Below are positions 1 to 38,034 of a stretch of 38,034 bases of DNA, piece after piece (the first letter of the stretch is position 1; every line of letters starts with the position of its first letter). Made by a program: the position numbers and the translations under genes. Origin of the DNA: Lachnospiraceae bacterium (GTDB lineage Bacteria; Bacillota; Clostridia; Lachnospirales; Lachnospiraceae); the NCBI GenBank assembly GCA_017474455.1, contig JAFVHP010000018.1:1-38034 (forward strand), read 5' to 3'. The notes under the pieces are model-generated. The model did not search any database, was not told the DNA's origin, and saw only the letters and a program-made list of their open reading frames with translations.

Positions 1-215
1 AAGGCAACTGTTACGACAACAGTATCATGGAAACATTCTTCGGAAGATTGAAAAACGAGATGTTCTATGGATACGAAAAAGAATATACAACATTTGAGAA
101 GTTCTCGGACGCAGTCCGTGAATATATATGCTATTACAACACTGAGAGTATCCAGGCTAAAACAAAATGTATGCCTCCTGTAAGGTACAGGGAAGCATCC
201 ATGTGTTTCACCTAA
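1..215 (+). CDS. IS3-family transposase (OrfB), C-terminal fragment cut by window edge
   Basis: This is the tail of the DDE integrase domain of an IS3-family transposase. The frame is open from base 3 and reads GNCYDNSIMETFFGRLKNE. That is the conserved block around the third catalytic acidic residue, with the Glu directly after the Met at base 27. The downstream part (YYNTESIQAK, PVRYRE) matches the usual end of these proteins, which finish with a short helix and a stop soon after the YN..R motif. The 5' part and the left end of the element lie outside the window. The stop at 213-215 leaves about 90 bases before the next gene's stop codon. The family call is secure; the exact IS name cannot be given. 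Confidence 0.9.
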   Translation, partial: GNCYDNSIMETFFGRLKNEMFYGYEKEYTTFEKFSDAVREYICYYNTESIQAKTKCMPPVRYREASMCFT

Positions 216-224
216 AGGCTCGAT

Positions 225-254
225 CAATATGTCCAGGATTCTGGGTACATATCA
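225..254 (+). mobile_element. Candidate right terminal end of the IS3-family element
   Basis: Ten bases after the transposase stop lies TGTCCAGGATTCTGGGTACA followed by TATCA. The position is right for the right inverted end of an IS3 element, and the sequence ends in CA as those elements do. The matching left end is outside the window, so neither the boundary nor a target duplication can be confirmed. Confidence 0.35.
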
Positions 255-305
255 TGGCCTCAGTCCTTTTTTATTATGATCAATTGAACAGTGCGGGGCG
301 TCCCG

Positions 306-1580
306 TTATCTTCCGACGAGGCCCATGACACCCTGGCCTCCGTTCTCCTCCTGCATCATCCAGAAGTAGTCGTCGCGGTTTTCGGCATTCCTTAAAACAG
401 GGATCTGGTTCTGTTTGTTGTAGCCTACGACCACGTTGCCGTCAATGGGAGCCCAGGCTCCCTTGATGCAGTAGCCGGTCCAGTTGACAAAGTGCATATC
501 CTGATCCAGGCTGGTCGCCTTCATCTCGCCGTCATAATAACCTTCCGTGAAGGTACCGATGACGTTGGTAACGATCCTGGTCGTCAGGTACTGATCATCC
601 AGGCTGATATGTTCCTGTCCCTGGCCGTCCGGCAGGTCGTTCTTCCATTCGCCGTTGTAGGTATGCAGATAGATGCCGTTGTTGGCTTTGGCATATTCGC
701 CCTTGCGGTTGAAGATCTGGTACCAGTGGCCTTTGCCGCTCCTCTTGCCGTTGACGAAGTCACCGTAATAATACTGGTTTCCGGCATATACAGCGATACC
801 CTTGCCGTTGGGGACGCCTTCGGCGTTCGTATCGCCGTAGTAGAAGCAGTCTGCGGAACCCGTAAGCAGCTGTGACAGGTAGCGGTATTTTTCCATCCTG
901 ACCAGGTAATCCACGGCATCCAGGTTATAGCTGGCCCAGTAGGAAGCCAGGTCCTTTAACAGCTGCTGGACGTCTTCCTGTGTCGAAGGGAAAGAATCGT
1001 CCTTATATGCGACCTTCTTTTCGGCTACTGGCGTTTTCTCGATGAACATGACCGAAGGACCGGAAAAAACGGAAGGGCGTTTTGTCGTATCAGTCAGGAC
1101 TGAAGAGGTGCTTGACTGGCTCTTCGGCGTGCTGCTCTGGCTGGCACTGGGCAGCTGACGTATCCGGCCGGAACCTGTCGCCGTGTCGGCGGACTGGATG
1201 ATGGTGTCACCGTCCGTATCTGCGGCAGGTGCGGTGTAGATCTCAGTCTCTTTGCCTGCGCCTGTATCTTCGGAAGCGCTGCTGCTTTCGGCAGTGACTG
1301 CTTCGGCAGCGGCAGCAGGTGTACCGGCTTCGCCGGACTCATCCGCTGTTTCAGACGCGGCTTCGGCGATATCGGCCGCATCACCGGCAGCATCTTCTGC
1401 GGCCTCTTCGATCGGCGTTACGGCCGAAGGAACGTCTGAGCTTTCAGACGGGTCAGCCTTCGAGGATGCGGAAGATGACTTTGACGCCGCGCATGCGCTG
1501 ACGGCCACGATGCAGATGACTGCGGCAAGGATAAGGGATATCCAGCCGATCAGACGGTTTCCGTTATCATTTTTCTTCAT
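306..1580 (-). CDS. MORN-repeat lipoprotein with long low-complexity linker
   Basis: A 424-residue exported protein of unknown role. The N-terminus has a basic start, a hydrophobic helix (about residues 10-30) and VSAC, a good lipobox, so it is probably a lipoprotein anchored on the outer face of the membrane. Residues about 32-175 are a Ser/Ala/Asp/Glu-rich linker with little predicted fold. The C-terminal part carries at least three MORN-type units (YYGDFVNGKRSGKGHWY, YNGEWKNDLPDGQGQ and a related unit with PNGKG), a repeat often found in wall- or membrane-associated proteins. The start is supported by AAGGAGGA about 10 bases upstream and by an extended -10 promoter further up. It ends about 50 bases from the IS end and is transcribed towards it. 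MORN identity is clear; any specific function would be a guess. Confidence 0.8.
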   Translation of the reverse strand: MKKNDNGNRLIGWISLILAAVICIVAVSACAASKSSSASSKADPSESSDVPSAVTPIEEAAEDAAGDAADIAEAASETADESGEAGTPAAAAEAVTAESSSASEDTGAGKETEIYTAPAADTDGDTIIQSADTATGSGRIRQLPSASQSSTPKSQSSTSSVLTDTTKRPSVFSGPSVMFIEKTPVAEKKVAYKDDSFPSTQEDVQQLLKDLASYWASYNLDAVDYLVRMEKYRYLSQLLTGSADCFYYGDTNAEGVPNGKGIAVYAGNQYYYGDFVNGKRSGKGHWYQIFNRKGEYAKANNGIYLHTYNGEWKNDLPDGQGQEHISLDDQYLTTRIVTNVIGTFTEGYYDGEMKATSLDQDMHFVNWTGYCIKGAWAPIDGNVVVGYNKQNQIPVLRNAENRDDYFWMMQEENGGQGVMGLVGR

Positions 1581-1630
1581 AATATTCTCCTCCTTATCTT
1601 AAGCATTTCTTATTGCTGATAAGTAAATTG

Positions 1631-1639
1631 AGTATAGCA
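1631..1639 (-). promoter_or_regulatory. Extended -10 promoter for the MORN lipoprotein gene
   Basis: On the minus strand the sequence reads TGC-TATACT, an extended -10 element about 50 bases upstream of the start codon. No convincing -35 hexamer lies at 17 bases, as is normal for extended -10 promoters. Confidence 0.5.
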
Positions 1640-1728
1640 TGATAAATTACATTTAAACAGCCGCAGACAGGCTGCGGAGGTTTCACTTCATAAATTTAAT
1701 AATTCGTTAATGGTTTTGCAGGTTCTTG

Positions 1729-1737
1729 TGATAGAAT
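1729..1737 (+). promoter_or_regulatory. Extended -10 promoter for trpS
   Basis: TG-A-TAGAAT is an extended -10 element about 80 bases upstream of the chosen trpS start. The leader it would produce is too short for a T-box, and no T-box bulge motif is seen. Confidence 0.45.
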
Positions 1738-1815
1738 AAAAACACTGTTCGATACTGTTGACTGTATTATGGATTTGCAGGACAGGCAGAGATGCCGGCC
1801 TGCGCAGGTGATGAC

Positions 1816-2832
1816 ATGGAAAACAACGAGACCAAGAAACCGGAACGCAAACAGGTCCTGTTATCAGGTATACAGCCCACCGGCGTATTTACCCTGGGCA
1901 ATTATATCGGTGCTGTCAGGAACTGGCAGAAGATGCAGGATGATTTTGACTGCGCGTACTTTATCGCCGATCTGCATTCCCTGACAGTGAGGCAGGAGCC
2001 TGCCGAGCTCCGCAAGCATTCAAAGGAAGCTTTTGCGCTGCTTCTGGCCTGCGGGATCGATCCGGAGAAGAGTATCGTGTTCATCCAGAGCCATGTGCCG
2101 GCGCATGCAGAGCTGGGCTGGATCCTTTCCTGTTATACACAGTTCGGCGAACTTTCCAGGATGACCCAGTTCAAGGACAAGTCACAGCAGCATCCGGAGA
2201 ACATCAACGCCGGTCTGTTCGACTATCCTGCCCTCATGGCAGCCGATATCCTGCTTTACCAGCCGGATTATGTGCCCGTCGGTGCGGACCAGAAGCAGCA
2301 CCTTGAGCTGACCAGGACGATCGTCAACCGCTTTAACGGTCTTTACGGGGATGTTTTCCGCATGCCGGAACCCTATATCGCCAAAGAAGGCGCGAAGATC
2401 ATGTCACTCCAGGATCCCGCGAAGAAGATGTCCAAATCGGACACCAATACCAACGCGTTCATCTCGATACTGGACGATCCGGCAGTGATCCGCAACAAGT
2501 TCAAACGTGCGGTCACCGACTCCGAAACGGAAGTTGTTTTCCGCGAAGGCAAAGACGGCATCAACAACCTGATGACTATATATTCCGTCGTTACCGGCAG
2601 GAGCTTTGACGATATCGAGAAGGAATTTGCGGGCAGGGGATATGGCGATTTCAAGGCTGCCGTCGGTGAAGCAGTTGCGGAAGAACTCTCCGGCGTCAGG
2701 ACAAGGTTCAATGACCTTATGAAAGATAATGCCTATCTGGAAGAGTGCTACAGGTCAGGTGCTGAAAGGGCGGCCAGGATCAGCCAGAGGACTCTGAATA
2801 AAGTCAAGAAAAAGATCGGCCTGATCGTATAA
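1816..2832 (+). CDS. trpS: Tryptophanyl-tRNA synthetase
   Basis: Cytoplasmic class I aminoacyl-tRNA synthetase that charges tRNA-Trp using ATP. The class signatures are present: GIQPTGVFTLGNYIGA near the N-terminus contains the HIGH-equivalent site, here TLGN at residues 26-29 rather than the common HLGN, and KMSKS is at 204-208. The length of 338 residues is typical for the family. I chose ATG 1816 because AGGTGAT lies just upstream, matching the anti-SD. An in-frame ATG at 1792 would add eight residues with a poorer ribosome site. It is a single-gene unit ending in a hairpin terminator. No T-box leader precedes it, unlike many Firmicute trpS genes. Confidence 0.97.
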   Translation: MENNETKKPERKQVLLSGIQPTGVFTLGNYIGAVRNWQKMQDDFDCAYFIADLHSLTVRQEPAELRKHSKEAFALLLACGIDPEKSIVFIQSHVPAHAELGWILSCYTQFGELSRMTQFKDKSQQHPENINAGLFDYPALMAADILLYQPDYVPVGADQKQHLELTRTIVNRFNGLYGDVFRMPEPYIAKEGAKIMSLQDPAKKMSKSDTNTNAFISILDDPAVIRNKFKRAVTDSETEVVFREGKDGINNLMTIYSVVTGRSFDDIEKEFAGRGYGDFKAAVGEAVAEELSGVRTRFNDLMKDNAYLEECYRSGAERAARISQRTLNKVKKKIGLIV

Positions 2833-2843
2833 GTATTAAATAT

Positions 2844-2877
2844 AAAAAGCCTGTTGACAAAGCAGGCTTTTTATTTA
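2844..2877 (+). terminator. Rho-independent terminator of trpS
   Basis: Inverted arms AAAAAGCCTG and CAGGCTTTTT enclose a 9-base loop, 11 bases after the trpS stop, followed by a T-rich stretch. The loop contains TTGACA, which doubles as the -35 box of the next promoter. Confidence 0.85.
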
Positions 2878-2881
2878 TAAT
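2854..2881 (+). promoter_or_regulatory. Consensus sigma-70/SigA promoter of the small-peptide unit
   Basis: TTGACA at 2854-2859 and TATAAT at 2876-2881 are both perfect consensus hexamers, separated by 16 bases. The -35 box sits in the loop of the trpS terminator. This is the strongest promoter match seen in the window. Confidence 0.75.
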
Positions 2882-2885
2882 AATA

Positions 2886-2901
2886 GTTAGTTGAAACTAA
2901 C
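2886..2901. promoter_or_regulatory. Perfect dyad at the expected transcription start (candidate operator)
   Basis: GTTAGTT-GA-AACTAAC is a perfect 7+7 inverted repeat beginning 4 bases after the -10 box, where a bound repressor would block RNA polymerase. AT-rich TTAG/CTAA dyads are typical of DtxR-family (iron/manganese) operators, but assignment to any regulator is inference. Confidence 0.5.
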
Positions 2902-2932
2902 CGACAGCGAAGTAAGTGATAGGAGGTGCGAT

Positions 2933-3034
2933 ATGAGCGATATACTAGCCTTTACTGCAGCGACCGCATTTGCTTTGGGACTTGCTGTGATCCTGACCGG
3001 AATCAGGAACAGGCTCCTTGGACTGTCCGGTTAG
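2933..3034 (+). CDS. 33-residue single-helix membrane peptide
   Basis: A short gene with AGGAGGTG placed 5 bases before its ATG. The product begins MSDILAFTAATAF, continues as a hydrophobic helix (about residues 4-23: Ala, Leu, Val, Ile, Phe, Gly) and ends in a basic tail with IRNR, so one membrane span with the C-terminus inside is likely. It has its own consensus promoter, a dyad at the start site and a terminator 48 bases after the stop, so it is a complete monocistronic unit. I do not recognise the family. Short membrane peptides of this size often modulate a larger transporter or sensor, but nothing here names a partner. An alternative is that the RNA itself is the product. The strong SD and clean helix favour translation. 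Confidence 0.6.
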   Translation: MSDILAFTAATAFALGLAVILTGIRNRLLGLSG

Positions 3035-3081
3035 CATCAGCTCATAAAATCCCATCCTGAATAAGACCGGCATACCGGCAT

Positions 3082-3132
3082 AAAAAACGCATACAGCTGT
3101 TCATGGAGGCATGAAACTGTATGCGCTTTTTA
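3082..3132 (+). terminator. Rho-independent terminator of the small-peptide unit
   Basis: The arms CGCATACAG and CTGTATGCG are perfect, preceded by an A-run and followed by CTTTTTAT. It separates the small unit from the ABC importer promoter. Confidence 0.8.
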
Positions 3133-3191
3133 TGTCTTTCTGTCCGCCTGCCCCTGTTTTATCCAGAAGATGAATTTCTTTCACTATTTCC

Positions 3192-3220
3192 TTGAAATAA
3201 TGAATAAAAATGCATATACT
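3192..3220 (+). promoter_or_regulatory. Promoter of the amino-acid ABC importer operon
   Basis: TTGAAA at 3192-3197 and TATACT at 3215-3220 are separated by exactly 17 bases. The start codon follows about 45 bases later, with GGAGGAG as ribosome site. Confidence 0.65.
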
Positions 3221-3265
3221 GTTCTTCGTACCGCGTAAGCGGAGATTTTAAGGAGGAGATCGATT

Positions 3266-4096
3266 ATGAAGAAGATTATAGCTATGATCCTTGCAGGCAC
3301 AATGGCACTTTCCATGATGGCCTGTGCGGCCCCTGCAGCGGCTCCTGCGGCAGAACCGGCAGCGGAAGCAGCTCCGGCGGCGGAAGAGACTGCTGAGGAG
3401 GCTCCGGAAGCATCCGGTTTCACAACAGTCGCGGACGGTGTCCTGACAATGGGAACTAATGCGTACTTTCCGCCTTATGAGTACTATGAAGGCGAAGAGA
3501 TCGTCGGTATCGATGCCGAGATCGCAGCAGCTGTTGCCGAAAAGCTCGGCCTGACACTGAAGATCGAAGATATGGAATTCGATTCCATCATCATCGCCGT
3601 CCAGACCGGTAAGGTCGATATGGGCCTTGCTGGGATGACTGTTACCGAAGAGAGAAAAGAGAACGTCAACTTCTCCGATACCTATGCGACCGGCGTCCAG
3701 GTCGTTATCGTGAAGGAAGATTCCGATATCGCTTCTGTCGATGACCTGGCAGACAAGATGATCGGCGTACAGCTTGGCACGACCGGCGACATCTACTGCA
3801 CCGGCGATTTCGGCGAGGATCATGTCGACAAGTACAACAAAGGCAACGACGCGGTCATGGCGCTCGTATCCGGCAAGGTCGATGCAGTCGTTATCGACAA
3901 CGAGCCTGCAAAGAGCTATGTTGCCGCCAACGAAGGCCTGAAGATCCTTGAGACCGAATACGTCACCGAGGAATATGCAGCCGCCATCAACAAGGATAAC
4001 ACCGCGCTCCTGGATGCCATCAACGGCGCCCTTGCGGAACTGAAGGCGGACGGCACGCTCGATGCCATCATCGGAAAGTACATCAGTGCCGAATGA
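3266..4096 (+). CDS. Polar amino-acid ABC transporter substrate-binding lipoprotein
   Basis: Extracellular binding protein of family 3 (SBP_bac_3 / PBPb fold) that delivers an amino acid to the permease encoded downstream. The N-terminus is a lipoprotein signal (MKKIIAMILAGTMALSMMAC) with Cys20 as lipid anchor, followed by an Ala/Pro/Glu linker to about residue 50. The ligand-binding core begins near GVLTMGTNAYFPPYEY, carries the family's GIDAEIAAAVAEKLG and GLAGMTVTEERKENVNFS blocks, and ends in LKADGTLDAIIGKYI. The 276-residue length is standard. It is first in a three-gene importer operon. The substrate (Gln, Cys, Arg or another polar amino acid) cannot be set from sequence alone. Confidence 0.93.
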   Translation: MKKIIAMILAGTMALSMMACAAPAAAPAAEPAAEAAPAAEETAEEAPEASGFTTVADGVLTMGTNAYFPPYEYYEGEEIVGIDAEIAAAVAEKLGLTLKIEDMEFDSIIIAVQTGKVDMGLAGMTVTEERKENVNFSDTYATGVQVVIVKEDSDIASVDDLADKMIGVQLGTTGDIYCTGDFGEDHVDKYNKGNDAVMALVSGKVDAVVIDNEPAKSYVAANEGLKILETEYVTEEYAAAINKDNTALLDAINGALAELKADGTLDAIIGKYISAE

Positions 4097-4144
4097 TCCG
4101 ATCCGGGTCAAAAGCTGATAAAGAAGAAATACAGCAGCGTCAAC

Positions 4145-4171
4145 AGCGGGACAGGTCATAACTGTCCCGCT
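4145..4171 (+). terminator. Hairpin between binding protein and permease genes (attenuator or mRNA stabiliser)
   Basis: The perfect 10-bp arms AGCGGGACAG and CTGTCCCGCT surround a 7-base loop, about 50 bases after the binding-protein stop and 24 before the permease start. Only TTTAG follows, so it is at best a weak terminator. It would lower permease and ATPase expression relative to the binding protein. Confidence 0.55.
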
Positions 4172-4194
4172 TTAGTCTTGAAGAAAGAGATCCC

Positions 4195-4914
4195 ATGCAG
4201 AGATTAATCGATAAGTTCGTGCTGGACTTCATAGAAAAAGAACGCTGGAAGTTCATTACCAACGGTCTGAAGGTCACGCTGATCGTTACGCTTCTGGCAC
4301 TTATCATCGGTACGCTGATCGGTATCGTGGTCGGCATCATCCGCTGTGCCCATGACCAGCAGAATCCCAGTGACCTCAGGGGCGTTAAAGGCTTTCTGTT
4401 AAAGGCCTTGAATGCAGTCTGTAAACTGTACGTTACGGTCATCCGCGGAACACCGGCGCTGGTACAGCTCCTGATCATGTATTACGTGATCCTGATCACG
4501 GCCAAGTCCAAGATACTGGTCGCTGTACTGACCTTCGGGATCAACTCCGGCGCCTATGTGGCGGAGATCTTCCGCGGCGGCATCATGAGCGTAGATCCCG
4601 GCCAGATGGAAGCCGGCAGGAGCCTTGGTCTTTCCTATGTGCAGACCATGATCAAGATCGTCCTGCCCCAGGCTTTCAAGGCGATACTTCCTTCGCTGGT
4701 CAATGAGTTTATTGCCCTCTTAAAGGAAACATCGATCTGCGGCTATATAGGCCTGAACGAACTGACAAGGGGCGGCGATATCATCCGCGGGACTACCTTT
4801 GACGCGCTGTTCCCGCTGTTCGCGGTCGCACTCATATACCTGATGCTGGTGCTTATCATAAGCTACCTTTCGGGACTTCTGGAAAGGAGGCTGCGCAAGA
4901 GTGATATCCGTTAA
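4195..4914 (+). CDS. Amino-acid ABC transporter permease (HisM/GlnP family)
   Basis: Inner-membrane channel subunit of the importer; it normally works as a homodimer with two copies of the ATPase. The 239-residue protein has about five membrane helices, starting with [20 protein letters not shown]. The conserved cytoplasmic EAA loop ([21 protein letters not shown]) contacts the ATPase. The preceding [14 protein letters not shown] block is typical of the polar amino-acid permease family. The ATG has GAAAGAG upstream. Its last 14 bases overlap the ATPase gene, which implies translational coupling. Confidence 0.95.
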
Positions 4915-5623
4915 GAATCTGCATAAATACTTCGGAGACAATGAAGTTCTCCGCGGTATCGATTATGAAATAGACAAGGGCGAGAAGATCGTCATAGTCG
5001 GCGCGTCCGGATCGGGAAAGTCCACATTCCTGCGGTGCCTGAACCTCCTGGAACAGCCTACGTCAGGCCAGATCTTTATCGACGGGGAGGAGATCACCGC
5101 GAGAGGTGCTGACGTCGACCGGATAAGACGCAAAATGGGCATGGTGTTCCAGCATTTCAACCTGTTCCAGAACCTGACGATCCTGGACAATATCACACTG
5201 GCGCCTACCATGCTTAAACTGCAGAGTAAGGACGAAGCGGTAAAGAATGCCATGGCTCTTCTGGAAAGGATCGGTCTCCCGGATAAGGCGAATGCCTATC
5301 CCTCCCAGCTTTCCGGCGGCCAGAAGCAGCGTATCGCGATCGTACGGTCGCTGGCCATGAATCCGGAAGTCATGCTGTTCGACGAACCTACCAGCGCCCT
5401 GGATCCTGAAATGGTCGGCGAAGTCCTCCAGGTCATGAAGGAACTGGCGGAAGACGGTATGACGATGGTGGTCGTGACCCATGAGATGGGGTTTGCGAGG
5501 GAAGTGGCCAGCAAGGTCGTCTTTATCGACGAAGGCGTTATCAAAGAAGAAAATACGCCGCAGGAGTTCTTCAGTGCTCCGAAGAATCCGAGACTGAGGG
5601 ATTTTCTGTCAAAGGTACTCTAA
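4901..5623 (+). CDS. Amino-acid ABC transporter ATP-binding protein (GlnQ type)
   Basis: ATPase that powers the importer encoded just upstream. It starts with GTG behind AAAGGAGG inside the permease gene. All nucleotide-binding motifs are present: Walker [10 protein letters not shown] (about residues 34-42), Q-loop in MVFQHFNLF, signature LSGGQKQR, Walker [14 protein letters not shown] and the H-loop in [10 protein letters not shown]. The [12 protein letters not shown] block and the 240-residue length are characteristic of the polar amino-acid (GlnQ/ArtP) branch. A terminator follows 40 bases after the stop. Confidence 0.96.
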
Positions 5624-5660
5624 AAAGCATATCAACAGATACTGATCTGCCGGAACAGTT

Positions 5661-5697
5661 AAAAAAATGCTGCACTCAAGCGTGCGGCATTTTTTGT
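5661..5697 (+). terminator. Rho-independent terminator of the ABC importer operon
   Basis: AAAAAAATGC and GCATTTTTT flank an inner GCAC/GTGC stem, followed by TGTTTATTT. The A- and T-rich flanks could let it act in both directions. Confidence 0.8.
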
Positions 5698-5721
5698 TTA
5701 TTTGTGCACGAGGTACCCGGA

Positions 5722-5741
5722 GGCCATATGTGGCCATATGT
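5722..5741. repeat. Tandem 10-bp duplication
   Basis: GGCCATATGT occurs twice in direct succession, just before the hairpin-repeat array. Each copy contains the palindrome CATATG. No function is evident. Confidence 0.6.
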
Positions 5742-5754
5742 TGAAATCAATTCG

Positions 5755-6014
5755 GGCTCCCCGGAAACTATGATTCAGACGTTGCAGGGAGCCACATAAT
5801 TTAGAATTTGGCTCCCTGGAAGCTATAATTCAGGCATTGCAGGGAGCCGCAAAACTCAAAACCTGGCTCCCTGGAAACCATGATTCAGGCATTGCAGGGA
5901 GCCATAAAAATTCAGAACCTGGCTCCCTGGAAACCATGATTCAGGCGTTGCAGGGAGCCGCAAAACTCAAAACCTGGCTCCCTGGAAACCATGATTCAGG
6001 CATTACAGGGAGCC
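5755..6014. repeat. Five-copy array of 39-bp hairpin-forming repeats
   Basis: The copies lie at 5755-5793, 5810-5848, 5865-5903, 5921-5959 and 5976-6014, all exactly 39 bp. Each begins GGCTCCCTG and ends CAGGGAGCC, so each can fold into a 9-bp stem; the first copy has one mismatch in the stem. The inner 21 bases are also conserved, with a few substitutions. The linkers are 16, 16, 17 and 16 bp, and linkers 2 and 4 are identical (GCAAAACTCAAAACCT), which points to duplication of a repeat-plus-linker unit of about 55 bp. The array sits between two convergent genes, outside any credible coding region. This is REP/BIME-like intergenic architecture rather than CRISPR. The stretch 5623-6145 holds nothing else but the two flanking terminators and a 10-bp tandem. 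Confidence 0.9.
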
Positions 6015-6059
6015 ATTACAGTCAATTTACCGGCTCACAGACTGATTCGCAAAATCATA

Positions 6060-6092
6060 AAAGGCTTCCGGGATCAGATCCCGAAAGCCTTT
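6060..6092. terminator. Strong hairpin terminator, probably for the NUDIX gene
   Basis: Arms AAAGGCTTCCGGGAT and ATCCCGAAAGCCTTT pair with one mismatch and a 3-base loop. The flanking T-rich sequence on both strands (TTCTTTGTCTTTT on plus, TTTATGATTTTG on minus) allows bidirectional use. It lies 53 bases beyond the stop of the minus-strand NUDIX gene. Confidence 0.75.
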
Positions 6093-6144
6093 CTTTGTCT
6101 TTTATTGTCAGGATGCCGGGTCCGGGTTTTACCGGATATGGTTT

Positions 6145-6690
6145 TTACATGGCATCCGGGTGTCTCGTGTCGTCCCTGATATGGGTGGAACGGTGGTCTT
6201 TTAAGAAAAACAGGAAATCGATCAGGTGCTTTTCATACGGTATGAAAGTACCGTCGTCGATCATGGCCATGACTCTGTCCCGGTCAGCCCATTCAGCGGC
6301 CATTACTTCTTCCTGCTGGAGCAGGAGACTCTCGGTATCGACATCCATGTTGACGACATAGATGTCGTCGAAGCCGTCGATAAAGGACACTGTCACGGCA
6401 GGTGCTTCTTCAGAAAAATCATGTGTGAGTCCGAGTTCCTCAAAAAGCTCTCTTTTTGCGGCGATCTGGCTGCTTTCACCCTGTGAGACGCTGCCGCCGA
6501 TCGTCAGGTCCCAGAGACCGGGCCAGCTGTTTTTGTCAAGCTGGCGGCGCTGGATGAGAAGCTCTCCCCGGCTGTTAAAGATACAGATGTGCAGGACCAG
6601 ACGGTAATATCCTTCCGGTACTTCAGTATACCGTTCCATGGTCCTTCCGGTCAGGGCTCTGAAATTATCATAAAGGTCAAATACTTCCAT
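6145..6690 (-). CDS. NUDIX hydrolase (isopentenyl-diphosphate isomerase-like branch)
   Basis: Cytoplasmic enzyme expected to cleave a nucleoside diphosphate linked to another moiety. A perfect Nudix box is present: Gly66, five residues, Glu72, seven residues, then REL-F-EELGL at 80-88. The upstream block LLIQRRQLDKNSWPGLWDL (about 45-63) and the 181-residue length match the Idi/YfcD-like branch that many Firmicutes annotate simply as NUDIX protein. The substrate is unknown. The ATG has AAGGAAG upstream and a TTGTAC/TATAAT promoter. It is a single-gene unit, divergent from the MATE gene. Confidence 0.92.
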   Translation of the reverse strand: MEVFDLYDNFRALTGRTMERYTEVPEGYYRLVLHICIFNSRGELLIQRRQLDKNSWPGLWDLTIGGSVSQGESSQIAAKRELFEELGLTHDFSEEAPAVTVSFIDGFDDIYVVNMDVDTESLLLQQEEVMAAEWADRDRVMAMIDDGTFIPYEKHLIDFLFFLKDHRSTHIRDDTRHPDAM

Positions 6691-6752
6691 GGGTACTTCC
6701 TTAAGCCTTGTAAATCCCGATGCGTTCAGACATCGTTTATCACAGCTAATAT

Positions 6753-6782
6753 ATTATACTCACCGGCACGGAAAAAGTACAA
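6753..6782 (-). promoter_or_regulatory. Promoter of the NUDIX hydrolase gene
   Basis: On the minus strand TTGTAC (6777-6782) and a perfect TATAAT (6753-6758) are separated by 18 bases, about 60 bases before the start codon. Confidence 0.55.
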
Positions 6783-6799
6783 TTGTCCGGAATTGCATC

Positions 6800-6828
6800 T
6801 TGCAATATGAGAATAGAGCCAATACAAT
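6800..6828 (+). promoter_or_regulatory. Promoter of the MATE exporter gene
   Basis: TTGCAA at 6800-6805 and TACAAT at 6823-6828 are separated by 17 bases, about 80 bases before the start codon. It is arranged back to back with the NUDIX promoter. Confidence 0.5.
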
Positions 6829-6907
6829 AGGCAAAGACTGTATTTAATAAGATATCTGAACTATTTGCGGTGATCAATATAACGAATTCTCAGATAGGAG
6901 AAAGATA

Positions 6908-8335
6908 ATGGCGGACAATAACAGACCGGCCGGTACACCCGGACAGACACAGGCTGCATACGGAGCGGATCAGGGACAGAACAAGCTCGGTTCATGGCCG
7001 ATAGGAAAGCTCCTGCTTTCCATGGCTATACCAATGATGCTTTCATTCTTTATCCAGGCTCTTTATAACTTTGTGGATTCGATGTTCGTGGCCAGGATCT
7101 CGGAGAATGCGCTGACGGCGGTATCTCTGGCTTATCCCGTCCAGAACGTAATGATGGCGATCGGTGTCGGTACCGGCGTCGGCATCAGTGCTTCCGTTCC
7201 CAGGGCGATCGGCAGGGGAGATATGGAGAGAGCGGACCGGATCGCCAATTCTGCGGTATTCATAAATATTATCTGGAGCGTGCTGTTCGCAGCCCTGGGC
7301 TTTATTGCCGCGCGCAGGTTCTATCTGCTGCAGACCGATATCCCGGATATCGTGGACGGAGGCACGACATATCTGCGGATCTGCTGGGGCGCCGGATTCG
7401 GACTATTCTTCAGTATGATGTTCGAGAGGCTGCTGGTCGCGACCGGGTATGCTACGCTGGCCATGATCGCACAGGCGGCAGGTGCGGTATTCAATATTAT
7501 TTTTGACCCGCTGCTGATCTTCGGCATAGGGCCTTTCCCCCGTATGGGCATCGCCGGCGCCGCGACCGCGACAGTGCTGGGACAGATCTTTGCGGCGCTC
7601 ATCGCGCTTTTGCTGAACCTGAAAAAGAATTCCAACCTCCGCTTCTCGCTGAGCGGTGTGCTGCATCCTGATCTTGGCTGCATCAAACAGATCTATTCGA
7701 TCGGTTTCCCGTCGATGATCACGATCGGCCTCTCTTCGCTGACCGGTTTCTGCATCAACATCGTCCTGCTCGGATACAGTACGACTGCTACCGCGGTATA
7801 CGGTATCTGGATGAAACTCATGAATTTCTGCTTCATGCCGGCATTCGGCCTGAACAACGCCCTGGTCCCGATCCTTTCGTTCAACTACGGAAAAAGGGAC
7901 AGGCAGCGTGTCAAGAGCGCCATCAGAATAGCTCTGACCATCGTCCTTGTCTTTATGCTCACGCTTACCGTCATCCTGGAGATTATTCCCGGACAGCTCC
8001 TTAAACTGTTCTCCGCGTCGGATTATATGATGTCTATCGGGCTTGTTGCGTTAAGGATCTGCTGCCTGTCGCTGGTCTTCGGTGCGGCGACTATCGTCAT
8101 GACGTCGTCCATGCAGTCCATGGACCACAGCCGGTATACGCTCATCGTTAACCTGATGAGACAGTTCGTTATCCTGGTGCCGGCTTTCTTCCTGCTAAGC
8201 TTCCTGACGCATGACCTGAACAAAGTCTGGTTCGCCGTGCCGCTTTCGGAGATCGTCAGCTGCTGTACGGCTATCTTCCTGTACAGGAAAATGGATAAGG
8301 ATATAGAAGCGGAATTCTCAAGATCGGGAAATTAA
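6908..8335 (+). CDS. MATE-family efflux transporter
   Basis: A 475-residue, roughly 12-helix membrane antiporter that exports organic compounds using a Na+ or H+ gradient. A hydrophilic N-terminal tail of about 30 residues precedes the first helix. Family blocks are clear: MAIPMMLSFFIQALYNFVDSM near residue 38, then AVSLAYPVQNVMMAIGVGTG and AGAVFNIIFDPLLIFGIG, with a second half beginning SIGFPSMITIGLSSLTGF. The gene has AGGAGA upstream and its own promoter. Its last four bases overlap the convergent cyclo-ligase gene. No local regulator or substrate clue is visible. Confidence 0.95.
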   Translation: MADNNRPAGTPGQTQAAYGADQGQNKLGSWPIGKLLLSMAIPMMLSFFIQALYNFVDSMFVARISENALTAVSLAYPVQNVMMAIGVGTGVGISASVPRAIGRGDMERADRIANSAVFINIIWSVLFAALGFIAARRFYLLQTDIPDIVDGGTTYLRICWGAGFGLFFSMMFERLLVATGYATLAMIAQAAGAVFNIIFDPLLIFGIGPFPRMGIAGAATATVLGQIFAALIALLLNLKKNSNLRFSLSGVLHPDLGCIKQIYSIGFPSMITIGLSSLTGFCINIVLLGYSTTATAVYGIWMKLMNFCFMPAFGLNNALVPILSFNYGKRDRQRVKSAIRIALTIVLVFMLTLTVILEIIPGQLLKLFSASDYMMSIGLVALRICCLSLVFGAATIVMTSSMQSMDHSRYTLIVNLMRQFVILVPAFFLLSFLTHDLNKVWFAVPLSEIVSCCTAIFLYRKMDKDIEAEFSRSGN

Positions 8336-8940
8336 AAGATACCGTTTTCGGTCGCGATAAGGTCCATGGGAATATCGAACGGACCGGCGGGAATGTCGTC
8401 CCGCATCAGTTTTTCAAAACATGTACAGAGAGTGACGGGCCTGTTATCCGGCCCGTCCTTTTTTGCGGAAAGAAAACGGTCGTAAAAACCGGCGCCGTGT
8501 CCCAGGCGGATCCTGTCCCCGGATACGCTGACACAGGGAACGACGGCCAGGTCAAGATCAGAGCAGGAAGCTGTGATACTGGTCTCCAGGAGAGCCGGCT
8601 CCGGTATGTTCATCATGCCGGGTGTGAGTTCATCCAAAGAGTATATACGGACAGCCAGCATAGTTTCCTTCGAAACGCATTTGGGGACGAAGACCGCTTT
8701 GAGGTCCCGCAGAGCAGTGTTAATGAGGCCGTATGTATCCGGTTCCCCTTCCATGCTGACATAGATAAAAACGGACCTTGCGGCCGCATACTCTTGACAC
8801 CGGAGGATATGCTGCGTGATGAGCTTTCCGGCCATATCGAAATAACCGCCTTCTGCGAGCAGGGCAGTCCTCGTTTCACGGATCTCTTTCCTGATCCGTG
8901 CCTTCAGTTCACGAGTATCGGAGCGGCTGTTGTCCGGCAT
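8332..8940 (-). CDS. 5-formyltetrahydrofolate cyclo-ligase (5,10-methenyl-THF synthetase)
   Basis: Cytoplasmic folate-salvage enzyme that converts 5-formyl-THF to 5,10-methenyl-THF using ATP. Family features are an N-terminal basic helix (ARIRKEIRETR), the central VFIYVSMEGEPDT block and the signature LGHGAGFYDRFL (146-157), which is the G-x-G-x-G-(F/Y)-Y-D nucleotide-binding loop. The length of 202 residues is normal. It starts 4 bases after the hslO stop, so the two genes form an operon. Its 3' end overlaps the convergent MATE gene by 4 bases. Confidence 0.94.
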   Translation of the reverse strand: MPDNSRSDTRELKARIRKEIRETRTALLAEGGYFDMAGKLITQHILRCQEYAAARSVFIYVSMEGEPDTYGLINTALRDLKAVFVPKCVSKETMLAVRIYSLDELTPGMMNIPEPALLETSITASCSDLDLAVVPCVSVSGDRIRLGHGAGFYDRFLSAKKDGPDNRPVTLCTCFEKLMRDDIPAGPFDIPMDLIATENGIF

Positions 8941-8944
8941 GGGT

Positions 8945-9847
8945 TCAGCCTCCGTTTTCAGACTTATGTCTGCTGATAAGATCGAGAAGGTCCTGTCTGG
9001 TGAAGTGATAGGCGCTTTTGCAGAACTGGCAGGTCAGTACCGTATCTTCCTGTTCCGCGGCCATGGAACGGATCTCATCTTCTCCGAGCAGGATGAGAGC
9101 GCGCTCGACCCTGTCCTTATCACAGTTGCAGAAGAACTGTACCGGCATGGAATCGTTGATCTGAGGATCCAGGCCGTCCAGCAGCAATCTGAGCATAGAT
9201 TCAGGGGTATGTCCCTCGGAAAGCATATCCGTGACATACTGCGAAGAGGCAATGTTTTTTTCCAGCCTGTCGATCACAGCTTCCGCTGCGAACGGCATGA
9301 GCTGGATGATATAGCCGCCGGCGGCCAGTACATTCATATCCGTGCCGACGAGCACGCCAAGGCCCACCGCCGAAGGGACCTGCTCCGATTCGGCAAAGTA
9401 TCTGGCTATATCCTCAGCGATCTCGCCGCTTTGCAGTTCCACCTGGCCGGTATAGGTGTTTTTCAGGTCAAGGTCGCGGATGACCGTCAGCACGCCTTTT
9501 CCCACAGCGCCGCCCACGTCCAGGTGTCCGTCCTCTTTTGGAGGCAGAAGGACCATCGGATTGATAACATAGCCCTTTACATGGCCGCTGTTGTCCGCCG
9601 TTACCGTAAGCCCGCCAAGCGGACCGTCCGAGGTGATCTGGATCGTGATGAGGTCCTTTTCGCCTTTCAGCATATCCGCCATCATCAGGGCGCCGCACAT
9701 CGTCCTGCCAAGAGCCGCTGTAGCGACCGGCGTCGTACCGTGCGCCTTCCTGGCAGTCTGGACCAGTTCCCTGCCAGTTACGGCAAAAGCCCTGACCTGT
9801 CCATCTGCCGCCGTCGCCCTTACCATATAATCAACTGTATTGCCCAT
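8945..9847 (-). CDS. hslO: Redox-regulated chaperone Hsp33
   Basis: Cytoplasmic holdase chaperone activated by oxidation. The zinc-binding redox switch is complete: Cys240-x-Cys242 and Cys273-x-x-Cys276, near the C-terminus in FCNC and LTCQFCKSAYHF. The N-terminal core has the usual TAALGRTMCGALMMADMLKG segment. I start it at ATG 9847 (MGNTVDYMVRATAADG, 300 residues) because AAGGAG lies 6 bases upstream and the family begins there. An upstream in-frame ATG at 9886 would add 13 residues with no ribosome site. It is first in the operon with the cyclo-ligase gene. Confidence 0.96.
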   Translation of the reverse strand: MGNTVDYMVRATAADGQVRAFAVTGRELVQTARKAHGTTPVATAALGRTMCGALMMADMLKGEKDLITIQITSDGPLGGLTVTADNSGHVKGYVINPMVLLPPKEDGHLDVGGAVGKGVLTVIRDLDLKNTYTGQVELQSGEIAEDIARYFAESEQVPSAVGLGVLVGTDMNVLAAGGYIIQLMPFAAEAVIDRLEKNIASSQYVTDMLSEGHTPESMLRLLLDGLDPQINDSMPVQFFCNCDKDRVERALILLGEDEIRSMAAEQEDTVLTCQFCKSAYHFTRQDLLDLISRHKSENGG

Positions 9848-9886
9848 AAGACTCCTTATCAACATCCGGTATTTTATACAACGCAT

Positions 9887-9895
9887 ATTCTATCA
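9887..9895 (-). promoter_or_regulatory. Extended -10 promoter for hslO
   Basis: On the minus strand TG-A-TAGAAT, about 40 bases before the hslO start, is the same extended -10 sequence as at trpS. The -35 region is weak. Confidence 0.45.
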
Positions 9896-10060
9896 TAATT
9901 GATCCGCGTACAACTGACACAGTTCTCCTTTCTGGTGTAAACTGGAACTGTTGCAAAGAAAGCGGCCCCGCCAACGCCGCCATGATGTTCGGCAGCGGTT
10001 GCGGCCGCAGGATGCTGCTCCGCAGATTAATATGACCAAAGACTCTGAAGGAGGCCGGTT

Positions 10061-10741
10061 ATAGGCAGTAAAGAACATGACGGGTTTGAGTACGAGGAAA
10101 TATGTGCGCAGATCCTGAAGAGGAGCGGATTTAAGAAGGTCACCGTGACCAATGCCACAGGGGACCAGGGGCTGGATGTCATTGCGGAAAAGCAGGGTCT
10201 CCGCTTTGGCATCCAGTGCAAATATTACAGTCATCCTGTGGGCAACAAAGCCGTGCAGGAGGCTTATGCCGGCTGCGGCTACTATGACTGCGACGTTCCT
10301 GTGGTGATGACCAACAGCACCTTTACGGCCAGTGCCAGGGAACTGGCAGAACAGCTGGGTGTGGAACTCTGGGAAGGGTACGAACCCTATGTGGAGAGCC
10401 GGCACCAGCCTTTCGTCCGGATCGCCGGAGAAGCCCTCATTCTCGCAGGCATTTTCTTTACGGTGACCGGCCTTGTTTCCGCTGGTTTGAACCCGGCAGA
10501 ACTAAGGAAAGCGGGAGCCGCACTGGGTATCCTGGCTGTCGCCGGTGTACTTGGCGTCTTTAACTTTCGGTTTCGGGCGCTGTACTTTTTATCCTGTATT
10601 CTTTCTCTCGCCTCCGGCGTGATCTTCCTGTCCGGCGGCTTCGGCGTGGTTGCCTTTTGCGCTTTCACCGCCGGCATTCTCGACGCCGCCGTCCTCATCG
10701 TGTCTGTCAGATCTTCTGTTGATAGATATAAAGAGGCATAG
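10061..10741 (+). CDS. Membrane-anchored Mrr-like nuclease domain protein, apparent ATA start
   Basis: About 226 residues. The N-terminal half is an Mrr-type PD-(D/E)xK endonuclease domain: FEYEEICAQILKRSGFKKV, then GDQGLDVIAEKQG with the acidic active-site residue, then GIQCKYYSHPVGN with the Q-x-K catalytic strand, and a conserved VVMTNSTFTASARELA block. The C-terminal half has about four hydrophobic helices, so the nuclease domain is probably tethered to the inner face of the membrane. No ATG, GTG or TTG exists upstream in frame until GTG 10145, which would remove the first helix of the domain. However, AAGGAGG lies at 10048-10054, six bases before ATA 10061, so I place the start there. 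A lost base joining ATG 10032 is the alternative. Domain identity is firm; role (DNA defence, DNA quality control) is unknown. Confidence 0.75.
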   Translation: MGSKEHDGFEYEEICAQILKRSGFKKVTVTNATGDQGLDVIAEKQGLRFGIQCKYYSHPVGNKAVQEAYAGCGYYDCDVPVVMTNSTFTASARELAEQLGVELWEGYEPYVESRHQPFVRIAGEALILAGIFFTVTGLVSAGLNPAELRKAGAALGILAVAGVLGVFNFRFRALYFLSCILSLASGVIFLSGGFGVVAFCAFTAGILDAAVLIVSVRSSVDRYKEA

Positions 10742-10901
10742 CCTGCCGGTTTGCAGATGAGATGCTATGCTCCCGGACAAAACAGCTGGATCTGTGCTGC
10801 TCTCATTGGTGAATGCTCCTTTTAAGGATAACAGTTATATTACTGATCAGGTTTTAGTTGAATTTATGCGGCAAAACCATATATCAAGTATCGGCAAGCT
10901 A

Positions 10902-10910
10902 TGGTAAAAT
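10902..10910 (+). promoter_or_regulatory. Extended -10 promoter for the aminotransferase operon
   Basis: TG-G-TAAAAT is an extended -10 element about 50 bases before the aminotransferase start. The 220 bases between the Mrr-like gene and this operon hold no gene. Confidence 0.5.
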
Positions 10911-10962
10911 AATCGGTACGGCAAAAATACAGCGTACAAATATGGATTGCAGAGGATAACAG

Positions 10963-12252
10963 ATGAAGTCATATCTTGAAATGTCAAAAGAAGAACTGAA
11001 CAGCGAAGCGGAAAAGCTCCGGAGCAGATATCACGATTTCCAGGCTATGGATCTGCAACTGAATATGTCCCGCGGCGTACCCTGCAGGGAACAGCTGGAT
11101 CTGTCCATGGGACTGATGGACGCATTGTCTTCCGACGCGGACCTGACCTGCGAGGACGGTACGGACTGCCGCAATTACGGTGTCCCGGACGGCATCCATG
11201 AAGCGAAAGTCCTGATCGGTGATATGATGGAGAACCATCCGGACAATATCATTATATACGGGAATTCTTCCCTGAACGTTATGTACGATACGGTGGCCCG
11301 CGCGATGACCCACGGGATCATGGGCAGCACGCCCTGGTGCAAACTGGACAGTGTCAAGTTCCTCTGCCCGGTACCCGGCTATGACAGGCATTTTGCCATT
11401 ACCGAATACTTCGGAATCGAAATGATACCGGTGCCGATGTCGGAAACAGGCCCGGATATGGATATGGTGGAAGAACTGGTCTCGTCCGACGATGCGATCA
11501 AAGGCATCTGGTGCGTGCCGAAGTACTCGAATCCGCAGGGATATTCCTATTCGGACCAGACAGTCAGGAGATTCGCGAGGCTCAAGCCCGCGGCGCATGA
11601 TTTCAGGATCTTCTGGGATAACGCATACGGGGTCCATCACCTTTACGACACGCATCAGGATCATCTGATCGAGATCCTGGCCGAATGCAAGAGGGCGGGC
11701 AATCCGGATCTGGTATACAAGTTTTCATCGACTTCCAAGATCACTTTCCCGGGCAGCGGGATCGCCGCGCTCGCCACTTCCGACAACAACCTTGTCGATA
11801 TCAGGAGGCAGCTGCGCAGACAGACGATCGGACATGACAAGGTCAACCAGCTCCGCCATGTCAGATTCTTTAAGGATATCCACGGATTGATGGAGCATAT
11901 GCGCCTGCACGCGGATATTCTCCGGCCGAAATTTGAAGCGGTCGAGGAGATCTTCGAAAGGGAACTTGGCGGGCTCGGTATCGGCACATGGACAAAGCCG
12001 AACGGCGGGTACTTTATCAGCTTTGATTCCATGGAAGGCTGCGCGAAGGAGATCGTCGCAAGGGCCAAGAAGGCGGGCGTCACACTCACCGGCGCCGGGG
12101 CGACGTGGCCTTACGGCAATGATCCCAAGGATTCCAATATCAGGATCGCGCCGACCTATCCGCCGCTGGAAGACCTGAAAAAGGCAGCGGAGCTTTTCAC
12201 TGTCTGTGTAAAACTCGTCAGTGCGCAAAAGCTCCTTGGTGAAATAAAGTAA
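10963..12252 (+). CDS. Atypical aspartate aminotransferase (Asp_aminotransf family, PLP fold type I)
   Basis: Cytoplasmic PLP enzyme expected to interconvert aspartate and oxaloacetate with 2-oxoglutarate/glutamate. The 429-residue protein belongs to the variant aspartate aminotransferase family, not the AspC type. It has MSRGVPCREQLDLS near the start, the NPQG substrate loop in KYSNPQGYSYSD, the PLP ring-binding DNAYGVHH, the Schiff-base Lys in SSTSKITFPGSG and the carboxylate-binding Arg in NIRIAPTYPP. AGAGG lies upstream of the ATG. The next gene starts 10 bases after its stop, so it heads the envelope/transport operon that follows. That pairing gives no obvious metabolic link. Confidence 0.9.
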   Translation: MKSYLEMSKEELNSEAEKLRSRYHDFQAMDLQLNMSRGVPCREQLDLSMGLMDALSSDADLTCEDGTDCRNYGVPDGIHEAKVLIGDMMENHPDNIIIYGNSSLNVMYDTVARAMTHGIMGSTPWCKLDSVKFLCPVPGYDRHFAITEYFGIEMIPVPMSETGPDMDMVEELVSSDDAIKGIWCVPKYSNPQGYSYSDQTVRRFARLKPAAHDFRIFWDNAYGVHHLYDTHQDHLIEILAECKRAGNPDLVYKFSSTSKITFPGSGIAALATSDNNLVDIRRQLRRQTIGHDKVNQLRHVRFFKDIHGLMEHMRLHADILRPKFEAVEEIFERELGGLGIGTWTKPNGGYFISFDSMEGCAKEIVARAKKAGVTLTGAGATWPYGNDPKDSNIRIAPTYPPLEDLKKAAELFTVCVKLVSAQKLLGEIK

Positions 12253-12262
12253 GGCATAACGG

Positions 12263-14116
12263 ATGAACAGCGAAAGATTCAGTTCGAACAAAAGCATGAT
12301 CATGTACTTCCTGGAAGGAAGCAAACGTTACTTTGCGGGAAGTGTTGTTTTCGCATGTCTTTCTTCGCTGTTCGACCTGATCAATCCCAGGATCATCGGG
12401 TTCACCGTGGACTCTGTCCTCGGCACGGAGCCGGTGGCTTTTACCGGTATCATCCTCAGGCTGATCAATGCGGCAGGCGGCGCGGACCGGTTAAGGACCA
12501 GGCTGTGGTTCATCGCCCTGGTCGTTGTCATTATCGCCGCTGTCGGCGCCGTTTTCAGATATCTGCACAGGCTGCTGAATTCCACAGCGGCAGAGACACT
12601 GGTCAGGAATACCAGGAACAGGCTGTTCGAGCATATCGAAAAACTGCCGTTCGCCTGGTATATGCAGCATCAGACGGGCGATATCATCCAGAGATGCACC
12701 TCCGACGTGGAAACGGTCAAACGGTTCCTGGCGGAGCAGCTTACAGGCATGATCAGGATCGTTATGATGCTGTCGCTTTCGCTTTTCTTTATGAGCCGGA
12801 TCAGCGTCCCGCTCACGATATGCGCGGCAGTGTTCATCCCCGTGATCATCATGTATTCCGTCTTTTTCCATTCGAAGATCAGCGCGATCTTCAGGCATGC
12901 CGATGAAGAAGAGGGGAAACTGTCTGCCATAGCCCAGGAGAACCTGACAGGTGTCCGCGTCATCCGGGCTTTCGGGCGTGAGAGATATGAGAAGAAGCGC
13001 TTTGCGGAACAGAACGATGTATATACCGGCGCTTTTATGAAACTGGCCCTGTTCATGTCGGGATTCTGGTCGCTGGGCGATATGTTCTCCGGTCTGCAGG
13101 TCCTTGCCGTCGTCGCTTTCGGCGCGGTGCTCACCGTCAGGGGGAGCATGACCACCGGCAACTATATCGCGTTTATTTCCTATAATTCCATGCTGGTGTG
13201 GCCGGTCAGGTCCCTCGGCAGGGTCATTTCCGAAATGAGCAAGGCCGGCGTTTCCGTATCCCGTCTTAAGGAGATCATGAACGCGGAACCTGAATACGAC
13301 GATCCGGACGCTACATGCCCGTCTCTTTCCCAGGATATTGAATTCTCGCACGTAACTTACGGATATACCGAGGAAGTGCCGGAGATGTTAAAGGATGTCT
13401 CCTTCACGATCCATGCCGGGGAGACTTTCGGCATCCTGGGCGGCACAGGTTCCGGAAAATCGACGCTGATGTATCTTCTGGACCGCCTGTATGAATTGCC
13501 GGAAGGCAGCGGAAAGATCACGATCGGCGGGACGGATATCCGGAAGATCAAACGGAGCCATCTGCGCGGCGGTATCGGAATGGTGCTGCAGGAACCTTAT
13601 CTCTTTTCCAGGACTCTTTCCGAAAATATCGCGATCACACAGAAAGAAGTCTCAATGGATAAAGTCCGCCGGGCCGCCAGGATAGCGGATCTGGATGATA
13701 CGGTGAACGATTTTACCGCCGGATATGATACGTATGTAGGCGAGAGGGGCGTTACCCTTTCAGGCGGCCAGAAGCAGCGGGCTGCGATCGCGCAGACGAT
13801 ACTGAGGGATACGCCGATCATGATCTTTGACGATTCCCTCTCGGCTGTAGACGCCGAGACGGATGCCAGGATCAGGGCAAGGCTCCGTGAGAATACGGAT
13901 AACACCACGGTCATCCTGATCTCCCACAGGATAACGACACTGATGCACGCGGACCAGATTATGGTGCTTTCGGGCGGCCGCGTGGAAGAGATCGGGGATC
14001 ATGAGACCCTGTACAATAACGGCGGTACGTACAGGAGGCTGTGCGATATCCAGACCGCAGGTCTGGATATGAAGACTGCAGGTCTGGAATTCCAAACCGC
14101 AGGCGCTGAAGGATAA
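12263..14116 (+). CDS. Heterodimeric ABC exporter, subunit 1 (degenerate Walker B)
   Basis: A 617-residue type IV ABC exporter half with a six-helix membrane domain (about 1-330) fused to an ATPase domain. Motifs are Walker A GGTGSGKST, Q-loop VLQEPYLFS, a canonical signature LSGGQKQR, and H-loop ISHRITTL. The Walker B reads IMIFDDSLSAVD: the residue after the first Asp, normally the catalytic Glu, is Asp524. This is the pattern of the non-hydrolysing partner in heterodimeric exporters such as TM287/288 or BmrCD. The C-terminus carries three copies of a TAG(L/A) heptad-like tail (QTAGLDM, KTAGLEF, QTAGAEG) after the family's normal end. The second half is encoded 15 bases downstream. The substrate is unknown. 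Confidence 0.93.
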   Translation: MNSERFSSNKSMIMYFLEGSKRYFAGSVVFACLSSLFDLINPRIIGFTVDSVLGTEPVAFTGIILRLINAAGGADRLRTRLWFIALVVVIIAAVGAVFRYLHRLLNSTAAETLVRNTRNRLFEHIEKLPFAWYMQHQTGDIIQRCTSDVETVKRFLAEQLTGMIRIVMMLSLSLFFMSRISVPLTICAAVFIPVIIMYSVFFHSKISAIFRHADEEEGKLSAIAQENLTGVRVIRAFGRERYEKKRFAEQNDVYTGAFMKLALFMSGFWSLGDMFSGLQVLAVVAFGAVLTVRGSMTTGNYIAFISYNSMLVWPVRSLGRVISEMSKAGVSVSRLKEIMNAEPEYDDPDATCPSLSQDIEFSHVTYGYTEEVPEMLKDVSFTIHAGETFGILGGTGSGKSTLMYLLDRLYELPEGSGKITIGGTDIRKIKRSHLRGGIGMVLQEPYLFSRTLSENIAITQKEVSMDKVRRAARIADLDDTVNDFTAGYDTYVGERGVTLSGGQKQRAAIAQTILRDTPIMIFDDSLSAVDAETDARIRARLRENTDNTTVILISHRITTLMHADQIMVLSGGRVEEIGDHETLYNNGGTYRRLCDIQTAGLDMKTAGLEFQTAGAEG

Positions 14117-14131
14117 GTCAGTAAAGGATCT

Positions 14132-15966
14132 ATGAACGAACAGACAGCGGATAAGAACAAAAGCGAAGAGAAAGGTCTGAAGTTTTTCGGTATTCCCTAC
14201 ATCATGCCTTTCCTTAAGCCATACAAGGTGAAGATCGTGGTCATGGTCGTACTTGGCTTTGCCAGCAGCCTGTTCGACTCCATTTTCCCGCTCTTCAACC
14301 GGTATGCTCTGAATCATTATGTGGGCGAACGTACTCTGGATACGATCGTCTGGTTCGTCATACTCTATGTGCTGATCCTTGCAGTACAGTCACTCGGCAA
14401 CTTCATCAGCTGCTACCTGTGCGGCAAGCTGAGCTGGAAGTGGGACGTGATGCCAAAAATGCCGCGTTTTCACACCTGCAGACATTGTCCTTCTCTTATT
14501 ACAACACCAATAATGTCGGCTATATCCACGCCAGGGTCATGAGCGATACGGACAGGATCGGGACGCTGGTCTCCTGGCACCTGATGCAGTTCGTCTGGAA
14601 CTTTTCCTATCTGTTCTTCGTGTTTGTCGTCATGATCCGGATCGATCTGAAGCTGACGCTGTACCTGATGCTGCTGATACCTGTGGCGGCCGTACTGATC
14701 GCGTATTTCCAGAAACACCTGGTCGTCCTGAACCGAAAGATCAGGGAGATCAATTCCAGGATCACCGGCAACTTCAACGAAGGGATCACCGGCGCCAGGT
14801 CTATCCGGACACTGGTCGTCGAAGACACGATGCAGAAGGATTTTGAAAAAGATACGGACCTGATGCGGAAGACGTCCATCAACGCCACGCATTATTCGGC
14901 CCTGTTCTCGTCAACGGTGACCATCCTTTCCTCGATAGCCCTCTCCCTTGTCCTGTGGCAGGGCGGAAAGCTGAACCTGGCCGGCCTTATGCAGATCGGG
15001 ACCCTTTCGGTGTTCATGTCGTACGCGCTGAACATGCTGGAACCCGTCCAGGGCATGATCGAGATGATATCCCAGCTGATTGCCGTACAGGTCAATATCG
15101 AACGCCTGAACAGGCTGCTGAATACGGAATCCGACGTTAAGGATTCAGCGGAAGTCATAGAGAAATACGGCGACGTGTTTGAGCCTAAAAAGGAAAACTG
15201 GGAAAAACTGAAAGGAGAAGTGGAGTTCAGGAATGTATCCTTCCATTATCCCGACGGTGACGAGATGGTGCTGGAGAATTTCAGCCTGCATATCCCCCAG
15301 GGAATGAACGTCGCGATAGTGGGAGAGACCGGCGCTGGCAAATCCACGCTCGTCAACCTTATCTGCCGGTTCTTCGAGCCTACCGAGGGGCAGGTTCTGA
15401 TCGACGGCAGGGATGTCAGGGAGAGGTCACAGCTCTGGCTGCACAGCAACATCGGTTATGTACTGCAGACACCGCACCTGTTTTCCGGGACAGTAAGGGA
15501 AAACATGCGCTACGGCAAGCCGGATGCAACAGATGATGATATCATGAAGGCACTGAAGCTTGTGCATGCGGATGAAATGGTGAGCCGGATGCCAGGCGGT
15601 CTTGACGCGGAAGTGGGCGAAGGCGGAGACCTTCTATCCACGGGAGAAAAACAGCTTTTGTCCTTTGCGAGAGCTCTTCTGGCGGATCCGGGGATCCTGG
15701 TCCTGGATGAAGCCACGTCTTCGATCGATACGGAAACGGAAAAGGCGATCCAGGACGCGATCAATGTCATGATCAGGGGCAGGACGTCCTTTATGATCGC
15801 GCACAGGCTTTCCACAGTCGTCGACGCGGATGTCATCCTGGTCGTTTCCGACGGCGTGATCGTTGAACAGGGGACGCACAGGGAACTGATGGAAGCAGGA
15901 GGATATTATTACAGGCTTTATACCAGGCAGTACGAAGAATCGATGACCCGGGAAGCATTGCTGTAG
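14132..15966 (+). CDS. Heterodimeric ABC exporter, subunit 2 (frame-disrupted near 14431)
   Basis: Partner half-transporter with six helices plus ATPase domain. The ATPase has Walker A GETGAGKST, a full Walker B ILVLDEATSSID with catalytic Glu and H-loop IAHRLST, but a divergent signature LLSTGEKQLLSF in place of LSGGQ. With subunit 1 this gives one canonical and one degenerate site. The reading frame breaks at about 14431. The first frame (from ATG 14132) reads CYLCGKL and then runs to a stop at 14540. The second frame resumes immediately as ELEVGRDAKNAAFSHLQTLSF, exactly what the family has there. Adding one G (CTG-GAG instead of CTGAG) restores a single protein of about 610 residues. Both frames remain otherwise intact. 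Confidence 0.88.
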
Positions 15967-15980
15967 GGGGCGCAGACTGG

Positions 15981-16787
15981 ATGAGATTTACAGGCATTGC
16001 TGCCGCGCCCGGCAGCGTAAGGGGAAAGATCTGGATAAATACCGAACGGCTGCCCGCAGGATTTGGCAAAGCGGCCGGAGACGAGGTGCTGACTGTTCCG
16101 CAGAAGGAACGCGAACTGGCCGCTGTCGGGAAGGCTCTGGAACAGACGGCAGACGAGCTGGACCTTCTGTACGCGGAAGCGGACAGGCAGGCCGGCCCGG
16201 AAGCAGCCCTGATATTCAGGGCTTATCAGGGCATACTTTCCGATGTGGAATATAAAGCCCGGATCGAAGAAGAGATCCTGCGGAACGGAAAGAATGGCCG
16301 CGAGGCTGTACAGGCGGCTGGGACATTCTTTGCGGATATGTTCCTGAAGCAGGAGGATAAGGAAAGACAGACCAGGTTCCTGGATATCGCCGAACTGACA
16401 GGAAGGGTACTGTCGCATATTGCCGGCGACGGGACGGATCATGCGTCAGACAGGCCTGTCCGCAGCTTACCGATGCCGGATGGCCTTTTTATACTGGTGG
16501 CCTATGACCTGTCGGCCTCCAATATGATCCGGCTCGGAAAGGAGAGGCTTCTGGGCGTTGTCCTGATCGGCGGTTCAGTACTGTCGCATACGGCGCTACT
16601 GGCAAAGGGGATGAAGATCCCGATGGCCGTGTGCGTAAGGCCGGAACAGGGACAGACAGAAGATGATTATACTGCGCTTCTGTCTATGAACGGGGAAGAA
16701 GGGGAGCTGACAGTAAGCGGTGAGGATGCGTCGTTTATCGTCGGACCAGGCTCCGGAGGGATGAATAATTCAGAAAAAGGGGAATGA
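15981..16787 (+). CDS. Truncated PTS enzyme I-like protein (phosphohistidine domain only)
   Basis: A 268-residue protein resembling only the N-terminal half of PTS enzyme I. It starts with FTGIAAAPGSVRGKIWI, has the helical HPr-binding-like insert (about 45-145), and ends with the swivelling phosphohistidine domain: VAYDLSASNMIRL and GGSVLSHTALLAKGMKIPMAV, with His203 at the phosphorylation position. Enzyme I itself is about 570 residues; the whole C-terminal PEP-binding TIM barrel is absent. The stop is followed at once by the SGNH gene (ATGA overlap), so this is not an obvious frameshift. It may accept phosphate from another PEP enzyme, as in DhaM-type proteins, or act as a binding or regulatory paralogue. 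AGGGGG precedes the ATG. Confidence 0.82.
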   Translation: MRFTGIAAAPGSVRGKIWINTERLPAGFGKAAGDEVLTVPQKERELAAVGKALEQTADELDLLYAEADRQAGPEAALIFRAYQGILSDVEYKARIEEEILRNGKNGREAVQAAGTFFADMFLKQEDKERQTRFLDIAELTGRVLSHIAGDGTDHASDRPVRSLPMPDGLFILVAYDLSASNMIRLGKERLLGVVLIGGSVLSHTALLAKGMKIPMAVCVRPEQGQTEDDYTALLSMNGEEGELTVSGEDASFIVGPGSGGMNNSEKGE

Positions 16788-18064
16788 ATGCGGAAACATA
16801 ATCTGATACTGATTCTTGTGATCGCCATACTTGCTTCGGGTCTTACAGGTTTCCAGATGGGCAGGTGGAGCGCCGGATCGGTATACGGCGCCGAGAAAGA
16901 CGGATGGAAGCTGAAAGCCGAAAAGGAAGCAGAGGAAGAGGCGGATAACAACACGGATACGACAGAAGAAGACGAATGGCCGCAGGAAGTGACTATCGTC
17001 GAAGCGATACCTGCCGAAGAAGAACAGCCCGTGCAGGAGCCGGAAGAGGAACCTGCCGCAGAAACGGAAACGGCGAAGCCGGCAGAGCAGGCCACCGAGG
17101 AAGAGATCAATGCCCTGATCGAAAAAGCCAGGCATGCGGCGGCTGAAGAAGCGGTCCAGGAAGAACATGAGGAAGTCGTAAAGGATCCTGCATATCTGGA
17201 GAATCCGGGACTTGCCTATGAGCCTGTGCTGCCGGACGGCGTGGCTTCCACGCTCTATGACGGCGAACCTAAGATGCAGATCGTGATCCTGGGCGACAGC
17301 CAGATCGGCAATTTCAAGGGAGAAGACGGAATAGCCTACCAGGTGGCGCAGAAGTGCAGGGCTAATGTCTATAATCTGGCCATGGGCGGAACGAGCGCGG
17401 CGCTTCTGCCGACGGACCTCGAATCCAACGAACTGTGGGACAACCGGTGCCTCGTGGGAATGGTCAAAGTGCTTACCGGCGAAGTAAAGCCGGATCTGTT
17501 TAAAAAGTATACATATACGTATGAAATATATGAGTCCTGCGACTTTTCCAAGACAGATGTATTTGTCCTGGAATTCGGCGTGAATGACTATTTCCAGAAG
17601 AGTCCGCTGGGTGACAGCGACAACTTCAAAACCTGAAAACATACATCGGCGCGGTCAACTATTCGATCAACTCCCTGCACAGGCATTTCCCCAAGGCTAA
17701 GATCATCCTCTGCACGCCGACGTACGCGCTTTTCTATGACGGACAGACACATGATATCGTCGGGACCAGCGACTACCTCAGCAACGGTATCGCCAGCCTC
17801 TGCGTCTATGCCAGAGCCGGTGCCCTGGTGGCTTATCAGCTGCAGAATACCGGCATTCCCGTCAGATGCTTCAATGCCTATGATGAATCGGGCATCCGGC
17901 CGTCAAACGCGGAACTTTTCCTTCTGGACGGCATTCATATGAATATTTACGGCAGGGCTGTCTACGCGGACGTACTGTCGAGATGGATCATACGTACCAT
18001 GGGATACGAAGTAGGGAACGAAGAAGACCTGCTTTCCGGCAACTGGGCGGAAAATGGCGAATAA
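16788..18064 (+). CDS. Membrane-anchored SGNH/GDSL hydrolase-like protein (frame-disrupted at 17628-17631)
   Basis: An envelope protein with one N-terminal helix (LILILVIAILASGLTGF), a long Glu/Ala-rich linker (about 40-150) and an extracytoplasmic SGNH domain. Block I is VILGDSQIG with the likely nucleophile Ser, a Gly lies in NLAMGG, block III is EFGVNDY, and the catalytic Asp-x-x-His is in DGIHMNIYG. SGNH proteins of this layout usually add or remove O-acyl groups on wall or exported glycans. The frame stops at 17634-17636 after DNFKT, then continues in another frame as NLKTYIGAVNYSINSL up to the stop at 18062-18064. Restoring one A in the AAAA run at 17628-17631 gives an unbroken protein of about 425 residues. 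It overlaps the P-type ATPase gene by 11 bases. Confidence 0.85.
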
Positions 18065-20480
18065 TTTAAAGGACTTTTCCGGAAGACCGGCCGGCCTTTC
18101 ATCGAAGGAGGCCAGGACACTTTTAGAGAACGGCAAAGGGAATACCCAGCCCGACAGATCGGCCAGGACCGTCGGCGACATAGTTAAGGAAAATATATTT
18201 ACTTATTTCAACCTTATCTTTGCCATACTGACGGTACTTGTCATAGCTGCGGGCTCTTTTAATTCCCTGACCTTCCTTGTCGTCGTCGTTGCCAATACAT
18301 TCATCGGCATCTTCCAGGAGATCAACGCCAAAAAGGTACTGGACAAACTCTCCCTCCTGAACGCCACGCACGCCTATGCGATGCGGGACGGAAGGCAGGT
18401 CAGGGTCCCTGTGGACAAGCTGGTCCTGGGAGATGTGATCGTGCTGGGCTCCGGTGACCAGATCCCTGCCGACGCCGTGGTACTCTCCGGGGAGGTGGCC
18501 GTGAATGAAGCGCTGCTTACCGGCGAAGCGGACGAGATCACCAAGCCGAAAGGCGCGCAGCTGATGTCCGGCAGCTTTGTCGTATCCGGCAGCTGCTATG
18601 CTGAACTGATAAGGGTCGGCAACGATTCCTATATTTCAAAACTCCTTCTGAAAGCCAAGAAGCTGTCGACCAATACGAAGTCGGAAATGGTCAGGGCTAT
18701 TGACCGCTTCGTACTGTTTGCCGGCATTGCCATCATCCCCATCGGCGCAACGCTGTTCTATCAGAGTTACCATACGCAGGATATCGGATTTTCCGCCAGC
18801 GTCGTATCCATGGTCGCAGCCGTGATCGGCATGATACCGGAAGGACTGTACCTGATGCTTTCCGTGGCGCTGGCCACAGGCACGGTGCGTCTGGCCCAGA
18901 GCCGCGTCATGTTGCATGACATGAGGAGCATTGAGGCACTGGCCAGGGTAAACATACTCTGCGTCGATAAGACCGGTACGATCACGGACAATTCCATGCT
19001 GGTGGTCGAGGCGATACCGGCTTCGGAAGAAGCGGCCGAAAACGCGGCAGCCTATAAAAAGCTGATCAGCGAGTATATAGCCGTTCTGCCCAACGACAAC
19101 GCTACGTCAAGGGCGCTGACGGATTATTTCAGGCCCGGGATCAAACGCAGGACCCTTGGGACCATGCCGTTTTCTTCCAGGTATAAATACAGCAGCGTCC
19201 GCTTCGCGGAAGGCACATATTGCATGGGGGCTCCGGAGATCGTGCTTGCCAGGGATTATGCCATGTACATCCGGCAGGTCAACGAGTATGCGGCAAGAGG
19301 CCTGCGTGTACTGGTCTTTGCAAGGTATCTCGGCAGCACCGGCGAAGAGGGTTCCTATCCGGTGCCGGAGAACGGTATCGGTATGGATATTACGGAGCCG
19401 ATCTATTTCCTGCTCCTGCAGAATCCGATCAGGGAGAACGCCAGGAAGACGTTCACTTATTTTGCGCGGCAGGATGTCGGGATCAAGGTCATTTCCGGCG
19501 ATAATCCTCTGACTGTGTCGGAAGTCGCCAAAGCCGCGGGCATACCCGGCGCGGCAATGTATGTGGACGCTTCGACCCTTAAGGATCCTGAGAGTATTTA
19601 CGATGCCGCGAGGGCTTACACCGTATTCGGACGCGTTACGCCCGAACAGAAGCAGCTTCTGGTCAGGGCGCTGAAGCACCAGGGCAATACGGTCGCCATG
19701 ACCGGCGACGGTGTCAATGATATCCTCGCCATGAAGGACGCAGACTGTTCGATCGCCATGGCGGCAGGCTCGGACGCGGCCATCCAGGCTTCCCAGGTCG
19801 TCCTTCTGGATTCTGACTTTTCCCATATGCCTTCCATCGTGGCGGAAGGAAGGCGTGTGATCAACAATATCGAAAGGACCGCGACACTTTTCCTCGTCAA
19901 GAATCTGTTCTCATTCCTCCTTTCGATCTTTTCGATCGCCAATGTCCTGCAGTATCCTCTGGCACCTTCCCAGGTATCGCTGGTCAGCATGTTCAACATC
20001 GGCATTCCCGGCTTTTTCCTGGCTATGGAGCCCAATAACAGGCGTATCGAAGGCGACTTTATGAAGAAGGTCCTGCTGCGGGCGATGCCCGCGGCGCTCA
20101 CGGACTTTCTGGCCATCGCGGCCATGGTCGTTTTCGGCAATACCTTCGGCGTTTCCCAGGAAGACATATCAGTTGCTTCAACGATGCTGCTGACGATCGT
20201 AGGATTCATGATCCTGATCCGCATCATGCAGCCGATGAACCGTTACAGGACGATACTTCTGACGGGATGTATCCTGGGCTTCATCTTCTGTGCCGTGACC
20301 ATGCACGACCTGTTCTCCATCAGCCATGTATCAAAAGAGTGTGTCATGCTTTTCGTGCTCTTCGCGATCGCGACGGAACCTTTCATGCGGTATCTGACAA
20401 AACTGTTCGAACATATTTCCGGAAGGATCATGAACAGCCGGAAGAAAAAAACAGTAAAGGAAGCGGAAAATGGCAGCTGA
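18054..20480 (+). CDS. Cation-transporting P-type ATPase (CtpE/MgtA-like)
   Basis: An 808-residue membrane pump driven by ATP through an aspartyl-phosphate intermediate. Landmarks in order: actuator loop LLTGEADE (155-162), PEGL in the fourth helix (262-265), phosphorylation site DKTGTIT with Asp305, KVISGDNPLT, and the hinge MTGDGVNDILAMKDADCSIA. About ten helices are expected. The short N-terminus lacks heavy-metal CxxC sites, and PEGL replaces the CPx motif, so it is not a copper or zinc exporter. The closest familiar group is the CtpE-like branch, linked to Ca2+ or Mg2+; the ion is not certain. It is coupled to the genes on both sides by short overlaps. Confidence 0.93.
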   Translation: MANNLKDFSGRPAGLSSKEARTLLENGKGNTQPDRSARTVGDIVKENIFTYFNLIFAILTVLVIAAGSFNSLTFLVVVVANTFIGIFQEINAKKVLDKLSLLNATHAYAMRDGRQVRVPVDKLVLGDVIVLGSGDQIPADAVVLSGEVAVNEALLTGEADEITKPKGAQLMSGSFVVSGSCYAELIRVGNDSYISKLLLKAKKLSTNTKSEMVRAIDRFVLFAGIAIIPIGATLFYQSYHTQDIGFSASVVSMVAAVIGMIPEGLYLMLSVALATGTVRLAQSRVMLHDMRSIEALARVNILCVDKTGTITDNSMLVVEAIPASEEAAENAAAYKKLISEYIAVLPNDNATSRALTDYFRPGIKRRTLGTMPFSSRYKYSSVRFAEGTYCMGAPEIVLARDYAMYIRQVNEYAARGLRVLVFARYLGSTGEEGSYPVPENGIGMDITEPIYFLLLQNPIRENARKTFTYFARQDVGIKVISGDNPLTVSEVAKAAGIPGAAMYVDASTLKDPESIYDAARAYTVFGRVTPEQKQLLVRALKHQGNTVAMTGDGVNDILAMKDADCSIAMAAGSDAAIQASQVVLLDSDFSHMPSIVAEGRRVINNIERTATLFLVKNLFSFLLSIFSIANVLQYPLAPSQVSLVSMFNIGIPGFFLAMEPNNRRIEGDFMKKVLLRAMPAALTDFLAIAAMVVFGNTFGVSQEDISVASTMLLTIVGFMILIRIMQPMNRYRTILLTGCILGFIFCAVTMHDLFSISHVSKECVMLFVLFAIATEPFMRYLTKLFEHISGRIMNSRKKKTVKEAENGS

Positions 20481-21261
20481 GGGCAAAGGACAGACAGGAA
20501 GGCTTATGTTTTTCGACACGGTCAGGGGGATCCTGCTTCTGGGCATGATCGGCTATCATGCCATGTGGGACCTGGTCTACCTTCTGGGACACTATGAATA
20601 CACGTGGTATACAGGGGTGCCGGGGATGATCTGGCAGAAAACGGTCTGCTGCGGGTTCATTTTCCTGTCCGGATTCTGCACCGTGCTGGGGCACAGGCTG
20701 TTAAAGAGAGGCATCATCGTCAGTCTCTGCGGTATCGTGATCATGGCGGTCACAGCCATCGTCATGCCGGAAAACAGGGTCGTCTTCGGTGTACTGACCC
20801 TGATCGGCGCGTCGATGATCATTACGGCCGGACTGCGAAGGCTTATCCCGCTGCGACCGGCAGGAGACAGGACGCACTGCGGGGTATGGGCGGTGATATG
20901 TGCAGCAGGCATCATTGCCTGCATTCTTTTCCAGGGAACCATGTACGGCTATCTCGGTACGCACGGACATCCGCTTTTGTATTTTCCGAAATGGCTGTAC
21001 AGGAACTATGTGACCGCTTTCTTCGGGTTCAGGCCCGCAGGCTTTTTTTCGACCGACTATTTCCCGCTGCTGCCGTGGTTTTTCCTGTTCCTTTCTGGAG
21101 AGGCGGCCGGGAGACTGTTCAGGGGCATGGACTGGCTCAAAGCGGATATCTTCAGGAAAGGGATACGCCCGTTTGCCTTTCTCGGAAGGCACTCACTCCT
21201 CATTTATTTGCTGCACCAGCCTGTCCTCTACGGGATCTTCATGCTGTGGGGCCTTCATTGA
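20470..21261 (+). CDS. DUF1624 / heparan-alpha-glucosaminide N-acetyltransferase-like membrane protein
   Basis: A 263-residue polytopic protein with about seven helices. It starts FFDTVRGILLLGMIGYHAMWDL, where the Arg-Gly and the His of the YH motif are the conserved features of the DUF1624/HGSNAT catalytic family, which moves acetyl groups across a membrane onto a sugar. The ends FAFLGRHSLLIYLLHQPV are also typical. It overlaps the pump gene by 11 bases and closes the operon that begins at the aminotransferase. The acceptor is unknown; an SGNH protein two genes upstream may act on the same acyl chemistry. Confidence 0.85.
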   Translation: MAAEGKGQTGRLMFFDTVRGILLLGMIGYHAMWDLVYLLGHYEYTWYTGVPGMIWQKTVCCGFIFLSGFCTVLGHRLLKRGIIVSLCGIVIMAVTAIVMPENRVVFGVLTLIGASMIITAGLRRLIPLRPAGDRTHCGVWAVICAAGIIACILFQGTMYGYLGTHGHPLLYFPKWLYRNYVTAFFGFRPAGFFSTDYFPLLPWFFLFLSGEAAGRLFRGMDWLKADIFRKGIRPFAFLGRHSLLIYLLHQPVLYGIFMLWGLH

Positions 21262-21287
21262 CAATGGACAGGGCAGTATGAAATACT
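21258..21287 (+). promoter_or_regulatory. Candidate promoter for murT-gatD
   Basis: A perfect TTGACA at 21258-21263 overlaps the preceding stop codon and is followed after 18 bases by AATACT. It lies about 35 bases upstream of the murT start. Confidence 0.45.
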
Positions 21288-21322
21288 TTATTGGATAAAT
21301 CAGGGTTTTATAAGGAATCTGT

Positions 21323-22708
21323 ATGTTCAGAACTGTACTTGCGGTGGCAGCCTGCAAAGCCTGCCGCACGCTGCTGAGACTATTAAAACGGGGCGGGACC
21401 GCACTGCCCGGAAAAGTCGCGCTGAAGATCGATCCGGGTATCCTTGAAAAGGTATCCGCGGGCATGGAGATATTCGTAATTACCGGGACGAACGGCAAGA
21501 CCACTACGTCCAGGATGCTTGAGCATGCCCTGGAAGAAGCGGGGGAAGACGTCCTTGCCAACAAGTCCGGCGCGAACCTTTTATCCGGCGTGACGGCTGA
21601 ATTTACGGCGAACGCCAGCCTCACGGGAAGGGCCAAAAAACATACCGCTGTCATTGAATGCGATGAGGGTGCACTGAAGCAGGTAGTCCCGAGGATCCGT
21701 CCCCGGGTCATTACCGTTACGAACCTGTTCAGGGACCAGCTGGACAGATACGGCGAAGTCATGCACACCAGGGACCAGATCCGGGAAGGACTGCGTAAGG
21801 CGCAGGATGCAGTGATCTGCCTGAACGCGGACTGTTCCCTGACAGCATCCCTGGCGGACGAAGAAGGGATCGCGGACAGACCGGATGGCAGGATACGCTT
21901 TTTCGGCGTCGACATTCCCGCCGGCGACCGGAAAGAACCGGAGCTGTCCGATGCCGTACACTGCATAAAGTGCGGAACCAGGTATGCGTACAGATATCAC
22001 ACTTACGCCCATCTGGGCAGCTTTTACTGTCCACAGTGCGGCTATTCGCGTCCGGATACAGACACCGGCGTGACCGGTATCCTGGAAGAGGGACCGGACC
22101 ATACAACGGTGACGATGCATACCGGTGCCGGAACCCAGACTGTTACGGTGGCACTGCCTGCCCTGTACAACGTCTATAACGCCCTTGCGGCGGTCACGGC
22201 TTTTTCAGCGTCGGGAAGGGATCCGGTCGTTGCCTGCAGATCACTTGAGAGCGTGGAGTCCGGTTTCGGGCGGATGGAGACGTTTACACTGGGCGGCAAC
22301 AGGGTCCAGGTCATCCTGGTGAAGAACCCTGCGGGCGCGAACCAGTCGGTCGGTTTCCTTTCCAGGCTTACCGAGCCGTTTGCCGCTGTGCTCATGTTGA
22401 ATGACAGGACAGCGGACGGTCACGATATATCCTGGATCTGGGACGTGGATTATGAAGGGTTCATGCAGAATGAGAATATGGTCCGTGTCTTCTGTGCCGG
22501 AGACAGGGCGGCAGACCTTGCCCTCAGATTGAAATACGCGGGCGGCGACGAAGAGAAGATCGAGATCATTTCCGATCCGGCGCAGATCGCGGACAGGATC
22601 GAGAACGGATCGCTCCCTGCCTATGTGCTGCCGAATTATACTTCTCTTCTGCAGATCAGGGAAATAATCTCGAAACGCGCGGGACACGGCGCTTTCTGGG
22701 AGGGCTGA
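21323..22708 (+). CDS. murT: Lipid II isoglutaminyl synthase, MurT subunit (Mur ligase family)
   Basis: ATP-dependent half of the enzyme that amidates the D-Glu of lipid II to D-isoglutamine in Gram-positive wall synthesis. The 461-residue protein has the Mur ligase P-loop TGTNGKTTT (54-62) and a Cys4 zinc ribbon (CIKCG and CPQCG, about 215-240), a MurT hallmark. The C-terminal DUF1727 domain contains the NDRTADGHDISWIWDVDYE segment, whose Asp completes the partner's catalytic site in studied homologues. AAGGAA lies before the ATG. The gatD start follows directly on its stop codon. Confidence 0.96.
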   Translation: MFRTVLAVAACKACRTLLRLLKRGGTALPGKVALKIDPGILEKVSAGMEIFVITGTNGKTTTSRMLEHALEEAGEDVLANKSGANLLSGVTAEFTANASLTGRAKKHTAVIECDEGALKQVVPRIRPRVITVTNLFRDQLDRYGEVMHTRDQIREGLRKAQDAVICLNADCSLTASLADEEGIADRPDGRIRFFGVDIPAGDRKEPELSDAVHCIKCGTRYAYRYHTYAHLGSFYCPQCGYSRPDTDTGVTGILEEGPDHTTVTMHTGAGTQTVTVALPALYNVYNALAAVTAFSASGRDPVVACRSLESVESGFGRMETFTLGGNRVQVILVKNPAGANQSVGFLSRLTEPFAAVLMLNDRTADGHDISWIWDVDYEGFMQNENMVRVFCAGDRAADLALRLKYAGGDEEKIEIISDPAQIADRIENGSLPAYVLPNYTSLLQIREIISKRAGHGAFWEG

Positions 22709-23452
22709 ATGCACAGTTTATCCATATGCCATCTTTATCCGGAGGTGCTCAACCTTTACGGGGACAGAGGCAATATCATATGTATGGAAAAGCGTCTTTT
22801 ATGGCGCGGCATCGACTGCAGCGTAACTCCGGTCCGGATCGGGGACAGTGCTGACTTTACAAAGTTCGACCTGTTTTTCATCGGCGGCGGCCAGGACTTC
22901 GAACAGGAAGTCCTCCTGCAGGACTTGAAGGGCAGCCGGAAACAGGACCTGATCGCCGCCATCGAAGACGGCAGGACATTCCTGTGCGTCTGCGGCGGCT
23001 ACCAGATGCTGGGGCATTCTTATGAAACGGCGGCCGGCGATATCTGCGAATTCCTCGGGGCCATAGACCTTAAAACAGTTGCCGGCACGCAGCGCCGTAT
23101 CGATAATTTCGCCTTCAGGCTGGAAGAAGGGCTGGGAGGACAGACCGTTGTCGGATATGAGAACCACAGCGGGAAGACTTACCTGGGAAAAGGAGTGAGC
23201 CCTCTTGGCACGATCGTTAAGGGCGGCGGCAACAATTCGGAGGACGGCACGGAGGGCGTACACTATAAGAACGTGTTCGGAACCTACAGCCATGGCCCTG
23301 TGCTCCCGAAAAACCCGTTCTTTTGTGATATACTTCTTGAAACGGCACTGAAGAGAAAATACGGTTCGTTTACCCTGGATGAGCTGGATGACAGGATCGA
23401 GATGCGTGCGCATGACCAGGTCCTGGATATGCTCTTAAAGGGCCGCATATGA
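22709..23452 (+). CDS. gatD: Lipid II isoglutaminyl synthase, glutamine amidotransferase subunit GatD
   Basis: Class I glutamine amidotransferase-like subunit (247 residues) that supplies ammonia to MurT. It begins with the CHLYPEVLNLYGDRGNI segment typical of GatD. The nucleophile is Cys95 in VCGGYQM and the catalytic His is His195 in TYSHGPVLPKNP. No in-subunit Glu/Asp third residue is expected, since MurT provides it. It starts at the base after the murT stop, so the two are translationally coupled, and its own stop overlaps the next start in ATGA. Confidence 0.95.
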   Translation: MHSLSICHLYPEVLNLYGDRGNIICMEKRLLWRGIDCSVTPVRIGDSADFTKFDLFFIGGGQDFEQEVLLQDLKGSRKQDLIAAIEDGRTFLCVCGGYQMLGHSYETAAGDICEFLGAIDLKTVAGTQRRIDNFAFRLEEGLGGQTVVGYENHSGKTYLGKGVSPLGTIVKGGGNNSEDGTEGVHYKNVFGTYSHGPVLPKNPFFCDILLETALKRKYGSFTLDELDDRIEMRAHDQVLDMLLKGRI

Positions 23453-24191
23453 AAAAGCTTTTAAAGAGCAAAAGAGTAAGAAGGATCCTGCTCAGGGCAG
23501 GATTTATCCTTGTTTTTATAGTGTCGCGCTGATCGCCTTTTCCGTTTTCATGCCGGGCTTAAGACCCCTTTTAAAGAACGGGAACGAAGAGGAGATCGTA
23601 GCGTATCTGGAACAGACAGGCGGCAGGGCCGGTGTGGTCACGGTATTTGCGCTGCAGGTCATGCAGGTCGTCAGCGTGGTAGTGCCCGGACTGCCGATCC
23701 AGTTCGCGGCCGGTATCATCTACGGCTGGTGGAAAGCATTTCTGATCTGTTATACCGGATTCGTGGCCGGCAACACGGCGGTCTTCCTCTTCGCGAGGCA
23801 TACCGGCGGGCAGGCGCAGCTCCCGGATGAAAGCAGAAATGCCAAGGTACAGTGGTTCCTGAACAGGATGAAGAGCATGAACCCGCGCCTGGCCGTAGCG
23901 GTAGGCTACCTGATCCCGGGCGTGCCGAACGGGATGCTGCCGCATGTGGCGGCCAGGAGTTCCATGAGCCTCGGCAGTTTTATTGCCGCTGTCTCCATGT
24001 CCAGCTGGCTCCAGATCGTGTGCAACTGCATTGCGGGCGGGTTTATCATAAAGGGACAGTATGGCTTTTTCATCATGACGATCATCGTCCAGATACTGCT
24101 GATCCTTTTTATCATCTGGAAACGGAACTGGTTCATGAGAGGCAAATACGGAATTCTGCAGAAAAGGGCAGGTTCAGATGAGAATACGTAA
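23449..24191 (+). CDS. VTT-domain (TVP38/TMEM64-type) membrane protein (frame-disrupted at 23513-23517)
   Basis: A polytopic protein of about 247 residues in the TVP38/TMEM64/DedA superfamily. The domain core is present: QVVSVVVPGLPIQFAAGIIYG, then FVAGNTAVFLFARHTGG, then LIPGVPNGMLPHVAARSSMS. The start at 23449 (MKKLLKSKRVRRILLRAG) overlaps the gatD stop, but that frame ends at TGA 23530-23532. The other frame gives FILVFYSVALIAFSVFMPGL without a break if one T is restored in the five-T run at 23513-23517. DedA-type relatives recycle undecaprenyl phosphate, which would suit this envelope operon; for the TVP38 branch that is inference. Confidence 0.82.
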
Positions 24192-25326
24192 TACACAGCC
24201 GGACAGGATCATAATCGGGGCAGGGCTCTATGGCCTTTATGCCGCCAGGTTCTGTATGGAAAAAGGCGAGAACGTGATCGTGCTTGAGCAGGAAGCGGGT
24301 CCGTTCCAGAGAGCCACATATATCAACCAGGCAAGGGTCCACATGGGATATCATTATCCCAGGTCGCTGTCGACCGCCATGCGGAGCGCCGGTTATTTCA
24401 GGCGTTTCTGCGATGAGTATTCTTTCTGTATCAAACAGGATTTCACACAGATCTACGCCACATCCGGGAAGTTTTCATGGACCGATGCCGCCCAGTTCGA
24501 ACAGTTCTGTGAAAGGGCGGGGATACCCTGTACGGAAGCGGCTCCCGGTGCCTATTTCAGGGAAGGCATGTGCGACGGCGCGTTCATTACACAGGAATAC
24601 ACCTATGACGCGAACCTGCTCTGCCAGTACTTTATGCAGTCGCTCACGGACAAACCGAACGCGGAGCTTGTTTTTGACGCCCGCATCACGGAGATAGAAC
24701 AGAGGGAACATACGTACATCGTCAGGCTTTCTGACGGGACTGTCCTGGAAACGCCCTGCATCGTCAATGCGGGGTATGCTTCTTCAAACCAGATCATATC
24801 CATGATCAGGGGCGACAGCCGGGAAGGCCTTTTTGACCTTAAATACGAACTGTGCGAGATCATAGTGACCAAAGCGTCGCCGGCGCTCGAAAAACTGGGT
24901 ATAACCGTGATGGACGGACCGTTCTTTTCGGTCATGCCGTTTGGTGAGACAGGCTACCATTCGCTGACGTCGGTCACTTTTACGCCGCACCTGACCAGCT
25001 ACGATAAGATGCCTGTCTTCCCCTGCCAGGAAAGACAGCCGTTCTGCACGCCCGAGAGGCTCTACAACTGCAATCTCTGTCCGCAGAGGCCGGAGAGCGC
25101 ATGGCCCTATATGCATGCGCTTATGTGCAAATACTTAAAGGACCAGTATGATTGCCAGTATGTGATGAGCCTGTTTTCCATGAAGCCGATCCTGAAAGCG
25201 TCGGAAGTCGATGATTCCAGGCCGGTGGCCATCAGGACGGAAGGAGGAAACGGGGCACCGTACCTGATCAGCGTCCTTTCCGGAAAAATCAATACAGTTT
25301 ACGATCTGGAGGAATACCTGAAGTGA
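24178..25326 (+). CDS. FAD-dependent oxidoreductase (DAO-like)
   Basis: A 382-residue flavoprotein with an N-terminal Rossmann motif (IIIGAGLYGLYAARF, about 11-25) followed by Glu in VLEQEAG for the ribose, and a conserved YINQARVHMGYHYPRS segment typical of DAO-type oxidoreductases in polysaccharide loci. A C-terminal block with LISVLSGKINTVYDLEEYL closes the FAD site. The centre contains several Cys residues (CNLC) of unknown role. It overlaps the VTT gene by 14 bases and the next glycosyltransferase by 4. The substrate is unknown; oxidation of a sugar or amino-acid substituent of the glycan made here is a reasonable guess. Confidence 0.82.
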   Translation: MRIRNTQPDRIIIGAGLYGLYAARFCMEKGENVIVLEQEAGPFQRATYINQARVHMGYHYPRSLSTAMRSAGYFRRFCDEYSFCIKQDFTQIYATSGKFSWTDAAQFEQFCERAGIPCTEAAPGAYFREGMCDGAFITQEYTYDANLLCQYFMQSLTDKPNAELVFDARITEIEQREHTYIVRLSDGTVLETPCIVNAGYASSNQIISMIRGDSREGLFDLKYELCEIIVTKASPALEKLGITVMDGPFFSVMPFGETGYHSLTSVTFTPHLTSYDKMPVFPCQERQPFCTPERLYNCNLCPQRPESAWPYMHALMCKYLKDQYDCQYVMSLFSMKPILKASEVDDSRPVAIRTEGGNGAPYLISVLSGKINTVYDLEEYLK

Positions 25327-26303
25327 ATACCAAGGCTCCTGAAAAGAAATTCATATCCGCCGTCATTTATCTGCATAATGACAGGGACAGGGTGGCGAAA
25401 TTCCTGAAGTTCATCACCAAGACGATGGCAGAGAACTTTGAGACATATGAGCTGATCATCGTCGACGACGCATCCGCTGACGGGTCGCCGGAAGAGGTCC
25501 TGAAATTCTTCGGAAGGGACTTAAGGGGAGCCCAGCAGTGCAGCATCGTCCATATGGGATATTATCACGGGCTGGAAGCTTCCATGAATGCGGGCCGTGA
25601 TCTGGCTATAGGCGACTTTGTCTATGAATTCGACGACCTGATCATCGATTATGAGGAAAGCCTGGTCAAGGAGATCTATTCGCATCTGGTGACCGGTTAC
25701 GATATCGTTTCGGCAGGCACGAACGGCAGGACCAAGCTGTCTTCGCGGCTTTTCTATAAAGTATTTAACATGGCCAGCGGATCCAGGAGCAAGATAGGCC
25801 CCGAGACTTTCCGGATACTCTCCAGACGCGCGATCAACCGTATCAACGTGATCGGGAAATATATACCCTACCGCAAGGCGGTCGAAGCCGGCAGCGGCTT
25901 AAAGACGGACAGCATCCGCTATACGCCTACAGGAGAGGAAGCCGGCAGCAGGCATTACGTAAAGTCCGACAGGATGGACCTGGCACTGGACAGCTTTATC
26001 TATTTCACCGGGCTTATGGAAAAGATCTCCCTGGTGATCAGCGTTATCTTCCTTGCGATCACACTGGGCGTGTTCATTGATATCGTGGTCGAGTTTTTCG
26101 GCAGATCGGATCCTGTCAGCGGCTGGCTGTCCACGATGGGCTTCATGTCCCTAGGCTTTATGGGCGTTTTTCTGATGCTGACGATCATTATGAAATATCT
26201 CTCCGCGCTGCTGAATCTGAGTTTCAAGAGACAGCACTATCTGGTATCCGGCATCGAGAAAGTGGCAAACAGCGCCGCGCCCGGAAAGGATAAGGCGAAG
26301 TAA
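25323..26303 (+). CDS. GT2 glycosyltransferase with C-terminal membrane helices
   Basis: A 326-residue GT-A fold enzyme with ISAVIYLHNDRDRVAKFLKF at the N-terminus, the nucleotide-binding IIVDDASADGSPEEV, and a second acidic site in YEFDDLIIDYEE. Two helices near the C-terminus (about 230-255 and 270-295) give the DPM1/GtrB-like architecture that makes polyprenyl-phosphate sugars, though the catalytic part is more divergent than in the other two GT2 genes here. It starts at GTG 25323 inside the preceding stop codon, with GGAGG upstream. It is part of the run of genes coupled by short overlaps. Confidence 0.85.
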   Translation: MNTKAPEKKFISAVIYLHNDRDRVAKFLKFITKTMAENFETYELIIVDDASADGSPEEVLKFFGRDLRGAQQCSIVHMGYYHGLEASMNAGRDLAIGDFVYEFDDLIIDYEESLVKEIYSHLVTGYDIVSAGTNGRTKLSSRLFYKVFNMASGSRSKIGPETFRILSRRAINRINVIGKYIPYRKAVEAGSGLKTDSIRYTPTGEEAGSRHYVKSDRMDLALDSFIYFTGLMEKISLVISVIFLAITLGVFIDIVVEFFGRSDPVSGWLSTMGFMSLGFMGVFLMLTIIMKYLSALLNLSFKRQHYLVSGIEKVANSAAPGKDKAK

Positions 26304-26307
26304 AGCC

Positions 26308-27081
26308 ATGACGCTGGAGCTTCTTTTCCCCGTTTATAATGAGCATAACCGGTTAAAGAACGGCATAGAAGGCGCGGCCGCGTATCTGGAAGAACTCTGC
26401 AGAAAAGAAGAGTTCTCCGGCGCGGGCAAAGAAGCGCTTCTGTGGCATTTTACCATCGTAGACAACGGATCTACGGATGATACGCCGGATATAGGACGGG
26501 CTCTCGAAGCCTCCTTCCCGGGAAAAGTGAAGTTTGAATCGATCCCAGAGAAAGGCCTGGGCGCGGCATTCCGCCACGGTGTGCGGCAGGCGGATGCCGA
26601 CGTGGTCGGTTATATGGATATCGACCTGTCCACAGACCTGGAGGCGCTGGAAAGGACCATCCGGGTATTCATGAACGAGCCGGATACCGACTATGTGAAC
26701 GGTACGCGTTTTTCGAAACAGTCAAGGACGATCGGCCGCAAATGGTACCGGAAGATCACTTCGGCAGGCCTTGTCTTTATCCTGCACAGTGCCCTTGACA
26801 TGAAAGTGACGGATGCCCTCTGCGGCTTTACCTTTATCCGGACTGATAAGGCGAAGCAGCTGGTGGAATGCTGCGGGGACGACAACGGCTGGTTCTATAT
26901 GGTGGAACTGCTGCTTCGGGCGGAGAGGTCCGGCATGCGGATACTGGACCTGCCGGTCACGTTTACGGAGAATTATGATACGACGGTAAATGTTCCGGGA
27001 ACTATCCGGAATTATCTTGTCAGGATCCGTAAACTCAGGAAGGAGTTCAAGAAGGAAGATGATCCCAAGAATAGATCTTAA
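26308..27081 (+). CDS. GT2 glycosyltransferase (dolichyl-phosphate glucosyltransferase/ALG5-like)
   Basis: A 257-residue GT-A enzyme without membrane helices. It begins ELLFPVYNEHNRL, has FTIVDNGSTDDTPDI for nucleotide binding and the metal-binding acidic motif GYMDIDLSTD. The KGLGAAFRHGVRQADADVV segment is typical of the ALG5/GtrB group that transfers a sugar to a polyprenyl phosphate on the cytosolic face. It starts 4 bases after the preceding gene and overlaps the DegT start, so expression is coupled. Confidence 0.9.
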   Translation: MTLELLFPVYNEHNRLKNGIEGAAAYLEELCRKEEFSGAGKEALLWHFTIVDNGSTDDTPDIGRALEASFPGKVKFESIPEKGLGAAFRHGVRQADADVVGYMDIDLSTDLEALERTIRVFMNEPDTDYVNGTRFSKQSRTIGRKWYRKITSAGLVFILHSALDMKVTDALCGFTFIRTDKAKQLVECCGDDNGWFYMVELLLRAERSGMRILDLPVTFTENYDTTVNVPGTIRNYLVRIRKLRKEFKKEDDPKNRS

Positions 27082-28157
27082 AAGAGATTTTCAGAAACAT
27101 AAAGAAGAGTACATGGCCGCGATACAGGAAGTCTGTGAAAACGCGAGCTATTCGGGCGGACCGTACGCCGACCGTTTCGCGGATGAATTCAGGCAGTACC
27201 TGGGCGCCGGCGCTCTGACCGGTGTGGATAACGGGACCAGTGCCCTGCAGCTGGCCATGCTTGCCCTGGGGATCGGGGCGGGAGATGAAGTCATCGTCCC
27301 GGCCAATACATATATAGCCACAGCCTGGGGCGTTACTTATACCGGCGCTGTGCCTGTTTTCTGCGACTGCACGGCCGACACCTGGGAGATCGACCCGGCT
27401 GACGCGGAAAGAAAGATCACGGGGCGTACAAAAGCCATTATCGGCGTCCATCTTTACGGGCAGCCCTTTGAATACAATGAACTGAGAAAAGTTGCCGACA
27501 GGCATGGCCTTTATCTGGTGGAAGACTGCGCGCAGTCCGCGGGGTGCTCTCTATGAAGGGCAGAAAACGGGCACGCTCTGTGATATCGGCTGCTTTTCCT
27601 TCTATCCCGGAAAGAATCTCTACGCTTTTGGCGAGGGCGGAGCGGTCAGCGCAAAGGATCCGGCCTATATAGATAAGGTCAATGTTTTCAAGAATCAGGG
27701 CAACCGGGTGCCGTACTACCATGAAGTGGTAGGCTACAATATGCGGCTGGAAGGCCTGCAGGGCGCCGTGCTTTCCGTCAGCCTGAAATATCTGGACGGA
27801 TGGAACGCGAGAAGGACCGAGATCGGTACACGTTATGACGAACAGATCACGAACCCGCTCATCATAAAGCAGGCCCATCCCGCCAACACAACGACCGTTT
27901 ACCATATGTATGAGATCCAGGTCCCGGATCCGGAAGGCTTTCTTAAATATATGGCGGATAACGATATCCAGTGCCACAGGCATTATCCCGTTCCCTGCCA
28001 CCTGCAGAAAGCGTACGAAGACCTGGGGTATGGCAGGGGAGACTGTCCAAATGCCGAACAGCTCGCCGCACACTGTGCCACGCTTCCCCTGTTTCCGGAA
28101 ATGACGGACGAAGAAGCAGGGCTGGTCATTGAAGCCTGCAACAGATATAAGGCATAA
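27059..28157 (+). CDS. DegT/DnrJ/EryC1-type sugar aminotransferase (frame-disrupted at 27541-27544)
   Basis: PLP-dependent enzyme that aminates a nucleotide-linked keto sugar. It starts IPRIDLKRDFQKHKEEY, carries the DNGTSALQLAMLALGIG block and VEDCAQSAG, and has the PLP lysine in SFYPGKNLYAFGEGG. The first frame stops at 27554-27556 just after QSAG. The second frame supplies ALYEGQKTGTLCDIGCFSF and runs to 28157. Removing one G from the GGGG run at 27541-27544 rejoins them into about 365 residues, the normal family length. The start at ATG 27059 lies inside the preceding GT2 gene and fits family N-termini better than an upstream ATG at 26990. Confidence 0.88.
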
Positions 28158-28173
28158 ACAGGCGGAGACAGAA

Positions 28174-29700
28174 ATGATGGATAAGATCCGCAGCTTCCTT
28201 ACGGTCAGGAGAATATGCATCCTGCTCGCCGCAGTATATATCCTGCTCCTTATACCGCTTTTGTATATCGGGATATACGACCGCGCCGGCGCGGATGATT
28301 TTTCCGAAGGATATACTACATATCTGACTTTCATGCAGACAGGGTCGTTCCTTAAGACCGTCGGTGCGGCGGCCCGCCACGCCGTGCATGATTATCTGAA
28401 CTGGATGGGGTATTTTTCCAGCACGTTCATTATGGCGCTTCATCCCGGTGTTTTCGCGCCTGCCCTGTACGGCCTTACACCGCTGATCCTGATCGGTTCC
28501 TTAACGGCGGGCGTACTCTTTTTGTTTGAGACCCTTTTCACAAGAGTATTCGGCACTTCCCGGGAACTGTCGCTTTCGGTCGCTTTTATCGTCCTGATCA
28601 TCACGACACAGAATCTGCCCGGGGCCAACGAGGCTTTCTACTGGTTCTGCGGCGGCTGCAATTATACGCTGTTCTTCGGCCTTGCGCTCATCTTCCTCGG
28701 CCTGATGCTGCGGCTCAGATACCCGGCAGGTCCCAAAGATGCTGCTTCAAAGCAGGGCGGGAAAAAGCGTATCGTTCTCTGCGTCATAACATCTCTTCTG
28801 GGCTTTTTTGTCGGCGGCGGCAATTACATGACAGCGCTCTGTCTGGCCATGGTCCTGGCCGCGGCGCCTGTATTTGCGTATCTGACGGATAACAGGGAGA
28901 GAAAAGGCAGGAAGGGACCGGATCCTTTGCTGCTTGTTCCGGCGGCGGCTTTCGCGGCCGGGTTCCTCATGAGCTGCTTCGCGCCTGGCAACAGCACGAG
29001 AGAGAGCATATCGACAGGGATGGGGGCGGTAAAGGCCGTCCTGACGAGTCTGTATTACTTTTTTGACATGTGCGTGGACGACTGGACAGGCTGGGCGGTC
29101 ATAGCCGGTTTTATCCTGCTGGTGCCGTTCTTTGTAAAAGCCGCGCTGGAAACGGATTTTTCATTTAAGCATCCGCTCCTCGTATTCCTCTTCGGCTACG
29201 GGCTGGTCAGCGCCAATGTAACGCCGCCGCTGTATGCGGTGGGCAATATCCAGGCCGGGCGCCTGCAGGCGCTGTTCTTTATGCAGTATATTCCTGTCAT
29301 GGTTCTCTGCTGGTTCTATGCGATAGGGTATACTGTAAAACGGTTCGGGATAAAGAGCGAAGGCAGCAGTATCCCGGGCATCAGGGCCGCGCTCGTGCTG
29401 TGCCTGTTCATCTTATTCGGCAGCGCGCTCTGCGTCAAAGTGGATCCGTATTACTTTACTTCTTCTGCCGCGGCAGCGGACATTGCTAACGGCAGTGCGG
29501 CAAGATATGCCGCCGCACTGGATGAGAGGACGCGCATCATGGAAGCGGGAAAGGGTGAGGATCTCGTGTTCGAACCGCTGCCGGATGAGCCGTACCTCCT
29601 GTACTTTGACGATATGATGGAAGATACAAAGGATTGGAGGAACGGGGCTGTCGCCAGGTATTACGGAATGTCCTCGGTATCGGTAAAGGGCAGGAAGTAA
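28174..29700 (+). CDS. Large polytopic membrane protein, DUF6056-like (possible GT-C type transferase)
   Basis: About 508 residues with some 11-12 hydrophobic helices. The first external loop carries DRAGADDFSEGY, an acidic pair after the first helix as in GT-C glycosyltransferases that use polyprenyl-phosphate sugars. The pattern ADD...GYFSSTFIMALHPGVF and the later GANEAFYWFCGGCNYTLFF fit the DUF6056 family as I know it. The start is ATG 28174 (or 28177) with GGCGGAG upstream; an in-frame TTG at 28129 lies inside the previous gene and is unlikely. Its context between DegT/GT2 genes and acyltransferases supports a role in glycan transfer outside the membrane, but no activity is proven for the family. 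Confidence 0.75.
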   Translation: MMDKIRSFLTVRRICILLAAVYILLLIPLLYIGIYDRAGADDFSEGYTTYLTFMQTGSFLKTVGAAARHAVHDYLNWMGYFSSTFIMALHPGVFAPALYGLTPLILIGSLTAGVLFLFETLFTRVFGTSRELSLSVAFIVLIITTQNLPGANEAFYWFCGGCNYTLFFGLALIFLGLMLRLRYPAGPKDAASKQGGKKRIVLCVITSLLGFFVGGGNYMTALCLAMVLAAAPVFAYLTDNRERKGRKGPDPLLLVPAAAFAAGFLMSCFAPGNSTRESISTGMGAVKAVLTSLYYFFDMCVDDWTGWAVIAGFILLVPFFVKAALETDFSFKHPLLVFLFGYGLVSANVTPPLYAVGNIQAGRLQALFFMQYIPVMVLCWFYAIGYTVKRFGIKSEGSSIPGIRAALVLCLFILFGSALCVKVDPYYFTSSAAAADIANGSAARYAAALDERTRIMEAGKGEDLVFEPLPDEPYLLYFDDMMEDTKDWRNGAVARYYGMSSVSVKGRK

Positions 29701-29711
29701 AAGTGCCTTCC

Positions 29712-29740
29712 TTGCCAGAAGCGTGCCGAATTGTTATCAT
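29712..29740 (+). promoter_or_regulatory. Internal promoter for the O-acylation genes
   Basis: TTGCCA at 29712-29717 and TATCAT at 29735-29740 are separated by 17 bases. They lie in the 78-base gap before the MBOAT gene, the first real gap since murT. Confidence 0.45.
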
Positions 29741-29778
29741 AGGCATGTTTTGAAAAAGAATAAACAATAGGAGCTGAC

Positions 29779-31188
29779 ATGGTCTTTAGTTCAATGCTTT
29801 TCCTGTGGATATTCCTGCCGGTCGTACTGGTTTTGGGACTGATCTTCAGGAAACCTTCCATACAGAATATACTTCTGCTGATAGCGAGCCTTATTTTTTA
29901 CGCATGGGGAGAACCCAGACACCTCCTTCTGCTTTTGGTCTCGATCTTTATCAACTGGCTGTCCGGCATACTGATCGACAGATACAGAAACAGGAAGACT
30001 CTTTTCCTGATCCTGTGCGTTGCGGCCAACCTCGGACTTCTGGGTTATTTCAAGTACTGCAATTTCATACTGAACACGCTGGACCACCTGCTGCCCATGG
30101 TAAAACTGCCCAGGTACAGCATTGCCCTTCCGATCGGCATATCCTTTTTTACTTTCCAGGCAATGAGTTATGTCATAGATCTTTACAGGGGTGAATACGA
30201 GGTCCAGAAGGATCCCTTAAAGCTCGCACTGTACGTTTCCTTCTTCCCCCAGCTGATCGCCGGCCCCATTGTCAAATACCGTGAGATCAACAGGGAGCTG
30301 ACGGACAGGAAGATCACCGTTGACGGCCTTTCGGAAGGCATGCGCAGGTTCGTCTACGGCCTTGGCAAGAAGGTGATCATCGCCAATACAGTCGCGCAGG
30401 CCGTGGACCAGATCTTCAACATCCAGACGCAGCAGATGACCGGCCTTTTGGCCTGGGCAGGCGCGCTGCTCTATACAATGCAGATCTATTATGATTTTTC
30501 GGGTTATTCGGATATGGCCATAGGCCTTGGACGCATGTTCGGGTTCCATTTCCTTGAGAACTTCAATTATCCGTATATATCCAGATCCATCACGGAATTC
30601 TGGAGACGCTGGCATATATCGCTTTCTTCCTGGTTCCGCGAATATCTGTATATTCCGCTGGGCGGAAACCGCAAGGGAAAAATCCGCACGTACATCAACC
30701 TGTTCATCGTCTTCGCCGTTACCGGCCTGTGGCACGGTGCCAGCTGGAACTTTGTAGGCTGGGGTCTCTATCATGGTTTCTTTATGATCATTGAACGGCT
30801 CGGCTTCAGGAAACTTTTGGATAAGCTCAAAGTCATCAACTGGGTATACTGCTTCCTGGTGGCTGTGGTCGGCTGGATATTCTTCAGGGTGGAGAGCGTA
30901 TCCTACGGCCTGTCCATGGTGATCAGGATGTTCATGCCCTGGAAGTATAATGTCAGCGATATCAATTTCCGACTGATCGTGACTTCGCATACGGTATTCG
31001 CGTTTGTCTGCGGTGTCATCGGAATGGGTCTCATCCAGAGCCTTTTCTTAAAGATCAGGGGCGGTGCGGCTGCCAGGCGTTATAAGGGAAGCATCGTTGA
31101 GTTCATATTCCTTACGCTGGTCCTTATCTACAGCATCATGCAGCTTGCCAACAATGCGTACAATCCGTTCATCTACTTCAGGTTCTGA
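29779..31188 (+). CDS. MBOAT-family membrane O-acyltransferase (AlgI/DltB-like)
   Basis: A 469-residue membrane enzyme that passes acyl groups across the membrane for attachment to an exported polymer. Family motifs are clear: LPIGISFFTFQAMSYVIDLYRG, IAGPIVKYREI, FSGYSDMAIGLGRMFGF, FWRRWHISLSSWFREYLYIPLGG with His279, and TGLWHGASWNF with the catalytic His319. Its pairing with the AlgJ/AlgX-like gene 29 bases downstream is the standard two-gene O-acetylation module. AGGAG precedes the ATG. The acyl acceptor is presumably the glycan made by this locus. Confidence 0.95.
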   Translation: MVFSSMLFLWIFLPVVLVLGLIFRKPSIQNILLLIASLIFYAWGEPRHLLLLLVSIFINWLSGILIDRYRNRKTLFLILCVAANLGLLGYFKYCNFILNTLDHLLPMVKLPRYSIALPIGISFFTFQAMSYVIDLYRGEYEVQKDPLKLALYVSFFPQLIAGPIVKYREINRELTDRKITVDGLSEGMRRFVYGLGKKVIIANTVAQAVDQIFNIQTQQMTGLLAWAGALLYTMQIYYDFSGYSDMAIGLGRMFGFHFLENFNYPYISRSITEFWRRWHISLSSWFREYLYIPLGGNRKGKIRTYINLFIVFAVTGLWHGASWNFVGWGLYHGFFMIIERLGFRKLLDKLKVINWVYCFLVAVVGWIFFRVESVSYGLSMVIRMFMPWKYNVSDINFRLIVTSHTVFAFVCGVIGMGLIQSLFLKIRGGAAARRYKGSIVEFIFLTLVLIYSIMQLANNAYNPFIYFRF

Positions 31189-31217
31189 TCGTGATGTATA
31201 TGAAGGAGACCGTTTAA

Positions 31218-32357
31218 ATGAAAAAGCCCGTTAAAATACTTTACATAATACTGCTCGCGGTACTGATCGTGCTGCCGGCGCCGGTCTATCTGATCTTCGG
31301 CCGGTTCTTTGACCATGAGAATTACGAGAACAGGACGCTCGCCGAGCTTCCCGTACTGTCCGTTTCGACGATAAACAGTTATCCGAATGATTTCAACCAG
31401 TACTGGATGGATAATCTGCCGTTCAAATCGGACCTGGTGTACTGGAACGGATATATCGACTACAAAGTATTCGGCTCGGCCGGTTCCCAGTATGTCATCG
31501 TCGGCAAGAACGGCTGGCTGTTCTACAAGGGGCAGCAGGCCAACTTCGAGAATCCCGAAGCCGATTACATGGGCCTGAACCTGTTCACGGATGAAGAACT
31601 GGAAAGGATCAAAGATAATATGCTCAGGGCGCGGGACCTTCTTGAGGAGAGAGGGACAGAGTTTTATATCTTTATCGCGCCCAATAAGGAAAGAGTATAC
31701 AGCGAGTTCATGCCGGATGCCTACGGCGAACCGGCGGAAATGAACCGGATGATGCAGGTCGTGGAATACCTGCAGAGAGAGACGGACCTGAACGTCCTTT
31801 GCCCGTATGACGACCTGATGGCTTTCAAGGCAGAGCATCCGGAGATCCAGCTGTATTACAAATATGATACTCACTGGAACAATGCCGGATCCTATATAGG
31901 CGGGCGCATGCTTTCCGAAGCGCTGGGATATCCCATGCCGGGTCTGGATGAAGTGACCGTTAAGGAGATCGATAACGGGACGTATGACCTGGCGACTCTG
32001 ATGGGATTAAGGGACCAGCTTCGGGATGATCATGTTTACGCGGTGGATGACTATACACCCTACAAGATCAGCATCGTCCAGGACGAAGGGGCGACCGAAT
32101 TCCGCTACAATAATCCGACAGGAGAAGGAGATCCGCGCAAAGTCTACCTTGTAGGGGATTCTTTCTCAACGATGATGGGCATCTATGTTGCCTGCCATTT
32201 CAACGACATGTACATGAATTCCTATAAAGCATACACGGGTGCCTGGATACTGGCACAGGAGGATCCGGATATCTGTGTGTATGAGACGGTTGAAAGATAT
32301 ATCGGCAACATGCTGGACTTTGACCTCGAGAAAGGGGTAGGTCTGGGTAATTTTTGA
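31218..32357 (+). CDS. AlgJ/AlgX-like (DHHW-type) SGNH O-acetyl transferase partner of MBOAT
   Basis: A 379-residue protein with one N-terminal signal anchor (about 5-28) and an external SGNH-like domain. Its catalytic residues follow the AlgX/AlgJ order: Asp217-x-His219 in YDTHWNNAGSY precedes Ser315 in VGDSFS. The NGWLFYKGQ motif near residue 98 is another family mark. In AlgI-AlgJ-type systems the MBOAT brings acetyl groups out and this protein places them on the polymer. AAGGAG lies upstream of the ATG. Confidence 0.9.
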   Translation: MKKPVKILYIILLAVLIVLPAPVYLIFGRFFDHENYENRTLAELPVLSVSTINSYPNDFNQYWMDNLPFKSDLVYWNGYIDYKVFGSAGSQYVIVGKNGWLFYKGQQANFENPEADYMGLNLFTDEELERIKDNMLRARDLLEERGTEFYIFIAPNKERVYSEFMPDAYGEPAEMNRMMQVVEYLQRETDLNVLCPYDDLMAFKAEHPEIQLYYKYDTHWNNAGSYIGGRMLSEALGYPMPGLDEVTVKEIDNGTYDLATLMGLRDQLRDDHVYAVDDYTPYKISIVQDEGATEFRYNNPTGEGDPRKVYLVGDSFSTMMGIYVACHFNDMYMNSYKAYTGAWILAQEDPDICVYETVERYIGNMLDFDLEKGVGLGNF

Positions 32358-32371
32358 GGCAGGATACCTGA

Positions 32372-33313
32372 ATGGACAAGATCGCGGTTCTGATCCCGTG
32401 CTACAACGAAGAAAAAACGATCGCAAAGGTCGTCAGAGATGCGGCGGCAGCGCTTCCCGATGCTGTCATTTATGTATATGACAATAATTCCACGGATGAG
32501 AGCGCGAAGCTGGCGGCGGACGCCGGCGCGGTGGTCAGACAGGAACCCATGCAGGGCAAAGGCAATGTGATCCGGCGCATGTTCAGGGAGATCGACGCGG
32601 ACTGTTATGTCATGGTGGATGCGGATGATACATACCCGATGGAAGCGGCGCCGCAGATGGTGGAGCTCGTGACGGGCGGCAAAGCGGACATGGTCGTGGG
32701 CGACAGACTTTCCTCCACGTATTTTACCCAGAACAAGCGGCCTTTCCATAACACGGGTAATTCACTTGTCAGGGCGGCGATCAACAGGCTCTTTGACTGC
32801 AATATCCGTGATATCATGACAGGCTACAGGGCTTTCAGTTATGATTTTGTGAAGACGTTCCCGGTGCTTTCAAGGGGATTTGAGATCGAGACGGAGATGA
32901 CGATCCATGCAGTTTACAACCATCTCCAGATCGCGAACGTCGTGATCGAATACAGGGACCGTCCCGAAGGCTCCACCTCGAAACTGAGCACGGTATCGGA
33001 CGGCTTTAAGGTCCTGGCGACGATCTTCAATCTTTACAGGAACTACAAGCCGCTGCACTTTTTCGGGGCACTGTCCTTTGTGCTTATCGTCATCGCCGTG
33101 GCTTTCTTCATACCTGTCCTGGCGGAGTATCTGCGCACGGGTCTGGTGGCAAGGTTCCCGACACTGATCGTCTGCGGTTTTGTCCTGATGGCGGCCATAC
33201 AGTCTTTCTTCGCGGGCATGATCCTGTCCAATATGGCACGGAATGACCGGAGGGATTTCGAGACCAGGAGGAACCTTCTGCATATCCTGAGCCGGATCAG
33301 CAGGGAACAGTAA
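32372..33313 (+). CDS. GT2 polyprenyl-phosphate glycosyltransferase (GtrB/DPM1-like)
   Basis: A 313-residue enzyme with a cytosolic GT-A domain and two C-terminal membrane helices (about 228-250 and 262-285). Motifs are AVLIPCYNEEKTIAKVV, YVYDNNSTDES, the metal site MVDADDTYPM and IMTGYRAFSYDF, followed by RPEGSTSKLSTVSDG, all typical of the GtrB group that forms undecaprenyl-phosphate sugars. It ends the plus-strand operon, with a strong bidirectional terminator 24 bases later. Confidence 0.93.
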   Translation: MDKIAVLIPCYNEEKTIAKVVRDAAAALPDAVIYVYDNNSTDESAKLAADAGAVVRQEPMQGKGNVIRRMFREIDADCYVMVDADDTYPMEAAPQMVELVTGGKADMVVGDRLSSTYFTQNKRPFHNTGNSLVRAAINRLFDCNIRDIMTGYRAFSYDFVKTFPVLSRGFEIETEMTIHAVYNHLQIANVVIEYRDRPEGSTSKLSTVSDGFKVLATIFNLYRNYKPLHFFGALSFVLIVIAVAFFIPVLAEYLRTGLVARFPTLIVCGFVLMAAIQSFFAGMILSNMARNDRRDFETRRNLLHILSRISREQ

Positions 33314-33336
33314 CAGTAAATAACGACAGGCATAAT

Positions 33337-33371
33337 AAAAGCCGGGCCATATCTGAATGGCCCGGCTTTTT
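33337..33371. terminator. Bidirectional terminator between GT2 and flavoprotein genes
   Basis: The 14-bp arms AAAAGCCGGGCCAT and ATGGCCCGGCTTTT form a near-perfect stem with a short loop, A/T-tracted on both sides. It serves the convergent GT2 (plus) and UGM-like (minus) genes. Confidence 0.9.
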
Positions 33372-33400
33372 CGTGTCTGTTCTTATACGGAGCAGGATAC

Positions 33401-34990
33401 TTATTCCACTTCGTTCGTTTTGTCGGTCTCGTGGTATTCCTTTTCGGTGTTGACGCTCCAGATAGCTCTTTTGTCCGAAGATCCTTTCCTGATCGCCTTG
33501 ACGGTCTCGAAGGATGTGCACATCGAGTGGTCGATGTTGTTGTATCTGTGCTGGCCGTTCCTGCCGACACAGTAGAGGTTCGGGATCGTGTCCAGATATT
33601 CGCGCAGAGTATCCATTTCCGCGTAGGTATCGAAGTAGGCGGGATAAGCCTTTTTCACACGTTCAACATGACTGTCGAGAACTTCGTCCGTACTGTCGAT
33701 CAGGCCGAGGGTGACCATTTCCTTAATGCCGAAAGCGGCAAAGTCTTCATCCTTCATGTTCCAGAGGGAATCCCCTTCGTTGCAGAAATACTCAAGGCCG
33801 ACCCATACGGTGTTCTGAGGATCCTTTATCAGATAGGGAGACCAGTTGTTGTAGATCTGGAAACGGCCCATCGTTACAGTGCGGTCATGCACATATACCC
33901 AGTTGTCCGGCACGATATTGCCGATGGTCTTCAGTTTGGTCTTGTTCTCCAGCTTAAGGTGCGGGATAAGGACGCCTACTGTCATATAGTCGCGGTAGGG
34001 AAGGCCGGCAGCGATCCTGGCGGGCGTTTCGGGGACATCATTCATTCCTGCGACAAGGTCTTTGATCGGCATGGAGGAGATCACGATATCGCCGTCTTCA
34101 CGTACGAGAGCACCGTCCTTTTCATAGCTGACGCCCGTAAGGACACCGGAGTCGTCCTTGTGGATCCTGGTGACTTTCGCGTTCTTTATGATCCGGCCGC
34201 CGAGCTTTTCCACTTCTTCGGCCGTTACATCCCAAAGCTGGCCGGGGCCGAGCTTGGGATAGGAGAATTCCTCGATCAGGGACGTCTCAACGACACGGTC
34301 CTTCTTTCCGAACTGTTTGTCCAGGGCATTTTTGATGACTGCCATGATCGATACGCCTTTGACCCTCTGCGCGCCCCATGAGGGGTCGATCTGGCTGGGA
34401 TGACGTCCCCAGAGATTCTCCGTGTAGTGTTCAAAGAACATGGAATAGAGCTTTTTGCCGAAACGGTTGATGTAGAAATCTTCGAGAGATTCTTCCTTAC
34501 GTTTGAACAGGCAGCTCTTTAAATAGCTGAAGCCCGCAACGATAGTCGTTCCCAGGCCCATGTTCTTAAAGGTCTCCGCTTTGAGAGAAATAGGGTAGTC
34601 AAAGAATTTGCTGTTGAACAGGATACGGGAAACACGGTTCCTCCTGAGCATGACCCGGTCTGTCTTTTCGGGATCGGGACCGCCGCTTTTAAGCGTAACG
34701 TTCCTTTCCAGAACGATATCGTCATAGGAAGGGGCTCCCTGACGGGGAAGCATCGCATCCCACCAGGCGTTGACCTCGGGGACCTTGGAAAAGAACCGGT
34801 GGCCGCCCATGTCCATACGGTTTCCGTTATAGCTGACCGTGCGTGAGATGCCGCCGAACTGGCTGCTCTCTTCAAAGACGGTGACTTCGTATTCTTCCTG
34901 TGCCGTGCCGGAGGTGTTATCGGGTCTGAGCAGTTCATAAGCTGCCGTCAGTCCTGCAGGACCTGCACCGATTATAAGAACCTTTTTCAT
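33401..34990 (-). CDS. FAD-dependent oxidoreductase, UDP-galactopyranose mutase / protoporphyrinogen oxidase-like
   Basis: A 529-residue flavoprotein with [18 protein letters not shown] at the N-terminus, [15 protein letters not shown] for adenosine and the [10 protein letters not shown] motif typical of the group. The [20 protein letters not shown] block and the C-terminal [17 protein letters not shown] resemble flavoproteins found in capsule and glycan clusters that are related to UDP-galactopyranose mutase, rather than true mutases (about 370 residues). The sugar substrate is not known. It is the only minus-strand gene in the glycan locus. AAAGGAA precedes its ATG. Confidence 0.85.
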
Positions 34991-35067
34991 ATCAGGCTGT
35001 GATTCCTTTCATGAGATCCGCGGGAGCGGATAAAATAAGCCGGCGTCAGCGCTCTGCCGCCATTTTT

Positions 35068-35143
35068 AAGTTTAGCATAGTCATATTTTAAGGTAAAGCC
35101 GGGACTTATTCTATGGACAGAAAATGCAGGCTGGGCTAAACTT
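35068..35143. promoter_or_regulatory. Divergent intergenic region with a split inverted repeat
   Basis: AAGTTTAGC (35068-35076) and its exact reverse complement GCTAAACTT (35135-35143) are 58 bases apart, one near each divergent gene. This could be a paired operator site; no regulator gene is nearby. Confidence 0.3.
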
Positions 35144-35149
35144 TGACTT

Positions 35150-37038
35150 ATGAGTGCGCTGCTGAAACTGGTGATCCTCATACTGTTCATGGTCATTCTG
35201 CCCGTTTTCGCCGGGGCGGCTTTTACTCCCGTGATAAAAGGCGGCAGGGACGGTGAACGGTTCGGCGCCGGCACGGTCGTGACCGGCTATTTTCTATCCT
35301 TTATTCTCTGTGAATGTATTGCCCTGCCGGTGCTGTTTCTGACGCCGCTGGGTGACTTTGTGCTGTTTTCACGCATATACGCATTCCTTATGATCGCAGC
35401 TGCCGTTCCGGGAGCCCTTGCAGTATTCAGGCACAGGAAGGAAGTATATAAAGCAGCGGCACGCATGATCAAGCCCGGGAACCTTTTTGAGAAAAGAAGC
35501 ACTGCAGTGCTGAACCTGGCCGGAGCGGCCCTGTTCGTTCTTCTTTTGTATATGGCGTACAACAGGGCGTTCTTTGACGGAGATGACGCCTATTATGTGA
35601 CCCAGTCGCTGCTGTCCGTCCAGACAGGCACCATGTACCGCTATCTGCCGTATACGGGCATCACGACCTCTGTCGATTACAGGCACGCGCTGGCGCTGTT
35701 CCCCATGTGGACGGCTGCCCTTTCCCGGTATTCCGGGATGCATCCGACGATCATCGCCCACAGCATCGAACCGCTGGTCTTTATCTCCCTGAGTGCACTG
35801 ACGTTTTACAGGATATCCGGGGAACTGTTCGGGGATGACCGGGAGGCCATGGCAAAAAGGGCTTCCTTCATGGTCATACTGTTCGTTTTCTGGATCTTTG
35901 GGAATATCTCCATATTTACGCCGGAGACCTTCCTGCTGACCAGGACCTGGCAGGGAAAATCGATCCTTTCCAACCTGCTGATCCCCGGCAGTTTCCTGTG
36001 CCTTATAAAGGCGGGAAAGCATCCGGATGAACGGGCTCCCTACGCCGAACAGTTCCTGCTGGCACTGTCCTGCGGCCTGTTCACGTCCATGGCGCCGGCA
36101 ATCATTCTGGCCTTTGTCCTTACGGGGGCTGCTGCCGTTTCCCTGGCTGTCAGGGATAAAACGGTGTTTCTGAAGTTTCTGCCTGCAGGCGCAGCCTGCC
36201 TGGCATATCTGATACTGATCCTTGCGGTCTGAAGGACGGTGGCTGTATGAAAGGCAGTATGAATGAGATCTTCACGGTGATCCGTGATTATACAGGCCAG
36301 AAGGCGCTGCTTGTCTTATATGCCGCGGCACTGGTTTATCTTGCGGTGAAGGAAAAGGAACGCCTGAAAAGGGCGCTGTTTGTTTACTTTCCGCTGTTTG
36401 TCCTTATCGTGTTCATGCTTCCGCCGGTATACGGTCTGTACATGAAGATCGAGGAAGCGGCGACCTACTACCGGCTTTTATGGATGATCCCGGTCAGCAT
36501 TACCATCTCCTATACCGCTGTTACGCTCCTGAAAAAGCACCTCATCGCGGGTACTGCCGCTGCCTGCGCCCTTATCTGCGCCCTGGGCAGCTGTGTATAT
36601 ACAGGGCCTTTCGTCGCGCCGGCTGACAACCGCCTGCACCTGCCGCAGGCTGTCATCGATGTGTCCGATTATCTGATCTCGCAGTCTGAAGGTTCCAGAA
36701 ATGTTACGATCGCGGTGCCCGGAGAGCTGATCCATTTTATCCGGCAGTATGATACCGGGCTTCGGCTGGCTTTCGGCCGCGAGGTCTACGTGGCGGGATG
36801 GAGCGAACCCAATCCTGTATATGAGGAAATGGAGCTTAGGGAAAAGACCGACTGCAGCGCGCTGGCGGCGGCCTGCAGGGAATACCGCTGCAATTTCATC
36901 GTTTTAAATGCCGCGAAACCTGTTGCCGGTGATCTGCGGGAAGAAGGATATGAACTTCTGGCACTGCTTGACGGCTATTATATCTATAAGGACCCGCAGA
37001 TGCCGTTCCAGTATGACGCGCCCGTTTCGGGAGAATAG
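35150..37038 (+). CDS. Large polytopic membrane protein, DUF6077-like (frame-disrupted at 36229-36230)
   Basis: A membrane protein of about 629 residues once repaired, with many helices. The external loop FDGDDAYYVTQSLLSVQTGTMYR followed by LPYTG and HALALFPMW matches the DUF6077 family found in Firmicute glycan loci, and its paired acidic residues recall GT-C enzymes. The first frame stops at 36230-36232 after LILILAV. The second frame reads LKDGGCMKGSMNEIFTVIR from the same point and runs to 37038. Adding one C (GTC-CTG) joins them. The C-terminal part has a folded external tail. The start ATG 35150 has no visible ribosome site, which is unusual here; a stop codon lies two codons upstream in frame. 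Confidence 0.75.
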
Positions 37039-37043
37039 GACAG

Positions 37044-37412
37044 ATGGGGAAAAAAATAACCAATATCCTGCTGCTGCAGGCTGTGATCGTTATATTCAGC
37101 ATAACCAGCGTTCTGGCAAAATTCGCCTCCGAACAGGAATTCCTGTCAGGAGGTTTCGTCCTGTTTTACGGTCTCGAGGTCATGGTCCTGGGGATCTACG
37201 CGGTGTGCTGGCAGCAGATCATCAAGCGTTTCGATATATCCGTAGCCTATGCGAACAAAGCCACCGTGCTTTTATGGGGCGCGGTCTGGAGCCGGCTTAT
37301 CTTCAATGAAGTGCCTTCGCCCAGGCAGTTCGCCGCGATGGGACTCGTCATAGCCGGGGTCGTCATCCTCAACCTGTCCGGAAATTCTGCCGGGGAAGGG
37401 AGCGCGGCATGA
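37044..37412 (+). CDS. Half-size DMT/EamA-like membrane protein (ArnE/SMR-like), first of pair
   Basis: A 122-residue protein with four helices, the size of an SMR or ArnE subunit. The block KATVLLWGAVWSRLIFNEVPSPRQFAAMGLVIAG is the usual second half of a DMT unit. It overlaps the next, similarly sized gene by 4 bases (ATGA), so the two probably form a heterodimer. In ArnE/ArnF such a pair flips undecaprenyl-phosphate sugars, which would fit the GtrB-like enzymes in this locus; this is inference. Confidence 0.82.
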   Translation: MGKKITNILLLQAVIVIFSITSVLAKFASEQEFLSGGFVLFYGLEVMVLGIYAVCWQQIIKRFDISVAYANKATVLLWGAVWSRLIFNEVPSPRQFAAMGLVIAGVVILNLSGNSAGEGSAA

Positions 37413-37762
37413 CCGGACCGAATATGACGCTGTGCGTTTTGATCATGATCTGTTCGGAACTGCTGGCATCCTCATCCCAGATACTCCTGAAAAAAAGCGC
37501 CGGCATCGAATATCCGTCCAGGATAAAGGAATACCTGAACCGCTATGTGATCTGCGGTTACGGCATGCTTTTCGTTTCCATGATGCTGACGATCCTGGCT
37601 TACCGTTTCGCGGTATCGTATATGAACATCCCGGTCCTTGAAACGATGGGCTATATTTTCGTCCTTATACTGGGCAGGCTGGTGTTCAGGGAGAAGATCA
37701 CACTGAACAAATCACTGGGCGTGATACTGATCTTTTGCGGAATCATACTTTTCCATATGTAG
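37409..37762 (+). CDS. Half-size DMT/EamA-like membrane protein (ArnF/SMR-like), second of pair
   Basis: A 117-residue four-helix protein: ICSELLASSSQILLKKSAG in helix 1, where a membrane Glu resembles the functional Glu of SMR proteins, then GYGMLFVSMMLTILAYRFAVS, and LETMGYIFVLILGRLVFREKI. It is distinct in sequence from its upstream partner, as expected for an obligate heterodimer, and is coupled to it by an ATGA overlap. Confidence 0.82.
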   Translation: MTGPNMTLCVLIMICSELLASSSQILLKKSAGIEYPSRIKEYLNRYVICGYGMLFVSMMLTILAYRFAVSYMNIPVLETMGYIFVLILGRLVFREKITLNKSLGVILIFCGIILFHM

Positions 37763-37771
37763 GAGAGAACA

Positions 37772-38034
37772 ATGGATAAGGACAGAGAGAATAATATCCC
37801 CGAAGAAGATTTCTTCGATGATGATGTCAGCAATACGGCCGAGATCCGGCTGATGGAAGAGATCGCGGCAAAAAAGGCGGAAGAAGTCCCGGAAGAAGTC
37901 ACGGAAGAAGAGGACGGCTTTTTTGACGACGACGTCAGCAATACGGCCGAGATCCGGCTCATGGAGGGTTATGACCGGAGCGGTGCGGAATATGGCGAGG
38001 CACATCCTGCGGAAGATGCGATAGAAGAAGAGGA
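37772..38034 (+). CDS. Acidic protein with duplicated 16-residue motif, cut by window edge
   Basis: The first 87 residues of a protein that runs off the right edge. AGGAGAG lies before the ATG, nine bases after the preceding stop. It is highly acidic (Glu/Asp-rich), has no signal peptide, and contains FFDDDVSNTAEIRLME twice with no difference (residues 14-29 and 50-65, 36 residues apart), linked by a Lys/Ala/Glu helix-like spacer. I do not recognise the family. The exact repeat in an otherwise variable context suggests a short binding motif used in several copies. The full protein and any membrane domain lie outside the window. Confidence 0.7.
   Translation, partial: MDKDRENNIPEEDFFDDDVSNTAEIRLMEEIAAKKAEEVPEEVTEEEDGFFDDDVSNTAEIRLMEGYDRSGAEYGEAHPAEDAIEEE

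Follow-up and report, generated by a model that had tools for sequence, protein, structure and literature searches.

A compact transcription unit between trpS and an ABC transporter operon

The window analysed here, a stretch of 38,034 nucleotides, is contig 49 of a 2.62-Mb draft assembly that is 96.6% complete. A 430-base gap between trpS and an amino-acid ABC transporter operon holds a micro-gene unit, whose DNA is present as a single copy in the assembly. The features of the unit and of its surroundings are listed in Table 1. An earlier sequence-only reading had described a perfect promoter with its -35 box in the loop of the trpS terminator, a dyad at the expected start point, a ribosome-binding site, a gene for a single-helix peptide and a separate terminator. 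That observation is confirmed: the promoter was read directly and scored 12/12 in a scan, its -35 box occupies the tip of the trpS terminator hairpin, the dyad was recovered both by eye and by scan, AGGAGGTG precedes a 33-codon frame with one predicted transmembrane helix, and a hairpin of its own follows that frame. The stem of the trpS terminator (2842-2855 paired with 2861-2874) has a folding energy of -17.9 kcal/mol (z -6.3), and the 77-nt stretch 3064-3140, which includes the micro-gene terminator, has one of -32.5 kcal/mol (z -7.1).

Table 1. Features of the micro-gene unit and its flanks (positions in the window)
Feature	Position	Strand	Basis or remark
trpS (tryptophanyl-tRNA synthetase), upstream neighbour	1792-2832	+	Pfam PF00579 (class I W/Y), E 3e-72
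trpS intrinsic terminator	2842-2874	+	Fold; apical part carries the -35 box of the micro-gene unit
Promoter TTGACA-16-TATAAT	2854-2881	+	12/12 consensus match; -35 TTGACA 2854-2859, 16-nt spacer, -10 TATAAT 2876-2881
Operator-like dyad GTTAG-N6-CTAAC	2886-2901	.	Over expected start point, 4 nt past -10 box
5' leader stretch, predicted partner of 3023-3042	2889-2907	+	RNA pair probabilities
Shine-Dalgarno AGGAGGTG	2921-2928	+	Sequence
33-aa ORF	2933-3034	+	ATG 2933, stop TAG 3032-3034; one predicted transmembrane helix
3' partner of leader pairing (predicted), around stop codon	3023-3042	+	RNA pair probabilities
Intrinsic terminator of micro-gene unit	3079-3134	+	Fold
Separate promoter TTGAAA-17-TATACT, before ABC transporter gene	3192-3220	+	Promoter scan

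The downstream operon begins at 3266 (Pfam SBP_bac_3, BPD_transp_1 and ABC_tran). Leader attenuation of the transporter was considered and ruled out because the transporter has its own promoter; a TATAAT-like hexamer likewise lies at most 160 nt from the ABC transporter gene in 19 of 24 relatives.

The promoter and the dyad at its start point

The 12/12 promoter score is unique within positions 1-19000 of the window. In the whole assembly there are 12 perfect TTGACA/TATAAT promoters with a spacer of 16-18, and a reversed-pattern control gives 0. Another of these serves a tRNA-Ser gene, and further ones precede genes read from the downstream sequence, with no family search, as those of ribosomal proteins L32 and S12; at least one (L063) looked like a match inside a gene. 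Given the count relative to the control and the genes served, most perfect promoters of this organism are genuine, and they are probably strong. At one further perfect promoter (L066, G000:C41:217939 onward), some 200 nt of purine-rich sequence with no obvious ORF follow, a possible small RNA or leader.

The dyad, GTTAGTT-GA-AACTAAC, has perfect 7-bp arms. By itself it is only modestly unusual, since a dyad with 7-bp arms (gap 0-6) turns up within 30 nt in 0.8% of simulated sequences; over the window the same kind of dyad has 40 entries, some of them nested. Its value comes instead from the comparison with feoA promoters given below. With its full 7-bp arms the dyad looks unique, and a search that allowed up to three mismatches in them returned 16 sites against 26 for the control and indicated no regulon, the arms having been drawn too long. 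GTTAG-N6-CTAAC is the best way to describe the dyad, and in this form its sole exact copy in the assembly is the window site. By a hand computation, the chance of an exact dyad falling within 15 nt after a perfect promoter is about 12 x 15 / 2.6 million = 7e-5.

Allowing one mismatch adds four sites. These lie in the organism's own feoA promoter, across the start codon of feoB (perhaps incidentally), behind a gene read as lysS, and, as ATTAGCGAAGGCTAAC (L288, G000:C30:127798-127813), upstream of a 2[4Fe-4S] ferredoxin gene, 29 nt from its start codon. With the exact copy included, this makes 5 sites genome-wide against 10 for the reversed control, and with no numerical excess only the placement of the sites is therefore meaningful. 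The ferredoxin site is a possible additional member of the regulon.

Copies of the dyad type upstream of feoA in the genus

The assembly has two FeoB loci. At one of them the region preceding the first feoA contains GTTAGTTGATGTAAAC, which overlies a TAAACT -10 box, and, 29 bases further on, GTTAGAACATGCTAAT. A FeoA search matched 58 of 62 genus genomes. From the resulting table, 39 relatives were hand-picked, mainly for the first genes of tandem feoA pairs, and together with the organism's own genome they gave 40 upstream sequences (18 kb); close relatives contributed some of them, which means that not every site counts as an independent one. The first point to note is that TTAG-N6-CTAA occurs 22 times in this set, in 21 of the 40 regions, against 0 to 7 occurrences for any other spacer length between 0 and 20 (7 at spacer 10, 4 at spacer 20 and 3 at spacer 5). 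Composition shuffles of the set gave a mean of 0.37 and a maximum of 3, and a control of 64 loci from the genus and its order (235 kb) held a single copy. When one arm was relaxed, the element was present in 33 of the 40 feoA regions compared with 3.2% of random control slices.

The placement of these sites is also shared. A -10-like hexamer (at least 5/6) lies 0-14 nt upstream of 14 of the 22, against 8.6% of positions, and the window dyad, with its gap of 4 nt to the -10 box, has the same arrangement. Within the feoA sites the six inner bases vary, the arms being fixed by the search, and the left flanking base is always a purine, G or A, in the 21 sites of relatives. Metal-uptake promoters in this organism and in relatives thus carry the element, although feoAB fusions do so more weakly: only 3 of their 20 upstream regions contain it. 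Its arms had earlier suggested DtxR-type control, and this hint now has strong comparative support; with a DtxR-family gene present in the assembly, metal control of this type is well supported as a prediction by the comparison.

A related element, GTTAG-N-TAAAC, occurs 10 times at spacer 6 in the feoA regions and at none of the other spacers from 0 to 20. In several of these regions, and likewise in the organism's own genome, it overlaps a -10 box of sequence TAAACT and precedes the downstream dyad by about 28-30 bp.

Sites of the full GTTAG-N6-CTAAC form were also seen elsewhere. In one relative (G074; L203, 300-475), TTGACA-17-TATCAT is followed by GTTAGCTATTACTAAC, a stretch of about 110 nt and a terminator, making up a candidate iron-regulated small RNA; a second GTTAG-N6-CTAAC comes after the terminator, before a gene read as a flavodoxin fragment. 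An uncultured Clostridia MAG (L116, 5441-5509) has two such sites about 1 kb from an ORF on the other strand read as flavodoxin-like, and from these the putative operator may be wider than the genus.

A DtxR-family regulator

The assembly has one PF02742 match, a 143-aa protein that also carries PF01325, the DtxR DNA-binding domain, and is thus the candidate cognate regulator. Among solved sequences the nearest is MntR, followed by ScaR, IdeR and others, and the best NCBIfam model is MntR with a score below cut-off, which makes manganese possible as the sensed metal. The protein retains an EDYLE motif, which we take to be MntR-like, and an ACxxEH motif, presumably like the iron site of DtxR. 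DtxR-family genes adjoin feo in two relatives. In one of them (G083; L206) the DtxR-family gene is divergent and lies upstream of feoA, with ATTAG-N6-CTAAT between the two. A literature search for a described operator in this clostridial group found none that we recognised, which is no proof of absence.

The peptide and the predicted transcript fold

The predicted peptide, MSDILAFTAATAFALGLAVILTGIRNRLLGLSG, has one hydrophobic helix (maximum 19-residue hydropathy 2.23) and a short basic tail. The combination of a Shine-Dalgarno sequence, an ATG and an ORF of at least 25 codons with a hydrophobic helix was met in 0 of 60000 simulated 193-nt stretches; under a laxer hydropathy limit, six others were present in 346 kb of loci. 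The codon usage of the ORF scores below 99.5% of in-frame 33-codon slices from the genes of the window and above 80% of out-of-frame slices.

The searches made leave the peptide an orphan. Protein searches returned 9 weak non-self matches among 61 genomes (37 of the genus, including its own, and 24 of the order; E 0.12 to 0.64) and 7 among 397 genomes of the family (E 0.08 to 0.27), mostly inside longer frames and none of them convincing. Phage and plasmid searches gave no match, Pfam no family at E 0.1 and NCBIfam none at E 0.5; the best PHROGs hit (E 0.017) is a family of unknown function. When the DNA of the unit was compared with the 62 genus genomes, 25 of which lie outside the 61-genome protein search and were covered in this way only, 55 had some match at E 1 or better. 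Beyond the unit itself, the other 61 genomes yielded only short patches; in the best of them (E 0.0018) the match falls on that end of the query which holds the trpS terminator.

Synteny, with loci oriented by strand, gave the same picture. Neither TTAG-N6-CTAA nor a 33-aa ORF was present in the 450 nt behind trpS in 28 relatives, or in the 450 nt before the ABC transporter gene in 24 (one more contig in each set ends too soon), and 80 further trpS loci held one weak small hydrophobic ORF, unlike the window peptide. The synteny result leaves the odds of the readings discussed below unchanged. The earlier reading had proposed a search of related genomes for both dyad and peptide: the dyad type was found, at feoA promoters, whereas protein, DNA and synteny searches found no homologue of the peptide and no conservation of the locus. 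For an orphan peptide with such atypical codon usage, translation and function are putative, and the ORF could be a recently born gene or one whose main product is not a protein.

Two loci of relatives (L026, 1937-2068, in G033, and L031 on the minus strand in G067) encode an identical 43-aa hydrophobic ORF that starts 100 nt behind trpS. It is preceded by AGGAGGTG in L026 and has no evident likeness to the window peptide, and no TTAG-N6-CTAA is present there.

In the predicted fold of the transcript, the 5' leader pairs with the region around the stop codon (Table 1), most pair probabilities being near 1, and several Shine-Dalgarno bases are also paired. The energy of this duplex was reached by 0.1% of shuffles, for segments chosen post hoc. 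The fold has a z of -2.3; of 35 ORF starts picked by hand in the window, 2 score lower. The hairpin formed by the dyad is predicted to be weak (-3.3 kcal/mol) and to be outcompeted by the long-range pairing in the full transcript. We regard the leader-to-stop pairing as a lead and not as a finding.

Proposed model and alternatives

With moderate confidence, we place the unit in the metal-starvation (feo) regulon, as a monocistronic and strongly inducible micro-gene that the DtxR-family protein would repress and that encodes a predicted membrane peptide. It is probably switched on when iron (or manganese) runs out, because its start point carries what appears to be the switch of the relatives' iron-uptake genes. 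When iron, or possibly manganese, is sufficient, a metal-loaded dimer of the regulator would occupy GTTAG-N6-CTAAC and, lying over the start point, would block initiation at the consensus-perfect promoter. On metal starvation the repressor would leave, and a transcript of about 245 nt would be made, ending at the hairpin of the unit. The strong Shine-Dalgarno sequence would direct its translation into the 33-residue single-helix membrane peptide, which most likely tunes a partner in the membrane, much as MntS does in manganese homeostasis; the partner could be a transporter of metals or else a membrane enzyme rich in iron. The regulatory interpretation of the sequence-only reading is supported to this extent. 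A more elaborate version, which we think unlikely, has the iron regulon of the genus working through one-dimer TTAG-N6-CTAA operators and a newborn membrane micro-gene recruited to it in this species. The AACUAAC arm would then act as an RNA switch, pairing with either the 5' GUUAGUU or the GGUUAG at the stop codon, and would add translational to transcriptional control.

The main rival, a somewhat unlikely one in our estimation, is that the product is mainly an iron-responsive, DtxR-repressed small RNA of about 245 nt, similar to the iron-sparing RNAs FsrA or RyhB or with a dual function as in RybA/MntS, in which the ORF is minor or incidental. A small self-contained unit with its own terminator and an operator of the iron type would suit such an RNA, as would the predicted leader-to-stop pairing, the poor codon usage and the protein searches, which found no conservation; the G074 locus described above, where no ORF started by a Shine-Dalgarno sequence was seen in the terminated stretch, points the same way. 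However, a strong, well-placed Shine-Dalgarno sequence before a hydrophobic-helix ORF did not arise in the simulations, the z of the fold is not extreme, and the window has no Rfam match at gathering score. That the dyad serves a regulator other than the DtxR-family protein seems to us quite improbable: TTAG-N6-CTAA has the DtxR/IdeR one-dimer spacing given in PMC8464063 and sits at feoA promoters, and in G083 the site is flanked by feoA on one side and a divergent DtxR-family gene on the other.

A type I toxin, in which a small membrane toxin is encoded by an mRNA that inhibits itself by 5'-3' pairing and is silenced by an antisense RNA, the dyad being a start-proximal RNA hairpin, would account for a 33-aa hydrophobic peptide and for a leader predicted to pair with the stop-codon region. 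We nevertheless judge it very improbable. The peptide has no match in Pfam or NCBIfam, and hence none to the toxin families therein, the best minus-strand promoter candidates between 2840 and 3300 reach only 8/12, the unit is single-copy at the DNA level, and the match to feoA promoters would be left unexplained. Chance alone, in which a promoter arose fortuitously behind a terminator and both dyad and ORF are random, is the least probable reading that we weighed. It fits the relatives, which have nothing alike at the same place, and the abundance of 7-bp-arm dyads in the window, but not the 12 perfect promoters against 0 in the control, nor the position of the sole exact GTTAG-N6-CTAAC less than 15 nt after one of them (chance about 7e-5).

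If the favoured model is right, an operator type in common with feoA promoters connects an orphan micro-gene with the iron regulon predicted here. The comparison also supplies a testable operator definition for this clostridial group, GTTAG-N6-CTAAC just past the -10 box, which is a route to more small proteins and RNAs of the metal-starvation response.

Comparison with known systems

The one-dimer site of IdeR/DtxR, TTAGGNNNNCCTAA (PMC8464063), and the window dyad have in common a palindromic TTAG-N6-CTAA core with identical spacing (2887-2900, TTAGTTGAAACTAA) and a location at a promoter. They differ beside the arms, where IdeR has G/C (TTAGG..CCTAA) and the window site T/A (TTAGT..ACTAA); the feoA sites of the genus are likewise variable there. 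The IdeR consensus comes from an actinobacterial protein, whereas the regulator of this genome is short, with two DtxR-family domains in its 143 aa.

With regard to the product, the FeoB-associated Cys-rich membrane protein (PF12669), encoded in feo loci, is also a small single-helix membrane protein; a relative has a match above the Pfam cut-off and this genome has two below it. The window peptide, in contrast, has no Pfam match and no cysteine, and lies at a separate locus. In Bacillus subtilis, the FsrA RNA and the small proteins FbpA, FbpB and FbpC form an iron-repressed, iron-sparing response (PMC7430163), but these are Fur-controlled, and the proteins are described there as basic rather than hydrophobic. 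The closest analogue, likened by description alone, is MntS/RybA of Escherichia coli, where a small ORF lies in an RNA of predicted complex structure that is repressed by metal-loaded MntR (PMC4361602). There, as proposed here, a small protein is encoded in a structured RNA under a metalloregulator, whereas the window operator is of a type in common with feo (iron) genes and the window peptide is a hydrophobic orphan.
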